64,000 nucleotides of DNA from an uncultured Flavobacteriales bacterium (GTDB lineage Bacteria > Bacteroidota > Bacteroidia > Flavobacteriales_D > Parvicellaceae). The notes below the pieces were generated by a model. The model saw only the letters and a program-made list of their open reading frames with translations, was not told the origin of the DNA and did not search any database. Within the stretch, counting starts at the first letter, position 1. Each line of letters opens with the position of its first letter. Where the stretch lies: assembly GCA_913030835.1 (NCBI GenBank), contig CAJWDP010000010.1, forward strand, positions 1-64,000. Direction: 5' to 3'. Positions 1-64,000 of this stretch are shown piece by piece. Both the position numbers and the translations under genes were made by a program.

Positions 1-129
1 AACTATTCCAGATCTTAACTCAAAAGATAAAAGCACTACCGAAAGGGCTACAAGCAATCCAATACCAACAAATCCAAGTCGGGTTCCATAATTGTCCGTA
101 TCTGCATCGGGATTTTTCTTTACTTCCAT
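1..129 (-). CDS. TonB-like energy transducer, N-terminal fragment (cut by window edge)
   Basis: The minus strand from the ATG at 127-129 is open to the window edge, giving 43 residues. They begin MEVKKNPDADTDNYGTRLG and run into a hydrophobic segment (about residues 18-36) followed by a charged residue. A short cytoplasmic leader that opens MEVKKNP and leads into one membrane anchor is the usual start of Bacteroidota TonB/periplasmic energy-transducer proteins, which pass proton-motive-force energy from ExbB/ExbD to outer-membrane receptors. It lies downstream of gcvH and the VanZ-like gene on the same strand, an order I recall from other Flavobacteriia. The C-terminal TonB domain is outside the window, so the call rests on the leader and the context. 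Confidence 0.6.
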   Translation of the reverse strand, partial: MEVKKNPDADTDNYGTRLGFVGIGLLVALSVVLLSFELRSGIV

Positions 130-215
130 TTTAGATTCCTTTCTTAGGCTAAATTAACACAAATAATTTACTTTCAAATAACGGTCCAGAGCTGATTTTA
201 TTCTGAACCTGTAAC

Positions 216-602
216 TTAAGATGCGCGAAACAATTCCTTTCCATAAATAATTCGAAAAAAAAGAATTCCTAACAATGCTCCGATACCATTTGCAAGCACG
301 TCGTAGAGCTCGCCCGTTCTATCCTGTACCATAAAAAATTGAACTACTTCAATCACACTTCCGTATACAATCGAGAACAACAACGCAATTACCATTGCAT
401 TTTTTTGAGCCCAAGCAATCCTGGTTTGTTTTCTAAGCGCTACTGTGCAGCTTAACATCAATAAGCCAAACAAAACAATGTGGACCAACTTGTCAAACTC
501 CATCAATTCCAAATAGGTAACCGAAGGGAGCTCTTTCGTATCGATCAGGCAAAGAAACAAAATGCTAACGGCCCAAAAAACCGGGAAATAAAAGTGCCTC
601 AT
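216..602 (-). CDS. VanZ-like family membrane protein
   Basis: This 128-residue protein has four predicted hydrophobic segments (about residues 6-20, 38-54, 67-84 and 105-119). It carries the VanZ-like pattern: a DKLVH motif near residues 37-41 at the start of helix 2, and a later E-V-x-Q-F segment followed by R-T-G-E-x-x-D-V-L-A-N-x-x-G. VanZ-like proteins are small inner-membrane proteins; VanZ itself gives low-level teicoplanin resistance, but the role of most relatives is unknown. The start codon lies one base after the gcvH stop codon, so the two genes are almost certainly co-transcribed. No function beyond the family name should be assumed. Confidence 0.85.
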   Translation of the reverse strand: MRHFYFPVFWAVSILFLCLIDTKELPSVTYLELMEFDKLVHIVLFGLLMLSCTVALRKQTRIAWAQKNAMVIALLFSIVYGSVIEVVQFFMVQDRTGELYDVLANGIGALLGILFFRIIYGKELFRAS

Positions 603-603
603 T

Positions 604-981
604 TTAGCCGATCAGCTCTCCGTATGCAGTTGCGTCAAGCAGTGCATCAAGCTCAGAGGGGTCACTCATTTTCACCTTGATCATCCAACCCTCTCCATAC
701 GCATCTTCGTTTACCGTTTCAGGTTTTGCTTCAAGAGCTGAATTGAATTCTAAAATTTCACCACTTACAGGCATAAAAAGATCGGAAACTGTTTTAACCG
801 CTTCCACCGTACCAAACACTTCTTCTCGATCAAGAGTTTCTCCTTCTGTTTCAATTTCGACATAAACAATATCACCCAACTCACCTTGAGCAAACTCAGT
901 TATTCCTATTGTTGCAACATCTCCATCAACCCTTAACCACTCATGGTCATTTGTGTATTTCAAATCTGCCGGTACATTCAT
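604..981 (-). CDS. gcvH: Glycine cleavage system H protein
   Basis: This is a 125-residue lipoyl carrier protein of the glycine cleavage system. It shuttles the aminomethyl group from the P protein to the T protein and is then reoxidised by the L protein. The sequence starts [16 protein letters not shown], the standard H-protein opening, and carries the lipoyl-lysine motif VEAVKTVSD with the lysine at residue 63. The reading frame stays open for 21 codons further upstream, but that extension is not H-protein-like, so I take the ATG at 979-981. It sits between a hairpin that could end the sprA transcript and the VanZ-like gene, one base from the latter. The genes for the P, T and L proteins are not in this window. 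Confidence 0.96.
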
Positions 982-1022
982 GATATAAAATTTAATCGTG
1001 TATTTTGACCCGTAAAAATAGC

Positions 1023-1056
1023 AAAAACACAATCGAAAAAACACGATTGTTGTTTT
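1023..1056 (-). terminator. Probable intrinsic terminator of sprA (minus strand)
   Basis: ACAATCG (1029-1035) pairs with CGATTGT (1044-1050) around an 8-base loop. After a one-base bulge the stem can be extended by A/T pairs. Read on the minus strand it is followed by GTTTTT. It lies between the sprA stop and the gcvH start, so it would separate the two transcripts. The stem is A/T rich, so confidence is moderate. Confidence 0.45.
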
Positions 1057-1077
1057 GTTTAGAGTCGAATGCTATTT

Positions 1078-4000
1078 CTACTGCAAAGTAAATCTAAGGG
1101 CCAGACCTGCGTTTGTATTGGCAGTTGGGAACGAAGTTGAGATGAATGGTTTCGTCACAATTCGATCGAAATATGCACGAACGGTTAGTGCTTTACCAAG
1201 TTTATAATCTGCTGTACACTTAATCGAAATAAGCTGCTGTCCTGCAGTAACCTGATTCTGATTTTCTATGATCTTTCTGGTGATCGTCTTGTTGCTTCTG
1301 ATCGAGATGTCAACTCTTGTATTCAAATTACTCACCGGTTTTTTGCCTGCAATTTTAAAAGGCAGCTCTACATTATCAAATCGATATCCCGTTCCAATTA
1401 CAAATTCATTCCCCTTAATTTCAGTAATTTGATTGTTCGCAAGTGACAACGAAACATTTCGATCCTTTTTGAATTCTGCTTTAAGAATTAGGCTATTATG
1501 AAGAGTTGCGTCAAAATTAATTAATGGTGAAAATTGCTCCATAATAGATGCGGTCATGATTTGCCTTTCGGAAATAAAATTCCCGGAAGCATCTCTCGAG
1601 GTAATCTGACCATTTGAAGGGTCGGTCGTCGCATTCAGATTTGTTGTAAATGAGCCAATGGTAAAGTTGGATTTATACGAATGACTGAAAGTGATCGATT
1701 TAAAAATTTTCTTCATAAATGGAATTCTAGCGATTCCATCTATTGTAATTCTCCAGTTCGGTAAAGGAATAATGCTAAATGGGTTGATGTTGTTTTTGTC
1801 CGGATTCTTTCCTGTATACGCTGCAATGAAGGAACCAAGTATAACGTCCTGTTGAGCAGCGCCGTAACCATCTGCATAACCCTGATCTTCCAGATGTGCT
1901 CCGGAAGAATTCTCATTTTCATCAGAAAGGATTTGAGATACTAGTGGTCTAAAATCCCTTAGATTAGTAAAAATCACACTGGAATTGGAGGTGTCACTCT
2001 CAAACGCAGTCTGCCATGTTAAAATCGTGGTACTAAATGTCCCTGTTTCCATGGGGTTCTGATGTTGATACATCGATAGAGAATCGTTCCATCTAAAATT
2101 ATCCGTTCTATTCACAGACATATTTCGATTCAGATTCAGATCGATACGGATTCCTCCAATTGGTTCTATCGTTGCTTTCCCCGTCATGTTCTGAGCATGA
2201 TTATTTGTGTACTGTGTATTCAGCCTTTGACTATTGCTGTCTCGTATCATCCAGTTGTTATCCGCAACGTATTGCGCAAAATCATTACCTGTTGTATCCC
2301 CAAGCAAATCATATCGCTGATAGCCACCTAAAATGAATTCAAGCCCGGGAGCGTTGAATCCGGGGCTCATTCCTACTATGTTGGTGGAAGGTGTATAACC
2401 CGGGAGAAGCACTCCATCAGTAGTGCTATAGGTCATATTTACATTTTTCAGCATCATAATTACTCTGGCCAATTGCTCAAAAACCTTAAACTCTTTTTCC
2501 TCCTCTTCTTCTGGTTCATCAGAACCTGACGGCTTTTTCAATGATGGCTTTTTGATCTGTCTTCTTGCAGAGTTGGAACGGCCTCTACCGTATTTCCTGT
2601 TGACTTTCTTGAAGTAAGGTATTTTATTGTACAGATTTACCAAGTTGGCCTGACCATTCCAGTTCACTTTTCTACTATTTTGCACCGTATTACCCAGCTC
2701 CGCTTGGGCTAGAGGCGCTCTGGTCCAATCGTATGCTACTGAATATTTAGTTGACACATTGATCCAGTCCGTTAATGGAAATTTATTCAATGGCAATTGA
2801 TAGCTTACATTCAAACCATGTCCATACTGCATAGTTGTTCCCCAATTCCTGATACTCTGTGATACCGTATCTTTAAAATTCTGGTACTGATCCGGATACC
2901 AGTCTTGATTCACCCATTTTTCATTTTCTGCTATGATCGCATTATTGGATGCGCTGAAATCAACTTTAAGGGCCTTTGTAATATCGTACTTAATATCATA
3001 TCCCCTGTTCCAGTTAAACGTTTTGTAAAACTGTGGCAATGTTAATGCATTGTAATTCCCTCTGATCTGAGATTCATTGTACGTTCTGTCAATATTGGTT
3101 CTTATACTGATTGATTTTGGCTTTGTATACAAATTGAAATCCTTAACTAGCTTTAACCATTTTGACTTTCTAATGAATTTAATTTTTGAAAACGGTTTCC
3201 AAGGCTTTGAATTTGGACTGTACGCATAATTTAAGTTCGTTCTGTAATCTTTGAACGTATTGAACTCCGTATTGATATCTCTTTTATAGGTTTGACTGTA
3301 GCTAAAAGTATAGCTCCAGTTTCCAATATCCCAAAAATGGGGCTTAGCTCCTTCACGTTTTTTGTTGATCCGAACATTCGTGAAATTGATGCTCTTACGT
3401 TGCGTATAATCTCGGGATATATTTCGTGCTCGTTCCAGATCTTCCGCCTTCAGGTTTTTCATTAATATGTCCGGATTTAGAGGATCAAACATTGGATCAA
3501 TTATCATATCACCGTATCCAACATACATGGGTAAAGTAACTCCTGAATTGCTGCCAAAAAATTTCCCTAGCTGCACTGTAGCCGACGCATCAAACGATTT
3601 TATGGTTTCTCTTTGACGGTCAGAAATTCTCTTTTCAATGCTTCCAAAACCGGGGGTGCTTATTCCTCCCGACATTGCTACATTCGCAAAGTCTGCTAGC
3701 TGAGCCGTTACTCTTCCCTGAGCTGCCCATCCTCCAAAATCATCGAAGTCAGTTAGTCTTAACTCATTTACCCAGACCTCTGCGCATTTTTCCAATCCGT
3801 CATCTGGTTGCCATTGATGGGTAGGATCATCTTTCCAAGGATTTCTCACCCCGATCATGATGGTTTTTATATCAGAAAGTGAAGGGTTACCTACGATGGT
3901 TATTCGCCTTGATGGATCATCAGGATCCGGCACTGTATATGGGGTTGTTCCTCCTGTCGCCAATCCGCCCGGTCGAGTTACTTTGAGCGAGCGTATTTTA

Positions 4001-7000
4001 TCAAAATCAATTATAACGTTATTTGCTTCAGGCCATACGTCGTCTGCCGCACCTGATCCAAATGGCGAAACTTTGATCGGCACCTCATATTCGTAATAGT
4101 TGTTTTCAAAATCCGTTCCTAACCGAACAAAGCAGGTCAGGTCATTATCATTGAGAGGTTTCGATGGGTCTGTTTCATGGGCATGGACAAACATTCTCAA
4201 TTTTTTGTACGAGAGAACGTCAAACGAGGTGTTTCTGAAGGCAGCTCTTGCATCACCATCCTTCAGATTACAAACTTCAAGCACCATCGATTGCTCATTT
4301 AGCCTTGCGAGATTCTGCGTCTGAATATTGACCTGCCTGTTGATTCCCGGGGGGACCATATAATTGTCATTCTCTTCAATATTTACTGCCCCTATGTTAA
4401 AGATCGTTCCGCTCTCTTCATCCTGGATATAATCACCAGGGGTCCACATTTCTCTTAAATACGGTCTCCACTCCCCTCTGATTAGCTCTAGTCGAGCAAA
4501 TCGTAATGTAACTTCCTCACTAAAATTGTTCATGAACATTCGAATGAATCGTATCGATCTGAAATCCTGAATTCCATTCACTTTACTCGTAGGACTTGCA
4601 ATTGGGATCTTGAACTGATACCAGTTCACCTGTTTGGTAGTAGAACCATTGGTATGCGTGCCTACAACTTTATCCGTAATAAAGTTTTGACCCACAACCA
4701 TGTTTTGAGGTCGAAGATCGATGTGGTATTGAAAATAAGCTTCCGCCTCACTCAAATTATTGTCCTGGTTGATGTCTTCAACATTTGGCAACGTGGTTGC
4801 TGAAGTAGGATAACCTCCGCCTACCGGATTTTGAGCAGCTGATTGATCTGTGGTAGGCGAATTTCCATCTTGGCCGTTGTATTTTTTATATCGCTCTAGG
4901 ATATCATATCCAAGCGCATCATAATCGTCATCCCGATAGTAGTTGTAATTGTCACCTGAAGGATCACCTGCCAACTCACTTTCAACAGCAAATGGAAGCC
5001 CCAGTGTTGTAACATAATTCACAAACGAAGTATAGAATGCTATTTCGTCTTCGTCTTTCATTCCGTCCAAACCAATATCCTGGTTGGGTCTTGCTGAAAG
5101 ATCGTTATCAAACGCATTAACGATTGCCTGAATCGTGGGTACCCTGGCTAAATTTGTTTCTCGAGCTATTGTGGTATCCAACGAACCATCTGTACTATTA
5201 CCGTTTTCAAACGATTTCGCACCATCTTTGATGATGTCTTCGGAGATGTTTCCAATATTGATATAGAAATCTCCACCTTGATGATTTTCCGAATCCGTAT
5301 TTGATGCGTTGGGATGACCTGAGCCATCCGGTGTAAACGGATCCATCAACCAGAACTGTATATACTGAATGTTTGCCGCTTCAAAGTCATTCGTTGTAAG
5401 AGACCTCATGATCCCTCCCCATCGAGTGGTCGGATCGTTCAGATTACCATTAGCAGGGTCAAGTCCGGCGGCATACGAACCGTCATCGTAGTTGTAAATT
5501 CCTCGTTCGTCTGGGTAATATGACATATCAAACATCCCTATAAATGTGGGCTGTCCGGTTCCAAGATCTTTATTCGGAAACAGTTCCGCAACCATGACCC
5601 TTCTTTGTCTGTGATCGTCCTGAATGAGCGGGTTGTCGGCAATGTTGTCCGGTGTCAGCGCATTGTTATTATGAAATAGCGGATCAATAACATACCAGGC
5701 CAAACGGGCTCTGTTCATTCCACACCTTAGATCATCGGTAAAGGAAGCTTCCGGGAACATACTCGGTTGACCTTGCGGAATGGATGCGGGTACCCAAGTG
5801 GTGAACGAACGAATGTCAATGGCGCTTTGCGAACCTTCAAAATCATCTATATAGGAAATCCCCTCATCACCAATTGCACGGTTAAATCCCGGCATCAAAT
5901 AGGCTGCTTCTCCATTTATAGATACTGTTGATTTCTCTTTTGTATTAATCCCGGGTATCATATCCACCAACTTGGTGAGAAACGGCACTTCTTTTCTGAA
6001 GTCACCGTTGATTCCGAATATGGTATTTGAAATCGGCTCGTCCCCCTGATTCACTTTTTGCGTTAGTGGTCTTTCCGTAAGATTCATCACCGTTGCTCCT
6101 AAATTGAAGTCTTTATTGACCCGATAATCCAAATGCGAACCAAGAAGGGTTTTGGATTGGATGCTAAACAACGAATTACTCTCTAAAGAAATTTTAATTG
6201 GCGTACCCGAGCTAAGAATTCCATCATTCAATATTTTCACTCGACCTAAATTGTAATCCACTGTGTAATCCTGTCCTTCTGTAAGTGGTGCGCCTCCTGC
6301 AGTAACCTGGACCGACCCCCTCGGAATGTTAAATGCATTCAGCGATATTTCAGAGCTTGAAGAAGACTCATACGTTCCTTTTAGTTTAAACCTGTTGAGC
6401 TCGGGGATCTGCCTTGCGGCGGTTTGAGTAGAATCGTACAGCGCCTGATAGACAATCTGACTTCGTGTACTCGTATCGATACCATATCTGATCAGTTCAG
6501 AGTTGAGCTGAGACCCAAATGGTTCTACTGTTGTGAAATAAATTCTACCGTTTCGGGTATTGATGGTTCCCCCATTTTCAACCCTGCCGTTCTGAACTGT
6601 CAAAGGCATAAAATCAAAAACACCGTCTGGGTTGTCCAGTTGCTGAGCATTATATCGATCCAGCCCCACCATTCGAACCAGTGGGATTGCGTCGACCCCG
6701 GGCTTCGGAATAAAATTCAAATCAACAGAAGTTGTAGGATTGTTGTACCACACATCCAATCGGAAGTTTTTTTGACTTACCTGGTACGCACCGATTGAAT
6801 ACACGTTTTTCATCATCAAATCCCATAGATTCTTTCTTGGATTGGTCACAGTCGACTTGAGCAGTTTTAGATAAAGCGCGTCTGTTCCCGTTATCCCATC
6901 CGTAGAAAATTCACCCACCTGATATGTATTCCCTTGATACGTGTATTGGTAAGCTACTGCAAGTACTTCATCATTGTTCAAGGCCTGATTCAAGGAAATA

Positions 7001-8409
7001 AATCCCAGCTGAGCATTGTAGCTGTATTCCGTTGGCAGGAGCATTCGTGCATTTTCCAGCTTTTCATAATGGACCGCCTGCTGCATGGGATATAATCCAG
7101 AATTTAAAGCTGCGGAGGAGTTAATAAATCCTCTCACATTTGGATTGCCGTTAACATAGTCATACAGGCCATTAGAACTGTTCCTGGGCAAGTCATCTGA
7201 AGCGGCAAACCCATAGTCGGAATTCAGTTCAATTACAGAGTTTTCACCAAGATCCGTAAATCCAATAATATTTCTCGTGTCCGTAAAATCGTTTGTTCTG
7301 TTGGTCACCCATACTTCAATACGGGTAATTTGCACTCCTGAATTGACCAATGGCAATGATTTCATCGCGCGGTCATAGTTATTCCTGTGGTAGTAATTCA
7401 AGAAATAATGTTTGTTCACCTCATATTTATCTGCACTCAGCTCAAATTCACTGATCTGCGCACCGCCGGCAACACTGATTTCTTTTCTTTCACCTTTCTG
7501 CTGGGAAAAAATGGAGGTTACTGTAGCTCTTCCAAATTGAAGCTCTGTTTTAACACCGAACAAAGAGCTACCGCCTTGAATCAATGAACCGCTTAGCGGT
7601 AAGCTAACATTTCCCGCTTCAATCTTTTTAATGATCTCATCTTCGAACCCGGTGTATTCCAATTTCATTTGATTTTCGAAATCGAACGTTGCCTCCGTAT
7701 TGTAGCTTGTTTGTAGTTTTAGTTTTTCACCAATCTGACCTGTTACATTGAGCTGAATTTTTTCGTCAAAATCAAATGTTGTAATTCTTCGTTGCTTTTC
7801 TGGTAACTGAGGGTTTTCTGTTTTGGAAATGTTTACTCCAAATCGCAATTCTGCAGAACCTTGGGGCTGAATGTTTATTTTGTTGCTTCCAAAAATATCC
7901 TGGAATTTTTTTCCTCCGACTTTCAAATCCGGGATCAATGATGATTCTTCTGATGCCGATTCGCCTGCCACCTGATCTTTCCAGTAATCACTCAATGACT
8001 TTCTAAGGTCGTATTCAAAGTATTCGTCCTGCGTCATGTAGCTAGGATTTCTGTAGTCAAAATCGTTTCCTACACTTGAATTGAAAAGGTAATTTCCAGT
8101 TTCCGGATCGTAAATGATTTCGTTGTTGATGTTGTCCGGATCTGAAAAGTCAATGATGTTAAATATGTCGTTGGACGGGTCAAGGGCCTCTTCAATTGGG
8201 TAGATCAGGTCAATCTCAGGAGAATCAACCTCTATTTGGTGGTTGTCAAAAGGAAAGTTTTGCTCTTCCTCCTCGAGAAAAATTTCGTTGGACAAAAACC
8301 CTTCAGAACGCGTGAAATTGTGGTTCGTTTTGGCAAAAGCAGTGCATATCGCCATAAAGGCAATAGCGCATGCGGTTAGTCTCACCAAATATTTTTGCAA
8401 ACTGCTCAA
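1078..8409 (-). CDS. sprA: Type IX secretion translocon / gliding motility protein SprA
   Basis: This giant outer-membrane protein (2443 residues) matches the size of SprA/Sov, the 36-strand barrel through which T9SS cargo crosses the outer membrane. An N-terminal hydrophobic segment (about residues 8-26) acts as signal peptide. The family signature SYIDDFEGSQSAIDIR is present at roughly residues 848-863, and the protein ends in an aromatic-rich beta-strand region terminating LRFTLQ. The order maeB-ruvA-sprA-gcvH is one I know from other Bacteroidota. No ATG exists near the start: the frame opens after the ruvA TAG, and the candidates are TTG at 8409 (used here), later TTG codons and a GTG at 8385. 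The frame is intact with no sign of frameshift. An acidic run of glutamates lies near residues 1970-1980. Confidence 0.95.
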   Translation of the reverse strand: MSSLQKYLVRLTACAIAFMAICTAFAKTNHNFTRSEGFLSNEIFLEEEEQNFPFDNHQIEVDSPEIDLIYPIEEALDPSNDIFNIIDFSDPDNINNEIIYDPETGNYLFNSSVGNDFDYRNPSYMTQDEYFEYDLRKSLSDYWKDQVAGESASEESSLIPDLKVGGKKFQDIFGSNKINIQPQGSAELRFGVNISKTENPQLPEKQRRITTFDFDEKIQLNVTGQIGEKLKLQTSYNTEATFDFENQMKLEYTGFEDEIIKKIEAGNVSLPLSGSLIQGGSSLFGVKTELQFGRATVTSIFSQQKGERKEISVAGGAQISEFELSADKYEVNKHYFLNYYHRNNYDRAMKSLPLVNSGVQITRIEVWVTNRTNDFTDTRNIIGFTDLGENSVIELNSDYGFAASDDLPRNSSNGLYDYVNGNPNVRGFINSSAALNSGLYPMQQAVHYEKLENARMLLPTEYSYNAQLGFISLNQALNNDEVLAVAYQYTYQGNTYQVGEFSTDGITGTDALYLKLLKSTVTNPRKNLWDLMMKNVYSIGAYQVSQKNFRLDVWYNNPTTSVDLNFIPKPGVDAIPLVRMVGLDRYNAQQLDNPDGVFDFMPLTVQNGRVENGGTINTRNGRIYFTTVEPFGSQLNSELIRYGIDTSTRSQIVYQALYDSTQTAARQIPELNRFKLKGTYESSSSSEISLNAFNIPRGSVQVTAGGAPLTEGQDYTVDYNLGRVKILNDGILSSGTPIKISLESNSLFSIQSKTLLGSHLDYRVNKDFNLGATVMNLTERPLTQKVNQGDEPISNTIFGINGDFRKEVPFLTKLVDMIPGINTKEKSTVSINGEAAYLMPGFNRAIGDEGISYIDDFEGSQSAIDIRSFTTWVPASIPQGQPSMFPEASFTDDLRCGMNRARLAWYVIDPLFHNNNALTPDNIADNPLIQDDHRQRRVMVAELFPNKDLGTGQPTFIGMFDMSYYPDERGIYNYDDGSYAAGLDPANGNLNDPTTRWGGIMRSLTTNDFEAANIQYIQFWLMDPFTPDGSGHPNASNTDSENHQGGDFYINIGNISEDIIKDGAKSFENGNSTDGSLDTTIARETNLARVPTIQAIVNAFDNDLSARPNQDIGLDGMKDEDEIAFYTSFVNYVTTLGLPFAVESELAGDPSGDNYNYYRDDDYDALGYDILERYKKYNGQDGNSPTTDQSAAQNPVGGGYPTSATTLPNVEDINQDNNLSEAEAYFQYHIDLRPQNMVVGQNFITDKVVGTHTNGSTTKQVNWYQFKIPIASPTSKVNGIQDFRSIRFIRMFMNNFSEEVTLRFARLELIRGEWRPYLREMWTPGDYIQDEESGTIFNIGAVNIEENDNYMVPPGINRQVNIQTQNLARLNEQSMVLEVCNLKDGDARAAFRNTSFDVLSYKKLRMFVHAHETDPSKPLNDNDLTCFVRLGTDFENNYYEYEVPIKVSPFGSGAADDVWPEANNVIIDFDKIRSLKVTRPGGLATGGTTPYTVPDPDDPSRRITIVGNPSLSDIKTIMIGVRNPWKDDPTHQWQPDDGLEKCAEVWVNELRLTDFDDFGGWAAQGRVTAQLADFANVAMSGGISTPGFGSIEKRISDRQRETIKSFDASATVQLGKFFGSNSGVTLPMYVGYGDMIIDPMFDPLNPDILMKNLKAEDLERARNISRDYTQRKSINFTNVRINKKREGAKPHFWDIGNWSYTFSYSQTYKRDINTEFNTFKDYRTNLNYAYSPNSKPWKPFSKIKFIRKSKWLKLVKDFNLYTKPKSISIRTNIDRTYNESQIRGNYNALTLPQFYKTFNWNRGYDIKYDITKALKVDFSASNNAIIAENEKWVNQDWYPDQYQNFKDTVSQSIRNWGTTMQYGHGLNVSYQLPLNKFPLTDWINVSTKYSVAYDWTRAPLAQAELGNTVQNSRKVNWNGQANLVNLYNKIPYFKKVNRKYGRGRSNSARRQIKKPSLKKPSGSDEPEEEEEKEFKVFEQLARVIMMLKNVNMTYSTTDGVLLPGYTPSTNIVGMSPGFNAPGLEFILGGYQRYDLLGDTTGNDFAQYVADNNWMIRDSNSQRLNTQYTNNHAQNMTGKATIEPIGGIRIDLNLNRNMSVNRTDNFRWNDSLSMYQHQNPMETGTFSTTILTWQTAFESDTSNSSVIFTNLRDFRPLVSQILSDENENSSGAHLEDQGYADGYGAAQQDVILGSFIAAYTGKNPDKNNINPFSIIPLPNWRITIDGIARIPFMKKIFKSITFSHSYKSNFTIGSFTTNLNATTDPSNGQITSRDASGNFISERQIMTASIMEQFSPLINFDATLHNSLILKAEFKKDRNVSLSLANNQITEIKGNEFVIGTGYRFDNVELPFKIAGKKPVSNLNTRVDISIRSNKTITRKIIENQNQVTAGQQLISIKCTADYKLGKALTVRAYFDRIVTKPFISTSFPTANTNAGLALRFTLQ

Positions 8410-8421
8410 AAGGGTGTTAAT

Positions 8422-9003
8422 CTATAGTCGCTTTAGTGCTTGCTTTATCAGCTCATCAAGGCTTGTTTCCGGATTTTCTTCCAACACCTTATCCAGGGCC
8501 TTTTCACCTGATTTTTTATCGAACCCTAAAACGACTAATGCAGATAACGCCTCAATCTTAATTGTATTGCCCGATGCCTGAGAAATATCTACCGAATCTC
8601 CGGCGTTTTGAACTTTATCCTTCAAATCAATGATAATCCTTTGGGCTGATTTGGTTCCAATACCCTTTATACTTTTGAGAATACCAACATTTTCACTATC
8701 GATTGCCGCTGCCAATTCCCCTGGCGATAAGGCAGACAAGATCATTCTGCCCGTGCTGGCCCCAACCCCGGAAACGGAGATCAATAACCGAAACATCGTT
8801 CGCTCATTTTCATCATAGAAACCATACAACGAATGCGCATCTTCTCGTATGACCAAATGCGTTTTTAGTGTAACCTGTTCCGAATTACCTAGTTTGGAAA
8901 ACGTATTTAACGTAATGTGACAATAATACCCTACGCCGTTGCATTCAATAATGGCGTGTGCCGGGGAAAATTCTACTAACCTTCCTTTTAAATGTTCAAT
9001 CAT
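8422..9003 (-). CDS. ruvA: Holliday junction branch migration protein RuvA
   Basis: A 193-residue RuvA, which binds four-way DNA junctions as a tetramer and loads the RuvB motor encoded elsewhere in this window. The N-terminal OB-fold opens MIEHLKGRLVEFSPAHAII. Two helix-hairpin-helix motifs follow (LLISVSGVGASTGRMIL near residues 72-88 and LKSIKGIGTKSAQRIIIDLK near 108-127), and the C-terminal domain III that contacts RuvB ends QALKRL. The ATG directly abuts the maeB stop codon (9004-9006), which indicates tight co-transcription and possible translational coupling. The TAG stop is in the same frame as sprA, 12 bases ahead of the assigned sprA start. Confidence 0.97.
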   Translation of the reverse strand: MIEHLKGRLVEFSPAHAIIECNGVGYYCHITLNTFSKLGNSEQVTLKTHLVIREDAHSLYGFYDENERTMFRLLISVSGVGASTGRMILSALSPGELAAAIDSENVGILKSIKGIGTKSAQRIIIDLKDKVQNAGDSVDISQASGNTIKIEALSALVVLGFDKKSGEKALDKVLEENPETSLDELIKQALKRL

Positions 9004-11325
9004 CTACTTCCTAGTTTGGACATCAGCTGCCGCAATTGTGACCATGTTAACTATCTCTCTTACTGTACTGCCCATTTGAAGGACATGCACCGGTTTTTTC
9101 ATTCCTAGAAGAATCGGTCCAATTACCTCAGCTCCTCCTAGCTCCTGCATCAGCTTGTACCCTATATTCCCCGAGGACAAATTGGGGAAAATCAATGTGT
9201 TGGTTTTCTTCTTTGCCAGTTCTGAAAATGGAAATCGCTCTCTCATTAAAGATCTGTTTAGTGCAAAATTCGCCTGAACTTCCCCGTCGACAATAATTTC
9301 CGGATGTTGTTCATGCAAAACCCGCACTGCCTCACGCATCTTAACGGCATCATCTCCTTCCGAAGAACCAAAGTTAGAATAGGATAAAAACGCTATTCTT
9401 GGTTTAACCTGAAAACGATTCACAATTTTATTCACCAACAGCGTTATGTCCACCAATTCCTGGGCGCTAGGATTGTAATTCACTGTAGTGTCAGCAAAGA
9501 AAAATGGTCCTCGTTTTGTTACCACGATGTACATCCCCGCTATTTTATTGACCCCATCGTCAATTCCAATTACCTGAAGAGCAGGTCGGATCGTATCTCC
9601 ATAATTTCTTGTAAGCCCTGAAATCATTGCATCTGCGTCACCCAACTCCACCATGGCTGCACCAAAATAATTTCTTTCACGCATCAATTTTAGCGCATCA
9701 GAATAAGTGATTCCTCTTCGTTTCCTTTTTTGATAAAGTGCCTCAGCATATCGCTCACGATTCGCAAGCTGATCTTTCGAACGAGGGTCAATAATGGCAC
9801 AGTCCAGTTCAAGCCCGTTTTTTTCCATCATCGACTCAATCTTTTCCTTCTGACCGAGCAATATCGGTTTCGTAATCCCCTCCTCACTGACAATTTGAGC
9901 CGCCTTCAGCACCTTATAATCGTCCGCTTCAGCAAACACCATTTGTTGCTGTTTACGCTTTGCTCTCTGAGTGATTTTTTTCATGAGCTTGTCGTCCAAG
10001 CCCATTCTTTCGATCAATTCATTTTCGTATTCTTCCCAATTCTCGATTGGCTTCTGGGCAATTCCAGATTCCATTGCGGCTTTGGCTACAGCAGGCGCAA
10101 CTTCCGAGATCAATCTAGGGTCGAGTGGTTTGGGAATAATTTGGTCTCTTCCGAATGCAATATTTCGCTCACCGTAAGCTTCATTTACTTCTTCCGGTAC
10201 TGTCTCTTTTGCAAGGTTCGCAATTGCTTTGACAGCCGCCAGTTTCATTTCTTCATTGATCCCTGTGGCCCTCACGTCCAAGGCTCCTCTAAAAATAAAA
10301 GGAAATCCAAGTACATTATTGACCTGATTGGGATGGTCCGACCTTCCCGTAGCCATAATCACATCATCCCGGGCATCCATTGCATCGCTATATGAAATTT
10401 CCGGATCCGGATTGGCAAGCGCAAATACAATCGGTTCACGCGCCATGGATTGAATCATCTTCTTTGTTACGATATTTCCTGTACTTAAACCAAGAAAAAC
10501 ATCTGCCCCTTTGAGTGCTTCCTGAAGGGACTGTATTTCCGTTTTTACCGCAAATTCTTTCTTTTGAGCTGACAAGTCTTTTCTGTCGGAACTAATTACC
10601 CCTTGACTATCAAGCATTAAAATGTTTGATTTTTTTGCTCCCAGTGCAAGGTAGAGCCGGACGCAGGAGATCGCCGCAGCACCGGCACCATTCACAACAA
10701 TTTTCACCTGGTTGATCTTTTTATTGGCAATTTCCAAGGCATTAATCAAAGCCGCTGAAGAAATTATTGCAGTACCATGCTGATCATCGTGCATGATCGG
10801 GATATTCAATTCATTCTTGAGTCTATTCTCGATTTCAAATGCTTCGGGTGCTTTAATGTCTTCCAAATTTATTCCTCCAAAAGTTGGCGATATGGCTTTT
10901 ACCGTCTCAACAAACTTGTCCACATCTTCAGCATCAATTTCAATGTCAAAAACATCTATGTCTGCAAAGATCTTAAACAGCAATGCTTTTCCTTCCATAA
11001 CCGGCTTTGAAGCCTCTGGACCAATATTACCTAACCCTAGTACTGCAGTTCCATTAGAAATTACAGCAACCAAATTACCTTTCGCTGTATAATCGTATAC
11101 CAAAGACTTATCCCGGTCAATTTCTTTGCACGGCTCAGCAACTCCAGGGGAATATGCCAACGACAAATCTCTTTGAGAGCTATACGGTTTTGTTGGTGCA
11201 ATTTCGATCTTTCCCTTCCTACCGTTGGAGTGATAATCCAGTGCGTCCTGCTTCTTCTTTTCCAAATGCCTGTTTTTTAGGATGCGTAAAGGTAAAAAAT
11301 CTGTATAACGTAAGTCGACGTTCAT
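9004..11325 (-). CDS. maeB: NADP-dependent malic enzyme with phosphotransacetylase-like C-terminal domain
   Basis: A 773-residue MaeB-type malic enzyme, which decarboxylates malate to pyruvate with reduction of NADP. The malic-enzyme half (about residues 25-450) has [12 protein letters not shown], the MHDDQHGTA substrate/metal region and the dinucleotide-binding stretch [12 protein letters not shown]. The second half (about 455-770) resembles phosphate acetyltransferase (for example [18 protein letters not shown]) and is usually regulatory in this family. The N-terminus is about 20 residues longer than I would expect before [10 protein letters not shown], and no internal methionine is available; a TTG inside the extension is an alternative start. 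The gene diverges from the sirtuin across a 47-base gap and heads a maeB-ruvA-sprA run. Confidence 0.95.
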
Positions 11326-11340
11326 CTGTCATACGACAGA
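11325..11340. promoter_or_regulatory. Inverted repeat in the maeB/sirtuin divergent gap
   Basis: TCTGTC and GACAGA form a perfect 6-base inverted repeat separated by ATAC, directly next to the maeB start codon. The intergenic gap is only 47 bases, so a protein bound here could affect both genes. This is a motif observation only; no regulator is identified. Confidence 0.25.
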
Positions 11341-11372
11341 ATATTTATGTATTTTCATTTCTGAAAAATTAC

Positions 11373-12062
11373 ATGAAGAAATTAGTTGTACTTAGCGGAG
11401 CTGGAATCAGCGCAGAAAGCGGTCTCAAAACTTTCCGCGACAGCGATGGTCTTTGGGAGGAGTATAACGTAATGGAAGTTGCGACTCCGGAAGCCTGGGA
11501 TGCAAATCCACAGCTGGTATTGGAATTTTACAATAAGCGAAGAATTCAGGCATTAGAGGCATTACCAAATCGAGCTCACGAGGCGATTGCCGAATTAGAA
11601 GAACATTTTGATGTAACCGTTGTCACGCAGAACATCGACACCTTACATGAACGAGCAGGGTCGAAAAATGTGTTGCATTTGCACGGTAAAATCACCGACG
11701 CTAGAAGCACGATTGATCAGTCGCTGGTGTATGGAATTGAAGGGGACTCGATAAATATGGGTGATCTTTGTGAAAAAGGGTCACAGCTCCGGCCGGATAT
11801 CGTTTGGTTTGGTGAAGCCGTGCCGAACATTGTAAAAGCTCAAGAGATTGTTACTCAAGCCGAAATACTTATTATAGTTGGCACATCTTTGAATGTATAC
11901 CCTGCTGCCGGGTTAGTGCATTTTGCGGATTTCAGGGTTCGAAAATTTTTGATCGACCCCAAGTACATTCATTTAACTGATGTTGACAATCTTGAGGTAA
12001 TAAAGGAAAATGCAACGGTTGGGGTTCCGATGGCTATCGAATCGATTTTGGGTGGCCTTTAA
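11373..12062 (+). CDS. Sir2-family NAD-dependent protein deacylase (class III type, zinc ribbon reduced)
   Basis: A 229-residue sirtuin, which removes acyl groups from protein lysines using NAD. The Rossmann motif GAGISAESGL (residues 10-18), the QNIDTLHERAG segment (87-96), the catalytic histidine H104 in HLHGK and GTSLNVYPAAG (170-180) are all present. Y53 and R56 (YNKR) correspond to the Tyr and Arg that let SIRT5/CobB-type enzymes accept succinyl or malonyl lysine. The segment between H104 and LRPDIVWFGE, which normally has two zinc CXXC pairs, holds only C133. The frame extends 73 codons upstream into maeB, but MKKLVVLSGAGIS is the natural start. Confidence 0.93.
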   Translation: MKKLVVLSGAGISAESGLKTFRDSDGLWEEYNVMEVATPEAWDANPQLVLEFYNKRRIQALEALPNRAHEAIAELEEHFDVTVVTQNIDTLHERAGSKNVLHLHGKITDARSTIDQSLVYGIEGDSINMGDLCEKGSQLRPDIVWFGEAVPNIVKAQEIVTQAEILIIVGTSLNVYPAAGLVHFADFRVRKFLIDPKYIHLTDVDNLEVIKENATVGVPMAIESILGGL

Positions 12063-12070
12063 TGGAAACA

Positions 12071-12096
12071 AAAAAGGCGAATCTATCGATCCGCCC
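12071..12096 (-). terminator. Intrinsic terminator of the 12119-12889 gene
   Basis: An 8-pair stem (12076-12083 with 12088-12095) closes a 4-base loop. One position is A-C on the plus strand but a G-U pair in the minus-strand RNA, so the structure is stable only for the minus transcript. On that strand it is followed by TTTTTT. It serves the T9SS cargo gene and lies just beyond the convergent sirtuin stop. Confidence 0.7.
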
Positions 12097-12118
12097 TGTG
12101 AATCAAATTCAATTCAAT

Positions 12119-12889
12119 TTAGTGCTTTACGATCAGCCTACTCGTATTCACTGAATTCGGACCCTGCCGAACGGTAACAAAGTAAACTCCTTCAGCTAAA
12201 TTGCTGGTATTGATCGTCATTCTGTTCGGTGAGATCACATTTGTGAACGAAAGGTGTTTCTTTCCTAAAATGTCCACCAGATTCACCTCTAAGTCATTAC
12301 CGGAAAAATCACCATCTAATGTCAAAATGGCTCGGTCATCGCACGGATTTGGAAAAAGTGAAACATTCAAGTTAGTTCGTTCATCTACACTACTTGCAGG
12401 AGTTATATCGAATTCAATGTCGACATAAGCTGAATCGCTCGGATTTGCTCCATCATACACGACATATCTAAATTTTGTTGTTCCCACGGCAGCATTTGGC
12501 ACCAAATACGTATTTACCGTACTGGTTGCTCCGCCCGCAACGCTTACATAATCCAAGGACTCGGGATCCGATGGCGCAGGAAAGATATAATTCGCACCCG
12601 CTGCCATTTGACCATAGCACACACCGAAGCAGAAATAGTTAAATGTTCCCGACAATTCAGATAATTCAATTCTTTTCACTTTGGCATCAATTGCCGCACC
12701 AGTAGTATTCTTTACCACGATGTCCACATCGTGCTTAAAAAATGGATCAGTTGGTGCATTTTGTCCAGAAAACGTATATAACGCACCTGTCAAATCACCA
12801 CCATGATCATTAAGTATCTGAAAAGATCCTTGTGAAAATCCGGAGATAATAATTGCACTTAACGATATTGAGAGTAGAATATTCTTCAT
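12119..12889 (-). CDS. Secreted protein with T9SS type A sorting domain
   Basis: A 256-residue exported protein of unknown function. Residues 1-19 are a signal peptide ending near GFSQ. The middle, about residues 25-165, reads as a beta-rich domain with one CFGVC pair. The final ~80 residues form a T9SS type A C-terminal domain: LFPNPCDDRAILTL, then LVDILGKK, then INTSNLAEGVYFVTV and a terminal SRLIVKH. That domain is cleaved as cargo passes through SprA. The gene is single, with its own promoter-like box upstream and a terminator downstream. Apart from export through the T9SS I cannot assign a role. Confidence 0.88.
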   Translation of the reverse strand: MKNILLSISLSAIIISGFSQGSFQILNDHGGDLTGALYTFSGQNAPTDPFFKHDVDIVVKNTTGAAIDAKVKRIELSELSGTFNYFCFGVCYGQMAAGANYIFPAPSDPESLDYVSVAGGATSTVNTYLVPNAAVGTTKFRYVVYDGANPSDSAYVDIEFDITPASSVDERTNLNVSLFPNPCDDRAILTLDGDFSGNDLEVNLVDILGKKHLSFTNVISPNRMTINTSNLAEGVYFVTVRQGPNSVNTSRLIVKH

Positions 12890-13240
12890 TGTTTACTTGT
12901 TTAATACATGACAAATATAGCCATTTTGACCTACCAATTGGAAGAGTTTAATCCCACAACCTAAGTTTTGCAAAAATAGGATTCCAAGGATTTTAAGCAC
13001 GTCAGGCGTCATTAATAAATCTAGTTAGCTTCCTGTGCCGCCAAATTTGCAACTCTAAATAGACCTCCCATTCTTTAAACGTTCAACTACGAAACCAACA
13101 TAAGAATCCCATATTGCAAGATGTAGTAAGTTTGTTTGGGCATCCAATCTTTAGCCCATTAATTCACTTGTCTTTACCTTATTTTTTACGATATTCGTCT
13201 CCATTAAAAATCAATACTGAATTAACGTAACAATCGAATT
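12890..13240. other. 351-base intergenic region between divergent T9SS cargo genes
   Basis: This gap holds the upstream regions of the minus-strand gene ending at 12889 and the plus-strand gene starting at 13241. A TATATTTG box is visible on the minus strand at 12912-12919, and TAAGTTTG occurs on the plus strand at 13127-13134 without a convincing upstream element. I find no small ORF with coding character, no tRNA and no strong hairpin in it. Confidence 0.6.
12912..12919 (-). promoter_or_regulatory. Candidate -7 promoter box (TATATTTG) for the 12119-12889 gene
   Basis: The minus strand reads TATATTTG, an exact match to the Bacteroidota TAnnTTTG element, 22 bases upstream of the start codon. 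The -33 TTTG is not clear at normal spacing; TTGG about 15 bases further up is the nearest. Confidence 0.4.
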
Positions 13241-15214
13241 ATGAAAAAACTTATACTTTCAGGATTAACATTGTTTGCTGCCAGCACTATGATTTCGCAG
13301 GTAGCGATGATGCCCGTTATTGAGCATTTCACTCAAGCGTCTTGCGGACCATGTGCGTCTGCCAACCCTGTTCTTGCATCCACACTAAATACATTTGGTA
13401 CTGCAAACTATGTGCGAATCTCGCACCAGGTTTCTTGGCCAGGTTTTGATCCCATGTACAATTCATTTCCTGCCGGTCCAGATGATCGAGTTAGCTACTA
13501 TGGAATTACCGGTGTACCTAACACTTCTCTTCAGGGTGGAGCGCCAGGATCTTCAGGAACCGTGGTAACTGCTGCAACTTTAGCAAATGTTGCTGCAATG
13601 ACCACTCCTTACCAAATAACTGCAACCCAAACTTGGAATGCAGATTGGTCGATAACCCTGGACATCGATGTAACCAATACGTCAGGTGCTTCTGTATCAG
13701 ATGCAGACAAAATTTACGTTGCAATGATCGAGAATCACGTTACTTATCCAAGTGCTCCGGGATCAAATGGAGAAACTGAATTTGAATACGTGATGAGAGA
13801 AATGTACAATGCATCGACAGGTGCTGCTGGTGCAAGCACAGGTGCTGCGCTCGGAGCAATCGCTGCTGGTGCGACCGAGTCATTTAATTTCACGATTGCG
13901 GCTGCGAATGTCCCTAACTACATTAGAGATTACAGGGAAATCAGCTTTGCAGTTTACTTGCAAAACAATTCCTCTAAGGCGATACATCAAGCTGCAAAAT
14001 CTGCTGCTGGATCGACTCCGACAGATAGACTTGCGGCATCAGCTACAGCTTCGTCAACAGCAGGTTCTGGTTTGTGTGACTATTCGTTTACTCCGGGAAT
14101 TACTTACACCAATGAAGATGCTGTCACAGTAACAGAAGTTATCGTAGAATATGACATCAACGGAGGAACAGCTGTCAGTGAGACATTCACAGGATCAATC
14201 GCTGCAGGAGCTTCTCAAGCGATTTCTTTCCCGGCTACCACATTGGTGCCAGGCACGTCGGTTGTAAATTACCGGGTCACGAGCGCGAATGGAAGTACTA
14301 TGTTTCAAAACCCGGGCGGTATTGAAATTGCAAGTGAAACCTACAGAAGGTTGAATTCTGCCAGCTCTGCAACGCCGATGACTGAAGGAATGGAAAGTGC
14401 CCCTTTGATTACCGGTACAGGTTACTCAAGAGATCTTACCACAGCAATCTTTTCAACTACTCCGGATGATGTGACCGAGTCTCTGTTTTCAATCCTAGAT
14501 GGTCCGACGTACAGCTACGGAGCAATAGGCGGATTCGCTGCTTCAGACAGAAGTGTAAGGTTTAGGTTCTACAACCTAAGCGGTAGCGAGGAGCTCGACT
14601 TAGTTTTTGAAAAGCTTACGATGCCTTCTTCCGGTTCACAGCTTAAGTTCAGTCATGCCTACAGACAATATATAAGTGAAAATGATCGCCTTCAAGTTGA
14701 CGTATCCACAGATTGTGGCGCTACTTGGACCAACGTATTCGATAAGGCAGGTTCCGATTTGATGACGTTACCTCCGGCAACCGCTCAGTACACACCTTCA
14801 AGTGCCAGTGATTGGGAGCTTAACCTGATCGACCTTTCTGCATACGATGGTCAGTCTGATGTAGTGATTCGATTCAGAGGAACTTCAGCATACGGTAACA
14901 ACTTGTATTTGGATGACATCAATGTTAGTCAAGCAACAAGTGTAATTGAGAACGAAGTAGAAAATCTGGAAATTTCAATCATGCCTAACCCGGCAAACGA
15001 ATACATGGTTGCTAATTTCACTGTGAATGAAAACGTAGTTCCTTTTATTACGATCGTAAATTCTCTTGGACAGCAAGTGAAAAATGTACCTGTAAGTGGT
15101 ACAGCAGGAATGAATTCTGTGCGAATTAACACGAGCGATTTCCCTGCAGGAATTTACTTTTTCAATGTTATTTCCAACAATGGAACTGCAACGAAAAGAT
15201 TCGTTGTAGAATAA
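13241..15214 (+). CDS. Omp28-like thioredoxin-fold protein with T9SS type A sorting domain
   Basis: A 657-residue exported protein. The signal peptide spans residues 1-20. An Omp28-like thioredoxin-fold domain follows, with a CGPC motif at residues 35-38 (EHFTQASCGPCASANP), the active-site position of thioredoxins. The central part contains beta domains, including a jelly-roll-like region (about residues 375-570) rich in aromatic and Gly residues. The last ~80 residues are a T9SS sorting domain (IMPNPANEYMVANF through IYFFNVISNNGTATKRFVVE). The cargo would thus carry a thiol-redox domain to the cell surface. A TlpA-like gene follows after a strong terminator. Substrate and partner are unknown. 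Confidence 0.88.
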   Translation: MKKLILSGLTLFAASTMISQVAMMPVIEHFTQASCGPCASANPVLASTLNTFGTANYVRISHQVSWPGFDPMYNSFPAGPDDRVSYYGITGVPNTSLQGGAPGSSGTVVTAATLANVAAMTTPYQITATQTWNADWSITLDIDVTNTSGASVSDADKIYVAMIENHVTYPSAPGSNGETEFEYVMREMYNASTGAAGASTGAALGAIAAGATESFNFTIAAANVPNYIRDYREISFAVYLQNNSSKAIHQAAKSAAGSTPTDRLAASATASSTAGSGLCDYSFTPGITYTNEDAVTVTEVIVEYDINGGTAVSETFTGSIAAGASQAISFPATTLVPGTSVVNYRVTSANGSTMFQNPGGIEIASETYRRLNSASSATPMTEGMESAPLITGTGYSRDLTTAIFSTTPDDVTESLFSILDGPTYSYGAIGGFAASDRSVRFRFYNLSGSEELDLVFEKLTMPSSGSQLKFSHAYRQYISENDRLQVDVSTDCGATWTNVFDKAGSDLMTLPPATAQYTPSSASDWELNLIDLSAYDGQSDVVIRFRGTSAYGNNLYLDDINVSQATSVIENEVENLEISIMPNPANEYMVANFTVNENVVPFITIVNSLGQQVKNVPVSGTAGMNSVRINTSDFPAGIYFFNVISNNGTATKRFVVE

Positions 15215-15235
15215 GAACATATTTCGATCTATTTG

Positions 15236-15272
15236 ATAAGGGGTGGAAGAGTTGATTCCACCCCTTATTTTT
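15236..15272 (+). terminator. Strong intrinsic terminator after the Omp28-like T9SS cargo gene
   Basis: A 13-pair perfect stem (15236-15248 with 15256-15268), including AAGGGGTGGAA against TTCCACCCCTT, closes a 7-base loop and is followed by TTTTG. It is the clearest terminator in the window and separates the 13241 gene from the TlpA-like gene. Confidence 0.88.
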
Positions 15273-15417
15273 GCTCCATATTGATCGTATAGGAATTCAA
15301 TATTGAACCTGAAGCATACCTTTGGAGATTTTTCTCTTATAGCTATCTTTACGTTCAAGTTCCGCCAATCCTATTTGGCGTGATTTATGGTAAGAAGATG
15401 ACAAACAAAATCTAAGG

Positions 15418-15915
15418 ATGAAAAACAAATTACTTGTATTGCTAATGACCCTTTGTATAACAGGTGGTGCACTAGCGCAAAAAAAATCAATCCCAAGTGT
15501 TAAATTAGAAACACTGGATGGGAAGTCGTTTAATACTAGTTCTATCAGTAATGATGGCAACCCAACAATTATCAGTTTTTGGGCAACATGGTGCAAGCCT
15601 TGTAAGGAAGAACTGAATACCATTGCTGACGAATACGAAGACTGGATCGATGAAACAGGCGTGAAGTTGGTCGCTGTTTCTATCGATGATCAGCGTTCAG
15701 CTACAAGAGTAAAGCCCTATGTTAACTCCGTTGGTTGGGAATACGATATCTTGTTGGATAAAAACTCGGATTTTAAGCGGGCCATGGGTGTACAAAATGT
15801 GCCACACACATTCCTCCTCGATGGCAATGGAAACATTGTATACCAGCACAACAGCTACTCTCCAGGCGACGAAGAAAAGCTGTACGAAAAAGTTAAATCA
15901 GCGGCTAAAAAGTAA
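15418..15915 (+). CDS. TlpA-like thiol-disulfide oxidoreductase
   Basis: A 165-residue exported thioredoxin-fold protein of the TlpA/ResA type. The signal peptide is residues 1-20 (ending GGALAQ). The active site is WATWCKPC with cysteines at 59 and 62, and a cis-proline loop appears as NVPHTFLLDGNG. Members of this family reduce or exchange disulfides in periplasmic proteins, often apocytochromes c or other metalloproteins. The gene is followed after 53 bases by a DUF6029-type barrel and then an Omp28-like lipoprotein. I recall this order from other Bacteroidota, so the proteins may act together. No specific substrate can be read from the sequence. Confidence 0.92.
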   Translation: MKNKLLVLLMTLCITGGALAQKKSIPSVKLETLDGKSFNTSSISNDGNPTIISFWATWCKPCKEELNTIADEYEDWIDETGVKLVAVSIDDQRSATRVKPYVNSVGWEYDILLDKNSDFKRAMGVQNVPHTFLLDGNGNIVYQHNSYSPGDEEKLYEKVKSAAKK

Positions 15916-15925
15916 CCGTTCAGCT

Positions 15926-15933
15926 TATATTTG
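15926..15933 (+). promoter_or_regulatory. Candidate -7 promoter box (TATATTTG) for the DUF6029-type gene
   Basis: TATATTTG lies 35 bases upstream of the ATG at 15969, between the TlpA-like stop and the barrel gene. No good TTTG is seen at -33, so it may be a weak internal promoter of the cluster. Confidence 0.35.
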
Positions 15934-15968
15934 CAACTAGAAACACAAAGAAAAATTCACTTTTTCAA

Positions 15969-17690
15969 ATGAAAAAACTTGCAGCAGGTTATTGCATGTT
16001 GGTCCTTTTCTCTTCGATGATTTTCGCTCAGGAAAATGATAAGCGACAAATTGATCTGGGAGAAATAAAGGGAAATGTTTCCGTTGCTTACCAGCAATAT
16101 CAGGAAGACAGCACGATCAATGCTGCTGTTCCGGATGAAAAATCCACTCTGACGGCATTTACCAACCTAATTTACACGCGTGGAAATGTAAGTGCCGGAG
16201 TTCGTTATGAATCGTACCTTCCTGCACAGCTTGGTTATCCAGATCGTTTTGATGGTACGGGTCTCGGTTACAGATTTGCCTCCTACGATACTGATCCGAT
16301 CAGCGTAACGGTCGGTAATTTCTACGAGCAATTTGGAAGTGGTCTGGTCTTCAGATCGTATGAAGAAAGATTGTTGGGAATTGATAACGCGATGGATGGT
16401 ATGCGAATTAAGGCTCACCCGTTGCCCGGAATTTATCTCAAAGGAATTTATGGAAAACAGCGGTTTCAGTTTACTGATGGTTTAGTGAATGGCCCGGGTT
16501 TAGTTCGCGGTTTTGATGGGGAGCTGGTAGTGAATGAGCTATTGGATTCCATCTCGGGGAAATCCATCGATTCTTTGCCGTACAGAAAGCTGAACGTTAT
16601 TGTTGGTGGAAGCTTTTTGAGTAAATACCAACCCGACAATAGTACAACGCTTATTCTACCGGAAAATGTAGGTACCTATGCCGGACGGATTCGAATGAAT
16701 TATGGCAAAGTCAGTCTAAGCGGTGAGTATGGTTACAAAATCAACGATCCTTCGGGGGACAATGGTTTTGTTTACAAGGATGGTCATGCTGCACTACTCA
16801 ATTTCACCTATGCGACCAAGGGCTTTTCTTTATTACTGGATGCGAAAACAACGGACAACTTCAATATTCGATCTGATCGAACTGCGGAGCTTCAGGATCT
16901 GTTGATCAATTTCTCACCTGCTTTAACCAAGCAACATTCATACAATCTAGCGGCAACGCTTTACCCCTATGGATCAAGGCCTTGGGGAGAAGTCGCTTAC
17001 CAAGCTGAAGTGAGCTATAAGGTGCCGAAACGAAGTAAAATCGGCGGGAAATACGGGATCTTGCTTACGGCAAATTTCTCCACTGTTTTCGGGCTTGACA
17101 CCACGAATATTATGGAGGACATTGACGACGTTTCAAGTACAAGGCAAGGTTACGTGACCAATCGTTTCTTCTTACCCGGAAAAGAAAAATATTTTCAGGA
17201 TTTCAATTTTGAAATTAAGAAGAAGTTCAGCAAGACGTTCAAGGCGGTTTACACCTACTTCAACTTTTTTTACAACAATGACATCAACCAAGGAGCTTTC
17301 GACAATGATAATAAGGCTGTTCGAGGCAATATTCTTTCTCAAATCCATGTTTTAGACCTGTCAAAGCGATTCAAAAAGAAGCACAACATTCGAGTAGAGC
17401 TGCAACACCTTTCTACACAAGAACATTTGGGAAATTGGGCAACAGCACTTATTGAATATACGTACTCACCCCATTGGTTTGTTGGATTGCTGGATCAATA
17501 CAATTATGGAAATCCAGACATGGATAAACGAGTACATTATCTGTATGGAACAATAGGTTATGTGAGCGGAGCTCATCGGTTTGCTGTCGGATACGGGAAG
17601 CAACGAGCTGGATTATTTTGTGTAGGGGGTGTATGCAGACAGGTACCTGCCTCCAATGGATTAACACTTACGTTTACAACAAGTTTTTAG
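15969..17690 (+). CDS. DUF6029-type outer-membrane beta-barrel protein
   Basis: A 573-residue protein with a signal peptide (residues 1-20, ending SSMIFAQ) followed by alternating beta strands rich in Tyr, Phe and Gly. It ends in the aromatic terminal strand LTLTFTTSF typical of outer-membrane barrels. Early motifs such as GEIKGNVSVAYQQYQ and DPISVTVGNFYEQFGSG fit the DUF6029 family as I recall it. A CVGGVC cysteine pair near residues 554-559 is unusual in a barrel, and notable because the genes on either side encode CXXC thioredoxin-fold proteins. It could be a porin or the membrane partner of those proteins; the function is unknown. Confidence 0.75.
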   Translation: MKKLAAGYCMLVLFSSMIFAQENDKRQIDLGEIKGNVSVAYQQYQEDSTINAAVPDEKSTLTAFTNLIYTRGNVSAGVRYESYLPAQLGYPDRFDGTGLGYRFASYDTDPISVTVGNFYEQFGSGLVFRSYEERLLGIDNAMDGMRIKAHPLPGIYLKGIYGKQRFQFTDGLVNGPGLVRGFDGELVVNELLDSISGKSIDSLPYRKLNVIVGGSFLSKYQPDNSTTLILPENVGTYAGRIRMNYGKVSLSGEYGYKINDPSGDNGFVYKDGHAALLNFTYATKGFSLLLDAKTTDNFNIRSDRTAELQDLLINFSPALTKQHSYNLAATLYPYGSRPWGEVAYQAEVSYKVPKRSKIGGKYGILLTANFSTVFGLDTTNIMEDIDDVSSTRQGYVTNRFFLPGKEKYFQDFNFEIKKKFSKTFKAVYTYFNFFYNNDINQGAFDNDNKAVRGNILSQIHVLDLSKRFKKKHNIRVELQHLSTQEHLGNWATALIEYTYSPHWFVGLLDQYNYGNPDMDKRVHYLYGTIGYVSGAHRFAVGYGKQRAGLFCVGGVCRQVPASNGLTLTFTTSF

Positions 17691-17701
17691 AAATATTGAA
17701 C

Positions 17702-18637
17702 ATGAATAAAGCACTGATTTCATTTTTTACGCTGGCAATTCTATTCGTCCTTTCCTGTGACAAGGTTGAATACCCCAATGTTGGAACCGTAATTGTAAAT
17801 GAAAGTTGTGACACAGTTTTTAGTTTTTCCGCCGCAACATCAAACGTAAGAAATGTTTTGGTTGAAGATTTTACAGGCCATTTGTGTGGCAATTGTCCGG
17901 AAGCAGCATATGAATTAGAACAGCTACATGGGGTTTACGGAGATACATTGATTTTGCTTTCCATACATCCGAATACCTCATTTAACGAAGTACAAACCGG
18001 AACGGGAAAATATGAAACCGATTGGAGGATTGAAGAAGCCGAACAAATTTTCAATGAGTTTTATATGCCATCCAGCCTTCCGAGGTTGATGATCAATCGA
18101 GAAGAGTCAACCCCGCCATTTTATTTTTTCAACTCCAATCAGTTGTCTACTGAAGTTCCTAGCCGCATGGGGCAATTGGCCGACTTTGCTATTAAGTGCA
18201 GCGGAAATATGCTGGCTGATCGAACTATCTGTGCAAAAGTGGAAGTAGAAGTTCTGAATACAGTAAGCAGCACCTACAATGTTGTAAACTGTTTAGTTGA
18301 AGATTCCATTGTTGACTATCAAACCGTTTATCCCGGTCAACATCCAGACTATACCGGTGCATCAGACGACACTTATTCAAATTATGTTCATCGTCATGTG
18401 CTCAGGGATATTTTTGGGCATTATGGAGCGGTTGAAGGTGGCGCTCCCTTGTCAGGAAGTATATGGGGTGACCCTATCGTCGGCTCAACCAATGCGGGTG
18501 ACATAAAACAGTTTGTAATATCATCAACTCCAATCCCTGCAGAATGGGATGAAAATCACATGTACATTTTATCCTACGTATTTGATAATGCTACGAAAGA
18601 AATACTACAGGTGATTGAAACCAAAATCGGATCTTAA
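17702..18637 (+). CDS. Omp28-related lipoprotein with CXXC motif
   Basis: A 311-residue lipoprotein. The signal peptide carries a lipobox, FVLSC, with the lipidated cysteine at residue 19. An Omp28-type thioredoxin-like domain follows, containing EDFTGHLCGNCPEAA with cysteines at 62 and 65. This pattern matches the CGPC domain of the cargo protein at 13241, so the window has two Omp28-type proteins, one lipid-anchored and one sent through the T9SS. The frame opens upstream at 17618 inside the barrel gene, but the ATG at 17702 gives a proper signal peptide. The next gene begins five bases after the stop, which suggests an operon. Confidence 0.87.
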   Translation: MNKALISFFTLAILFVLSCDKVEYPNVGTVIVNESCDTVFSFSAATSNVRNVLVEDFTGHLCGNCPEAAYELEQLHGVYGDTLILLSIHPNTSFNEVQTGTGKYETDWRIEEAEQIFNEFYMPSSLPRLMINREESTPPFYFFNSNQLSTEVPSRMGQLADFAIKCSGNMLADRTICAKVEVEVLNTVSSTYNVVNCLVEDSIVDYQTVYPGQHPDYTGASDDTYSNYVHRHVLRDIFGHYGAVEGGAPLSGSIWGDPIVGSTNAGDIKQFVISSTPIPAEWDENHMYILSYVFDNATKEILQVIETKIGS

Positions 18638-18642
18638 TAATC

Positions 18643-19275
18643 GTGAATAAGTCCACATTTTTTCTGCTTTCGATACTAACCATCGCCTTCTATCCTATCA
18701 TTTATTCTCAGGAAGACACAACTGTTCAAAGATTGAGCGTTGGTTTTCAAGTCGGGTTAAATGCTTCAACCGTGACCGGAACGTCTTTTCAAGGGATCAA
18801 CAAAGTTGGTCTATTATCCAGCATTTGCATATCTAAAAAAATTAAAGAGAACATCAATTTAGACCTTAATTTGTCCTATTCGCAAAAAGGGACGCTAAAA
18901 CCGCCTGTTCCGAAAAACGGTGATTACACCAAATACCTGATGAAGCTTGATTATATCTCCTCGGAGTTGTATTGTAGATATCAAAGAAAAGGGATTCATT
19001 ACCTTGGGGGTTTAGGGATGGGGGTTCTGATCAGGGCTGAAGAGACCGATGAGAACAATCAAGTTATAGTTGGCAATGGAGATTTTTCAAAGATGGAAAT
19101 CACAGGTGCATTGGGCATACTGTTCCCACTTTCTGACAAATTCGGTATCGGAGTTCTTGGCACTCATTCTCTAATTCCTGTAAGAAAACATGCAAATGGG
19201 GTTACTTTTCGTTTGAATAGAGGTCAGTACAACCAGGTGGTTAGTTTTATTCTTAAGTATACTATACTATCCTAA
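18643..19275 (+). CDS. PorT-like outer-membrane beta-barrel protein
   Basis: A 210-residue protein starting at GTG, five bases after the Omp28-like lipoprotein stop. Residues 1-22 are a signal peptide (ending IIYSQ). The remainder has the pattern of the small PorT/OMP_b-brl_2 barrels: SVGFQVGLNASTVTG near the start, repeated aromatic strands such as NINLDLNLSYSQKG, a glycine-rich turn HYLGGLGMGVLI and a terminal VVSFILKYTILS. Such 8-stranded proteins are common in Bacteroidota and usually have no known function. It appears to close the operon begun by the TlpA-like or DUF6029-type gene. Confidence 0.75.
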   Translation: MNKSTFFLLSILTIAFYPIIYSQEDTTVQRLSVGFQVGLNASTVTGTSFQGINKVGLLSSICISKKIKENINLDLNLSYSQKGTLKPPVPKNGDYTKYLMKLDYISSELYCRYQRKGIHYLGGLGMGVLIRAEETDENNQVIVGNGDFSKMEITGALGILFPLSDKFGIGVLGTHSLIPVRKHANGVTFRLNRGQYNQVVSFILKYTILS

Positions 19276-19425
19276 TCCTCGTTAGTGATTGTAGTTGATT
19301 GTATTCGGCGATACTCAATGTTTTTTGTTAGTAAGTCATTTCTTTAAAAGAAGGATCGCCTGTTTATTTTATTAACTTATACTACCACACTTACTGTACT
19401 GTTCAATTTCTAACGGCGCTGAATT

Positions 19426-19620
19426 ATGTTTGAAATGTGTAAGGAAATTCTGGAAAAAGTTAGCTTCGACAAATCACTTTTTCGCAAAGAATTGTATAAA
19501 TCAATCCGATGGATTAAAAAGGATGAATTGTTAGCACTAAGAGTCTGGTGTGTTGCAACATTTGGCCATGTGTATCAAGATGTGATTTCAGAAGCTTTTG
19601 ACTCTTTGCCCATGTCATAG
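19426..19620 (+). CDS. Conserved small Bacteroidota protein (64 residues, unknown function)
   Basis: The protein opens MFEMCKEILEKVSFDKSLFRK. It follows a pattern I recall from many Bacteroidota genomes, M-[YF]-E-M-C-K-x-[VI]-L-E-x-V-S-F-D-x-x-L-F-x-K-E-L, where the family is annotated only as hypothetical. No signal peptide or membrane helix is visible, so it is probably cytoplasmic; the sequence looks all-helical. The codons closing the gene are part of a hairpin with a U-tract, so the gene ends inside its own terminator. It is monocistronic and convergent with queG. A regulatory or translation-associated role is possible but unsupported. Confidence 0.7.
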   Translation: MFEMCKEILEKVSFDKSLFRKELYKSIRWIKKDELLALRVWCVATFGHVYQDVISEAFDSLPMS

Positions 19621-19638
19621 CTCCTATGACCTCTTTTT
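19614..19638 (+). terminator. Intrinsic terminator overlapping the stop codon of the 64-residue gene
   Basis: GTCATAG (19614-19620) pairs perfectly with CTATGAC (19624-19630) around a 3-base loop and is followed by CTCTTTTT. The stop codon TAG is the last triplet of the left arm, so a ribosome finishing translation would sit on the stem. Confidence 0.7.
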
Positions 19639-19642
19639 AATT

Positions 19643-20569
19643 TTAGCCTTTTACAAATTTTATATTTCGTTTTAAGCCTTCAATTTTAGTTCGTTTTATT
19701 GCTGACACCTCAAATAAATGGTTGAATACTTCCTCCGTCATTTCCTCCCAATCTGAATCCCTCATAGCAAGCAACTCTTCGTTTGGACTAAAAAGAGGTT
19801 CATTGTGCGTTTGAGAAAATCGATTCCAAGGGCACACATCCTGACAAATGTCACACCCAAATATCCAATCGTCAAATTTACCTTTGAAATCGGTCGGAAT
19901 GTTATTTTTCAGTTCAATTGTAAAATAGCTGATGCATTTACTGCCATCTACCTTATATGGCTCAACAATGGCATCTGTAGGGCAGGCATCAATGCAAGCA
20001 GTACAGCTTCCGCAATAGTCTTTTATTGGCGCATCATACTCTAATTCCAGATCGATGATGAGCTCTGCTATAAAAAAGAAAGAGCCCAATTCCCGATTGA
20101 TCAAATTGCTGTGCTTTCCCATCCATCCAATACCGCTTTCTCGCGCCCATGCTTTATCCAACACAGGGGCTGAATCAACGAATACTCGCCCACCTACTTC
20201 GCCTATCTCTTCATGTATACTTCTCATGAATGACTTTAGCTTGTCTTTTATGACAAAGTGGTAGTCTTTTCCGTAGGCATATTTTGAAATCTTGTTTTTG
20301 CCCTCGGACAAGGATTGGCTCTCTGGATAGTAGTTCAACAGTAAGCTCACCACACTCTTTGCACCGGGGACCAATACACGGGGATCAATTCTCTTGTCGA
20401 AATAGTTTTCCATGTAGCCCATTTCACCATGCTGACCAAGGTTCAGCCAATTTTCGAGATGTTTGGCATCGTCTTCCAGTTGTCTGGCTTTTGCAATACC
20501 ACACTGCTGAAACCCGAGCTCTCTGGCCTTTTGTTTAATGAATTCGGTATGTTTTCTTATTGCGGAAAT
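19643..20569 (-). CDS. queG: Epoxyqueuosine reductase QueG (start codon unclear)
   Basis: This cobalamin- and iron-sulfur-dependent enzyme catalyses the last step of queuosine synthesis in tRNA. Motifs seen are [35 protein letters not shown], the ferredoxin-type clusters [12 protein letters not shown] and [11 protein letters not shown], and WIFGCDICQ. The first ATG (20422) would remove about 49 conserved residues; upstream codons continue in frame as [22 protein letters not shown], which is proper QueG sequence. The frame is open back to a stop at 20591-20593 but contains no ATG, GTG or TTG. I place the start at the ATT of 20569, giving [13 protein letters not shown] at 20560 or 20581 and ATC at 20575 are alternatives. 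A sequence error is also possible. Confidence 0.88.
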
Positions 20570-20647
20570 ACAGATTGTTATTAATCCACTTTACAATGCT
20601 TTTGAAAAATTTACTATCTACACAAGAGAACTCTTCGACTTGATAAA

Positions 20648-21679
20648 CTAAAAGAGTCCTTCCTGAGAATACCGAAAGTCACGTCCTAAATGTTTATATG
20701 CCTTTTCGGTTGCTTTACGGCCCGTTCTCGTTCGAAGCAAATACCCTTGCTGTATTAAAAAGGGTTCATACACTTCTTCAATCGTGCCGGCTTGCTCTCC
20801 AACTGCTGTTGCAATATTGGACAGACCCACCGGACCACCCGAAAATTTTTCAATAATTGCCGAAAGTATTTTATTGTCCATTTCGTCTAACCCACTCTTG
20901 TCAACATTCAGAGCTGACAATGCCAATTCAGAAATCGCCATATCAATTGTTCCGTCGCCTTTTATCTGCGCAAAGTCACGCACCCTTCTTAACAGCGCAT
21001 TAGCAATTCTTGGAGTACCCCTGCTTCTAGAAGCAATTTCAAAGGCCGCATCGTATTTGATTGGTATCTTAAGTAATCCTGCCGACCGTTCAACAATATC
21101 GGTTAGGGTTTTCGTATCGTAATATTCTAATCTGCTATTGATTCCAAAACGAGCTCTCAACGGTGCCGTTAATAGGCCAGATCGAGTAGTAGCACCTATC
21201 AATGTGAAGTTCTCCAAAGCGATCTGAACTGTTCTTGCATTTGGACCCGTGTCGATAACGATATCGATTTTATAGTCTTCCATAGCCGAGTACAGGTACT
21301 CCTCAATAACCGCACTCAACCTGTGAATTTCATCTATAAACAGGACATCGCCCTCTTCAAGATTTGTAAGCAACCCCGCTAAATCTCCGGGCTTATCCAG
21401 AACAGGACCTGATGTTACCTTAAATCCAACGCCCAGTTCATTGGCAATAATATTCGCCAACGTTGTTTTCCCCAAACCCGGAGGACCATGCAACAAGACA
21501 TGATCCAGAGATTCATCCCTTTTTTTTGCTGCTTCAACAAAAACAATCAGGTTATCGGTAACTTTTGGTTGGCCGGCAAAATCATCAAAAGATTTTGGTC
21601 GTAAGACCTTATCAATTTCTCCCTCCGAACCGGTCAGCTCTTCATCGTGAAAATCATATGATTCTAATTCGTCACTCAC
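20648..21679 (-). CDS. ruvB: Holliday junction branch migration helicase RuvB
   Basis: A 343-residue AAA+ motor that drives branch migration with RuvA. Visible are the N-terminal [12 protein letters not shown], Walker [13 protein letters not shown] (about residues 64-75), Walker [11 protein letters not shown] (about 111-120), sensor 1 in [10 protein letters not shown], the arginine-finger region APLRARFG and the C-terminal winged-helix segment with [18 protein letters not shown]. The start codon is GTG (21677-21679). A TACATTTG box ends only four bases upstream, which would give a very short or absent leader if it is the promoter. queG follows on the same strand after 78 bases. Confidence 0.97.
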
Positions 21680-21683
21680 AAAA

Positions 21684-21691
21684 CAAATGTA
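21684..21691 (-). promoter_or_regulatory. Candidate -7 box (TACATTTG) directly upstream of ruvB
   Basis: The minus strand reads TACATTTG, matching TAnnTTTG, with only four bases to the GTG start. If used, the ruvB mRNA would be leaderless or nearly so. No good -33 element is visible. Confidence 0.3.
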
Positions 21692-21740
21692 AGAAATAAG
21701 GTTGTTGAAGTTGATTAACCACTGCTAGAGTTTGGAAGAA

Positions 21741-22367
21741 TCAATTGTGAACGTCATTAATAATATCACCAAAATACACTTTGAACTTAAACAGATACAC
21801 CGGCGCATTATAATTGTCGTCCAATTTCTGGCTGCCAAGAAGCATCAGTCTGTAACCAGCACCCAGCCCGATACCTATGTATTTTATTCCCGTATATTCC
21901 GCTGTAAATGCCGGTTCATAGAACGCAACCGTCACTGGTTTTGTATTTTGGTTATTCCCAGAAATGGTTTGATATCTGAAAAACGCGCGTCCGATTCCTA
22001 CCTGGACAGGAATCGAAAAATTATATCTTTTCTTTTTAAGAAAGGTGTACTCGATAAATGCGGTAAGGTATCTCATTTTGAGCTCCCCTTCATTGTTTTG
22101 AACTTCTTGATCAGTTAATTCCAAGGGTCTTATAACGTCCGTAGCAAGCCAATTGTAACCCAAGCCTACTTTCGTGACATTATCAAAATTCAAACCCACA
22201 CCCACATCCCTCATGCGCATAAAGGAATTTGTAATAAATGAGTTTCTGGTGCTAATTTTTGCCGTTAATATGGGCTTCGTATTGAAGCTCTGCAACATCT
22301 CATCAAAGAGCTGAGACATTGAAAATAACGGAGCTAATAAGATTGCGGCTGTAACAAAGTACTTCAT
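21741..22367 (-). CDS. Putative small outer-membrane beta-barrel protein
   Basis: A 208-residue protein with a signal peptide (residues 1-19, MKYFVTAAILLAPLFSMSQ). The rest is amphipathic beta: repeats of aromatic and glycine residues such as GVGLNFDNVTKVGLGYNWLA, then YLTAFIEYTFL, IPVQVGIGRAFFRYQ, YIGIGLGAGYRLMLLG and the end VYLFKFKVYFGDIINDVHN. I do not recognise a family, and the name rests on the strand pattern. The frame extends upstream into coxA, but the signal peptide marks the ATG at 22365-22367. A long perfect hairpin ends three bases before that ATG, so expression may depend on read-through or on hairpin opening. Confidence 0.65.
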   Translation of the reverse strand: MKYFVTAAILLAPLFSMSQLFDEMLQSFNTKPILTAKISTRNSFITNSFMRMRDVGVGLNFDNVTKVGLGYNWLATDVIRPLELTDQEVQNNEGELKMRYLTAFIEYTFLKKKRYNFSIPVQVGIGRAFFRYQTISGNNQNTKPVTVAFYEPAFTAEYTGIKYIGIGLGAGYRLMLLGSQKLDDNYNAPVYLFKFKVYFGDIINDVHN

Positions 22368-22370
22368 ACA

Positions 22371-22402
22371 AAAAATGTCCGTAGCTGTACTACGGACATT
22401 TT
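22371..22402 (-). terminator. Intrinsic hairpin after coxA, abutting the next start codon
   Basis: AAAATGTCCGTAG (22372-22384) pairs perfectly with CTACGGACATTTT (22390-22402) around a 5-base loop. On the minus strand the stem ends in a T-run and then, after GT, the ATG of the 22367 gene. It is a plausible terminator for the act/cox operon, but its position also lets it block ribosome access to the next gene. Confidence 0.8.
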
Positions 22403-22428
22403 CATGCAATGTTCTATTATCCTTCAAT

Positions 22429-24189
22429 CTAATGCTCTTCTTCTCCTTCTTCAAGAGGAACCGTTTGAGGACAAAAATCTTCTTCTTTACCAGGCTTGCT
22501 GTAATCATATGGCCACCTGTGTACTTCAGGAATCTCTCCAGGCCAGTTTCCGTGAACGTGCTCAACCGGAGTTGTCCATTCCAGCGTATTTCCCCTCCAA
22601 GGGTTCTGAATGGCTTTCTGTCCTCTAATAGCACTGTAGAAGAAGTTGAACAAGAAAACCAATTGTACCGCTGCACCAACTAAAGCAAACACCGTTATTA
22701 CTACATTCAGATCAATCACATGATCGAACATTGGAAATTCTGAATACTCATAATATCTTCTTGGTGCTCCCGCCAATCCCGTAAAGTGCATTGGGAAGAA
22801 AACCCCATATCCACAAACTAAAGTCGTCCAGAAATGGAAGTATCCCATCTTTTTGTTCATCATTTTCCCGTAGAGTTTAGGGAACCAGTGGTAAACACCA
22901 GCAAACATTCCAAATATCGCAGATAGTCCCATTACAATATGAAAATGTCCGACAACAAAATAGGTGTCGTGAACGTCGATATCCAGTGCCGAATCAGCAA
23001 GAATAATTCCCGTTACTCCTCCGGTAATGAAAGTGGAAACCAAAGCAATACTGAACAGCATGGCAGGAGTAAACACAATATTTCCTTTCCAAATCGTAGT
23101 AATATAATTGAACACTTTTACTGCAGAAGGTATTGCAATTAGCAGTGTTGTAAAGACAAACACACCTCCCAGGAACGGGTTCATTCCAGTAATAAACATG
23201 TGGTGTCCCCAAACAATGAACGAAAGAAAACCAATGGCCATTATCGAACCGATCATTGCACGATAACCAAATATGGGCTTTCTTGAATTTGTCGAGATAA
23301 TCTCTGATGTAATTCCTAGAGCGGGTAAGAGGACGATATACACTTCCGGATGCCCTAAGAACCAGAACAAATGTTGAAAGAGTATCGGAGATCCACCGGT
23401 TTGATCCAAAGCATGCCCGTCGATAAAAATATCAGACAAGTAAAAGCTTGTTCCAAATCCACGATCCATTATCATCAATACTGCAGCTGAAAGAAGAACG
23501 GGGAAGGAAAGTACACCTAATACTGCTGTTATAAAAAACGCCCAAATCGTCAACGGCATTCTGGTCATTTTCATTCCTTTGGTTCTCAAATTCAGAATAG
23601 TAACGATATAGTTCAATGAACCCAACAGCGAAGAAGCAATGAAAATTGCCATTGATACCAACCACAAGGTCATCCCAAAACCTGATCCCGGAACCGATTC
23701 CTCCAAAACTGAGAACGGAGGATAAATTGTCCATCCCGCCATTGCCGGTCCATTTTCTACAAACAAGGAAACCAACATGGTTAGACTTGAAAGACAGAAA
23801 AACCAATACGATAACAAGTTGAGCAGACCCGAAGCCATGTCACGTGCTCCTAACTGAAGCGGAATTAATAGATTCGAAAATGTTCCAGACAACCCACCGG
23901 TAAGAACAAAGAAAACCATGATCGTACCATGTATGGTAACTAATCCCAAATACATATTGCTGTTCATCACACCTTCAGGAGCCCAATCCCCAAGGAAGAT
24001 ACTATTCATAATGTTTGGCCCTGGCCAACCCAATTGAATTCTGAATAGCGTGGACAAGAACACCCCAACCACTCCCATGATTATGGCTGTGAAAAGGAAT
24101 TGTTTCGCAATCATTTTATGATCCTGCGAGAAAATGTACTTGGTTATAAAACTCTCTTTGTGATGATGTGCATGTGCGTGAGCTCCCAT
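22429..24189 (-). CDS. ctaD: Cytochrome c oxidase subunit I
   Basis: The 586-residue catalytic subunit of an aa3/caa3-type haem-copper oxidase, which reduces oxygen to water and pumps protons. About twelve membrane helices are present. The HPEVYIVLLP motif provides the CuB histidine-tyrosine region, WGHHMF the two further CuB histidines, and VVGHFHIVMG the haem a3 and haem a ligands. The N-terminal leader HAHAHHHKE is histidine rich, as is common in this group. The gene follows coxB by 36 bases and ends the run actA-actF-coxB-coxA. No subunit III gene follows; the next gene downstream is unrelated. Confidence 0.97.
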   Translation of the reverse strand: MGAHAHAHHHKESFITKYIFSQDHKMIAKQFLFTAIIMGVVGVFLSTLFRIQLGWPGPNIMNSIFLGDWAPEGVMNSNMYLGLVTIHGTIMVFFVLTGGLSGTFSNLLIPLQLGARDMASGLLNLLSYWFFCLSSLTMLVSLFVENGPAMAGWTIYPPFSVLEESVPGSGFGMTLWLVSMAIFIASSLLGSLNYIVTILNLRTKGMKMTRMPLTIWAFFITAVLGVLSFPVLLSAAVLMIMDRGFGTSFYLSDIFIDGHALDQTGGSPILFQHLFWFLGHPEVYIVLLPALGITSEIISTNSRKPIFGYRAMIGSIMAIGFLSFIVWGHHMFITGMNPFLGGVFVFTTLLIAIPSAVKVFNYITTIWKGNIVFTPAMLFSIALVSTFITGGVTGIILADSALDIDVHDTYFVVGHFHIVMGLSAIFGMFAGVYHWFPKLYGKMMNKKMGYFHFWTTLVCGYGVFFPMHFTGLAGAPRRYYEYSEFPMFDHVIDLNVVITVFALVGAAVQLVFLFNFFYSAIRGQKAIQNPWRGNTLEWTTPVEHVHGNWPGEIPEVHRWPYDYSKPGKEEDFCPQTVPLEEGEEEH

Positions 24190-24225
24190 AACTGTCCTGT
24201 TAAATTCTTTTTATTCTAAATTTCT

Positions 24226-25800
24226 TTACTTCAATTCGCTCTCCTGAAGCTGCTGCTCAAACGTCTTTTGTTCAGCAATCCAAGCGTCATACTCTTCCTG
24301 TGTTTCAACAATCACTTTGATCCACATATTCGAATGAGCTGTTCCACAAATCTTATTGCAAAGTAGGATGTATCCGGGTTCTACAGCCGGTCTACCTTCT
24401 TTCTCTCTTTTCTTATTGATCAGCTCGTATTTTGCAATAATCTCAGGATCCTTCTTAAAGTCTTTTGTCGTCATCGTTGGCGTTAGCTTCATCTGTGTAG
24501 CCATTCCTGGAACACAATTCATTTGAGCTCTGAAATGTGGGAAATAGGCAGAGTGAATCACATCCTGAGCCTTGAACTGAAACTCATAGGGCTGTCCTAC
24601 CACTAAATGCATATCTCCTTTCACTACGACATCGTCGTATACCCTTGAGTTCACATCTGACTTTTCCAGTTCATTCAATTCCATCTCATTCGCTATTGTC
24701 GCCTGAATTTTTTGCTTCTTTCTTTTCAAACGTTCCATTTCTTCCGTCATATCGGATAACTCAAGATCCGTAGCGTAATTTGCTTCCTCACTATCTAAAA
24801 AGACATTGATTTCATCCACTCTTTTGTCAATTCGTTTCAAGTGCAATTCTACCGTTTCGGAGGAAACCAGACCAAGAGGATTCATAAATGGATTGGCATC
24901 TCCCCAGCTATTGTAATCAATTAGTTTAAAATCTGCATCCCCTAATTCGTTATCCTTACCTGAGTAACGCGTAGTCCAGTCCCATTGTTTTGAATACAAT
25001 TCAATATGTTTTTGTTCTTTCAGCTCAGTAAACGATGTTACTCCTTCACCCACCATAGCCAAAAGTGCTTCATTTCTAGAATTATATTTCTTTTGCTCAT
25101 TGATGACCAGCTCATTTTCTCCCTCTTGATCGTAGGTTTGAATCACCCAGCTCCCATTTTTTTCCACAAGCACATTTTTTGCATCACCGCCTAGCCCGCT
25201 TAAATGCATCCCTGCCTCTTCTGCTGTTTCAAAAACTTGTTTTACCTCAAAAGTGGATTTCACATTGTTATCATCTCCATTCGCTGGTAAAATAACGTGC
25301 TCTTGTACTACATAATTATCGGAAAGATCTGTGATTTCATTCCATGTTCTTAGACCAAGAACTATGATCACAGCCAAAACAATTGCAGGAACAACAGTCC
25401 ACACCAATTCAAGTTTGTTATTGTGAGCGTAGTAATATGCCTTTCTGTCTTTGTCATAGGCATACTTAAAAGCAAAGTAAAACAGTACCGCGTTACAAAG
25501 GAAAAATACCGGAATAATGATGCCAAAATTCAGACCAATTAACCAATCCGTAACCTGGCCATGAATTGACACTGCAGGTCCTTTTCCACCCATTCCGTAT
25601 TCCCACATCTGCCAGATCACAAATATGAAGAATGCTATACAGAATACGAGCATTAGGACCGCATTCATGTTGTTATCCCTTTTTGTGACTGCCGCGTCAC
25701 TTCGACCTCTCACTTTTGTGGAAAGTTCATAGACCCTCATCATCTGCGCTATTGCCAAGACGAGGAGAACTAAAACTACTATCAACAATACTTTACCCAT
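24226..25800 (-). CDS. coxB: Cytochrome c oxidase subunit II with extra insertions
   Basis: A 524-residue subunit II that takes electrons at a CuA centre and passes them to subunit I. Hydrophobic segments lie at about residues 4-22, 47-66, 90-112 and 132-150. CuA ligands are seen as H416 (HSAYFPHF), then C481, C485, H489 and M492 in LLCNKICGTAHSNM; the usual glutamate between the cysteines is a lysine. The protein is longer than I expect for this group (about 350-420 residues). The excess sits at residues ~165-265, between the last helix and the conserved ELYSKQWDWTTRYSG block, and at ~313-380, a charged predicted coiled coil. It is encoded between actF and coxA. Confidence 0.93.
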   Translation of the reverse strand: MGKVLLIVVLVLLVLAIAQMMRVYELSTKVRGRSDAAVTKRDNNMNAVLMLVFCIAFFIFVIWQMWEYGMGGKGPAVSIHGQVTDWLIGLNFGIIIPVFFLCNAVLFYFAFKYAYDKDRKAYYYAHNNKLELVWTVVPAIVLAVIIVLGLRTWNEITDLSDNYVVQEHVILPANGDDNNVKSTFEVKQVFETAEEAGMHLSGLGGDAKNVLVEKNGSWVIQTYDQEGENELVINEQKKYNSRNEALLAMVGEGVTSFTELKEQKHIELYSKQWDWTTRYSGKDNELGDADFKLIDYNSWGDANPFMNPLGLVSSETVELHLKRIDKRVDEINVFLDSEEANYATDLELSDMTEEMERLKRKKQKIQATIANEMELNELEKSDVNSRVYDDVVVKGDMHLVVGQPYEFQFKAQDVIHSAYFPHFRAQMNCVPGMATQMKLTPTMTTKDFKKDPEIIAKYELINKKREKEGRPAVEPGYILLCNKICGTAHSNMWIKVIVETQEEYDAWIAEQKTFEQQLQESELK

Positions 25801-25840
25801 GACCAGTCTTTATATCTAGTTACTTTTAATTTCTTTTATT

Positions 25841-27445
25841 TTAAAAATCGTGATGTACGGACTCATCCAACATCGGGTGATTTTTCTTAATTAACGGTGC
25901 CTTTGTTAAATTTCTTAGGAGCAAGAAAATGAATATTCCAAGGAATAAAAGGAACATTCCTATTTCCAATGCGCCAATTTGATAATTGTTCATTATCGTT
26001 CCCGGCATTACCATAAGGTACACATCCATCCAATGGCCCACGAATATGATTGAGCTAATTACCACTAAAATACTCCAGGTTCTTTTCGCATCTCTTGACA
26101 TCAACAAGACCATTGGAAGCACAAAGTTGATTGCAAAAGTTCCGAAGAACAAGAATTTATAATCTAATATTCTCTGTTGGAAATAGACTACTTCTTCTCC
26201 TATGTTCGAATACCATATCAACATAAATTGAGAGAACCACAAATAGCTCCAAAGGAAGCTGATCGCGAAAATCCACTTGCCTACATCATGAATATGAGAT
26301 TGATTGATTTGTGGCATATAGCCCCTTGATTTTAGGTATAGCATGGTCATCATAATCATGATCATTGCGGAAATCCAAATTCCCGAAAAGACATACCACC
26401 CGAACAAGGTCGAGAACCAATGCGCATCAATGGACATGATCCAATCCCAAGCCAGCATGGATGAGAACACAGCGAAGAACACCAAAAACAACGCTCCCCT
26501 TCGGTATTGTAAAAAGTGTAGCTTGAGGCCGCCTTCTTCGTCTTCTCTTTTCGACCACTTTCTGAAGAAGAACGCAAAAACCAAAAAGACGCCAATGTAG
26601 ACCAATGTACGAATCCAAAAGAACGGCTCATTCAGGTATCCAGATTTCTGATACAACAACTTATCAAAGCTCTCTCCCAAGACCATTTTTGAATCGTCCA
26701 TCCACATGTAGATGTGGTTCCAATCCAATGTTCCCGCAAGAAAAACCACAATAAGCACAACGGCACCAAAAGGCAGAACAAGCATTACTCCTTCGAATAT
26801 TCTTAAGATCACGGCACCCCAGCCTGACTCGGTTGCGTAATGCAATGCCAAATAGAATAAAGCTCCTAACGAAATCCCAAAGAAGAAAAATCCATTAATC
26901 AGCAAATTTGACCAAAACCTGTTGTGTTGATGATCGGGCATGCCCACTTTATGATCATCGACCCATGCTTTTAGCGTAGGCATGATCTGATCTTCATGAT
27001 GATGCCAAGCTTTCATGCCTTCTTTCGTGTGTATCACGTGCGCACCTATCGTCCAGGTTGGTTCCGGTCGGTGACCGTGATGCCCACCATGATCATCTCC
27101 ATGTCCATGTTCGTGTCCTTCATCGTTGCCATGATCATCATGAGACACGTGCTCTTCCTCTCCATGACCTGCAGCTCCATGTCCATGGGCGCCCGGCTCA
27201 ATTATTTCAATGTGGCTACTAAGCGCTGCCGCAGTCAGATCGGCCTTAAACTGTTCCCACTCCTCGTCGGTATTTTCACCATTATTGTGAGTCGGGTATG
27301 ACATTGTGAGTTGAGTTCCGTCTTCACTCATTTTAGTGTGAATGTAGGATTGCTCTGTGAACATACCCCAAACCATAGCAATCAGGCCAACGATCATCAG
27401 GGTGAATGTTACTTTTTTCGCTCTCGATGAAATCTTAAATTCCAT
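25841..27445 (-). CDS. actF: Alternative complex III subunit ActF with histidine-rich tract
   Basis: A multi-spanning NrfD-like integral membrane subunit of alternative complex III, related to ActC, with about ten helices over 534 residues. An ATG at 27445 is preferred over the TTG four codons earlier. After a first helix (about residues 13-30), a soluble stretch contains 13 histidines in residues 87-125, alternating with Gly, Asp and Glu. Further His residues follow (WHHHEDQ, DHQHNRFW) before the second helix near residue 178. The family is normally around 450 residues, so the tract accounts for much of the excess length. The gene lies 21 bases after actE and 40 before coxB. Confidence 0.93.
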   Translation of the reverse strand: MEFKISSRAKKVTFTLMIVGLIAMVWGMFTEQSYIHTKMSEDGTQLTMSYPTHNNGENTDEEWEQFKADLTAAALSSHIEIIEPGAHGHGAAGHGEEEHVSHDDHGNDEGHEHGHGDDHGGHHGHRPEPTWTIGAHVIHTKEGMKAWHHHEDQIMPTLKAWVDDHKVGMPDHQHNRFWSNLLINGFFFFGISLGALFYLALHYATESGWGAVILRIFEGVMLVLPFGAVVLIVVFLAGTLDWNHIYMWMDDSKMVLGESFDKLLYQKSGYLNEPFFWIRTLVYIGVFLVFAFFFRKWSKREDEEGGLKLHFLQYRRGALFLVFFAVFSSMLAWDWIMSIDAHWFSTLFGWYVFSGIWISAMIMIMMTMLYLKSRGYMPQINQSHIHDVGKWIFAISFLWSYLWFSQFMLIWYSNIGEEVVYFQQRILDYKFLFFGTFAINFVLPMVLLMSRDAKRTWSILVVISSIIFVGHWMDVYLMVMPGTIMNNYQIGALEIGMFLLFLGIFIFLLLRNLTKAPLIKKNHPMLDESVHHDF

Positions 27446-27466
27446 TTGTCTTTTCAATTAAATGTC

Positions 27467-28189
27467 TTAATGTCCTTCTTCATTAACTGCCTCTCCACCC
27501 GTCGGTTCAACAGGCATCACAACTTCCTCGGTTTGCACCGTATCCGAAACAGCCTCTTCCATTGCAGGATGCGTTCCTCCATGTTGAAGTACTTGCACAT
27601 ACTGAATCACTTGCCATCTTTCTTTTTTCGTTAGCTGAGATGCATGTGAGCCCATCATTCCTTTTCCATGTGTTAGCGTGTGAAACATTTTACCCACAGA
27701 CAGATCCTTTAGTGCTCCATCATATGCTCCAGGAGCTGCATGGCCTGCTTTCTCCACAACTGCACCATTTCCTTTCCCTTCTTCACCATGACAATGGACA
27801 CACATGAAGCTGTATATCCTTTTGCCTTCATCAATATTTTCCTGTGAAACTTGAATCGGACTCACCAATGAATCGGCAGCATCATAATCTTTGATGGGAT
27901 CTTTCAATGCATATGGCATAGCAATAGCCGCAGAGGAAGGATCACTATGGAACGGAATTGTTCCTTCTACAGGCAGTCGCGCTGACTGTACTTTAGTAAG
28001 CGAATCAACCATACGATCTTTGATCATTCCATAGTCAACATAAGTTTCGATTGCCGGTGATCTATACATATCCGGAGTATACTCATACCCAGCGCTGTCC
28101 TCACTTTTGGTACAAGAGGACATCAGAGCAATTGCCAACCCGCAGAACGCTACTGTCTTACTAATCTTTATTTTTCTAAAATTCCTCAC
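27467..28189 (-). CDS. actE: Alternative complex III monohaem cytochrome c subunit ActE
   Basis: A 240-residue lipoprotein with GTG start. The signal peptide ends in the lipobox MSSC (cysteine about residue 26). The family segment YTPDMYRSPAIETY follows. One haem c site, CVHCH, sits at about residues 131-135 with a distal methionine candidate in GKMFHTLTHGKGMMGSHASQL. ActE is the outer-face electron carrier of alternative complex III, passing electrons towards the CuA centre of CoxB. The C-terminus (after about residue 205) is an acidic, Val/Glu-rich tail of low complexity. It lies between actD and actF with short spacers. Confidence 0.95.
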   Translation of the reverse strand: MRNFRKIKISKTVAFCGLAIALMSSCTKSEDSAGYEYTPDMYRSPAIETYVDYGMIKDRMVDSLTKVQSARLPVEGTIPFHSDPSSAAIAMPYALKDPIKDYDAADSLVSPIQVSQENIDEGKRIYSFMCVHCHGEEGKGNGAVVEKAGHAAPGAYDGALKDLSVGKMFHTLTHGKGMMGSHASQLTKKERWQVIQYVQVLQHGGTHPAMEEAVSDTVQTEEVVMPVEPTGGEAVNEEGH

Positions 28190-28224
28190 AGCTCACTTTT
28201 ATTTTGTGTGTTCATTCAACTGCT

Positions 28225-28758
28225 TTAAACTTCCCGCTCTTCAATTTCAATGATACCGGTTTCCTTGATCATCGCTTGTAAATCCTTTTCGGAGAACTGG
28301 GTATTTTCATTTACCCTAACTTCCATTACAAATTTATCGTCAGTTGTTCTTGGATCCGGATTTCTCGCTGGCATTCCCGGCAAAGTCTTGTTCCTCAGAA
28401 GGTACGTAATGGCCATACCATGGGCTGCACAAAGTACCGTAAACTCAAAGACGATCGGTATAAAGGATGGCAAGTTCTCAATCATAGAAAAGCTTGGTTT
28501 ACCTCCAATATTCATGGGCCAGTCCTGTATCATGAAATATTTGATACCAAACAATGCCAACATTGTACCTGTCAAGCCGTACAAAAATGCATTTATTCCT
28601 AAACGGGTATGTTTCACACCAATAATCGGATCGATTCCGTGTATTGGAAATGGCGAATACACATCCGCAACATGTACCCCTTTTCCGACAAGCTTTTTTG
28701 CTCCGTCCTTCAAGACGTCATCGTCATCGTACATCGCGTATATTACCTTATCTGCCAT
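28225..28758 (-). CDS. actD: Alternative complex III subunit ActD (DUF3341)
   Basis: A 177-residue membrane subunit of alternative complex III. It has the DUF3341 pattern: a small N-terminal alpha/beta domain with ADVYSPFPIHGID near residues 31-43, then two helices (about 57-74 and 96-120), and a C-terminal domain containing TTDDKFVMEVRV. ActD binds on the cytoplasmic side and helps hold ActC and ActB together. It is encoded between actC and actE in the usual order. Nothing is unusual in length or motif content. Confidence 0.95.
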   Translation of the reverse strand: MADKVIYAMYDDDDVLKDGAKKLVGKGVHVADVYSPFPIHGIDPIIGVKHTRLGINAFLYGLTGTMLALFGIKYFMIQDWPMNIGGKPSFSMIENLPSFIPIVFEFTVLCAAHGMAITYLLRNKTLPGMPARNPDPRTTDDKFVMEVRVNENTQFSEKDLQAMIKETGIIEIEEREV

Positions 28759-28805
28759 ATTCTGTTATTCTAATGTCTATTTCTTTTTTATTCAATTGCC
28801 AGAGT

Positions 28806-30239
28806 TTAATCGTGTTTCTCCTCAATTCCACCCTCATGCGCATGACTATCCCAATAACCTTCACCATAACCAAAACCCTCTTTGTAATTCTCCCCTGAGG
28901 ATTTCAATATCGACTTCAATTCATTTAGTGCAAGCACAGGGAAGAACCTTGCAAACAATAAGAATAAGAAGAAGAAAATACCGATTGTACCAATGAAAAC
29001 TCCAATATCTACCCACGTCGGATGGAACATCGTCCATGAAGACGGAATAAAATCTCGATGTATAGAAGTAACGATAATAACAAATCGTTCAAACCACATT
29101 CCGATGTTTACAACAAGTGAAAGAACAAAGGTAAAGGCCAAGTTTCTTCTAAGCTTTTTGATCCAAAACAGTTGAGGTGAAATGACGTTACAGGTCATCA
29201 TACTCCAATACGACCACCAATACGGACCAGTCGCACGGTTTATGAAGGCATATGCCTCGTATTCAACACCTGAATACCAGCTTATGAATAGCTCCGTAAT
29301 GTAAGCTACGCCCACGATTGAACCCGTTACAATAATTACGATATTCATGTATTCCACGTGTTTAACGTGGATGTAATTTTCCAGATGCATTGCCTTTCTC
29401 ATGATGAGTAGTAGGGTCAATACCATAGCAAACCCGGAGAAAACTGCTCCTGAAACGAAATAAGGAGGGAATATGGTTGTGTGCCATCCCGGAACAATAG
29501 AAGTTGCAAAGTCCATGGATACAATAGAGTGAACTGAAAACACCAGTGGGGTAGCCAAACCGGCAAGAACTAATGATACAATTTCAAACCGATTCCATGC
29601 TTTTGCGTTTCCTGTCCATCCGAAAGATAGAATGGAATATACCTTCTTTGTCAGTGGTCTTGTTACTCGATCTCTGATTGTTGCAAAATCCGGAATTAAT
29701 CCTATGTACCAGAAGACAAGTGAAACTGAAAAGTACGTAGAGATTGCAAAAACGTCCCAAAGCAGCGGAGAGTTAAAGTTTACCCATAGTGATCCAAATT
29801 GGTTGGGAAGCGGAAGCACCCAGTAAGATACCCAAATTCTACCCATGTGAATTCCCGGGAAAACGGCAGCCATCATTACGGCAAAAATTGTCATCGCCTC
29901 CGCAGATCGGTTAATTGCCATTCTCCATTTCTGTCTAAAAAGCAAAAGAACAGCGGATATCAATGTACCTGCGTGTCCAATACCAACCCACCAAACGAAG
30001 TTGGTAATGTCCCAAGCCCATCCTACGGTCTTGTTCAAACCCCATGTCCCAATTCCAGTGCCGAGCAGATATAGAATACAACCTATACCCCATAAGGCAA
30101 CAAGACCTGTTATGGTAACCAATAAATACCAAGTCTTAGGAGCATCATTCTCAATCGGCTTACACACATCTTCAGTGATGTCGTGGTACGACTTATCTCC
30201 TAAAATTAACGGTTCTCTGATCGATGCTTCTTTATGCAT
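28806..30239 (-). CDS. actC: Alternative complex III quinol-binding subunit ActC (NrfD-like)
   Basis: A 477-residue integral membrane protein with about ten helices, of the NrfD/PsrC family. ActC takes electrons from menaquinol in the membrane and passes them to the iron-sulfur clusters of ActB. Typical segments are VWWVGIGHAGTLISAVLLLFRQKWR, the EAMTIFAVMMAAVFPGIHMGR stretch, and the loop with FNSPLLWDVFA. The C-terminal tail is rich in Gly, Glu and His. The gene lies 25 bases downstream of actB and 47 upstream of actD. Confidence 0.95.
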   Translation of the reverse strand: MHKEASIREPLILGDKSYHDITEDVCKPIENDAPKTWYLLVTITGLVALWGIGCILYLLGTGIGTWGLNKTVGWAWDITNFVWWVGIGHAGTLISAVLLLFRQKWRMAINRSAEAMTIFAVMMAAVFPGIHMGRIWVSYWVLPLPNQFGSLWVNFNSPLLWDVFAISTYFSVSLVFWYIGLIPDFATIRDRVTRPLTKKVYSILSFGWTGNAKAWNRFEIVSLVLAGLATPLVFSVHSIVSMDFATSIVPGWHTTIFPPYFVSGAVFSGFAMVLTLLLIMRKAMHLENYIHVKHVEYMNIVIIVTGSIVGVAYITELFISWYSGVEYEAYAFINRATGPYWWSYWSMMTCNVISPQLFWIKKLRRNLAFTFVLSLVVNIGMWFERFVIIVTSIHRDFIPSSWTMFHPTWVDIGVFIGTIGIFFFLFLLFARFFPVLALNELKSILKSSGENYKEGFGYGEGYWDSHAHEGGIEEKHD

Positions 30240-30264
30240 TCTTATCGTGTTTTAAACTTCTTTT

Positions 30265-33200
30265 TTAATGTGCATCATGTTCTTCTTCATGGCCACTTTC
30301 ATGTCCATCTTCAACCACAGCAACATCTTCTTCTACATTTCTTACCTTAACCTTGTACCAAACATTTGGTTTAACGCCAATCTCCTCAAGAGACTGGTAT
30401 GCTCTATCCGACTCAGCACTTTTTCGAATTGCAGATTCATTGTCATTCCAATCTCCAAATGTAATCGCATTCACCGGGCAAGAGTCAGCACAAGCTGTTG
30501 TCACATCTCCATCCTGAACAGGTCTACCTGCTTTCTTCGCTACGAGCTTACCTTCTTGGATCTTTTGAACACAGAAACTACACTTCTCCATTACCCCTCT
30601 TGATCTCACTACCACATCCGGGTTAAGGACCATCCTTCCAATTTCCTGTTGAGCAGGGTTGTTCTCATTAAATTTCTTATATCCTTGGTAGTTGAACCAA
30701 TTGAAACGTCTTACTTTATAAGGACAGTTGTTCGCACAGTATCTTGTTCCAATACATCTATTGTACGTCATTTGATTCAATCCCTCATTGGAGTGTGTTG
30801 TCGCAGCTACTGGGCAAACCGTTTCACAAGGAGCATGGTTACAATGCTGACACATCATCGGCATGTAAACGACAGATGGACTTGCTTCTGAGATTTCCAT
30901 CTTGTGATAATCGAATGTATTCGTTGTTGGGTCTTTCTCCCAAGCATTTCGATCATCGTCACCTACAGAAGAGAAGTATCTGTCAATCCTTAGCCAATGC
31001 ATATCTCGTGATCTTCTTATCTCATCTTTTCCTACAACGGGAACGTTGTTTTCTGCAACACATGACACCAAGCAAGATCCGCATCCAATACAAGAAGACA
31101 AATCAACGGACATTCCCCATCTGTGACCCACATTTTCCACCGGATGAGCATCCCATAAATCTGCTTCCCCTACAGGCACTTCCTGATGCTTACCATCTTT
31201 AATTACTGACAATTTAAATGGCGGGTTGTAGGTTTCCGAATCAGCTGTAAGATAAGTCGCCAAGCTAGTTTCCCGAACAACCGACTCTCTGCCCATCACT
31301 GTGTGGTGGGTCTGTGAGCAAGCTAATGGATACGTTTCTGTTGTTGCTTCAACTGAAACACCAATCCCAGCCAAGCAAGAGTTCCCATTTTGCCATCCCC
31401 TTAATGCAAATGCATTTTGGCCAATCGCAACTAAATTTCCTGAATCGTCAGTTTCATAACCACCATACTTTCCGGTATAATAAGCTGCTTTACCTATTAC
31501 AGGTTCAGTGCCTCCATGTGCTCCTCTACCATATCCCATTGCAATTCCGATGGTACCAGAAGCCTGTCCCGGCATCGGAAAAACTGGAAGTTTTAAACTT
31601 TTTTCGCCAACGGTAACCGATACGACCTTAGCTGGAGACTCCTGGCCAATATACAAGGAGTTCCATGCCCCGTAATCCGAAATTTCATCCGCATTATTTG
31701 CTTTGGCCTCTTCAGAAAGTCCACCTGGGAACATTCTTAGAACATCAGCCGGGGCCATAGTGACATAATTGTCCCAAGAAACCTTTGAAAGCGGATCCGG
31801 CATTTCCTGAAGCCAAGGATTTGCAGAATCTTTTCCAGTTCCAATTCCGGCTTTTTGATAAATGACCAGCTCCATTTCCTGAGGCTCAATGTCCGTGGCT
31901 TTAGAAACTGCCTGTTGAATATTTCCTGCAAACGATTGCGCGGCTGGCACCTCTTCTTTCACATCCAAAGATCCGTTGTGCACTGCCCAATTCCAAAATT
32001 CTGCAACGGTAGTATATTCTGTTTGCTTTGCAAATAGATTGCCTGCCCAATTCTCCGCGATATAGTCGTAGACAACTGTACTGTCTTTTGAGCTACTTCT
32101 AGCTGCTTCTCCAGCCCAAACCAAGAGCGACTCCTGAGCTTGTCGCGTATCGTATAAAGGTCTAATCACAGGCTGCGCCAAACTGTAGTGACCTGTTTTC
32201 GGATTGAAATCGTTCCAAGACTCCAAGTAATGATTGTCCGGACAAATATAACCGCACGCACTTGCCGTTTCATCGTCATACTGTGCAAAAGATACTGACA
32301 ATTCACATGCTTCAATTGCAGTTCTCCACTGTTCACCATTCTCCATGAAATAAACAGGATTGGTGTCGTAGAAAATCACTGCATCTACCGAACCGGACGT
32401 TAGTTCGTCCTCTAATTTTTTTATCTCGTCATCGTTCGTTTTTCCCATTCCTATATTAATGGAATGATCAATTGTTTTACCGTAGCTCCCAAGGTGGTTG
32501 TTGATTGCGTTTACCACCATTTGAATATTCGTGTCATTTGATCCCGACACTACCAACGATGCTCCTCCAGCTGCAGTTAGTTCTTCACCAACTTTCTGGC
32601 AGTAAGCCGCCAAATTTTCCGGCGCTGCCTGACCACCTCCTCCGATGGCATGCAAAATACCGGCTGCGACGACTCCCTCCTCCGAGGGCTTAATTCTAAC
32701 TCTCTGATCAGCGTTAGAGCCAGTTTGAGACATAATGGATTCAAACTGCCAATGTTTGGACATCCAACCACTTTCCGGTTTTCGGGTTTTTCCATATTGG
32801 CCTACATATTCTGTTGACATCAACCAACCATTGAGGAAATCACATCCTATACCGACAATTACTTTCGCGTTTGAAAAATTATAGTCAGGAATAAAATCTG
32901 AACCAAAACACTCCTGATTGGCTTTCCTGATTCCGCTGTAAGAAACTTCATCCAGCGTTACATGTTTAACATCTGCAGATACATTCGATTCAGCAGTTGT
33001 GGTTTCTGTTTCTTGAGGTACTTCTCCTGCAACCGGGTCAGAAGCTACAGCTTCAACCGAACCACCATATTTGTTTACAAATGCACTTATAGCTGAATTT
33101 GTAGATGGTGAGATTACGCTGCTCGTAACCAATCGAATCTTACCTCCTCTTTCCGCAATACTCTCTAGCTTTGAACCGATCTCTGCATCCACATCGCTCC

Positions 33201-33693
33201 AAGAAACAGGTAAACATCCTCCATCGGAATGGCGATGAGCTCCTTTCAATCTGGCCTCATTGTACAACGACAAGACCGATCCAATCATTCTGGGAGTTGC
33301 TGCCCCACGATTGATTCCAAATGAGCTATTTCCCTTTACTAAAATGGGTCTTCCTTCTCTTGTTTTCACCAAGATGGAGCCGTAATCGTTTCCATCGTAG
33401 AAGGTGGAAGCATACCAGTTTGCAATCCCCGGAGTAATCTCTTCCGGTTTGTTTACATAAGGAATGGCTTTAATTACCGGCTTCTCACAAGCTGCCAATG
33501 ATGCCGCTGCGACGCTAAAGCCTAAAAACTTCAGAAAATCTCTTCTGTCCGTAGTGAACCCACTGACTTCTTTACTACCGACAAACTCTTCTACCGATAG
33601 TTCAGCAGGAAATTCGTTGTTTTTTTTCTCAACAAATTCAGGACTCTCAGTCAGTTCGTCAAATCCCTTCCAATATTTTTTGTTTGTTGCCAT
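30265..33693 (-). CDS. actB: Alternative complex III iron-sulfur subunit ActB (molybdopterin-like plus ferredoxin domains)
   Basis: A 1142-residue periplasmic subunit. Residues ~50-66 hold a twin-arginine-like signal, DRRDFLKFLGFSVAAASLAAC, followed at once by a lipobox-like cysteine. Residues ~80-800 are related to molybdopterin oxidoreductases but, as known for ActB, no cofactor is expected in this domain. Residues ~850-1085 form the ferredoxin-type domain with CIGCGSCLVSC, CQHCNHAPCETVC, CIGTRYCANNCPYK and CSFCVQKI, enough for three [4Fe-4S] and one [3Fe-4S] cluster. It carries electrons between ActC and the cytochrome subunits. The C-terminus is Glu/His rich. It follows actA by 20 bases. 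Confidence 0.95.
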   Translation of the reverse strand: MATNKKYWKGFDELTESPEFVEKKNNEFPAELSVEEFVGSKEVSGFTTDRRDFLKFLGFSVAAASLAACEKPVIKAIPYVNKPEEITPGIANWYASTFYDGNDYGSILVKTREGRPILVKGNSSFGINRGAATPRMIGSVLSLYNEARLKGAHRHSDGGCLPVSWSDVDAEIGSKLESIAERGGKIRLVTSSVISPSTNSAISAFVNKYGGSVEAVASDPVAGEVPQETETTTAESNVSADVKHVTLDEVSYSGIRKANQECFGSDFIPDYNFSNAKVIVGIGCDFLNGWLMSTEYVGQYGKTRKPESGWMSKHWQFESIMSQTGSNADQRVRIKPSEEGVVAAGILHAIGGGGQAAPENLAAYCQKVGEELTAAGGASLVVSGSNDTNIQMVVNAINNHLGSYGKTIDHSINIGMGKTNDDEIKKLEDELTSGSVDAVIFYDTNPVYFMENGEQWRTAIEACELSVSFAQYDDETASACGYICPDNHYLESWNDFNPKTGHYSLAQPVIRPLYDTRQAQESLLVWAGEAARSSSKDSTVVYDYIAENWAGNLFAKQTEYTTVAEFWNWAVHNGSLDVKEEVPAAQSFAGNIQQAVSKATDIEPQEMELVIYQKAGIGTGKDSANPWLQEMPDPLSKVSWDNYVTMAPADVLRMFPGGLSEEAKANNADEISDYGAWNSLYIGQESPAKVVSVTVGEKSLKLPVFPMPGQASGTIGIAMGYGRGAHGGTEPVIGKAAYYTGKYGGYETDDSGNLVAIGQNAFALRGWQNGNSCLAGIGVSVEATTETYPLACSQTHHTVMGRESVVRETSLATYLTADSETYNPPFKLSVIKDGKHQEVPVGEADLWDAHPVENVGHRWGMSVDLSSCIGCGSCLVSCVAENNVPVVGKDEIRRSRDMHWLRIDRYFSSVGDDDRNAWEKDPTTNTFDYHKMEISEASPSVVYMPMMCQHCNHAPCETVCPVAATTHSNEGLNQMTYNRCIGTRYCANNCPYKVRRFNWFNYQGYKKFNENNPAQQEIGRMVLNPDVVVRSRGVMEKCSFCVQKIQEGKLVAKKAGRPVQDGDVTTACADSCPVNAITFGDWNDNESAIRKSAESDRAYQSLEEIGVKPNVWYKVKVRNVEEDVAVVEDGHESGHEEEHDAH

Positions 33694-33713
33694 GGTCTAC
33701 TCTTCCAAATAGA

Positions 33714-35060
33714 TTAATAGTGACACTTCGCACATTCCCAACCTCCAAGTTCTTTAACGGTAATCGTACCGTCTTCACCTTTGAACTTTTTCAATAGTTC
33801 GGGATTGTTTTTCAGTCGTTTGTGAATTTCATCATAATAAGAGTCTTTCTCAGCTCCTAATACATTTACTCCGGTCACATTGTGACACTCAATACACCAA
33901 CCCATAGTCAACACAGGCTTGGTCAGTTTAGTTGTTCCCTCCAGTTTATTGATTTCTTCAACCGAAGCGACTTTACCACCATTGTATGTTTGAACATCTC
34001 CGTGGCACTGAATACAATCTATGCCTCCCACTTTTACGTGTTGTGAGTGATTGAAATAAACATGATCCGGTAGGTTGTGCACCTTGTTCCAAGCAATTGG
34101 ACCAGTACTTAATGAATCGTAATAAGCATTATCGTCTACACTATATCCTGCAGCACTGTGAATTTTACCGATCTCTTCTCCTTTGAAGTATGTACCCTCC
34201 TGAATGCTTCTGTGGCAATTCATACATATGTTCACCGAAGGTATTCCAGCGCTTTTCGATTTCTCAACGCTGCTGTGACAGTATTTACAGTCAATCTCAT
34301 GTTTACAGGCATGAACAATGTGAGAGAATTTAATCGGCTGAGAGGGCTCATACCCTTCTACCACATCGATTTGTGCAGCTCGCCACCCAAGATCTGATAG
34401 CGCTATGAGCAAAACAACCACACCGAACAGACTCACCCAAACTTTATTTCGCCACAACCAGTCTTTTGTGATTTCCATGTACGTATGATCATCATCCGTT
34501 TGAAAATCATCAGAGGTTTCTTTTAATCTTCGGTTAACACCAGCCAATCCGAAAATCACGACGGCCAAAATGATCGCAATTGCCAGGAGCCACTTCCACT
34601 TCCCACTACTTTCCTTTTCTTCTATCAAATAAGGTGTTGGACAGCCATCATCTCCAGCTACTTTTTCCGGCTCCGTAAATGCCTCGACGTATGCAAATAT
34701 GTTGTCTATCTCCTGATCGTTAACCGCCTGTGGGGTCATTGCACTAGGGTCGTACGACTCCAACTCCTTTGCTCTGGCAGACTCCCCCGAGCTAATCAAT
34801 GCTCCGGCGTTCTTTACCCATCTATATAAATTTTCCGATTCTCCAGCATCCGCCCAACGCTGAACAGCGCCTTTCAAAGCAGGACCCGTCTGACGTTTTA
34901 AGGGATGGTGACAAGAGGCACAGTTGTTCTTAAACAGAGCTTCTCCAGCTTCCGCATCACCCTGAGCAAACGAGTTCAATGACCCAAAGAAAATTGTTAA
35001 AATTATTAGGGCTTGTAAGGCCCAGCTACCTATAAAAGGTGTACGAGTGTCCAATTTCAT
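33714..35060 (-). CDS. actA: Alternative complex III multihaem cytochrome c subunit ActA
   Basis: A 448-residue membrane-anchored cytochrome with six CXXCH sites: CASCH (residues 47-51), then CKYCH, CMNCH, CIQCH, CIECH and CAKCH at the very C-terminus. A signal peptide (about residues 12-32) leads into a mono-haem cytochrome domain. Two adjacent hydrophobic segments follow (about 160-176 and 208-226), and then the pentahaem portion related to cytochrome c3/c7 families. ActA is the first gene of the alternative complex III operon in most Bacteroidota, as here. A candidate promoter box, TATTTTTG, lies 36 bases upstream. Confidence 0.94.
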   Translation of the reverse strand: MKLDTRTPFIGSWALQALIILTIFFGSLNSFAQGDAEAGEALFKNNCASCHHPLKRQTGPALKGAVQRWADAGESENLYRWVKNAGALISSGESARAKELESYDPSAMTPQAVNDQEIDNIFAYVEAFTEPEKVAGDDGCPTPYLIEEKESSGKWKWLLAIAIILAVVIFGLAGVNRRLKETSDDFQTDDDHTYMEITKDWLWRNKVWVSLFGVVVLLIALSDLGWRAAQIDVVEGYEPSQPIKFSHIVHACKHEIDCKYCHSSVEKSKSAGIPSVNICMNCHRSIQEGTYFKGEEIGKIHSAAGYSVDDNAYYDSLSTGPIAWNKVHNLPDHVYFNHSQHVKVGGIDCIQCHGDVQTYNGGKVASVEEINKLEGTTKLTKPVLTMGWCIECHNVTGVNVLGAEKDSYYDEIHKRLKNNPELLKKFKGEDGTITVKELGGWECAKCHY

Positions 35061-35095
35061 CTTCCGTTCTTAAAGAATCCTCAACAATAACGGGA

Positions 35096-35103
35096 CAAAA
35101 ATA
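35096..35103 (-). promoter_or_regulatory. Candidate -7 box (TATTTTTG) for the actABCDEF-coxBA operon
   Basis: The minus strand reads TATTTTTG, matching TAnnTTTG, 36 bases ahead of the actA start. TTTAG about 22 bases further up is an imperfect -33 candidate. Confidence 0.4.
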
Positions 35104-35247
35104 AAAGAGACTTCCTATTAGAAGGACTAAATGTCATGAAATTGTAAGACACTTCTACAATTTATAATGATTCTAAATAAGGGTTGAGGGAAATTCTTGA
35201 GTAAAGCACTGCTGAATTTCGTGCTATGTTGCAAACATATGGCATGA

Positions 35248-35281
35248 TTTGTGACCATTAATTATGAAATATTTACATTTG
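35248..35281 (+). promoter_or_regulatory. Bacteroidota-type promoter of the SPOR-domain gene
   Basis: TTTG at 35248-35251 is followed after 22 bases by TACATTTG at 35274-35281. Both match the -33/-7 consensus with acceptable spacing, and the ATG is 16 bases downstream. Confidence 0.65.
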
Positions 35282-35297
35282 ACCAACGAACAGATTG

Positions 35298-35783
35298 ATG
35301 AAATTTCACATTACCCTATTTTTAATTTTTTCAGTCCTTACGGGGATGAGCCAAGAGCAGTGGACGCAGCCTAATCCAAATGACTCTATTGTGACTGATA
35401 GTATCCTGGTAAAACTAGACACCATACGAAGCTTACAAATGGCCTCACCCGGGAAAGTGACGATATACAAAGACCCCAGGATCGATCAAGTTAATCAATT
35501 GGAAAGAGGAAACGTTCGTTTAACAAAAACGGGATATCGAGTTCAAATTCTCCTCAGTCAAAATAAGGAAGAGGTGAATTCACTTAAGGCCAAATTGATT
35601 AAAAAGCACGACGAGCACAATGTTTACGTCAACTGGCAACAACCTAATTTTAGTTTGAAGATCGGTGATTTTTACACTCGCCAGCAAGCTGTGGAATTCA
35701 AATACGAAGTTTCAAAAGAGTTTCCTGCCGCCATTGTTGTTAAGGACAATATTGAATTGCCAAAACTGATCACGAATCAATAA
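35298..35783 (+). CDS. SPOR-domain-containing exported protein
   Basis: A 161-residue protein with a signal peptide (residues 1-18, ending TGMSQ). A 40-residue linker precedes a SPOR-like domain of about 75 residues: GYRVQILLSQNKEEVNSL, then a second half with NFSLKIGDFYTRQQAVEFKYEV. SPOR domains bind peptidoglycan stripped of stem peptides, often at division sites. The ATG at 35298 is preferred over the TTG one codon earlier. The gene is alone on the plus strand between the act operon and infB, with a good promoter, and is convergent with infB. The exact role is unknown. Confidence 0.82.
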   Translation: MKFHITLFLIFSVLTGMSQEQWTQPNPNDSIVTDSILVKLDTIRSLQMASPGKVTIYKDPRIDQVNQLERGNVRLTKTGYRVQILLSQNKEEVNSLKAKLIKKHDEHNVYVNWQQPNFSLKIGDFYTRQQAVEFKYEVSKEFPAAIVVKDNIELPKLITNQ

Positions 35784-35811
35784 AATAACAGATTACTCTG
35801 GGCGGAAAGAA

Positions 35812-38376
35812 TTACAGCTTTCTTGCTACTTCCACTTCTTCGAAGGCTTCAACTATATCTCCCACCTTGATGTCGTTGTACTTCTCGATATTTAAACCGC
35901 ACTCATACCCATTTTTCACCTCCTTCACATCGTCTTTGAACCGTTTCAAGGACCCTAATGTACCGGTGTATATTACGATACCTTCTCTAATCAGTCTTAT
36001 CTGCGAATTTCGGCTGATGGTTCCTTCCGTCACAAAACAGCCAGCAATTGTTCCCACTTTAGAGATCTTGAACGTTTCCCGAACTTCGACAGATCCCGTT
36101 ATACTCTCCTCGATATCTGGAGACAGCATTCCTTCCATGGCATCTTTGATTTCCTCAATGGCCTTGTAGATGACTGAATACAGTCGAATATCGATTTCCT
36201 CTTTCTCGGCCAATTTTCGAGCCTGCAGTGAAGGTCGCACCTGAAAGCCTAGAATAATCGCATCCGAAGCCGTAGCTAGTAGAACATCCGACTCTGAAAT
36301 TTGCCCGATTGCCTTGTGAATTATGTTTACCTGTATCTCTTCCGTGCTTAGTTTAATCAACGAGTCAGAAAGAGCCTCAATGGAACCATCCACATCACCT
36401 TTCACGATCAAATTAAGCTCTTTGAAATCTCCAATTGCAAGACGTCTTCCAATTTCATCCAACGTAATGTGTTTGGTTGTTCTTATACCTTGCTCTCGTT
36501 GCAGCTGCTGCCTTCTTGTTGCTATTCCTTTGGCTTCTTTTTCATCGTCCATAACATTGAATCGATCACCAGCTGCTGATGGGCCATGCATTCCCAGAAT
36601 TGATACTGGATAGGATGGTAGCACTTCTTTCACAGACTCACCTTTTTCGTTGTGCATCGCCTTTACTTTGCCCATCTGCGTACCTGCTACCAATACATCT
36701 CCTATATTCAGGGTTCCTGCTTCGACTAACAACGTTGTAACATAGCCACGCCCTTTATCTAGTGTAGATTCGATCACAGTACCTACAGCTTTCTTATCCG
36801 GATTGGCCTTCAGCTCTAGCATTTCAGCTTCCAGGAGCACCTTTTCAAGAAGATCTTCAACTCCTTTTCCCGTTTTCGCGGAAACTTCTTGGCTTTGGTA
36901 TTTTCCACCCCAGTCTTCAACCAAGATATTCATTGCCGATAACTGTTCCCTTATTTTATCGGGGTTGGCCTCTTCCCTATCGCATTTGTTGAATGCAAAT
37001 ACCATGGGAACTCCCGCTGCCTGCGCGTGATTTATCGCTTCTTTGGTTTGTGGCATCACCTCATCATCTGCAGCGATGATGATAATCGCCACATCCGTTA
37101 CCTGTGCACCACGAGCTCTCATTGCAGTAAATGCTTCGTGACCCGGTGTATCCAAAAACGTGATTCTTCTTCCTGACTCTCCCTGCACATTATATGCTCC
37201 AATATGCTGAGTTATACCTCCTGCTTCCCCCTCCGTAACCTTTGCATCCCGAATGAAGTCAAGTAAAGATGTTTTTCCGTGGTCAACGTGACCCATAACC
37301 GTTACAATCGGCCACCTTGGCTTCAAATCTTCCGCGTCGTCTTGTTCTTCTTCAATGGTTTCTTGTACGTCTGCGCCAACAAATTCAACAGTGTATCCAA
37401 ACTCTTCCGCCACCATAGTCAGCGTTTCCGCATCAAGACGCTGATTAATCGACGCAAAAATTCCGATCGACATGAGTGTAGAAATTATGTCAGTAGGATT
37501 TTTATCCATCATGGTAGCAAGCTCAGATACTGTAACAAATTCCGTTACTTTCAGAACCATGTCCTCTGACTGCTGGAGCATCATTTCTTCCTCTCGCTTT
37601 TCTGCGTGAGCATCCCTCTTTGCTCTTCTTTGCTTTACCGCCTTGGATTTTCCTTTTCCGCTCAGACGCGCTAACGTGTCTTTTATTTCTTTTTGAATTT
37701 CTTCCTGAGAAACTTCGTTTTTCTGCTGATCTTTTCTACCTGTCTTTCGGGCCTGCTTTGCAACGTTCGCACCAGTCTTTTCTATATTGACCTTCTTGAT
37801 GCGTTTTCTTTTTCGCTTTTGTGCATCTTTACCGGCAGACGATTTTTCTTTTTCTTTCGGAAGCTCAATTTTACCCAAAACCGTAGGGCCTGACAACTTT
37901 TCGGTTTGAGCCTTAATTGTCTCTACTTTTTCTTCTTCCTTAGGCTGCTCTTTCTCCTTCTTTTCAGCACTCTCTTCCTTCTTTTCAATTTCGGTTGGCT
38001 TTTCCTCTTTCTCTTTTTCACTTTTCGGAGCAGGGTCTACCTTGTCCAAATCAATTTTTCCTACCACCGAGGGCCCAGTCAATTTTTCCTTTGGGGATAT
38101 GGGTTTTTGCGCTTCTAATTGCGCTTCTTCTTCTGCACGATCTATGGTGATGGTCTTTCTTTCTTCGGCTTTCTGGCGGCTCGCTTCATCCGCTTTCACC
38201 TTCGCCCCTCTGTCCGCCTGAAACTCATCCAACAACAGCTCATAGATCTCCGCGTCCAATTTGGTGTTTGGACTTGTATCTATGTCTTTACCCTGTTCCG
38301 ACAAGAAATCAACGATGGTACTTATACCAACATTCAATTCTTTCGCTACTTTACTTAACCTCTTTGGTGCTGCCAT
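35812..38376 (-). CDS. infB: Translation initiation factor IF-2
   Basis: An 854-residue GTPase that places initiator tRNA on the small ribosomal subunit. The N-terminal third (about residues 1-270) has an initial helical domain, then a long charged stretch rich in Lys and Glu, typical and poorly conserved. The G domain (about 350-525) shows [20 protein letters not shown] and the NKCD motif. Domains II to IV follow, with [15 protein letters not shown] and the C-terminal [16 protein letters not shown]. The opposite strand carries many open frames only because of the biased composition. The gene is the last of rimP-nusA-infB, 82 bases after nusA. Confidence 0.97.
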
Positions 38377-38458
38377 AAATCGTTATTGTCGACTAAAATA
38401 ATAATCCTAAAGTCAATTTTTATTGGTAAGTATATTAAGTTTATGGTTACCCATACAA

Positions 38459-39694
38459 TTAATCAAATTCTGATTGAAGTATTTTAATTACTGCTCCAAT
38501 CGTTTCTTCTTCTAAATCTGTTCTTTTCGCCAAGTCTTCAGCTGGAATTTCCAATACGGAACGTGCTGAATCACAACCAATTGACTTCAGCTGATCCAAT
38601 ATCCAGTGATCGATCTCATCTGCAAATTCTTCCAGATCAACATCATCAATTGCTTCTGTACCTTCACGATATACATCCAGTTCCAGTTCAACCAGCTTGC
38701 TTGCCAGCTTTATGTTGTGCCCGCCTTTTCCAATAGCAAGAGAAACCTGATCCGGTTTCAGATATACATCCGCACGCCCACCGTCATTATCAATATCCAT
38801 TGAAACAATTCTGGCCGGGCTCAATGCTCTTGTAATCAGTAGCTGCATATTGTTGGTCCAATTGATCACATCAATATTTTCATTTCTAAGCTCACGTACA
38901 ATTCCGTGAATCCTGGATCCTTTCATTCCAACACAAGCACCTACCGGATCGATTCTGTCATCATAAGACTCCACAGCCACCTTTGCACGCTCACCCGGTT
39001 CTCTCACAATTTTTCTTATTGTAATCAGTCCGTCAAAAACTTCAGGAACTTCAAGTTCAAAGAGTCTTTCAAGGAATTCTGGCGCCGTTCTGGACAGAAT
39101 AATTACAGGGTTATTGTTTCTCAAATCTACTTTTAATACTACGGCTCTAATACTATCGCCTTTCTTAAAATAATCGGTTGGTATCTGCTCCGATTTTGGC
39201 ATGATCAACTCATTGCCTTCATCATCCAGCACAAGAATTTCTCTTTTCCAGATCTGGTAGACTTCCCCGGTGATTATTTCACCCACGCGTTCTTTGTACT
39301 TCTTGTAGATGTGATCTTTTTCAAGCTCTAAGATTCTTCCGATCAGATTTTGCCTTAGAGACAAAATGTTCCGTCTTCCGAAATCTTCGAATTTGATTTC
39401 CTGAGAAACTTCTTCCCCTACTTCAAAATCAGGCTCTATTTGTATCGCATTTGCGTATGAAATTTGGGTGTTTGGATCTTCCACCTCCCCATCGTAAACG
39501 ATCTCTCTGTTCAACCAGATTTCTAAATCTCCTTTATCTACGTTAATGATCACATCTATGTGCTCATCTGTTCCGTATTTTTTCTTGAGCATCGATCTAA
39601 AGACATCTTCGAGGATCCTCATCATCGTAACTCGATCAATGTTTTTGAATTCTTTAAACTCCGAAAATGACTCAATCAAATTTGCCGTGTCCAT
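38459..39694 (-). CDS. nusA: Transcription termination/antitermination factor NusA
   Basis: A 411-residue RNA polymerase-associated factor that affects pausing, intrinsic termination and antitermination. The N-terminal polymerase-binding domain (about residues 1-125) is followed by an S1 domain (about 130-200, GEIITGEVYQIWKREILVLD) and two KH domains (about 205-345, with ACVGMKGSRIHGIVREL and VSLAIGKGGHNIKLASKL). A C-terminal acidic segment (after about 345) is shorter than in enterobacteria. It lies eight bases after rimP. The preceding leader of the operon carries a terminator-like hairpin that NusA itself could influence. Confidence 0.97.
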   Translation of the reverse strand: MDTANLIESFSEFKEFKNIDRVTMMRILEDVFRSMLKKKYGTDEHIDVIINVDKGDLEIWLNREIVYDGEVEDPNTQISYANAIQIEPDFEVGEEVSQEIKFEDFGRRNILSLRQNLIGRILELEKDHIYKKYKERVGEIITGEVYQIWKREILVLDDEGNELIMPKSEQIPTDYFKKGDSIRAVVLKVDLRNNNPVIILSRTAPEFLERLFELEVPEVFDGLITIRKIVREPGERAKVAVESYDDRIDPVGACVGMKGSRIHGIVRELRNENIDVINWTNNMQLLITRALSPARIVSMDIDNDGGRADVYLKPDQVSLAIGKGGHNIKLASKLVELELDVYREGTEAIDDVDLEEFADEIDHWILDQLKSIGCDSARSVLEIPAEDLAKRTDLEEETIGAVIKILQSEFD

Positions 39695-39702
39695 TGCATA
39701 TC

Positions 39703-40179
39703 TTATTTAAATGAAATAACAAGTTTAGTTTGTTTTATATCTGTAAAAGGAATCTCGTATCGATTGACTACCAATTCCTTTTTCTTTTTTCCTTCTATTT
39801 TTTCCTTTGTTTCCTTTTCAAGGATCACTTTCTCATCATCCACAGCTATTATTTTGCCATCCTGGCTGCCATGTGATTTGAATGTTACCTTGACTTCTCT
39901 CCCTATATTTTTGGTATATTGTTTATGCACTTTAAACGGTTGATCCATGCCCGCAGAAGAGACCGATAGTTGGAAATCTTCTTCATCACGGTCTAAATTG
40001 TGCTCGATGTTTCGGCTTACTGCCACACAATCATCAATGGATACTTTTCCCGATTCTGCATCAAGAAACAGCTGAATGTCGTTACTCGGCGAAATCTTCA
40101 AGTCTACAATGAAGAGGTCTTTTCCAATCTCTTCAATTCGGTCTTGCGCTAATTTTAACACTGTTTCTGTACCAATCAT
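39703..40179 (-). CDS. rimP: Ribosome maturation factor RimP
   Basis: A 158-residue protein needed for maturation of the 30S subunit. It has the two-domain layout: an N-terminal alpha/beta domain with LFIVDLKISPSNDIQLFLDAE and CVAVSRNIEHNLD, the conserved VSSAGMDQPFK linker, and a C-terminal SH3-like barrel with IGREVKVTF. It heads the conserved rimP-nusA-infB operon, with a promoter at 40262-40292 and a leader of about 75 bases that contains a hairpin. Confidence 0.95.
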   Translation of the reverse strand: MIGTETVLKLAQDRIEEIGKDLFIVDLKISPSNDIQLFLDAESGKVSIDDCVAVSRNIEHNLDRDEEDFQLSVSSAGMDQPFKVHKQYTKNIGREVKVTFKSHGSQDGKIIAVDDEKVILEKETKEKIEGKKKKELVVNRYEIPFTDIKQTKLVISFK

Positions 40180-40207
40180 ATTCCTTCAAATGTGACCTTC
40201 TTTTGCA

Positions 40208-40231
40208 TAAAAAAGGGGGACTTTCGTCCCC
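40208..40231 (-). terminator. GAAA-loop terminator-like hairpin in the rimP operon leader
   Basis: On the minus strand the sequence is GGGGAC-GAAA-GTCCCC followed by CTTTTTTATGC: a 6-pair G/C-rich stem with a GNRA tetraloop and a six-base U-tract. It lies downstream of the MORN-repeat gene stop (40293), so it can end that transcript. It also lies downstream of the promoter at 40262-40292 and 29 bases before rimP, so it is inside the operon leader. Confidence 0.8.
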
Positions 40232-40261
40232 ACTTCATCTTTTAATCACTATTTGATGGCA

Positions 40262-40292
40262 CAAATATACAAAATAATATTTCGCACACAAA
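40262..40292 (-). promoter_or_regulatory. Bacteroidota-type promoter of rimP-nusA-infB
   Basis: On the minus strand TTTG (40289-40292) is followed after 19 bases by TATATTTG (40262-40269). Both elements match the consensus exactly and the spacing is ideal. It begins immediately after the MORN-repeat gene stop codon. The start site would be near 40255. Confidence 0.75.
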
Positions 40293-42038
40293 TTATCTTC
40301 TCAGTTTGGGCTGTCCTCCCTTACTAACCACTACTTCTTCTAAATTTCCGTCTTTGTAGATCGCATGGTAAATCACCTTGTCTCTTTTCCCATATATGAT
40401 CATTGCTCCGTGCATTTTATTGATCTTGTAATTGGTCTCAGACATTTTGGCCCCACGTCTTCCGTACTGTATCGTTTGACCGTGTAGTTTCCCATCTTTG
40501 AATTCATTCTTATAAGCGACAATTACTCCGCCCGGATAGTAATGCTTCCAAACACCTTCTTTTTGACCATTTTTGTATGGACCTTCCGCCGTGATTTTTC
40601 CATCTAGCTGGCTGTACGACTTCCATTGTCCGTCCTTATAACTCACCTCCTTAAACCTAGATTGTTCCAATATTACTTCTTCCATTTTGCTCTTGTCTTT
40701 TACAATTTTCCAGGTCCCTTCGTCCCGCAAATTGCCATTGTCGAAGTAGTATTTCCATGATCCTGTTTTCATGTCTCGTTCATAGGCCCCTTGGTAAGAC
40801 AATGTTTCATTTGGATACCATCCTTTCCACGACCCCTGCATGAGGCCATCATGGTAGTCTCCTTCGTCTTTTTTATGCCCGTTCTGATACCAGCTGGTCC
40901 AGGTCCCTTCTTGCTTTCCATTCTTGTAGCTTCCTTTTTGTAGCAGCTCGCCACCTTCAAACCAAGTTGTCCACTCGCCTTCTTTCACATCTTCTGAATA
41001 TGTGCCGACTCTCCATTTAGAACCATTGGAATAAAAATACTCCCATTCTCCTTCCCTCTTTCCTGCCGCATAAGACCCTCTGTAATGCACTTTCCCACTG
41101 GGGTAATAATACACCCAATGTCCACTTTGCAAATCCTGTTCGAAATCACCTTCCATATCGGTTTGGCCATTCCTGTCACGCCATATCCAATGACCTACTT
41201 TTTTACCCATTTCCCAATTGCCCTCTCGCAACACAATCCCGTTTTTAAAGTATGCCTTGTACTTTCCATCGAGCTGGTCATTTGAAAAGTTCGCTTCTCT
41301 ATCTATTGCTTCGCCATCGATGAAATAAAACTTCCAATGACCAACCTTCTTTCCATTATCGTGTTGACCTATTATTCTGGGTTTACCTGCCGGATTGTAT
41401 TTGGCATATGGCCCTGTCATAAGACCATTTTCATAAGTTGTCTTTTCTTTGATCGTGTATTCGCTGTGACGGGATTCAAGCACGCCCTCTCCATTCTCCA
41501 CCGCCTGCTCGCCATTTTCATACCAATAATTCCACAAGTATCTTAACGAGTCATTGTACTCGAATTGTTCCTTGATCTGGTGTTCCGGAAATTGCAATGA
41601 GGGTTGATACCAAACTGTCCAGTATCCCACTTCCTTTCCCATACTGTAATTGCCCTCTTCCGCGGGAGCTCCATTCTTGAAGTACGAGAAATATGTGCTG
41701 TCCTGAAATCCCCATTTGAACCACCCTGTCTGTTGCAATTTTCCGTTTTCATAGAACCTCGACACTTTTCCATTGAGCTGTCCGCGATTATAATGAGCTA
41801 TCTCTTGCTTTTTTCCGTTTTGATAATAAAATATCCATCTACCCTGCTTTGTTCCAATATCATTCCAGCCTTTGCTGTTAACGTAACCTTCGCTTCTAAG
41901 AATGGTGCTGTCCATGTCCCAATACGTGCGCACTTTTTCAACACCCAGCAACCCAGTGATCGTGTTTGAATATCCGTCCTCCTGACCAAAACTTATTCCG
42001 GCCAATCCCATTAAACATAAGCCCAAGATGTACTTCAT
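40293..42038 (-). CDS. Exported MORN-repeat protein (YwqK-like)
   Basis: A 581-residue protein with a signal peptide (residues 1-19, ending GISFGQ) followed by about twenty tandem units of the MORN/YwqK type, each about 22-24 residues. The core reads G-x-W-x-x-Y-x-x-N-G-x-x-x-x-x-G-x-Y, as in KHGRW/KVGHW/REGEW variants. It closes with a basic end, GGQPKLRR. Databases often name such proteins antitoxin YwqK, but nothing here indicates a toxin. The frame opens at 42098, but the ATG at 42036-42038 gives the signal peptide. A likely surface or periplasmic scaffold; function unknown. Confidence 0.85.
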   Translation of the reverse strand: MKYILGLCLMGLAGISFGQEDGYSNTITGLLGVEKVRTYWDMDSTILRSEGYVNSKGWNDIGTKQGRWIFYYQNGKKQEIAHYNRGQLNGKVSRFYENGKLQQTGWFKWGFQDSTYFSYFKNGAPAEEGNYSMGKEVGYWTVWYQPSLQFPEHQIKEQFEYNDSLRYLWNYWYENGEQAVENGEGVLESRHSEYTIKEKTTYENGLMTGPYAKYNPAGKPRIIGQHDNGKKVGHWKFYFIDGEAIDREANFSNDQLDGKYKAYFKNGIVLREGNWEMGKKVGHWIWRDRNGQTDMEGDFEQDLQSGHWVYYYPSGKVHYRGSYAAGKREGEWEYFYSNGSKWRVGTYSEDVKEGEWTTWFEGGELLQKGSYKNGKQEGTWTSWYQNGHKKDEGDYHDGLMQGSWKGWYPNETLSYQGAYERDMKTGSWKYYFDNGNLRDEGTWKIVKDKSKMEEVILEQSRFKEVSYKDGQWKSYSQLDGKITAEGPYKNGQKEGVWKHYYPGGVIVAYKNEFKDGKLHGQTIQYGRRGAKMSETNYKINKMHGAMIIYGKRDKVIYHAIYKDGNLEEVVVSKGGQPKLRR

Positions 42039-42058
42039 TGATCTACTTATTAGTGTGG

Positions 42059-42086
42059 CTAAATTAGCAACTGAATCAATACCAAA
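42059..42086 (-). promoter_or_regulatory. Possible promoter of the MORN-repeat gene
   Basis: On the minus strand TTTG (42083-42086) is followed after 16 bases by TAATTTAG (42059-42066), one base off the TAnnTTTG consensus. The spacing is slightly short. Confidence 0.25.
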
Positions 42087-42182
42087 CGATCTGGTCACTA
42101 TAACCTATGAACAACATATAGTTACAAATCAAACTCGTCGCAAATGCTTTATCACGTATAACCACAGACGATTATCCATTGT

Positions 42183-44975
42183 CTATTCTTTTTGATCTAT
42201 TGGAAAGATTTGGTCATAAAATATTTGATGCAATCTAGCCCGGATGGATAAGGTATTGATCTTGTTATTCAAAGGGTCCGGGTATACTCTATTGCTGCAG
42301 AATACAAAGATGAAATCATTTACAGGATCAACCCAAACACAAGTGCCGGTAAAACCAGTGTGTCCATATGCCGAAACAGGGCAATCGTATGCTTTAGTAG
42401 AAGATGTGTCCCCTGTTGGTTTATCAAAACCCAAACCTCTCTCGCTATCCGGCTGGAGGCAGGTAAAAAGTGCAATGGTCGTATCTCTGATGTAGCGTCT
42501 ACCTCCATATTCACCACCATTCAAGATCATTTGACAGAATACACCAACATCCTTTGCACTTGAGAACAAGCCTGCACTTCCCGCCTCACCACCAAATAAT
42601 GCAGCTGTTGGATCATGCACATATCCTTTCAGCACAGCTCCCCTCCAGTAGGTGTCGTATTCCGTTGGAGCTATCTTAATCAAATTGGTGTCAAGTTTGT
42701 TCAATGGATTAAAGCACATTGTTTTTAACCCCAAAGACCTGTAAAACAGACTGTCTAAGTACATTGAGTACGACTGTTCTTTCGGCACCTTTCCCACCAT
42801 CAATTTGTAGATCATGTTCATGTTTATATCGCTGTATTTGTATTGCTTTTCGGGATCTAGTTTTACAGCATTCAACATATACCATAGTGAATCATAATAG
42901 TCCGCATCTAAATAAAAATTGTCCGAGATTTTGATGGCGAAATCTGGATGCTGGTAATCGCAATAATATTTATCCCACCTGCCCATCGAATCGTTTTGAT
43001 ATTGGTAGAATTTCTTCAGCCGTAATCCCGATGCTGCTCCGGATTTGTGCTCAAGTAACTCTCTGAAGGTAACCCCTTCGAATGTGCTTTTTTTACCCAG
43101 CTTCTTTTCCAGAGAGTCCGGCAAATAGATGCCAAGAGAATCGTCTAAAAGAAAGGTCTTGCTATCAAAAAAAGTCATAAATGCAGGTGTCGTTGCCAAT
43201 ATTTTAGTAAGTGATGCCAAATCATAAACGTCCGTATTACGCACAGGCCGAATTTTGTCGTAGGTATGATGGCCGAATGATCGATCATAAATAATCTTTC
43301 CATTTTTTATGGCTACAATTTGACAGCCCGGCGCCGCCTCCGTGAATATCATTTCCCGAGCAATGGACCGTACTCTTTGAAGTGAATCCGTGTGGATACC
43401 CACCTCTTCCGGCAGGGCATATTCCAACCGTGTTTTGTTTGTTGTCAACCCATAACCTGCCTTGAACACCCCATGAGACTTTCGGAGACGACCTTTGATC
43501 ATAATCCCTCCGTAAATTGCTTCCGCAAGATTCTGTGGACCTAAACTGTACTCACCATACACTTGCATCACAGTAGTAAAGTCTTCCAAATATTCCAGAT
43601 TTTTGGAGAAACCAATGTTTACAATGATTAAGTCCAACTGGTCGTCGAGAGTGGAAAGCTCCTCCAGATCCTTGGCGCTGGTCGTGTCGAGTTTTCCCTG
43701 AATGAGCAATACAAGCTTTCCAAATGACTTGAATCTTCCTACCCTAAATTTGCCTTTGCTAACCTTGAAATATGCAACGTCTTCGAACTTGTTCAATTCT
43801 TCATACAGCTGTCCAAATTTTGCGCCTCTATAACTGACCAGGCCGGTTTTAATTGCGTTTATGTCACGAACTGGAACGCTGTTATTTTCATTCTTCAAAA
43901 GAACCAATGATTCTTTCTTTATTTGCTCAGAAACTCCTCTTAATGGAATATGAAATTGACTTAAATACTCTTGTTTGTTTATAGGCTCGTTGGATTTTCT
44001 CATCCACGTTTTAGCAATAAGAATATTTCTAACTCGATCATCCAATTCTGAGATATCGATCTGATTTGTTTCAAGTTTTTCCTTGACCACTTTTTTAAAT
44101 CTTTTAATACATGCTGAATCCGACGACTGTGCATAAAACAGATCTGCTCCCCATTTAAATTGCGAGCAACATCGAACAGTATCCTGTTCATCTGTGTTAA
44201 GTGAAGCAAGGAGGCCTCCTCGATCAAATCGTTCCTTGCTGTAATTGCTGTCTCTGAAAACAAAGGGATCGGCGGGATAACATGAACGCTCAATTCCTAT
44301 TGATATCAATCCTGAATCGATCAGCTGCTCTATCATCTGGTTCACTTCTTTCTCCTTGGAAGTAGTTTGCATCGAGTCTTTTTCACAGATTCGGTATGAA
44401 CCAGCAACCATAACCTGGCCGTTTGACCTACACGAGTTCATCGTAGAAATTGCCTTTTGCACATATCTCGAAGAAAAATCAGCCCATGGGCTATAGGATG
44501 AGTCATTGCATGGAACATCCATCATGCAGAAGTTCACCCCCAGGTAATTGAATAGCTGCTGTTTCAATGAAAGCACGCTGTCAAACGTTTCCTCAGAAAG
44601 GCCAAACAAACCAATTGGCAGCAGCTCGCCAGACAATAAAGATTCGGGAAAATCAATTGACCCTGCTCCCACAAATAGAGGAATGTCTTTGTTTAAATTC
44701 TGATTTGCTAGATGGATCAAATCCTCTAAATCACTGTCTATTATACATCCACCATAGTTTTGTTCAAAAAGATTGCTATCAAACCTGCTCATTTCAATCA
44801 CAAAGAGCTGATTCAATTTTTCATCCAATGACAGTTCGTTCAAAACAGAATCTGCCCAAGATGTTTGAACACCATAAAATGGAAGCGCGCGCACTTTTTG
44901 TGTTGGCAGTTCTTGTTCATTACAGCTTATGAACAACATTAGTATAGCCAACGCCATATAAATTCGAAATGCCAT
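42183..44975 (-). CDS. GH3-like / class C beta-lactamase-like fusion lipoprotein
   Basis: A 930-residue lipoprotein (lipobox FISC, about residue 18). The first ~520 residues have the outline of glycoside hydrolase family 3: an N-terminal barrel-like part, then SLVLLKNENNSVPV at the C-terminal domain start. The family's K-H-[FP]-P-G-H-G motif is missing, as is a recognisable catalytic aspartate segment. Residues ~540-925 are a serine beta-lactamase/penicillin-binding fold with SxxK at S588-K591 (DLASLTK), a Y-S-D second motif and an HTG third motif. Such fusions occur in Bacteroidota and are thought to act on cell-wall fragments. Here only the serine-hydrolase half looks catalytic. It is a single gene. 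Confidence 0.85.
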   Translation of the reverse strand: MAFRIYMALAILMLFISCNEQELPTQKVRALPFYGVQTSWADSVLNELSLDEKLNQLFVIEMSRFDSNLFEQNYGGCIIDSDLEDLIHLANQNLNKDIPLFVGAGSIDFPESLLSGELLPIGLFGLSEETFDSVLSLKQQLFNYLGVNFCMMDVPCNDSSYSPWADFSSRYVQKAISTMNSCRSNGQVMVAGSYRICEKDSMQTTSKEKEVNQMIEQLIDSGLISIGIERSCYPADPFVFRDSNYSKERFDRGGLLASLNTDEQDTVRCCSQFKWGADLFYAQSSDSACIKRFKKVVKEKLETNQIDISELDDRVRNILIAKTWMRKSNEPINKQEYLSQFHIPLRGVSEQIKKESLVLLKNENNSVPVRDINAIKTGLVSYRGAKFGQLYEELNKFEDVAYFKVSKGKFRVGRFKSFGKLVLLIQGKLDTTSAKDLEELSTLDDQLDLIIVNIGFSKNLEYLEDFTTVMQVYGEYSLGPQNLAEAIYGGIMIKGRLRKSHGVFKAGYGLTTNKTRLEYALPEEVGIHTDSLQRVRSIAREMIFTEAAPGCQIVAIKNGKIIYDRSFGHHTYDKIRPVRNTDVYDLASLTKILATTPAFMTFFDSKTFLLDDSLGIYLPDSLEKKLGKKSTFEGVTFRELLEHKSGAASGLRLKKFYQYQNDSMGRWDKYYCDYQHPDFAIKISDNFYLDADYYDSLWYMLNAVKLDPEKQYKYSDINMNMIYKLMVGKVPKEQSYSMYLDSLFYRSLGLKTMCFNPLNKLDTNLIKIAPTEYDTYWRGAVLKGYVHDPTAALFGGEAGSAGLFSSAKDVGVFCQMILNGGEYGGRRYIRDTTIALFTCLQPDSERGLGFDKPTGDTSSTKAYDCPVSAYGHTGFTGTCVWVDPVNDFIFVFCSNRVYPDPLNNKINTLSIRARLHQIFYDQIFPIDQKE

Positions 44976-45090
44976 ATTCTAAATTAACGGATATAAATTG
45001 CCTTTTCTTACTCGCCAATTAATAGTTGTCCATGGGAAGTTTTTAACTGTCACTTGGGTTACTTCTAGAAAGCATTTGGTATAAAAGCGT

Positions 45091-45789
45091 ATGAAACTTA
45101 TAAGAGCCATTATTTTTCTGACCGTTTTGTGCTCATGTTCAATTGGTGATTTCGAAATTAGAACAGTTCAAAAGCCCATCGATTCTTCAAAAGGAATCGA
45201 TGATGTTCTTTCCAAATTAGAATCGATTGAATATGATGAACTTTCGGAAGCCTATAAAAAAGAAACCGGACATGTGGGTGCGTATATAAAAATGGTAAAA
45301 AACGGAACATTTTACCGACTGAACGAAACTGACACGGAAAAATATATTGTAGGTAGGATTAAAATCGGTGAATTGGTAAGTCATGACGACAATCTATTCA
45401 ACAATTGGGTATTCGGCGCCAAAAGTTATCAACATATCTGGCTGATTGACAAGGAGTTGCTTTACAAAATTCTAGAGCTAAAAAATGAGCTGGCAAAAAG
45501 GGGGTACAATTCTGATGGGTTTCAAATAAAAAATGGTCATAGGCATCCCACCCATAACAGTAGAATTGGCGGCGCAAAAAAGAGCCAGCATATCGCAGGA
45601 AAGGCAGTTGACATAGTCGTCTTGGATATTAATAGAGACGGAAAATCAAATCAATCAGATAAAGAAATCGTTCTCGAAATCTTAGAAGAAAAAGTTATCC
45701 GAAACAAAGGAGGAATAGGAAGGTATCCCGGGACAATGGTCGTTCACTTTGATGTTAGAGGTAAAAAAGCCCGTTGGGACAGCTATTAG
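45091..45789 (+). CDS. Lipoprotein with peptidase M15-like domain
   Basis: A 232-residue lipoprotein (lipobox VLCSC, residues 12-16) with a D-alanyl-D-alanine carboxypeptidase-like domain of the M15 type (about residues 125-232). The metal-binding pattern is SQHIAGKAVDIVV (His and Asp six residues apart) and VHFDVRG near the C-terminus. The fold class includes zinc peptidases that cut peptidoglycan stem peptides. The N-terminal ~110 residues are unassigned. It lies divergent from the GH3-like/beta-lactamase-like gene, which may also act on cell-wall material, but the promoters are separate. Confidence 0.83.
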   Translation: MKLIRAIIFLTVLCSCSIGDFEIRTVQKPIDSSKGIDDVLSKLESIEYDELSEAYKKETGHVGAYIKMVKNGTFYRLNETDTEKYIVGRIKIGELVSHDDNLFNNWVFGAKSYQHIWLIDKELLYKILELKNELAKRGYNSDGFQIKNGHRHPTHNSRIGGAKKSQHIAGKAVDIVVLDINRDGKSNQSDKEIVLEILEEKVIRNKGGIGRYPGTMVVHFDVRGKKARWDSY

Positions 45790-45811
45790 GGTCGTTGGTC
45801 ATTAAATAGCA

Positions 45812-45857
45812 ATTCGTTAACACATTCATGAAACCATTTTAATAAGCATTCGTTAAC
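45812..45857. repeat. Direct repeat pair ATTCGTTAAC upstream of the 45912 gene
   Basis: The 10-base sequence ATTCGTTAAC occurs at 45812-45821 and 45848-45857, 36 bases apart, in a 122-base gap. Each copy contains the palindrome GTTAAC. Spacing near three and a half helical turns makes a protein-binding site possible but does not prove one. Confidence 0.35.
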
Positions 45858-45911
45858 TTACTTAGAATAACAGCGCATTGCATTCATTTATAGCGCGTTA
45901 GGAAGATAGAC

Positions 45912-46667
45912 ATGTTAAAATCGGTAAAAATCGCAATTATTGGCGATTACAACTTTAAGATTCCAAGCCACCTGCACACCAATGCGGCATTCCGTCATTG
46001 CGAAAATCATTTTGATTTCAGCATAAATACCTTTTGGGTTAATTCTGGTGATCTCAAAGAGAGTTTGCCAAATGCCCTCTCCAATTATACCGGGGTTTAT
46101 CTAGCCAACGGCCCCTACAAGGAGCCTTATACCATTCTGAAGGCAATTGAGCACATTCGTGAGCAAAACATTCCTTTTCTTGCCGTAGACAAGACCTACA
46201 AGTTTGTCTTGATTGATCTATTTGAAAACGTGCTTGGTTTTAGCTCGGTAAAACCGGATGTTGACAAACAAAATGAAAAGCTGAACATCCAAAATCTTTA
46301 TGAACAAAAGCTGATCTACTTTGATGAAGACTGCACCATTCATGATTGTTATGGAAGAAGAACCAGCTACGAGTATTCCGGTGAAAAATTTCAGCTTGAT
46401 CCAAATTTTGCACACGAACTCAAAGAGAAAGGTGTCAATTTTTGCGGTTCAGATGACGATCAAAATTTACAAGCAATTGAATACAGCAGAAATGACTTTT
46501 TTGTGTCGGCCATGTTTAACCCCTTAGTCAACTCAACAGAAGATATGCCGCACCCTTTAATAACTGGTTTAATTTCTCACGCCATGGAGGTTAAAAAAAA
46601 ATCTCTGTCGATAGCTGAGGATCAGCTGGATTCCAGCACAACGGGGTACCAACATCAAATGGTATAA
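45912..46667 (+). CDS. CTP synthase C-terminal-like amidotransferase-fold protein without nucleophile
   Basis: A 251-residue protein with the class I glutamine amidotransferase outline seen in CTP-synthase-related proteins. It shows KIAIIGDYNFKIPSHLHTNAAF at the start, GVYLANGPYKEPYTILKAI in the position of the oxyanion strand, and then IPFLAVDKTYKFVLIDLFENVLG where an active family member has G-T-C-G-G-F-Q-H. The nucleophilic cysteine is therefore absent (the site is about residues 92-95). A late histidine in MPHPLITGLISHAM occupies a place similar to the family's C-terminal region. The gene is alone, with a direct repeat upstream. Its function is probably non-catalytic. Confidence 0.7.
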   Translation: MLKSVKIAIIGDYNFKIPSHLHTNAAFRHCENHFDFSINTFWVNSGDLKESLPNALSNYTGVYLANGPYKEPYTILKAIEHIREQNIPFLAVDKTYKFVLIDLFENVLGFSSVKPDVDKQNEKLNIQNLYEQKLIYFDEDCTIHDCYGRRTSYEYSGEKFQLDPNFAHELKEKGVNFCGSDDDQNLQAIEYSRNDFFVSAMFNPLVNSTEDMPHPLITGLISHAMEVKKKSLSIAEDQLDSSTTGYQHQMV

Positions 46668-46689
46668 ACCGGACTCGTTTTTACGATTT

Positions 46690-47631
46690 TCATGAAAAAG
46701 GCAGTGCGTTTAGACTGACATTTCCTCCAGATACGATCACTCCTACTGTTTGACCCGCAAATTGTGATTTGTTTTTAATCAGCGCCGCCAACGGAACCGC
46801 CGATGACGGCTCAATAATAATCTTCATTCTCTCCCAAACCAGTCTCATTGCATCAACAATTTCACTTTCCTCTACGAGAAAAATATCTTCAACCAACTCC
46901 TTTATGATTGGAAAATTAACATCCCCCAACGAAGTTCTCAATCCATCCGCAATTGTTTTTGGGTTCTCAACAGGAATAATGAAGCCTGCTTTTAACGATT
47001 GGTGTGCATCATCTGCTCCGGATGGCTCTCCACCAAATACACGCACACCACCAGCAAAACCTTTTTTTGCAAGTGCCGTTCCCGCAAGAAGGCCACCTCC
47101 TCCAACAGGTGTAAAAATGGCATCGGGTTCACCTATTTGATCAAAAAGCTCCATCCCTGCAGTTGCATTGCCCATGATTACCTCTATCTGATTAGAGGGA
47201 TGAAGCATTGTTGCTCCTGTTTCTAGTATCACCCTTTCTGCGGTCTCCTCCCTAGCCTGAAGCGTTGGTGCACACTCTATTACCCTGGCTCCATAGCCAA
47301 TTACAGCTTCCTTTTTAATACTTGGAGCACTGCTCGGCATGACTATGGTTGCTTTTATCCGATTCATTTTTGACGCAAGGGCTACGGCCTGAGCAAAATT
47401 TCCTGAGCTATGTGTAACCACCCCTTTTGATTTTTCTGATTTCGAAAGGGATAAAACTGCATTTGCCGCGCCTCGCATTTTAAAAGCTCCCATTTTCTGA
47501 AAATTCTCACACTTAAAATGTACACTCAGGCCTAACATCTTATTAATTGCACTAGAGCTGAGCACCGGTGTTTTATGAATAAAGGGCGCTATCTTTTTTG
47601 CAACTTCGGTGAGCTCGTTTTTTGTGTTCAT
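46690..47631 (-). CDS. Threonine/serine dehydratase (PLP-dependent)
   Basis: A 313-residue fold type II PLP enzyme. Lysine K51 in FKMRGAANAV binds the cofactor. The phosphate-binding GGGGLLAG and the substrate loop SSGNFAQAVA are clear. The length fits a catabolic threonine dehydratase or serine racemase (about 310-330 residues) without the regulatory ACT domain of biosynthetic IlvA. It forms 2-oxobutanoate and ammonia from threonine, or pyruvate from serine. Its ATG overlaps the stop codon of the upstream asparaginase-like gene by four bases (ATGA), which suggests coupled translation and perhaps a shared role in amino-acid breakdown. Confidence 0.9.
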   Translation of the reverse strand: MNTKNELTEVAKKIAPFIHKTPVLSSSAINKMLGLSVHFKCENFQKMGAFKMRGAANAVLSLSKSEKSKGVVTHSSGNFAQAVALASKMNRIKATIVMPSSAPSIKKEAVIGYGARVIECAPTLQAREETAERVILETGATMLHPSNQIEVIMGNATAGMELFDQIGEPDAIFTPVGGGGLLAGTALAKKGFAGGVRVFGGEPSGADDAHQSLKAGFIIPVENPKTIADGLRTSLGDVNFPIIKELVEDIFLVEESEIVDAMRLVWERMKIIIEPSSAVPLAALIKNKSQFAGQTVGVIVSGGNVSLNALPFS

Positions 47632-48128
47632 TTGTCTGTTTTCTTAATGTACTTTCCTGTTTTCTTGTCTCTATCAATTTGATCATAAGACAACACCAAC
47701 CCATGCATACAGACAAAAACACCATTTGACATCGTTTGAACTGCTGCAATGGCTAACCCAAGATTTACATCAGCATCTGTGTCTACAAACTTTTGAGGTC
47801 GCATTGCTCCGGTAAGCACAATTGTTTTTCCAAGATTATGGTTTGCCAGGTAGTGTGCAGTATTTGATAAGGTGTCGGTTCCATGAGTAATAATGAGCTT
47901 CTCGGAATTGGTTTTTTCGATCATCTTCTTTAAATGCTGTAAATCAGCTTCCGTAATCTCAAGACTGTCTTTCTTAAATGCTGAAATTACATTGTACTCA
48001 AACGAGGGGTTGAGTTTTTCCAATACCCTCTCCAATGCAGGTTCGTGAATTTCAAAGGCCCAACCATTCGAAGAATGAGGATAGTCCTTATCAATAGTGC
48101 CTCCTGTTTGAATGAATGTAATGTTCAT
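47628..48128 (-). CDS. Half-size asparaginase-domain protein
   Basis: A 166-residue protein equal to the N-terminal domain of type I/II asparaginases. Both catalytic threonine regions are present, TGGTIDK near residue 8-14 and HGTDTLSNTA near residue 82-91. The C-terminal domain of full-length enzymes (about 320-340 residues in all) is missing. The last residues (KTGKYIKKTDK) are basic, and the stop is followed at once by the dehydratase, so the gene does not look like a broken full-length gene. Other Flavobacteriia carry short proteins of this kind. The activity is uncertain. Confidence 0.85.
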   Translation of the reverse strand: MNITFIQTGGTIDKDYPHSSNGWAFEIHEPALERVLEKLNPSFEYNVISAFKKDSLEITEADLQHLKKMIEKTNSEKLIITHGTDTLSNTAHYLANHNLGKTIVLTGAMRPQKFVDTDADVNLGLAIAAVQTMSNGVFVCMHGLVLSYDQIDRDKKTGKYIKKTDK

Positions 48129-48290
48129 TGTGCTATCTCATTAATACTTCAAAAACCCCACTTAAAAACAGCATTTTCATACTAGCGCTAAAGTAACGAT
48201 TTCTGCACGTTTGAAACAAACCACATCAAGATCAGTGACGTTTTTTATCCTCTAAAAGAAATGGAAAACGACTACAGAGATCTGCAATCT

Positions 48291-49256
48291 TTAATCGGTC
48301 AATTCAGCAAATTCTTTTGCTGCGTAGGTCAAAATGATATCTGCCCCAGCTCGTTTAATGCTTAGCAGCATTTCCTGCATAGATAATTCATAATCCAACC
48401 ACCCGTTTTGTGCCGCTGCTTTAAGCATTGCATACTCTCCTGAAACGTTGTATGCCGCTATTGGCAGACGAACCTCTTTCTTCAGCAAATGAACAATATC
48501 CAGGTAGCATAAGGCAGGTTTAACCATTAAAAAGTCAGCACCTTCTATCATATCGAGCTGTGCCTCCCTAAGCGCCTCAATTTTATTTGCGGGGTCCATT
48601 TGGTAGGATTTCTTATCTCCTTCTTTGGGAGCGGATTCCAATGCATCCCTAAACGGACCGTAGAATGCACTCGCATATTTCGCGGTATAGGACATAATTG
48701 AGACCTCCTGAAAACCATGTTCATCCAGTTCTTTCCGTATGAAGCCAACCCTTCCATCCATCATATCCGAGGGCCCAATAACATCAATCCCTGCATTTGC
48801 CTGTGCCAAGGCCATTTTACCAAGAATGGGCAGGGTTTCGTCATTCAGGATTTTCCCTTGACTGACCAGCCCGTCATGTCCGTCAGAAGAATATGGATCC
48901 ATCGCTACATCACTAATCAAGCACGTTTCAGGAAAACGGGCTTTAATTTGCTTAATGGCTTTTAGATAAAAATTACGCTCATTGAAGGAATAACTTGCAT
49001 CAGCATCTTTGAGATGATCTTCAAGACCCGGGAAGAGAACAAAGCTATGGATGCCCAATTTGAGACACGATTCAATTTCATGCAATAACATGTCACAAGA
49101 CCACCTTTTTTGGTTCGGCAAACTTTTAATTGGCTCGGAAATGTCCTTTCCATCCACAAGAAACAACGGATAAACCAAATCATTAACGGTTACGGTCGTT
49201 TCCTTAACCAACGAACGGATACTTTCAGATTTTCTGTTTCTACGAGGTCTGATCAT
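48291..49256 (-). CDS. hemB: Porphobilinogen synthase (delta-aminolevulinic acid dehydratase)
   Basis: A 321-residue enzyme that joins two 5-aminolevulinate molecules to porphobilinogen in haem synthesis, in keeping with the haem-rich act/cox cluster. Schiff-base lysines lie in SYTAKYASAFYGPFR and FLMVKPALCY. The zinc-site cysteines of some family members are absent: the segment reads LISDVAMDPYSSDGHDG, the aspartate type linked to magnesium or potassium-dependent enzymes. The ATG at 49254-49256 is preferred to one seven codons upstream. A TATATTTG box lies about 19 bases upstream. Confidence 0.95.
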   Translation of the reverse strand: MIRPRRNRKSESIRSLVKETTVTVNDLVYPLFLVDGKDISEPIKSLPNQKRWSCDMLLHEIESCLKLGIHSFVLFPGLEDHLKDADASYSFNERNFYLKAIKQIKARFPETCLISDVAMDPYSSDGHDGLVSQGKILNDETLPILGKMALAQANAGIDVIGPSDMMDGRVGFIRKELDEHGFQEVSIMSYTAKYASAFYGPFRDALESAPKEGDKKSYQMDPANKIEALREAQLDMIEGADFLMVKPALCYLDIVHLLKKEVRLPIAAYNVSGEYAMLKAAAQNGWLDYELSMQEMLLSIKRAGADIILTYAAKEFAELTD

Positions 49257-49274
49257 AGCTGCGCAATAAAGTTG

Positions 49275-49282
49275 CAAATATA
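49275..49282 (-). promoter_or_regulatory. Candidate -7 box (TATATTTG) for hemB
   Basis: The minus strand carries TATATTTG 18 bases upstream of the hemB ATG, an exact -7 match. No clear TTTG is seen at the usual -33 distance. Confidence 0.4.
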
Positions 49283-49340
49283 ATCAATGTTTGAACAGAA
49301 CAGCATAATGCCTAGCGCGCGTGAAAATGTAGGATCGCCA

Positions 49341-52151
49341 TTAATTCTTTACGAACTTTTTCAGAATCACGTCACCCTTCCCATTGATAAATCTAAGCAG
49401 GTAGACTCCTGCTGACAGATCGCCTACATTCAGATTGGTATTACCGCTAAATGATTTGGACCTCAATACTGCACCTGTAATTGAAAGCAATTCTATTCTG
49501 ACAGGGGTTGTCGAAATCTTATCTGACATTTCTACAAACAATCTGTTACTCACCGGGTTGGGGTACAAGATTATATCCGAAGCCTCAAGATCATCCATCC
49601 CTAATGTCAATTCTTCTTGGTAATCTGCATTCGGCACATAAGAACACCTTTCCCATTGGTTCCCGTTATAAAATTGACCTACATGCAGAACAAAACGTTC
49701 GCCTGTATACAGAACACTATGGAAAAAGGCATAAGTCGTGTCCTGATGAAGATCGATGAGAGAGTCAAGAACAATATCTTCCAATATCAAACAGGGTAAG
49801 TTTGCCATATTATTCATCTCCATCACACTGATTCTATGATTGCCCGTTTCGCCAGCCAGAACTTGCATCGGTAATGAACCATATTGCATAAATACGCTCA
49901 AGGAATTCAAACTAAGGAATGCCGAATCCTGAACAAAACTAATGCTCGGCGCGTCACTAACCGTGCTATACAGCTTCCCCCCATCCTTTCCATCCAGCTG
50001 GCTGGTAGCATCGTTTCTCCAAGCTACTATCGCTTCATCGAAGTACAGGTTTTCATCAGATTCTAACCTAAGCTTCAAATTGGTCTTATCCTCTATTGAT
50101 TTAACAAACCTTGGATCTGCTTCGCTTTTGGCATCTTCGGAAATGGTCAGCTGTGGGTTCAAGTCGTTTGCATGGACCCAAAAAGATTGAGAAGAGGCAA
50201 TATCGGCGCCTACGTCATTTGTCCCAATTCCTCCTGTTCCTCCAACATATAAACCATAATTTCCTGCTGTTGCATTCCAAATCCAGATCGCATCGTCGAT
50301 TGCAGTTTTATCCGCAACTGGTATACTATCCCAATCGATCGAGCACACATATGGGTTTCCGATCAAATTCCAACCCTCCTGATCAATTCCTCCTGCATCG
50401 TCTTGGTAGTCGAGTGAAATCGTTTGAGTTCCAACAATAGGTACGCCGGTTATTTCCGTTGTTAGCGCTCCTGAACCAATGTACACCCTGTGCCCCGTAT
50501 TATAATTTATCGTATCCGTAATGTTCCCTGCGGATACCCACCCATTATTTTTGTCTCCATTGGCATTGTTCTCGTTGTATGTCAATACGCTTGACCAACC
50601 AAAGCTCGGATAATCTGATCCGGTAAAGCCAGACATCGTGATTCCGTCATTGCGCCAATCATCAAGTGTTTTGTCCTGCACTCCTGTGGTCATTTCTCGC
50701 CATCCTGTATTTCCAAGTGCAAGGTATCTTTGTATAGAAATTTGACCTAAAAAGGGATTGGTAAACGCACAGCTTGCTGTTCCTGTGTGGACGGTCCCCG
50801 TGGCAGGAGGTGTTCCGGATGAATACTCCGGATTGCCGGATGGATCATTGAAGACGTAGGCGTTTTCGGTTTCATACAATCCCGCTGTGTATGTGAGCTG
50901 ATAATTTGATCCAGAAGGAACGTTTATTGTAACACTTGAACCTGCACCTTCTGCATTAAAAACTCCATAAAGCTCACCGTCGATATAGACCGTTACGGTT
51001 CCGCCGTTCCATCCGTCACCGTATGAATCGGTCATTACCAACTGATATTTACACAAATTTCTAACCGCTGACATTCTTCCAGTGGCCATCGAATTGGAAA
51101 TCAGTGTTGCTCTATTGTTGGGTATAAAAGGTCCTCCTTTAAGCCTTAGACTGCCCTGAACTTCATAGGAACCTGAAATCATCATTACACCCGAAACGGA
51201 TCTAACCTCAAGATTATTGAACTGTTGGTTGGAAACCCCATCCATTGTGTTCATTGAAATGCCCGTTCCCCTGAATATCACCGTCGATCGAGACCCCGTA
51301 AATGTTCCGTTCATTGTCCAGTTTCCATAGACGTTCAGGGTATCGCTCCCCGGAATGGTCAACGAAGCGCCAGAATCAATGGTAATACTATTTGTTACTG
51401 CGGCTGATCCAGAAATCGAAGGTTGGGTTGCTGTAACGGGTATGACAGCATCCATAATCTGATTTGGCACACCAGCAGTCCAGTTGTTTTGATCGAACCA
51501 GTCGCTGCTGATTGCACCGGTCCACGTTGTCGACGTGCCGGCAACAAAAACTATCCTAATCTGCGGCTTGTTCAAGCTCGTCGCACTGGGAACTGAGCCG
51601 CATGAACTACCGGCCGCATCGGTCCATCTGTATCGATAACCATTAGTGGTAGAATAAATTCTTACCTTACCGGAAGGATCCCAATTGGGCGCTACCTGAT
51701 TCCAACAAATCTCTACGCCTATGCTGCTGATCCCGTCCCAAACAAAGGTTTGGTCATCCAACGTAATCATGTCCCAACCACCTGCAGTAGGAGCGTAGGT
51801 GAATCCATTTTTCACAGTTGTCCAACCTGTAGTTCCAAGAGCAGCAGAGACATCAGTGGCTGTAGTATGCTTTATTTTTATCGTGTAATTCGGAATAGAA
51901 TAAGCCGGTGCCTGGGTAACATAAAATCCTAGTTCTGTGATTGGGTTCACAGAAGATGCTCCTGCAGCGGATAATTCCGAAGCTGTGTAGACGAACTGGC
52001 AAACGGTTCTACGATAGTAAATATTCACAGGACCTGAAGAATATTCCCATTGTTCAGCCGTGCCCGTTCCAAGATCGATCGTTTGTGAAAACGAGGGCAA
52101 AGCAGAACAGGTCAGTACCAGAACCAAGATAGAGGCAAAAATCCTTGGCAT
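49341..52151 (-). CDS. Large secreted protein with T9SS type A sorting domain
   Basis: A 936-residue cargo protein. The ATG at 52151 gives a signal peptide (residues 1-23, ending LPSFSQ); a GTG four codons earlier is an alternative. Early residues show a fibronectin/jelly-roll-like domain, then the common Bacteroidota pattern WTGAISSDWFDQNNWTAGVP introducing a beta-helix-like stretch. A module with SYGDGWNGGTVTVYIDGE lies near residues 370-390. The C-terminal ~80 residues (LYPNPVSNRLFVEMSDK to VILKKFVKN) are a T9SS type A sorting signal. No enzyme motif is visible; an adhesin or structural surface protein is likely. Confidence 0.87.
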   Translation of the reverse strand: MPRIFASILVLVLTCSALPSFSQTIDLGTGTAEQWEYSSGPVNIYYRRTVCQFVYTASELSAAGASSVNPITELGFYVTQAPAYSIPNYTIKIKHTTATDVSAALGTTGWTTVKNGFTYAPTAGGWDMITLDDQTFVWDGISSIGVEICWNQVAPNWDPSGKVRIYSTTNGYRYRWTDAAGSSCGSVPSATSLNKPQIRIVFVAGTSTTWTGAISSDWFDQNNWTAGVPNQIMDAVIPVTATQPSISGSAAVTNSITIDSGASLTIPGSDTLNVYGNWTMNGTFTGSRSTVIFRGTGISMNTMDGVSNQQFNNLEVRSVSGVMMISGSYEVQGSLRLKGGPFIPNNRATLISNSMATGRMSAVRNLCKYQLVMTDSYGDGWNGGTVTVYIDGELYGVFNAEGAGSSVTINVPSGSNYQLTYTAGLYETENAYVFNDPSGNPEYSSGTPPATGTVHTGTASCAFTNPFLGQISIQRYLALGNTGWREMTTGVQDKTLDDWRNDGITMSGFTGSDYPSFGWSSVLTYNENNANGDKNNGWVSAGNITDTINYNTGHRVYIGSGALTTEITGVPIVGTQTISLDYQDDAGGIDQEGWNLIGNPYVCSIDWDSIPVADKTAIDDAIWIWNATAGNYGLYVGGTGGIGTNDVGADIASSQSFWVHANDLNPQLTISEDAKSEADPRFVKSIEDKTNLKLRLESDENLYFDEAIVAWRNDATSQLDGKDGGKLYSTVSDAPSISFVQDSAFLSLNSLSVFMQYGSLPMQVLAGETGNHRISVMEMNNMANLPCLILEDIVLDSLIDLHQDTTYAFFHSVLYTGERFVLHVGQFYNGNQWERCSYVPNADYQEELTLGMDDLEASDIILYPNPVSNRLFVEMSDKISTTPVRIELLSITGAVLRSKSFSGNTNLNVGDLSAGVYLLRFINGKGDVILKKFVKN

Positions 52152-52359
52152 ATTACTTCTCACGTAGTTTTTATGAAGTACTCAACTTTGAGCGAAAGTT
52201 ACACCAAAATATCTGAGAATCAAACAATAGTAAAGCCAAACCCAACAGCTAAATGAATAGGACTGCTAACAAAATGACCTGTTTAATTGTCCTTCTAAAC
52301 CTAGATCGTATAGCTTAATTCCATTTTGAAACGTTTAGAAATCCAATCTTTCAAGAATA

Positions 52360-53163
52360 CTATTTCAATTTACCGACATACCCTACTTGCCAGGAACCCT
52401 GAAACCATCCTATGTTTTGTTGAGCACGACCCCCATTTTCAGTAGTTAAGATATCATGCATTCTAGATATCCCAGCTTTCGCTGTGCCCACTAAATACAA
52501 ATGTTTAAAAAATGTGGCTTTGAATCCTGTTTGCAGTGAAACCGCCTCTCCCGCCACATGAAAAACATTAATCGCAGGTTCACCAAATACAGTTACATCA
52601 CTTCTCGGAACCATAATCCCAAGACCGCCCCCGGCAAACCAATCCAACATGTGTCTGTTGTTTTCATGGCACCATAATAACCAATGCTTATCTACCTCTA
52701 TACTAACATAATTTAATCCATCCGTATGTTCCAAGGTGAAAAAAGAAGAGTTAAGTGGAACTAATCTATCATTATAGGTTCCGGAATAAGCTCCGTAACC
52801 TTCACCAACGAACCCATCAACAAGTACTTCCTGACTGTTTTTAACTACGTATTTCATATGGTCTAAGCCGGCAGAAATAGAAATAGAGTTCGTAATAAAA
52901 TATCCTAGTCTATAGTTGTATTGAGGTATCGAGAAAGTATTTATTCCGAAGCGTGTTTTAGGATCAAACTCAGATGGGAAGTCAGCCGCCTTTACATCGT
53001 ACGCAATGAAATCGTAATTCAATCCTGAAAATCGAATGTCACTTTGAGCATAAACAGACCGATTGTAACCCCATAGACCGTATATGTTTCCTTTTCGATC
53101 GTGAACCTGAGCAATCAGCGATAATGATTGCATAAGAATAGTTAACAGCACTAGAACTTTCAT
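52360..53163 (-). CDS. Putative outer-membrane protein
   Basis: A 267-residue exported protein with a signal peptide (residues 1-18, MKVLVLLTILMQSLSLIA). The rest has a beta-barrel-like pattern of Tyr/Gly/Phe strands, for example YGLWGYNRSVYAQS at the start, YRLGYFITNSISISAGLDHMKYV, YVSIEVDKHWLLW, GGGLGIMVPR and the terminal GWFQGSWQVGYVGKLK. A relation to small Bacteroidota barrels is likely, but I do not recognise a named family. A TACCTTTG box lies five bases upstream of the start. It is divergent from the cold-shock-domain gene. Confidence 0.65.
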   Translation of the reverse strand: MKVLVLLTILMQSLSLIAQVHDRKGNIYGLWGYNRSVYAQSDIRFSGLNYDFIAYDVKAADFPSEFDPKTRFGINTFSIPQYNYRLGYFITNSISISAGLDHMKYVVKNSQEVLVDGFVGEGYGAYSGTYNDRLVPLNSSFFTLEHTDGLNYVSIEVDKHWLLWCHENNRHMLDWFAGGGLGIMVPRSDVTVFGEPAINVFHVAGEAVSLQTGFKATFFKHLYLVGTAKAGISRMHDILTTENGGRAQQNIGWFQGSWQVGYVGKLK

Positions 53164-53168
53164 TTCGC

Positions 53169-53176
53169 CAAAGGTA
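53169..53176 (-). promoter_or_regulatory. Candidate -7 box (TACCTTTG) upstream of the 53163 gene
   Basis: The minus strand reads TACCTTTG, matching TAnnTTTG, ending five bases before the ATG, so the transcript would have almost no leader. A matching -33 element is not obvious. Confidence 0.3.
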
Positions 53177-53218
53177 AGGTTTCATCCAATTATGAGAATT
53201 ATTCACTAAATTCAAAAA

Positions 53219-53437
53219 GTGGAAACTACGGATAATAGCACGAGCACTGGTTTTGTCAAGTTTTACAATGTAAAAGCCAAATTTGGTTTCATTATTTGCT
53301 CAGTGACAAAAAAAGAATACTATGTGCGGAGTTCAGGGTTAATCGACCAGGTAAAAGATGGTGACTCTGTTTCATTTCAAATAGAACCCCACCCTAAAGG
53401 ACCAAAGGCAGTTCAAGTACAAGTAATAAGGGAATAA
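53219..53437 (+). CDS. Divergent cold-shock-domain protein
   Basis: A 72-residue protein with GTG start that folds onto the cold-shock domain pattern: GFVKFYNVKAKFGFI corresponds to strands 1-2 with RNP1, then YYVRSSGLIDQVKDGDSVSFQIE and a final PKGPKAVQVQVI. The RNP1-like site is KAKFGFI instead of the usual K-G-Y/F-G-F-I, and the RNP2 position reads YYVR where VFVH is standard, so RNA binding may differ. The domain is about the normal length (65-70 residues). The gene lies between divergent and convergent neighbours and is probably monocistronic. Confidence 0.75.
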   Translation: METTDNSTSTGFVKFYNVKAKFGFIICSVTKKEYYVRSSGLIDQVKDGDSVSFQIEPHPKGPKAVQVQVIRE

Positions 53438-53446
53438 GGTGGATAC

Positions 53447-54952
53447 TTACTTTTCTTTTTTCTGCGTGCCTTCTAGTTCTGATTTTGCTTTGTTTTCAGC
53501 CCATGAATGAAAATCGAAATAATCGAAAGGTCGGCCTTCAAACTGATGATCTTTATACTTATTTAGCTCATTGCTTAGCTGTTTTAGGTCCGCCACTTTA
53601 TCCTGTATGTTTTGAACTTTTTGGTGATTCAAAATGAATCGAATCAGCTCATCCTCTACTTTAAACAATCGGTCTTTCTTTCTCAAATAGCTCAGCGTAT
53701 TTTTTGCTAAATACTCTATCGTGAAATCGTTTCTTAGCTCATAATGAATAAGTAAATTCAGCAATCGAGTTGCCGAAAGTAAATCCGCTCTAACCTTAAA
53801 TCCCAGGTCATTTAAAATCTCATTCGTTTGGCGCAATGCATATCTAAAGTCGGATGATAAAAATGCCCATTTTGCTGTCAAAAAGTAGTATTCATATAGC
53901 TGGGGTTTACCAATTTTTGAAGAAAATCGTTTGAATTCTTTAGTGGTGTTCATAATTAAAGCTCCTGCACTTTCCACATTGTATTCTCTAAGGTAGTTCG
54001 TCAACCTGATATTTGTCGAGTAGAAAAAAACACGAGCACCAATATTATCAGAGGTGGGAATACCGTATTTGGTTTTGCACTGCTCCAATCGAATTAGGAC
54101 TCGATCAGCATCCAATTCCTTACCACAACTTTTATATGCATTGTGCAAATTGTATAGAGACGAAACATATCCTATCGGTGAGTACTCAATCAAGAAAGGT
54201 GTTCCCTCATACAATTCTGTCATTTGTTCTGTCAATTCCAGTGTCTTTAATTCATCACCAATAAAATAGGCATAGGTCAGGTGTAATCCCAGCCGGTACA
54301 TTTCTGCCCGTTTAGTGAGTGGGTAACCCTTACCCCCAACACCATCCATCTGCAAAAAAGATTGAAGTCGAATACTGTCATTCTGTGATCTCGATGTTCC
54401 AATTTCCAGCCTTGCAGCATAACAGTCTGTTGTCACTTTTTGCAATCGATTGAAGTTGGTAAGTTTCTCTGAAACTTTTTCTGCCTCTTGAATTCGATTA
54501 GAAGCCGCTTGATAATCAAATTGTTTGGACAACAATTCAACTTCTAATTCATTTACAACCAATTCCTGTGCAAACAATTCGTTATCTCTAGCAATCCTTC
54601 TGGCTTTTGAAACTTGCCGCATCGCCTGCTCATATAGCCCTTTGTGAAATAAAACCTCTACACTTTTCAATATTCCGTACACCTTATTTTTTGCTGATGA
54701 CTGATCATGAAATGAATTCAGACTTTTAAGTATTATTCGATACAAATAGTTTTTCTCAACCGCCAAGTTTTTTACAAAACCAAAGTCCTTTAGTTTGTCT
54801 TCATTGTATTTTTCTTGTGCAGAAATTGCATCAAACAATCTTATATATTCATTTTTTTCGCCAATAGTGTGTTTTGATGAATAGATTTTAAAATATCTTT
54901 TTTCCGACATTGTCATCGACTTGATTAAGTCAAACAAGGCTTCTTTAACCAT
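53447..54952 (-). CDS. Conserved Bacteroidota helical-repeat (TPR-like) protein, unknown function
   Basis: A 501-residue cytoplasmic protein without signal peptide. It opens MVKEALFDLIKSMTMSEKRYFK, a start I recall from a family widespread in Bacteroidota and annotated as hypothetical. The sequence is almost wholly helical, with TPR-like pairs (for example VEVLFHKGLYEQAMRQVSKARRIAR and WAFLSSDFRYALRQTNEILND), which points to a protein-binding superhelix. The C-terminus is charged and ends EGTQKKEK. It lies ten bases from the convergent cold-shock-domain gene and has an A/T-rich upstream region. No enzyme motif is visible. Confidence 0.75.
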   Translation of the reverse strand: MVKEALFDLIKSMTMSEKRYFKIYSSKHTIGEKNEYIRLFDAISAQEKYNEDKLKDFGFVKNLAVEKNYLYRIILKSLNSFHDQSSAKNKVYGILKSVEVLFHKGLYEQAMRQVSKARRIARDNELFAQELVVNELEVELLSKQFDYQAASNRIQEAEKVSEKLTNFNRLQKVTTDCYAARLEIGTSRSQNDSIRLQSFLQMDGVGGKGYPLTKRAEMYRLGLHLTYAYFIGDELKTLELTEQMTELYEGTPFLIEYSPIGYVSSLYNLHNAYKSCGKELDADRVLIRLEQCKTKYGIPTSDNIGARVFFYSTNIRLTNYLREYNVESAGALIMNTTKEFKRFSSKIGKPQLYEYYFLTAKWAFLSSDFRYALRQTNEILNDLGFKVRADLLSATRLLNLLIHYELRNDFTIEYLAKNTLSYLRKKDRLFKVEDELIRFILNHQKVQNIQDKVADLKQLSNELNKYKDHQFEGRPFDYFDFHSWAENKAKSELEGTQKKEK

Positions 54953-55037
54953 ATTTCAGAGTTTTAATTTTAAATATAAATAAAATTGAATTTTTTGATC
55001 GTATAGAAGATTTTTATGGCTCAGGAACGGATAAGAA

Positions 55038-58000
55038 ATGAAACTTACACTACTCATTCTTTTTACGTTAACTTGTTGTGGGCTATCCTTGGCCTCAACC
55101 TATTACGTTAACGACAACTCTACCTCAGGTGATGTTTATTGCACAGCTATCGGCAGCAATTTGAATCCCGGCACCTCATCTGCTCCTTTCGCTACACTGG
55201 ATCATGTTGTTAATACCATCACACTAATTCCGGGCGATACGGTATTCGTTGATGCAGGCTACTTTTATCAAACCGATGCGAATCTCAATTTGAATGTGAG
55301 CAACATTGCAATAATTGGTGCCGGAAGTCCACTTACAATTTTTGACAACGACCAAGGTAGCGTTGATGCAAACAGATGGGCCAGTATTACAGCCAACAAC
55401 ATAACAATTCAGGGAATAAAAATCACTGGTTACAACTATGGATTGGGTGGGGCAAGTGCACTTGATATAAATGGGGCCACAGGGATACTCATTATTGACC
55501 TGCTCTCCGACGAGAATAAGCCCGGAGGCGGTGCATCTTCGATCGTAGTTGGCGGTGCTTCGCAGGTAGATTTTATCGGTGGTGGTTCAAATTGCAACAC
55601 TGCACTTTCGGTCGCTGGTGGTGGTGTTAATGTTGAGGGAAGCGGCAATTTGGTTGCCTTTTTTGATTATTCATTTTCTAACAATTCAAAAGATTGGCAA
55701 GGGGGCTCAGGATTGTATATCTCCGGCGATAATTCAACGACCGTAACTGTGTCCAATTCTATTTTCGCTGATAACAGAAACGGAAGTGCAACGGGTGGGG
55801 CGGCTGTTTATATAGCTGGGTCAAATCTGACCATTGACAGCTCATGCTTCTCAGACAATACCTATACCTACAGCGGCGGTCCTGCATACGGAGGAGCGAT
55901 CAGTGTCGGACGAGGAGCTACCGTATCCATTTCCAATTGTTCGTTTTCAAACAACTCCTGTTCCTCAAGCGGAAAAGGCGGAGCAATAGCTATCAATACA
56001 GGGTTCTCGGGGAGCGGTTCTGCTTCAATCGTAAACATCGACACCTGTTCTTTCTTGAACAATTCGGCAAGCAGTGAAGGCAATGACCTGTACGCCAGAG
56101 TCGGATCAGGAAATCCGGCCACCTTCAATGTAAACGAGTGCTCTTTTTCGGGAACTTCGCTTGACATTCGTGAGGACAATACCGCCACAATCAATATCCA
56201 AAATTCAGGAAATCCAACAGCCACAGGCGTTGGAATAAACTTTATCAATACAACTGCATTTTCAGCTTCCGTTTCTACAAATTGTCCGGCACTAACAGGT
56301 TCTTGTTACACCCCTTTATGCACGCCTCCTTCTCCCTTTACACTTAGTGGCATTCCCAATCCAATTTGCATCGGTGACAGCGCAACCATTTCAATTTCTG
56401 GATCAGAGGTAGGAGTTGCCTACCAATTAAGAGACGATTCGGATAGCTCAGCTATCGGATTACCCATTTCAGGCACTGGGGGAGTTATTTCATTTTCTAC
56501 CGGCCCTCTTGCTTCAACCACGTCTTTCAATGTACTGGCTTCCGAAATAACGCTACCGACTTGCCAAACAGGCCTAGGTCCAATAACAATTGTAGTGGAG
56601 GCCCCTCCAACAATAAATGCCGGGCCAAACACTGTGCTCTGCTCGGGAGACACTATTCCTTTAGGCGGTTCGCCAACAGCAACAGGAGGTTCAGGAGTAT
56701 ATACATATAGTTGGTCTCCGGCAACCAGCCTTAGCAACCCATCCGATGCAAATCCTCTGGCCTTTCCTACTATTGACACTTGGTATTTCCTATCTGTTCA
56801 ATCAGGATCTTGTACCGTGTTCGATTCAGTAGAAATTACGGCATCTCCATTGCCAACTGCAGACGCAGGCTCAGCAGTGCTAGAAATCTGCTCAGCAGAT
56901 ACTGTGGTAATTGGCGGCAGTCCGTCAGGAACAGGAGGATCAGGAGCACTGACATATGAATGGCTTCCGAACACAACCATCGACACGAATACAAATCCAA
57001 ACCCATTGGTTTTCCCAACCACCTCGACAATGTATACACTTGAGGTCCGCGATTCGATCGGATGTTCTTCTTTGGATACTGCCTTCGTATTTGTACATCC
57101 TGTGCCCATTGCAGTTGCTGTAGCTTCAGCTTCGACCTTATGCGAGGGAGACACTGTTCAGCTCAATGCTTCAAGTTCTTCAGGAGGTAGCGGGGGTCTT
57201 TCTTATCATTGGTCCCCCGGGAGCAGTGTCAGCGATTCTCTAGCCCCAACAGTATCGAGTTGGCCATCAGACACCACGCTATACATTTTAACAGTAACTG
57301 ATACCAATATGTGCACTGCCACAGATAGTGTTTTGCTTTTTGTTCAGCCAATTCCTCAAATCGATCTAAGCGGAACAGTAACCATGCCAGACACCTGCAG
57401 CAGCTCTTCAGGAAGTATTGTAGGAACTGCTGCCACGAGCTCATCCGGTTCTATATCCTACCTGTGGAGTGATAGTATTGCTATTATAGGAACCAGTCCG
57501 AACCTCTTAAATTTAGCCTCCGGAACTTACTTCTTAACTGTAACGGACAGCATCGGGTGCTCTGCAGATGCAGGACCATTTGTGGTATCAGAAATTGCCG
57601 GCCCAAGTGTTGACTCCGGCATGGTTAATATTACCCTGGCTTCTTGCGGAGCAGCGGATGGATCAATTACCGGAATAATAGTAGCAGGTGGATCATTACC
57701 ATATACGTTTCAATGGACAGACGGAGCCTCAATAGTAGGAACAGGAATCGACCTATTGAATATAACTACAGGAACGTATACCCTATCCGTAACGGACGCA
57801 AACGGTTGTATGGGATTCGCCGGCCCCTTTACTGTTTCTGAATTCGGTTCACCCATCATAGATGTCACTCTTCTTAGTATCACAGCCGAAACCTGTGACA
57901 GCGCTAATGCTTCCATTGACGGAATTTCGATTACCGGTGGAACGGCTCCATTTACGTTTGAATGGACGGATGGAATTTCAATAATTGATAGCACGCTCAG

Positions 58001-58898
58001 CTTAAACGAACTGGAGAGTGGATCGTATTTCCTCACAGTGGTAGATAGCAACGACTGTACGTCGGAATACGGACCTATTACAGTTCCCGGAATTTCCGGA
58101 CCAGAAATTGACACTGCTGGACTGATCGTGACCAACACAAACTGCGGACTAAATAATGGTTCGATAACCGGCATTCTGGTTAACTCTGGATCCGCACTGG
58201 ATATCCTATGGAGCACGGGCGATACACTATTGGATTTGTTTGGCCTAGAATCCGGAAGCTATACCTTAATGGTAACGGACACGAATGGATGCTTGACATC
58301 AGCTGGCATTACATTAGGTTCAGATGGTTCACCTACTGCGAATGGCACAGATGATTATGCTACAACCCCTGCGAATACACCGGTGGAAATCAATGCGGGC
58401 TTAAATGATTTCGGTGATATTTCCACAATACATATTATTTCTGGTCCCTCCAGCGGCTCCGCGGTTAACATAGGCTCTGGCATCATTGAATATATTCCAA
58501 ATACAGGATTTTTTGGACAAGACACCATTGTTTACGAAATATGTGATTCGCTCTGCTCAAACTTATGTGATACTGCGCTGATTTTTATAACGGTAGAGGA
58601 AGAAACCACAATGGATATTCCCAACGGATTTTCTCCTAATGGAGATGGAATCAATGACGTCTTTTACATCGAGGGACTGGAAAAATACCCTAACAACGAC
58701 ATTATAATATTCAATCGTTGGGGTAATGAAGTTTTTTCGGCCCAACCGTATAACAATGACTGGAATGGCAAATCAGTCAGTGGTAACTTGAAAGTGAGTG
58801 GGGAGGTAGTTGTTGATGGAACGTACTATTTTGTTTTGAATTTAAATGAGCCAGGGGAATTACCCGTCAATGGTTTCATCGAATTAAGAAGAAATTGA
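55038..58898 (+). CDS. Surface protein with SprB-like repeats and T9SS type B sorting domain
   Basis: A 1286-residue cargo protein. After a signal peptide (residues 1-19) comes a parallel beta-helix-like region (to about residue 420) with short Asn/Ser-rich repeats such as ISNCSFSNNSC. An Ig-like segment (435-520) is followed by three PKD-like repeats (about 522-770) built on G-D-T-[IV]-x-[LI] and [SE]WxP cores. Four SprB-like repeats follow (about 773-1095, each with GTYxLxVTDxxGC), then a cadherin-like domain (about 1096-1190) and the C-terminal CHU_C/type B sorting domain (NGFSPNGDGIND, IIIFNRWGNEVF). Type B cargo depends on a PorP/SprF-type partner, which is the next gene, two bases away. 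A gliding or adhesion role is possible. Confidence 0.9.
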   Translation: MKLTLLILFTLTCCGLSLASTYYVNDNSTSGDVYCTAIGSNLNPGTSSAPFATLDHVVNTITLIPGDTVFVDAGYFYQTDANLNLNVSNIAIIGAGSPLTIFDNDQGSVDANRWASITANNITIQGIKITGYNYGLGGASALDINGATGILIIDLLSDENKPGGGASSIVVGGASQVDFIGGGSNCNTALSVAGGGVNVEGSGNLVAFFDYSFSNNSKDWQGGSGLYISGDNSTTVTVSNSIFADNRNGSATGGAAVYIAGSNLTIDSSCFSDNTYTYSGGPAYGGAISVGRGATVSISNCSFSNNSCSSSGKGGAIAINTGFSGSGSASIVNIDTCSFLNNSASSEGNDLYARVGSGNPATFNVNECSFSGTSLDIREDNTATINIQNSGNPTATGVGINFINTTAFSASVSTNCPALTGSCYTPLCTPPSPFTLSGIPNPICIGDSATISISGSEVGVAYQLRDDSDSSAIGLPISGTGGVISFSTGPLASTTSFNVLASEITLPTCQTGLGPITIVVEAPPTINAGPNTVLCSGDTIPLGGSPTATGGSGVYTYSWSPATSLSNPSDANPLAFPTIDTWYFLSVQSGSCTVFDSVEITASPLPTADAGSAVLEICSADTVVIGGSPSGTGGSGALTYEWLPNTTIDTNTNPNPLVFPTTSTMYTLEVRDSIGCSSLDTAFVFVHPVPIAVAVASASTLCEGDTVQLNASSSSGGSGGLSYHWSPGSSVSDSLAPTVSSWPSDTTLYILTVTDTNMCTATDSVLLFVQPIPQIDLSGTVTMPDTCSSSSGSIVGTAATSSSGSISYLWSDSIAIIGTSPNLLNLASGTYFLTVTDSIGCSADAGPFVVSEIAGPSVDSGMVNITLASCGAADGSITGIIVAGGSLPYTFQWTDGASIVGTGIDLLNITTGTYTLSVTDANGCMGFAGPFTVSEFGSPIIDVTLLSITAETCDSANASIDGISITGGTAPFTFEWTDGISIIDSTLSLNELESGSYFLTVVDSNDCTSEYGPITVPGISGPEIDTAGLIVTNTNCGLNNGSITGILVNSGSALDILWSTGDTLLDLFGLESGSYTLMVTDTNGCLTSAGITLGSDGSPTANGTDDYATTPANTPVEINAGLNDFGDISTIHIISGPSSGSAVNIGSGIIEYIPNTGFFGQDTIVYEICDSLCSNLCDTALIFITVEEETTMDIPNGFSPNGDGINDVFYIEGLEKYPNNDIIIFNRWGNEVFSAQPYNNDWNGKSVSGNLKVSGEVVVDGTYYFVLNLNEPGELPVNGFIELRRN

Positions 58899-58899
58899 G

Positions 58900-59838
58900 A
58901 TGAATAGGCAGTTTACCATACTCACATGCATGATGTTCATTGTCTCTTTAAGCACATTGGCTCAAAACCAATACCATATGAGCCAATTTATGTTGCATCA
59001 ACCCTTTATAAATCCTGCAGCACAGGGAAGCTATAGTAATTTAAACGGAGCTCTTTTTTACAAAACACAATGGACCAATTTTGTTGGCGCTCCTGAAATT
59101 GCAGGATTCAATATCAATACACCCCTGGGAAAAACACAGAAAAACGCGATTGGTCTAACCCTGGTCAAAGACAAAGTCGGAGTAAATAACAACTACGATG
59201 TATCGGGCAACTACAGCTACCACGTAAAAACAGGAGAAAAGAGCTTCCTTTCGCTTGGCCTAGGAGCGAGCATTATGATGATGCAAAGTAACTTAGGAAA
59301 CGTACACACCATTATGACCGATGACCCTGTTTTTTCAGGGAATACAAGAGTGTTTTTCATGCCCAATTTTAAGCTAGGCGCGTATTATTTTGCAGACAAG
59401 TTTTATGTCGGGCTTGCCACACCTAACCTGTTGAAAAACAGAATTACGTTTGGCAGTGAATTGGAAAGCTCGACCGAGTTCGACAGCAAAAATATTCACC
59501 TTTACTTTCACTCAGGATATCAATTCTTAATCAATGAAACCGTTGATCTAATGACATCGGTTTTGGTGAAACATGTGAGTGGAGCGCCGATACAGTTTGG
59601 ATTAAATGCCCAAGCTGTGTACAAGAAGAAAATCGGCGCAGGAGGTGCATTCCGATCCAGTCAAGAAATCAGTTTGCTACTCAATTATCAGCTTGTCCCT
59701 GAACTAAAACTCGGGTACGCATACGACCTTAATTTTGGAATCATTGGCAATTATTCCACTGGAACCCACGAGGTAATGCTGATCTACAATCTTGTTTCGG
59801 ATAAAAAAATACCAATCATAGAAGTCCCTAGATTTTGA
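58900..59838 (+). CDS. PorP/SprF-family T9SS outer-membrane protein
   Basis: A 312-residue barrel of the PorP/SprF family. The signal peptide (residues 1-21) is followed by the family start QYHMSQFMLHQPFINPAAQGSY and alternating strands, for example AIGLTLVKDKVGVNNNYDVSGNYSY, ending HEVMLIYNLVSDKK and a short tail. SprF-like proteins are needed for secretion or attachment of particular type B cargo, so the preceding gene is the likely partner. The start lies one base after the cargo gene's TGA. The stop TGA overlaps the TTG start of the next gene, so all three are one operon. Confidence 0.93.
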   Translation: MNRQFTILTCMMFIVSLSTLAQNQYHMSQFMLHQPFINPAAQGSYSNLNGALFYKTQWTNFVGAPEIAGFNINTPLGKTQKNAIGLTLVKDKVGVNNNYDVSGNYSYHVKTGEKSFLSLGLGASIMMMQSNLGNVHTIMTDDPVFSGNTRVFFMPNFKLGAYYFADKFYVGLATPNLLKNRITFGSELESSTEFDSKNIHLYFHSGYQFLINETVDLMTSVLVKHVSGAPIQFGLNAQAVYKKKIGAGGAFRSSQEISLLLNYQLVPELKLGYAYDLNFGIIGNYSTGTHEVMLIYNLVSDKKIPIIEVPRF

Positions 59839-61772
59839 TAAATTATTTCTCACATAAGATTATTCTTGTTCATCTTCTGATTGGGATCGCATCGATCAAT
59901 TTTGCTCAAAAGGATCCGATAAAGACCGGAGATTTTAACTATGAGCATCGATTTTATAAGGAGGCAGTCGAAAATTATTTGGCTGCACTTAATTCCGATA
60001 AAACCGATCCGGCAGCTCGATTATATGCCCGACAGCAATTGGCCTTTAGCTACCATCACCTATTTGATTACGAAAATGCGGAGAAACAGTACCATTCCCT
60101 TGTCAATGACACCGCAAATGAAGACTTCAATATTTTTGTGAATTATGGGCACATACTCAGAAACAATGGCAACTATCACGGGGCATTGGATGCCTATTTA
60201 GAATATGCAGAGCGGACTGGAAAAGCCTCTGAAATTGATTATTATTCGATGGCCTGTCAATGGGCCATTGAGCACCAAGAGATGGAGTCGGATTTCACAG
60301 TGAGTAGGACCAATATAGAGACCGGAGGGAGGAGTTTTGGTGTTGCCATGCACAACGATGGATTGATCTATTCAAAAGCCCAATCTTCTGATTACAACAA
60401 GCACACTGTATTCTATGATATCTGTTTTGCAAAATGCATGGATTCGATCAATTTCTCTCCGCCAACTAAGCTTTTGGGATCTATGAATAAGGCTTTTTAT
60501 GAAGGAGCTCCAAGCCTGACAAGGGATGGAAGCTTCTTGTATTACACAGGCAACTCCTCAGAAAGGGTCGTTTATCGAGAAAGAAACCGAGAGAAGAAGC
60601 ATTTTCAGCTTAGTAAAAACGGCACAAATATTTTAAAGGTTTTTGTTGCGGAGCACTCGGATAGCGGTTGGGTAAATTCGAAAGAATTACCTTTTAACAG
60701 TTTGGAATACAGCTGTACGCATCCTTGTATAGATGAAAACAACAGCAAATTGTTCTTTGTTTCAAATATGCCGGGCGGTTTTGGAGGCTATGATATCTAT
60801 TGCTCGATTAAACAAGATTCTAGTTGGAGCAAACCCTTTAATCTGGGTCCTCAGATCAATTCTAAAGAAGATGAAATGACTCCATTTATTTTGGGAGACT
60901 CGCTGTTTTTTTCGTCCAAAGGGAATATGGGGTTTGGTGGTTCGGACATTTTTGTCGCTGTATTAGTTGATAGTGCAGTAGAGAGCGTAAAAAATATGGG
61001 GCACCCGTTTAATTCTCCAAAAGACGATTTTGCCTTCGTGATTAGAAAAGATCAAAAATCAGGATACTTATCTTCCAACAGGGAAGGCACACATGGCTAT
61101 GATCACGTGTATTATTTCCAAAAAGAAATCCCCGAATTTCCGGATACGATCAACACACTTACTCTGAACAAAGTTACAGGGAAGCCAATACCGGGAGTAA
61201 AGTTTACCGTTGAACCGGACATTGACCCAAATATTATGAAAATCAAAAAGACAGACGAGGATGGCCAGCTAGAGCTTATATTACCGAAGCATATTGAATA
61301 CCTGGTTACTTTCTACGCTGAAGGTTACGAACCGATAGAGCTAATTGTACCCAAAGAAAACCGAGAAGATATTATCGCTAGGTTCGGAGAACTGGAGCTG
61401 ATTCCAATTGCAACAAAAGATGTGGTTCTTGAAATCGATGAAATCTATTTCGACTACGATAAAGCCACCATTCGGCCTGAATCTGAAGAGGCGCTGCGCA
61501 AGATCATTGAATACCTGAATATTTACCCTGAAGTAAGTGTGGAATTGAGCGCTCATACTGATTCAAGAGGGAGTGATTCCTACAACCAAAGACTCTCTCA
61601 AAAAAGAGCCGAATCAACCGTAGCCTATTTGGTTAATAAAGGCATTGGAGCTAAACGACTTCATCCTGTCGGTTATGGCGAAAAGAAGTTAAGGAACCGA
61701 TGTGCCAATGGCGTCAAGTGCAGCGATGAGGAGCACATGTTCAATCGTAGGGTAGAGCTGAAGATTCTGTAG
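59835..61772 (+). CDS. OmpA-family protein with TPR, PD40 and OmpA domains
   Basis: A 645-residue outer-membrane-linked protein of the PorE/SprF-associated type. The start is TTG, overlapping the preceding stop (TTGA); no ATG is available nearby. After a signal peptide (about residues 1-24) are TPR-like helices (about 28-150) and then PD40/WD40-like beta-propeller repeats (for example LFFVSNMPGGFGGYDIY, LFFSSKGNMGFGGSDIF). A carboxypeptidase-regulatory-like segment follows (about 440-520). The C-terminal OmpA domain (about 535-645) has EIYFDYDKATIRPES and HTDSRGSDSYNQRLSQKRA, which binds peptidoglycan. It probably anchors the cargo/SprF assembly to the cell wall. Confidence 0.92.
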   Translation: MINYFSHKIILVHLLIGIASINFAQKDPIKTGDFNYEHRFYKEAVENYLAALNSDKTDPAARLYARQQLAFSYHHLFDYENAEKQYHSLVNDTANEDFNIFVNYGHILRNNGNYHGALDAYLEYAERTGKASEIDYYSMACQWAIEHQEMESDFTVSRTNIETGGRSFGVAMHNDGLIYSKAQSSDYNKHTVFYDICFAKCMDSINFSPPTKLLGSMNKAFYEGAPSLTRDGSFLYYTGNSSERVVYRERNREKKHFQLSKNGTNILKVFVAEHSDSGWVNSKELPFNSLEYSCTHPCIDENNSKLFFVSNMPGGFGGYDIYCSIKQDSSWSKPFNLGPQINSKEDEMTPFILGDSLFFSSKGNMGFGGSDIFVAVLVDSAVESVKNMGHPFNSPKDDFAFVIRKDQKSGYLSSNREGTHGYDHVYYFQKEIPEFPDTINTLTLNKVTGKPIPGVKFTVEPDIDPNIMKIKKTDEDGQLELILPKHIEYLVTFYAEGYEPIELIVPKENREDIIARFGELELIPIATKDVVLEIDEIYFDYDKATIRPESEEALRKIIEYLNIYPEVSVELSAHTDSRGSDSYNQRLSQKRAESTVAYLVNKGIGAKRLHPVGYGEKKLRNRCANGVKCSDEEHMFNRRVELKIL

Positions 61773-61818
61773 AAACGTCAAGTGTAAGTTGACCAGGAAT
61801 CCGAGCAAGGATTTCGTT

Positions 61819-61851
61819 AAGAGGGGGATTACTTATTCCCCTTCTTTTTTT
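61819..61851 (+). terminator. Intrinsic terminator of the 55038-61772 operon
   Basis: A ten-pair stem (AAGAGGGGGA at 61819-61828 with TCCCCTTCTT at 61837-61846, one G-U pair) closes an 8-base loop and is followed by a T-run. It ends the cargo/SprF/OmpA operon before the oligopeptidase gene. Confidence 0.82.
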
Positions 61852-61899
61852 GCCCGCAAACCTTGATTTATTATTTATATTTCGACCAAATAAATCAAT

Positions 61900-64000
61900 A
61901 TGAACTATGCACTTCCCATTGCAGGTCTGGTATTGCTAATGACAAGCTGCGGTGAACAAAAGAAAGATGTTGTGAATACGAAAGAAGAAACAAAAGCCCC
62001 AGAAGCAAGAATAATTGCCAAGGAGCTTACAAATCACGGTCATACTCGAATCGACAATTACTATTGGATGAATGAGCGGGATTCACCGGAGGTGTTGGAA
62101 TACTTGGGAGAGGAAAATGCATACACCAAAGAAAAAATGGCCCACACGGAAGTCTTCCAGAAGTCACTTTTTGAAGAAATGAAAGCCCGGATAAAAGAGA
62201 CAGACCAATCCGTGCCTTACAAGGAAAATGGCTATTTCTACATTACCCGGTTTGAAGAAGGAAAAGAGTATCCCATCTACACAAGAAAAAAGGAGAGTTT
62301 AGATGCGGCAGAAGAAGTGCTGATAGATGTGAACACACTTGCCGAAGGACATGAATTTTATCAAGTTGCATCAACCGAGTGTAGCGAAAACAATGAGATT
62401 TTGGCCTATAGTTTCGACGATGAATCCCGGAGATTGTGGAAAGTTCATTTTAAAAATTTACGCACAGGTGAGCAGTATTCGGATGAATTGATCAATACAA
62501 GTGGTGGGATTGCCTGGGCCAATGATAATAAGACGGTATTTTATGCAAAGAAGGACACAGTTGATCTTCGCCCGGGGGAGATCTGGAGACACGTATTGGG
62601 AACGCCTCAGTCTGAAGATGTACTGGTCTATGAAGAGAAAGACAATACATTTTATGCGGGTGTTTACAAATCCAAATCAAGAAAATTACTTGTCATAGGG
62701 TCAACCAGCACGCTTACCTCCGAGTATCAAACACTTGATGCAGACAACCCTTATGGAGAGTGGCGCTTGTTTTGCCCTAGAGAGCGAGGAATTGAATATC
62801 ATATTTCTGACTACGAGGGTGAATTCTATATCCGAACCAACCTAAATGCTCAGAATTTTAAACTGATGAAATGTGGGGCCAATTCAACTTCAAAAGAAAA
62901 TTGGAAAGATGTCATTCCTCATCGAGCAGATGTCCTTTTCGAAGGAATGGAAGTATTTAGCGAGTTTTTGGTTTTAGAAGAACGGTCGAAAGGTCTTACA
63001 GGCATTCGAATCATCCATCACAACAGCGGAGATGATCATTACATCGAATTTCGCGATGAAGCCTATGTGTCGATGACCGGGTATAATCCGGATTTTGAAG
63101 GTGAAGTACTTCGTTACTCCTACAGCTCACTTACTACACCATGGAGCACCTATGACTACAACATGCGAACGCGCGAACAAGAATTGCTTAAACAGCAGGA
63201 GGTCTTAGGTACATTTGATCCCGAAGACTACGAATCGAAGAGAATTTATGCAGTGGCGGATGACGGAAAAGAAATTCCTATTTCTTTAGTCTATCGTAAG
63301 GGTCTTCAGCTAAATGGTTCAAATCCTACACTGCTTTATGCATATGGTTCCTACGGCTACAGTATAGACCCAGGTTTCGGATCCACAAGGCTCAGCCTTC
63401 TGGATAGAGGATTTATTTATGCAATAGCGCATATTCGGGGCGGCGAAGAAATGGGCCGACAATGGTATGAAGATGGAAAGCTTCTGAAAAAAATGAACAC
63501 GTTTACCGATTTTAATGATTGTGCTGAGCACCTCATCGCCCAAAACTATACTTCTTCGGATCAGTTGTTTGCCATGGGAGGCAGCGCCGGTGGTTTATTA
63601 ATGGGTGCAGTGATTAATCTTCAACCTGAACTGTACAAAGGGGTGATCGCTGCTGTTCCGTTTGTGGATGTGGTAACCACCATGCTGGATGAAAGTATAC
63701 CATTAACCACTAGCGAATACGACGAATGGGGGAATCCAAATGATAAGGAATACTACGACTATATGCTGAGCTACTCTCCTTATGATCAAGTTAAGGCCCA
63801 AAACTACCCCAACCTGCTTGTTACAACCGGCTATCATGATAGTCAGGTTCAATACTGGGAACCTGCCAAATGGGTGGCCAAACTTCGGGCATTGAAGCTG
63901 GACGATAATCTGTTGTTGTTTGATTGCAACATGGATTCAGGGCACGGTGGATCTTCGGGACGTTTTGAAGCACTGAAAGAAACCGCTTTAGAATATGCTT
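61900..64000 (+). CDS. Oligopeptidase B (prolyl oligopeptidase family S9), cut at the right edge
   Basis: Seven hundred codons are visible and the frame is open at the window edge. The N-terminus MNYALPIAGLVLLMTSCGE has a lipobox (cysteine 17), so the enzyme is a lipoprotein, unlike the cytoplasmic enterobacterial form. The beta-propeller region (about residues 60-420) precedes the alpha/beta hydrolase domain. The catalytic triad is complete: Ser562 in GGSAGG, Asp647 in GYHDSQVQYWEP and His682 in SGHGG. Family members are close to 690-720 residues, so only the last residues are probably missing. The enzyme cuts peptides after basic residues. The start is the only ATG giving a signal peptide. 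Confidence 0.93.
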   Translation, partial: MNYALPIAGLVLLMTSCGEQKKDVVNTKEETKAPEARIIAKELTNHGHTRIDNYYWMNERDSPEVLEYLGEENAYTKEKMAHTEVFQKSLFEEMKARIKETDQSVPYKENGYFYITRFEEGKEYPIYTRKKESLDAAEEVLIDVNTLAEGHEFYQVASTECSENNEILAYSFDDESRRLWKVHFKNLRTGEQYSDELINTSGGIAWANDNKTVFYAKKDTVDLRPGEIWRHVLGTPQSEDVLVYEEKDNTFYAGVYKSKSRKLLVIGSTSTLTSEYQTLDADNPYGEWRLFCPRERGIEYHISDYEGEFYIRTNLNAQNFKLMKCGANSTSKENWKDVIPHRADVLFEGMEVFSEFLVLEERSKGLTGIRIIHHNSGDDHYIEFRDEAYVSMTGYNPDFEGEVLRYSYSSLTTPWSTYDYNMRTREQELLKQQEVLGTFDPEDYESKRIYAVADDGKEIPISLVYRKGLQLNGSNPTLLYAYGSYGYSIDPGFGSTRLSLLDRGFIYAIAHIRGGEEMGRQWYEDGKLLKKMNTFTDFNDCAEHLIAQNYTSSDQLFAMGGSAGGLLMGAVINLQPELYKGVIAAVPFVDVVTTMLDESIPLTTSEYDEWGNPNDKEYYDYMLSYSPYDQVKAQNYPNLLVTTGYHDSQVQYWEPAKWVAKLRALKLDDNLLLFDCNMDSGHGGSSGRFEALKETALEYA

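Follow-up and report, generated by a model that had tools for sequence, protein, structure and literature searches.

A conserved TlpA–DUF6029–Omp28 gene module of Bacteroidota points to a cysteine-based system spanning the outer membrane

The known thioredoxin-like proteins of the TlpA/ResA/DsbE type serve cytochrome or oxidase maturation. The working idea of a thiol relay across a membrane is familiar from DsbD and the Dsb pathways, DsbD crossing the inner membrane, and we know of no such relay across the outer membrane. Usher pores such as FimD and PapC are barrels of 24 strands. Two surface proteins of Porphyromonas gingivalis are also relevant here. HBP35 is a surface thioredoxin secreted by the type IX secretion system (T9SS); the accessible part of its description demonstrates thioredoxin activity, has the protein anchored by the T9SS and not by lipid, and reports no TlpA or DUF6029 partner. 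PorA (PG2172/PGN_0123) is a small T9SS-tailed protein with an Ig fold and a cysteine pair, which arrives at the surface by a way other than the T9SS translocon, activates PorXY-SigP and turns on T9SS genes, properties known for the P. gingivalis protein only. The PorA literature poses two questions as open: the route taken in place of the translocon, and how a protein at the surface can pass a signal to a kinase of the inner membrane. The published work treats PorA alone and nowhere uses the words 'disulfide', 'Omp28' or 'operon'.

The locus described here lies in a window of 64,000 nt, the whole stretch of DNA analysed, from an uncultured Flavobacteriales bacterium (contig CAJWDP010000010.1 of assembly GCA_913030835.1). 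The earlier note on this DNA listed five genes on one strand with their motifs, and all five are present on the forward strand, with the motifs in place. The first (nt 13241–15214) encodes an Omp28-type, T9SS-tailed cargo protein with CGPC at residues 35–38 (PF11551, 43.8 bits against a cut-off of 34.9; PF18962, 39.6 bits). It is followed by a TlpA/ResA-type periplasmic thioredoxin with CKPC at 59–62 (nt 15418–15915; AhpC-TSA PF00578, 76.2 bits; Redoxin PF08534, 73.3 bits), a DUF6029 outer-membrane barrel with CVGGVC at 551–556 (nt 15969–17690), an Omp28 outer-membrane lipoprotein that joins a thioredoxin domain (CGNC, 62–65) to a beta-sandwich (nt 17702–18637; PF11551, 57.6 bits, cut-off 34.9), and a small beta-barrel (nt 18643–19275). 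The true start of the lipoprotein is the ATG at nt 17702, which leads into a lipobox (...FVLSC); a longer TTG frame from nt 17618 overlaps DUF6029. Two genes on the reverse strand had been overlooked. One encodes a PorA-family protein with a signal peptide, an Ig-like N-domain that bears CFGVC (C87, C91) and a T9SS type A tail (nt 12119–12889), and the other SprA/Sov, the outer-membrane translocon of the T9SS (nt 1078–8409; TIGR04189, 2511 bits), which is a neighbour outside the conserved module.

That module consists of TlpA, DUF6029 and an Omp28-type protein. In a phylum-wide survey of 99 DUF6029 loci (26 families), 86 had a TlpA orthologue at most 2.5 kb from DUF6029 and 88 an outer thioredoxin-fold partner at most 5 kb away, counts that are favoured by, and not independent of, the profiles used (TLPA, OMP_C3, OMP_C4, TRX_C5 and A5 were built from the survey loci) and that, like all linkage and co-occurrence counts given here, treat genomes as unrelated, with no correction for kinship. 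Two further sets of loci differ from this survey and partly overlap each other. Among 80 named loci, the best 80 of 589 when ranked by similarity to the window's DUF6029, TlpA was present in 75 and the outer partner in 71. With one locus per family of Bacteroidia, drawn from the places listed for a class-wide sample, which do not include the most divergent DUF6029 copies of the class, the figures were 32/38 for TlpA, 31/38 for the outer partner and 30/38 for both together. As 10 of 12 genomes searched carry a single close TlpA orthologue (≥150 bits), the adjacency seen in the survey is far above chance. Thioredoxin-fold neighbours are usual, the opposite of the outcome that would have refuted the earlier note, DUF6029 occurring mostly without them.

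The barrel protein matches PF19494 over residues 9–573 (559.8 bits, cut-off 27), and its AlphaFold2 model (pLDDT 91.8, pTM 0.88) predicts that C551 and C556 lie in the last extracellular loop, which is confidently modelled. The cysteine pair is kept in 96/96 intact survey copies (leaving out L042 and L052, where DUF6029 is truncated or frameshifted, and L103, a 19-bit match with no module) and in all 38 one-per-family loci, and C551, G554 and C556 are invariant in 82/82 aligned members. The pair may have a redox role. Matches of the DUF6029 profile to RecA in a PDB sequence search span 34 residues, with no stretch passing alone, and are attributed to chance. The cysteines sit in a loop hairpin, and may be merely a structural disulfide.

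On the outer side, the model of the Omp28 lipoprotein (pLDDT 83.4) has CGNC 62–65 opening the first thioredoxin helix (65–82) and P127 at the predicted cis-Pro position opposite, before strand 128–131, the arrangement expected of a thioredoxin-fold redox protein. Residues C19, C62, C65 and P127 are invariant in 36 aligned sequences, and the top structural match of the model is HBP35 (5y1a; Z 24.4, rmsd 2.2 Å, 221 aligned), which has the same two-domain fold. By PF11551 both the lipoprotein and the T9SS-tailed cargo belong to the Omp28 family; the NCBIfam model for Omp28 lipoproteins, NF033782, scored 112.6 bits, below its curated cut-off of 150. With the Omp28 cysteines predicted in the active-site position, and given the match to HBP35, there is good support for thiol sites on both faces of the outer membrane; the earlier note had proposed such sites in the periplasm, on a lipid anchor and, through the T9SS, at the cell surface. 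The lipoprotein of the window would lie at the cell surface. Between loci the outer partner switches family yet keeps its CxxC (52/52 aligned, 36/36 in the Omp28 set), and 37 of the 52 scanned partners carry a T9SS tail.

The periplasmic member combines an AhpC-TSA/Redoxin domain, the CKPC site and a signal peptide (recognised by eye), which marks it as TlpA/ResA-type; it scores above no NCBIfam cut-off. Family and CxPC site are common to the known TlpA/ResA/DsbE proteins, whereas the group found here is tied to an outer-membrane barrel. Its closest PDB relative is 2M72 (E 3.2e-47), presumably PG_2175. Electrons for TlpA would probably come from DsbD, since one DsbD_TM protein was found in the source genome, in which searches for VKOR and DsbB found neither.

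PorA, which had no place in the earlier note, supplies a likely purpose for the system. The T9SS type A tail of the protein at nt 12119–12889 is recognised by PF18962 (45.6 bits), and a profile of 29 N-domains of its family finds the PorA N-domain (PDB 6KJK; E 4.7e-5, 26.3 bits, 55 residues), a remote and weak match by which it is assigned to the PorA family; a single relative, that of locus L245, gave no phmmer match by itself. The cysteine pair is present in 40/40 and 60/60 covering rows. The N-domain profile, A5, left out the PorA-like frame of L126, as well as L033, L046 and L128; the PorA-like rows of L040, L042, L044 and L047, where the pattern used found no Y, W or F after the paired cysteines, were also dropped. 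DUF6029 occurs in 51 of 58 PorA-positive genomes against 98 of 395 overall, with an odds ratio of 32 among SprA-positive genomes, the seeds of the PorA search having come from beside DUF6029, which favours these counts. Where TlpA is not beside DUF6029, it divergently adjoins PorA, away from DUF6029-Omp28, in 8 of 11 tested genomes. No PorA-like gene was found near DUF6029 in 62 of the 99 survey loci, so that PorA could not be the sole client, and the search gave none in the Balneola-like f25 genomes. In P. gingivalis itself the tag order PG2172 (PorA), PG2173 (Omp28), PG2174 matches loci L220 and L245, as compared by tags only. The gene order of L245 is that expected from the tags PG2175–PG2172, its Omp28 matches 2R2C (E 2.3e-17) and its TlpA matches 2M72 (E 1.9e-59). 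The source genome of the window also encodes a protein with a PglZ domain, which we take to be the domain of PorX.

The recurrent company of TlpA, a barrel with two invariant cysteines and a thioredoxin-like protein of the surface, often with PorA alongside, points to a cysteine-based system, so far undescribed, that spans the outer membrane. Linkage, cysteine conservation, predicted folds and PorA co-occurrence are shown, and support the reading that we consider somewhat probable, namely that TlpA–DUF6029–Omp28 is a thiol-disulfide module bridging the outer membrane, with PorA as its commonest client; the thiol chemistry, the direction of electron flow and PorA as a substrate are inferred. 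TlpA would act in the periplasm, DUF6029 would be a wide barrel presenting its invariant CxxGxC pair on the extracellular side, and the thioredoxin-fold partner would be kept outside by lipid or T9SS. Acting together, they would determine or put right the state of cysteines in proteins at the cell surface, most frequently in PorA, a small T9SS-tailed protein with an invariant cysteine pair of its own.

Some barrels require disulfide foldases, and the two thioredoxin-fold proteins might merely assemble this one, by forming or reshuffling a single structural disulfide in the loop of DUF6029, itself then an ordinary channel for small substrates. An invariant pair in a confidently modelled loop is what a structural disulfide would give, but a dedicated outer thioredoxin, kept through family replacement, exceeds the need of one disulfide, and the co-occurrence with PorA and the pairing of TlpA with PorA are left unexplained. 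This makes the explanation an unlikely one.

The fold of DUF6029 raises another alternative, that the barrel is a chaperone-usher-like pore which exports PorA independently of the T9SS, TlpA reducing the PorA cysteines inside and Omp28 oxidising or receiving PorA outside. By a count from DSSP the model has 24 strands, the same number as the ushers, and FimD/PapC are its closest folds (Foldseek E 4.2e-10; Z 17.6, rmsd 4.5, 372 aligned); moreover, published work finds the PorA N-domain to resemble FimH, an usher cargo, most closely. However, the OccK small-solute porins (Z 16.9) tie with the ushers to within 1, none of 82 DUF6029 members has a match to the Pfam usher family even at E values as high as 1, usher N- and C-domains were not found in DUF6029, PorA co-purifies with PorV-Sov, and PorA was undetected in 47 of the 98 DUF6029 genomes. 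On the Pfam result and the tied Z-scores, membership of the usher family is rejected and the likeness kept as one of working, and we regard export by DUF6029 as improbable. Distinctly doubtful is its fuller form, in which DUF6029 would be a thiol-gated, usher-like pore and the missing T9SS-independent route for PorA. On the inner side TlpA would hold the PorA cysteines in the reduced form, on the outer side Omp28 or a thioredoxin carried by the T9SS would close or read them, and the cysteine state of PorA would signal, via PorXY-SigP, whether or not the T9SS is to be built.

The likeness of the Omp28 lipoprotein to HBP35 bears also on acquisition of heme or metal, in which the outer thioredoxin-fold protein would bind and reduce a ligand, the barrel pass it and TlpA receive it. 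HBP35, the closest fold, is described as a hemin-binding protein that is required when hemin is scarce, and a 2026 preprint concerned with surface thioredoxins proposes iron roles, yet the recurrent neighbour clusters examined (8 + 4, of 45 listed) held no recognisable partner for metal or heme, and we hold this role to be quite unlikely. A polysaccharide-secretion porin, once suggested on the strength of HHpred links between DUF6029 and many of 28 Wzi-barrel homologues (PMC9603273), is very improbable and is unsupported by the recurrent DUF6029 neighbours examined, which are thioredoxin-fold and T9SS proteins and not polysaccharide export genes.

The gene module offers three named candidate parts for both of the PorA questions, testable by gene removal, and two of the parts have solved relatives (2M72 for TlpA, 2R2C for Omp28). 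Should the barrel pair be redox-active, the module would amount to a thiol system that reaches across the outer membrane, and since DUF6029 occurs in 277 of 395 sampled Bacteroidia genomes, an answer would reach a large part of the class.

A hairpin followed by a T-run at nt 15235–15269 on the forward strand (14 pairs, −22.7 kcal/mol; z −4.3, equally good in 0/200 shuffles) separates the T9SS-tailed cargo from TlpA as an intrinsic terminator; it is absent from the list of an earlier pattern scan. The separation of the first gene from the rest by a strong terminator, as the earlier note had it, thus holds in the window, but as 13 of the 38 one-per-family loci likewise have an extra thioredoxin-fold gene in this slot, the cargo is probably part of the wider neighbourhood, as an optional extra thioredoxin-fold protein at the surface. 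The small barrel at nt 18643–19275 had been called PorT-like, a label that its PF13568 score (24.7 bits, cut-off 27) does not sustain; it is a lineage-specific companion of the module, with homologues in at least 20 of the 80 named loci.

All five genes named in the earlier note are present in the window, and their cysteine motifs were found at the residue positions it gave; the Omp28 lipoprotein (17702-18637, +) starts at ATG 17702 with a lipobox ending in FVLSC, which places its CGNC motif at residues 62-65. The strong terminator that had been claimed was confirmed: it is a hairpin that separates the first cargo gene (13241-15214, +) from TlpA (15418-15915, +). The last gene (18643-19275, +), which had been called a PorT-like barrel, does encode a small barrel, but its PF13568 score falls under the Pfam cut-off. 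Such a barrel follows the Omp28 lipoprotein at many Flavobacteriales-type loci (L172, L178, L201 and others). A minus-strand gene at 12119-12889 had been overlooked; its product is one of a family of small proteins with a T9SS tail.

The DUF6029 domain (PF19494; 15969-17690, + in the window) was matched in 98 of 395 genomes of the phylum, and 98 loci (two from G180) plus the window gave a first survey of 99. Clustering placed a TlpA family immediately upstream of DUF6029 in most of these. The earlier note had proposed a neighbourhood survey for thioredoxin-fold companions of DUF6029, and these proved common: scored with profiles, a TlpA orthologue (at least 150 bits, within 2.5 kb) occurs in 86/99 loci, 81 of them on the same strand and directly upstream, 88/99 have a thioredoxin-fold outer partner no more than 5 kb away, and 79 have both, with TlpA found in 24 of 26 families. 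The same profiles, partly trained on the surveyed loci, were then applied to two more samples. Among the best 80 named loci by closeness to the window's DUF6029, TlpA was present in 75 and Omp28 downstream in 71 (74/78 and 69/77 where 1 kb of flank was available). For Bacteroidia, where 277 of 395 sampled genomes carry DUF6029, one locus per family (n=38) gave TlpA in 32, Omp28 in 31 and both in 30. The T9SS marker SprA was matched in 97/98 DUF6029 genomes vs 304/395 overall, the sole genome of the 98 lacking a match being G230, which has DUF6029-TlpA-Omp28 (L043). In the f25 loci between L053 and L112, DUF6029 is highly diverged (27-48 bits, L103 excepted), TlpA lies upstream, and the downstream genes encode a thioredoxin lipoprotein, a thioredoxin whose end is T9SS-like, or both; our guess is that these genomes are Balneola-like. 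Metagenome bins titled Polynucleobacter, Euryarchaeota and Sphingomonadales (L165, L188, L197) contain the Bacteroidota module, and are probably mislabelled or contaminated.

The family occupying the outer slot varies while its predicted chemistry stays. The slot holds the Omp28 lipoprotein in 37 loci of the first survey, a second-cluster Omp28 protein, mostly T9SS-tailed, in 33, and a second thioredoxin family in 20, many of the latter having two genes, one lipobox-bearing and one with a T9SS-cargo-like end. Across the second Omp28 cluster and the second thioredoxin family, 37 of 52 scanned proteins matched a T9SS tail model and both CxxC cysteines were invariant in 52/52. That different thioredoxin-fold proteins, predicted to be sent outside, refill the slot argues that what is conserved is a thiol site outside the membrane.

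Structure prediction for the Omp28 lipoprotein (pLDDT 83.4) gave the thioredoxin domain expected from the earlier note, followed by a beta-sandwich. P. gingivalis HBP35 is the best structural match by a wide margin (Z 24.4, rmsd 2.2 A over 221 residues); it is described as a surface thioredoxin secreted by the T9SS, with a measured activity that requires its two cysteines (PMC2907840). A domain of P. gingivalis Omp28 (2R2C) also matches (Z 12.0). A screen for T9SS-dependent trypsin degradation in Paraprevotella reports that trypsin capture requires an Omp28-related protein (PMC9477747), and surface thioredoxins of Muribaculaceae are the subject of a preprint (PMC13404670).

The DUF6029 model (pLDDT 91.8) is a barrel of 24 strands, as counted in its DSSP string, with C551 and C556 on a short hairpin within the loop joining the last two. 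Outer-membrane barrels usually have a periplasmic C-terminus, so this loop is predicted to be extracellular. All 96 intact copies of the first survey carry the pair as CxxG[VIL]C (73 at 100 bits or more, and 23 of 24 below), three rows being left out as truncated or frameshifted (two) or a non-member (one); so do 82/82 aligned DUF6029 proteins and 38/38 Bacteroidia-family loci. Among solved structures, the usher pores FimD and PapC come closest in fold, tied with OccK-type porins; no sequence link between DUF6029 and the usher family was found.

Proteins of the 12119-12889 family adjoin DUF6029 in many lineages, and the sole significant PDB match of their N-domain profile is the N-domain of PorA (6KJK, E 4.7e-5), the P. 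gingivalis surface protein that activates PorXY-SigP. From this remote match, with gene order in support, we assign the gene to the PorA family. A cysteine pair is present in 40/40 and 60/60 covering rows; the family's seeds were picked by this pair, the hits were not. A second, weak PorA-like match (29 bits) lies in the window's own genome (G000:C34:2045-2332). Within the window, the PorA-family gene has the T9SS translocon SprA/Sov (1078-8409, -) some 4 kb away; SprA/Sov is near the module in G045 (contig C26) too. Loci L220 and L245 have the order TlpA-DUF6029-Omp28-PorA, and the P. gingivalis tags PG2172 (PorA), PG2173, given as an Omp28 lipoprotein (PMC9722745), and PG2174, reported as uncharacterised and present in vesicles (PMC4335976), suggest the same block there. 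In P. gingivalis, PorA is reported to arrive at the surface independently of the T9SS translocon; a later interactome study found PorA with PorV and Sov, and termed the possible alternative route strange (PMC8754138). The searched literature, outside which most subscription journals fall, gave no account of the TlpA-DUF6029-Omp28 module under the topics DUF6029, Omp28 with TlpA, the P. gingivalis tags, PorA with SigP, and T9SS with thioredoxin, disulfide or Omp28; DUF6029 appears in work on polysaccharide porins (PMC9603273).

PorA-family matches occur in 58/395 genomes, 51 of which have DUF6029 (vs 98/395 overall), and the odds ratio among SprA-positive genomes is 32, both figures being uncorrected for kinship of genomes. 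In 34 genomes, spread over 11 families, PorA and DUF6029 are no more than 6 kb apart; in many DUF6029 genomes PorA was not detected. The most telling evidence for the tie comes from f34 and G212, where the DUF6029 locus is without TlpA and the TlpA orthologue lies elsewhere, divergent and adjoining PorA. There the system is divided into two parts, both retained. TlpA was found divergent beside PorA in 8 of 11 non-own genomes searched (G109, G196, G212, G287, G314, G357, G369, G389), and was not found there in G160, G128 and G164; the PorA copies of these split loci were outside the profile's training set.

TlpA is predicted to be periplasmic from its signal peptide and family. The window's genome encodes a DsbD protein, and neither DsbB nor VKOR was detected in it, making a reducing input to the module likely. 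DUF6029 would expose two cysteines where its wide barrel opens to the outside, Omp28 or the proteins that replace it would hold a thioredoxin site on the outside, and PorA would contribute its own conserved pair. Together with TlpA, these are read as a thiol-disulfide system that sets the state of cysteines in surface proteins, above all in PorA. A bolder reading, that the barrel may be PorA's conduit, is allowed but not demanded by the evidence.

Between PorA and TlpA, or adjoining PorA, an additional and often T9SS-tailed thioredoxin-fold gene is found repeatedly (L034, L046, L047 and 13/38 Bacteroidia-family loci), the cargo gene at 13241-15214 being the window's example. Beyond the module, on the opposite strand, genes at 22429-27457 (-) resemble terminal oxidase parts and a partner complex; TlpA homologues elsewhere act in oxidase assembly.

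Follow-up and report, generated by a model that had tools for sequence, protein, structure and literature searches.

A terminator-like hairpin in the rimP-nusA-infB leader, kept across almost the whole of the Bacteroidota and probably a form of a known attenuator

A short terminator-like hairpin in the 5' leader of the rimP-nusA-infB operon is kept at its position across almost the whole of the Bacteroidota, and most probably represents the local version of a known self-limiting brake. It was followed up from one stretch of 64,000 nucleotides from an uncultured Flavobacteriales bacterium (the window). The products of the operon are factors for ribosome maturation, for transcription elongation and termination, and for translation initiation. 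We favour, with a probability of roughly 0.65, the reading that the hairpin and the U-run behind it are the Bacteroidota form of the rimP-leader attenuator, a premature intrinsic terminator with feedback by NusA. The presence of a leader terminator throughout the phylum indicates that the attenuator is far older, or has arisen independently more often, than would be gathered from the gammaproteobacterial Rfam model. Such a terminator opens NusA feedback to direct testing in a phylum in which this factor has received little study, and its stem provides a near-exclusive sequence tag for the rimP leaders of the class.

All the elements of the locus lie on the minus strand. The putative operon promoter is of the Bacteroidota type, TTTG-N19-TATATTTG (40262..40292), and consists of a TTTG element (40292-40289), a 19-nt spacer (40288-40270) and the TATATTTG box (40269-40262); it is recognised by its sequence and by the retention of the box in the leaders of the class. 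A simple sigma-70 scan did not list it, because promoters of the Bacteroidota -33/-7 type fall outside the coverage of that scan, but the comparative evidence given below supports its assignment. The start site is predicted at about 40255-40258, some 75 nt from the start codon. The core hairpin, GGGGAC-GAAA-GTCCCC (40231-40216), identified by sequence, fold and conservation, is followed by a C (40215) and TTTTTT (40214-40209), the predicted 3' end of a terminated leader of ~45 nt, and a further 29 nt (40208-40180) separate the T-run from the rimP ATG (40179). The promoter, the hairpin, the six U and the 29 bases before rimP had all been described in a sequence-only reading of this DNA, and on re-reading of the coordinates were found to be exact to the base. 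The first operon gene, rimP (39703..40179; Pfam PF02576, RimP_N, and PF17384, the RimP C-terminal domain), is followed by nusA, encoding the proposed feedback factor (38459..39694; NusA_N, S1 and KH_5), and by infB, encoding IF2 (35812..38376; Pfam IF-2). Upstream, an open reading frame with MORN_2 repeats (Pfam) runs on the same strand and ends at 40293, adjoining the promoter. Elsewhere in the source genome, outside the window (G000:C33:35058-35594), a second open frame, of 181 aa, is similar to the KH region of NusA over residues 232-403 (37% identity, E 3.8e-33); the relatives searched gave no second match of comparable strength.

The 30-nt hairpin segment has a predicted fold of -15.0 kcal/mol (z -4.0), and none of 200 shuffles was equally stable. 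This fold comprises six base pairs and a bulged U, beyond which the C and the beginning of the U-run are engaged in four additional pairs. Among 19 terminator-like sites in 16 kb, the most G-C pairs are found in the rimP hairpin and its palindromic twin on the plus strand. Ordinary GGGG/CCCC terminators are present elsewhere in the source genome and in related genomes; across all 3.14 Mb of the genome, the rimP leader is the sole site that has GGGAC-N4-GTCCC with a T-run behind it. The hairpin exceeds chance expectation and, judged by its letters, has the form of an intrinsic terminator.

Within the genus, the three genomes agree at every base of a 26-nt block, AGTGGGGACGAAAGTCCCCCTTTTTT, and the leader 3' of this block, up to rimP, has diverged. 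In the order, 56 of the 60 relatives were found to have nusA, and sequence preceding rimP was readable at 53 loci; the arrangement of promoter (with a TAnnTT-type box), hairpin with U-run, and rimP was found in 53/53 usable leaders, which bears out the earlier placing of the hairpin in the operon leader, after the promoter. In the class, 135 of 149 genomes gave a RimP_N match; the 110 leaders read from the class, pooled with those of the order, make 163. A hairpin with GGG in its 5' arm and CC in its 3' arm, followed by a T-run, is present in 151 of these 163 (5.6 in dinucleotide shuffles, range 3-9), and the sequence GGGGAC...GTCCCC is contained in 92. The mirrored type of hairpin, with a C-rich 5' arm, is at the level of chance in the same leaders (4 vs 4.1 in shuffles). 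The hairpin is thus conserved both in the close relatives to which the sequence-only reading had looked and in distant ones. As for the promoter, a TAnnTT(T/C)G box lies 9-33 nt before the G-run in 146 of the 151 hairpin-bearing leaders, and a -33 element, TTG 19 or 20 nt upstream of a TAnnTTTG-type box, was found in 67 of 123. Two families of the class, f55 (L131, L151, L153) and f63 (L097, L117, L123), have rimP preceded by the promoter and a very short leader, with no hairpin; since three genomes in each family do without it the hairpin is dispensable, and these families provide natural tests of leader function. In two other leaders (L021, L025) the 5' arm is duplicated (GAGGGGACGCGGGGACGCAAGTCCCCTC), setting two 5' arms against one 3' arm.

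The pattern GAGGGGAC-N3-6-GTCCCCTCTTTTT was scanned in one genome per species for 84,980 species and matched in at least 118 stretches, of which 80 loci are listed. All 80 listed loci belong to the Bacteroidota, and 78 of the 82 motif matches among them have rimP directly downstream; three more come from palindromic rimP leaders read on the opposite strand; at the last the contig flank ends, with a rimP-like start seen by eye. As a background, 290 genes other than rimP, each preceded by a gap of 60 nt or more, were taken from Bacteroidota contigs. A hairpin with a T-run was present in 12 of these and the arrangement promoter-hairpin-start in one. Figures are given for these background genes alone, because the rimP loci set beside them had been chosen by the motif itself and had mispredicted start codons. 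Among the matches listed, the GGGGAC-type hairpin is linked near-exclusively to rimP.

Alignment of such short hairpins by MAFFT shifts those with other loop lengths, and for this reason anchored pair counts were used in place of a covariance model. The inner pair next to the GGGG/CCCC anchors, which took no part in the anchoring, has complementary bases in 102 of 109 leaders (mean 76.8, maximum 87, with shuffled partners), being A-U in 87, C-G in 9, U-A in 4 and U-G in 2; since the leaders are related by descent, this supports the pairing rather than proving it. Conservation of the U-run that immediately follows the stem equals that of the stem itself: each of positions 3-6 beyond CCCC is T in 98-113 of 118 leaders, and A almost never stands there. 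The ninth base after CCCC, beyond two more variable positions, is T in 111 of 118, which matches the conservation of the U-run and gives the U-tract a conserved end. In 26 leaders from other classes of Bacteroidota, an automatic search gave a GC-rich hairpin and U-run in 18, and inspection of the remaining eight by eye revealed a hairpin in most of them too, differing in having a longer loop or a mismatch, or in its distance. The stems of these classes are unlike GGGGAC, examples being CGCCC..GGGCG, GTGGGGG..CCCCAC, AGTGAG..CTCGCT and TAGCCCG..CGGGCTA. What is constant across the phylum, as read from these leaders, is a hairpin with a U-run before rimP, that is, the requirements of a terminator. 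The variation in stem sequence among classes counts against a fixed protein-binding sequence. It may be imagined that the fixed stem of each class (GAGGGGAC in this class) is read by the NusA of its own lineage, the two co-evolving, so that the GGGGAC stem would be a single-site recognition element for NusA, but we think this rather unlikely.

The sequence-only reading had allowed that the hairpin might simply terminate the upstream MORN gene; with a 3' terminator of that gene as its sole role, it would lie downstream of the rimP promoter by chance. In the source genome and its genus the gene upstream is indeed of MORN type and shares the strand of rimP; the interval between the MORN stop (40293) and the rimP promoter has no room for another terminator, and in the source strain the hairpin may additionally end MORN transcripts. 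However, the hairpin stays at rimP while the upstream gene changes, and in 32 of 72 loci that gene is on the opposite strand, divergent from rimP. Two loci (L140, L150) have a terminator-like hairpin on either side of the promoter, the one behind it being the rimP hairpin. The divergent loci rule out a sole role at the MORN gene and, with the arrangement kept in every usable leader of the order, leave that reading, which we reject, with next to no probability. The hairpin, conserved with rimP despite changing and divergent neighbours, is therefore taken to be an element of the rimP leader. As such an element it might act on the mRNA rather than on transcription, either in the initiation of rimP translation or in protection of the 5' end, since in most relatives 8-40 nt separate it from the start codon, which places it near the ribosome binding region, in genes of which the majority have no Shine-Dalgarno sequence. 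But its distance to the start codon is variable, and an element for translation or stability would need no U after the stem, where the U-run is conserved like the stem itself; such a role is very unlikely.

The form and retention of the hairpin make it highly likely that it terminates transcription in vivo. In the attenuator mechanism that we propose, RNA polymerase would start near 40256, make ~25 nt and next transcribe the hairpin and U-run; some polymerases would stop at about 40209-40214, releasing a leader of ~45 nt, and the remainder would read through into rimP, nusA and infB. NusA made from the operon would promote hairpin formation and pausing, giving more termination and so negative feedback. 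The interval between the predicted start and the hairpin is only ~25 nt, AT-rich and diverged across genera. A leader this short leaves little room for an antiterminator, and control is thus most likely to be exerted by a factor on the polymerase or on the hairpin. Analogy with other bacteria suggests that NusA is probably this factor. NusA autoregulation is reported at the equivalent leader in Bacillus subtilis (PMC12288461); in Escherichia coli, where two terminators precede rimP, a reduction in NusA termination raises the level of operon transcripts (PMC6511841). Deep retention before one operon also fits feedback by the operon's own product. NusA need not be limiting, since the hairpin is stable (-15 kcal/mol) and in B. 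subtilis it is the weak or interrupted terminators that depend most on NusA (PMC12288461). Many factors act on intrinsic terminators, a stable stem could terminate unaided, and the evidence at the leader described here is its conservation. A terminator with some other regulator (RimP, NusG, Rho, RNA polymerase speed or ppGpp, for example), or an unregulated one that fixes a low level of expression, is thus a possibility to which we give appreciable though clearly lesser weight; feedback by RimP is likewise considered in PMC2965389. The precedents for NusA in B. subtilis and E. coli tell against it.

Beyond the Bacteroidota, comparison was made with E. coli and with the literature. The rimP-leader of Naville & Gautheret (2010) is a short G-rich/C-rich hairpin with a U-run, located 4-130 nt before rimP; in their survey it is the most frequent attenuator, with the consensus GGGc(...)gCCC, published for most of the species surveyed, Firmicutes and Gammaproteobacteria included, and NusA is proposed as the regulator (PMC2965389). 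The main text of that paper does not mention the Bacteroidota. The hairpin described here shares with the rimP-leader its position in the 5' leader of rimP-nusA-infB, its GGG/CCC core with a G-rich 5' arm, and a U-stretch within the same range of distances (here C and six U, 29 nt before the ATG), and is likewise without a larger conserved element or antiterminator. It differs in the weaker next pair, g/c here and c/g in the published consensus, and more generally in its stems, which are mostly GAGGGGAC/GTCCCCTC in the class studied, with others elsewhere in the phylum. In B. subtilis, according to Mondal et al. (2016, as summarised in PMC12288461), NusA controls its own expression by stimulating termination in its leader. 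Read-through of this terminator sets nusA expression, and the dependence on NusA was measured there, whereas it is inferred here; the B. subtilis leader is ~180 nt, according to PMC2965389, against ~75 nt to the start codon here.

The Rfam model RF01770, 'Gammaproteobacteria rimP leader', has no match in the window at any listed E-value (cut-off 47 bits); as a positive control, the E. coli copy scores 102 bits. The two leaders have operon and position in common, and the E. coli copy ends at the equivalent place in GGGCTTTAGGCCC-U7, but the gammaproteobacterial leader is longer and has a tandem upstream terminator, unlike that of the window. Over the window Rfam gave no match at gathering level, and the sub-threshold matches (sraA, BSnc120, snoRNAs), far below their cut-offs, were set aside as chance. 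In Flavobacterium psychrophilum, a structured 5' element upstream of rimP, without an Rfam match, is conserved in the Flavobacteriaceae (PMC9723704). It is in the same phylum and at the same gene, but its conservation was noted within the family only, and the main text of that paper gives no structure or mechanism. Flavobacterium johnsoniae (L226) carries the rimP hairpin described here. The suggestion that a leader attenuator in the Bacteroidota would be a separate, parallel solution to that of E. coli is not supported, in view of the known and widespread rimP-leader, the GGGCTTTAGGCCC with seven T in E. coli and the NusA-stimulated leader termination reported in B. subtilis. This kind of attenuator is itself already known, and what is new is the class-specific stem and the phylum-wide reach.

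A further pairing was noted in the three genomes of the genus (window positions 40256-40181 of the minus strand, L002 and L003), in which UCAAAU in the start region is complementary to AUUUGA just before the rimP start codon. The predicted pairing forms an outer helix around the terminator. It may be due to chance, or it may influence how rimP is translated from read-through transcripts.
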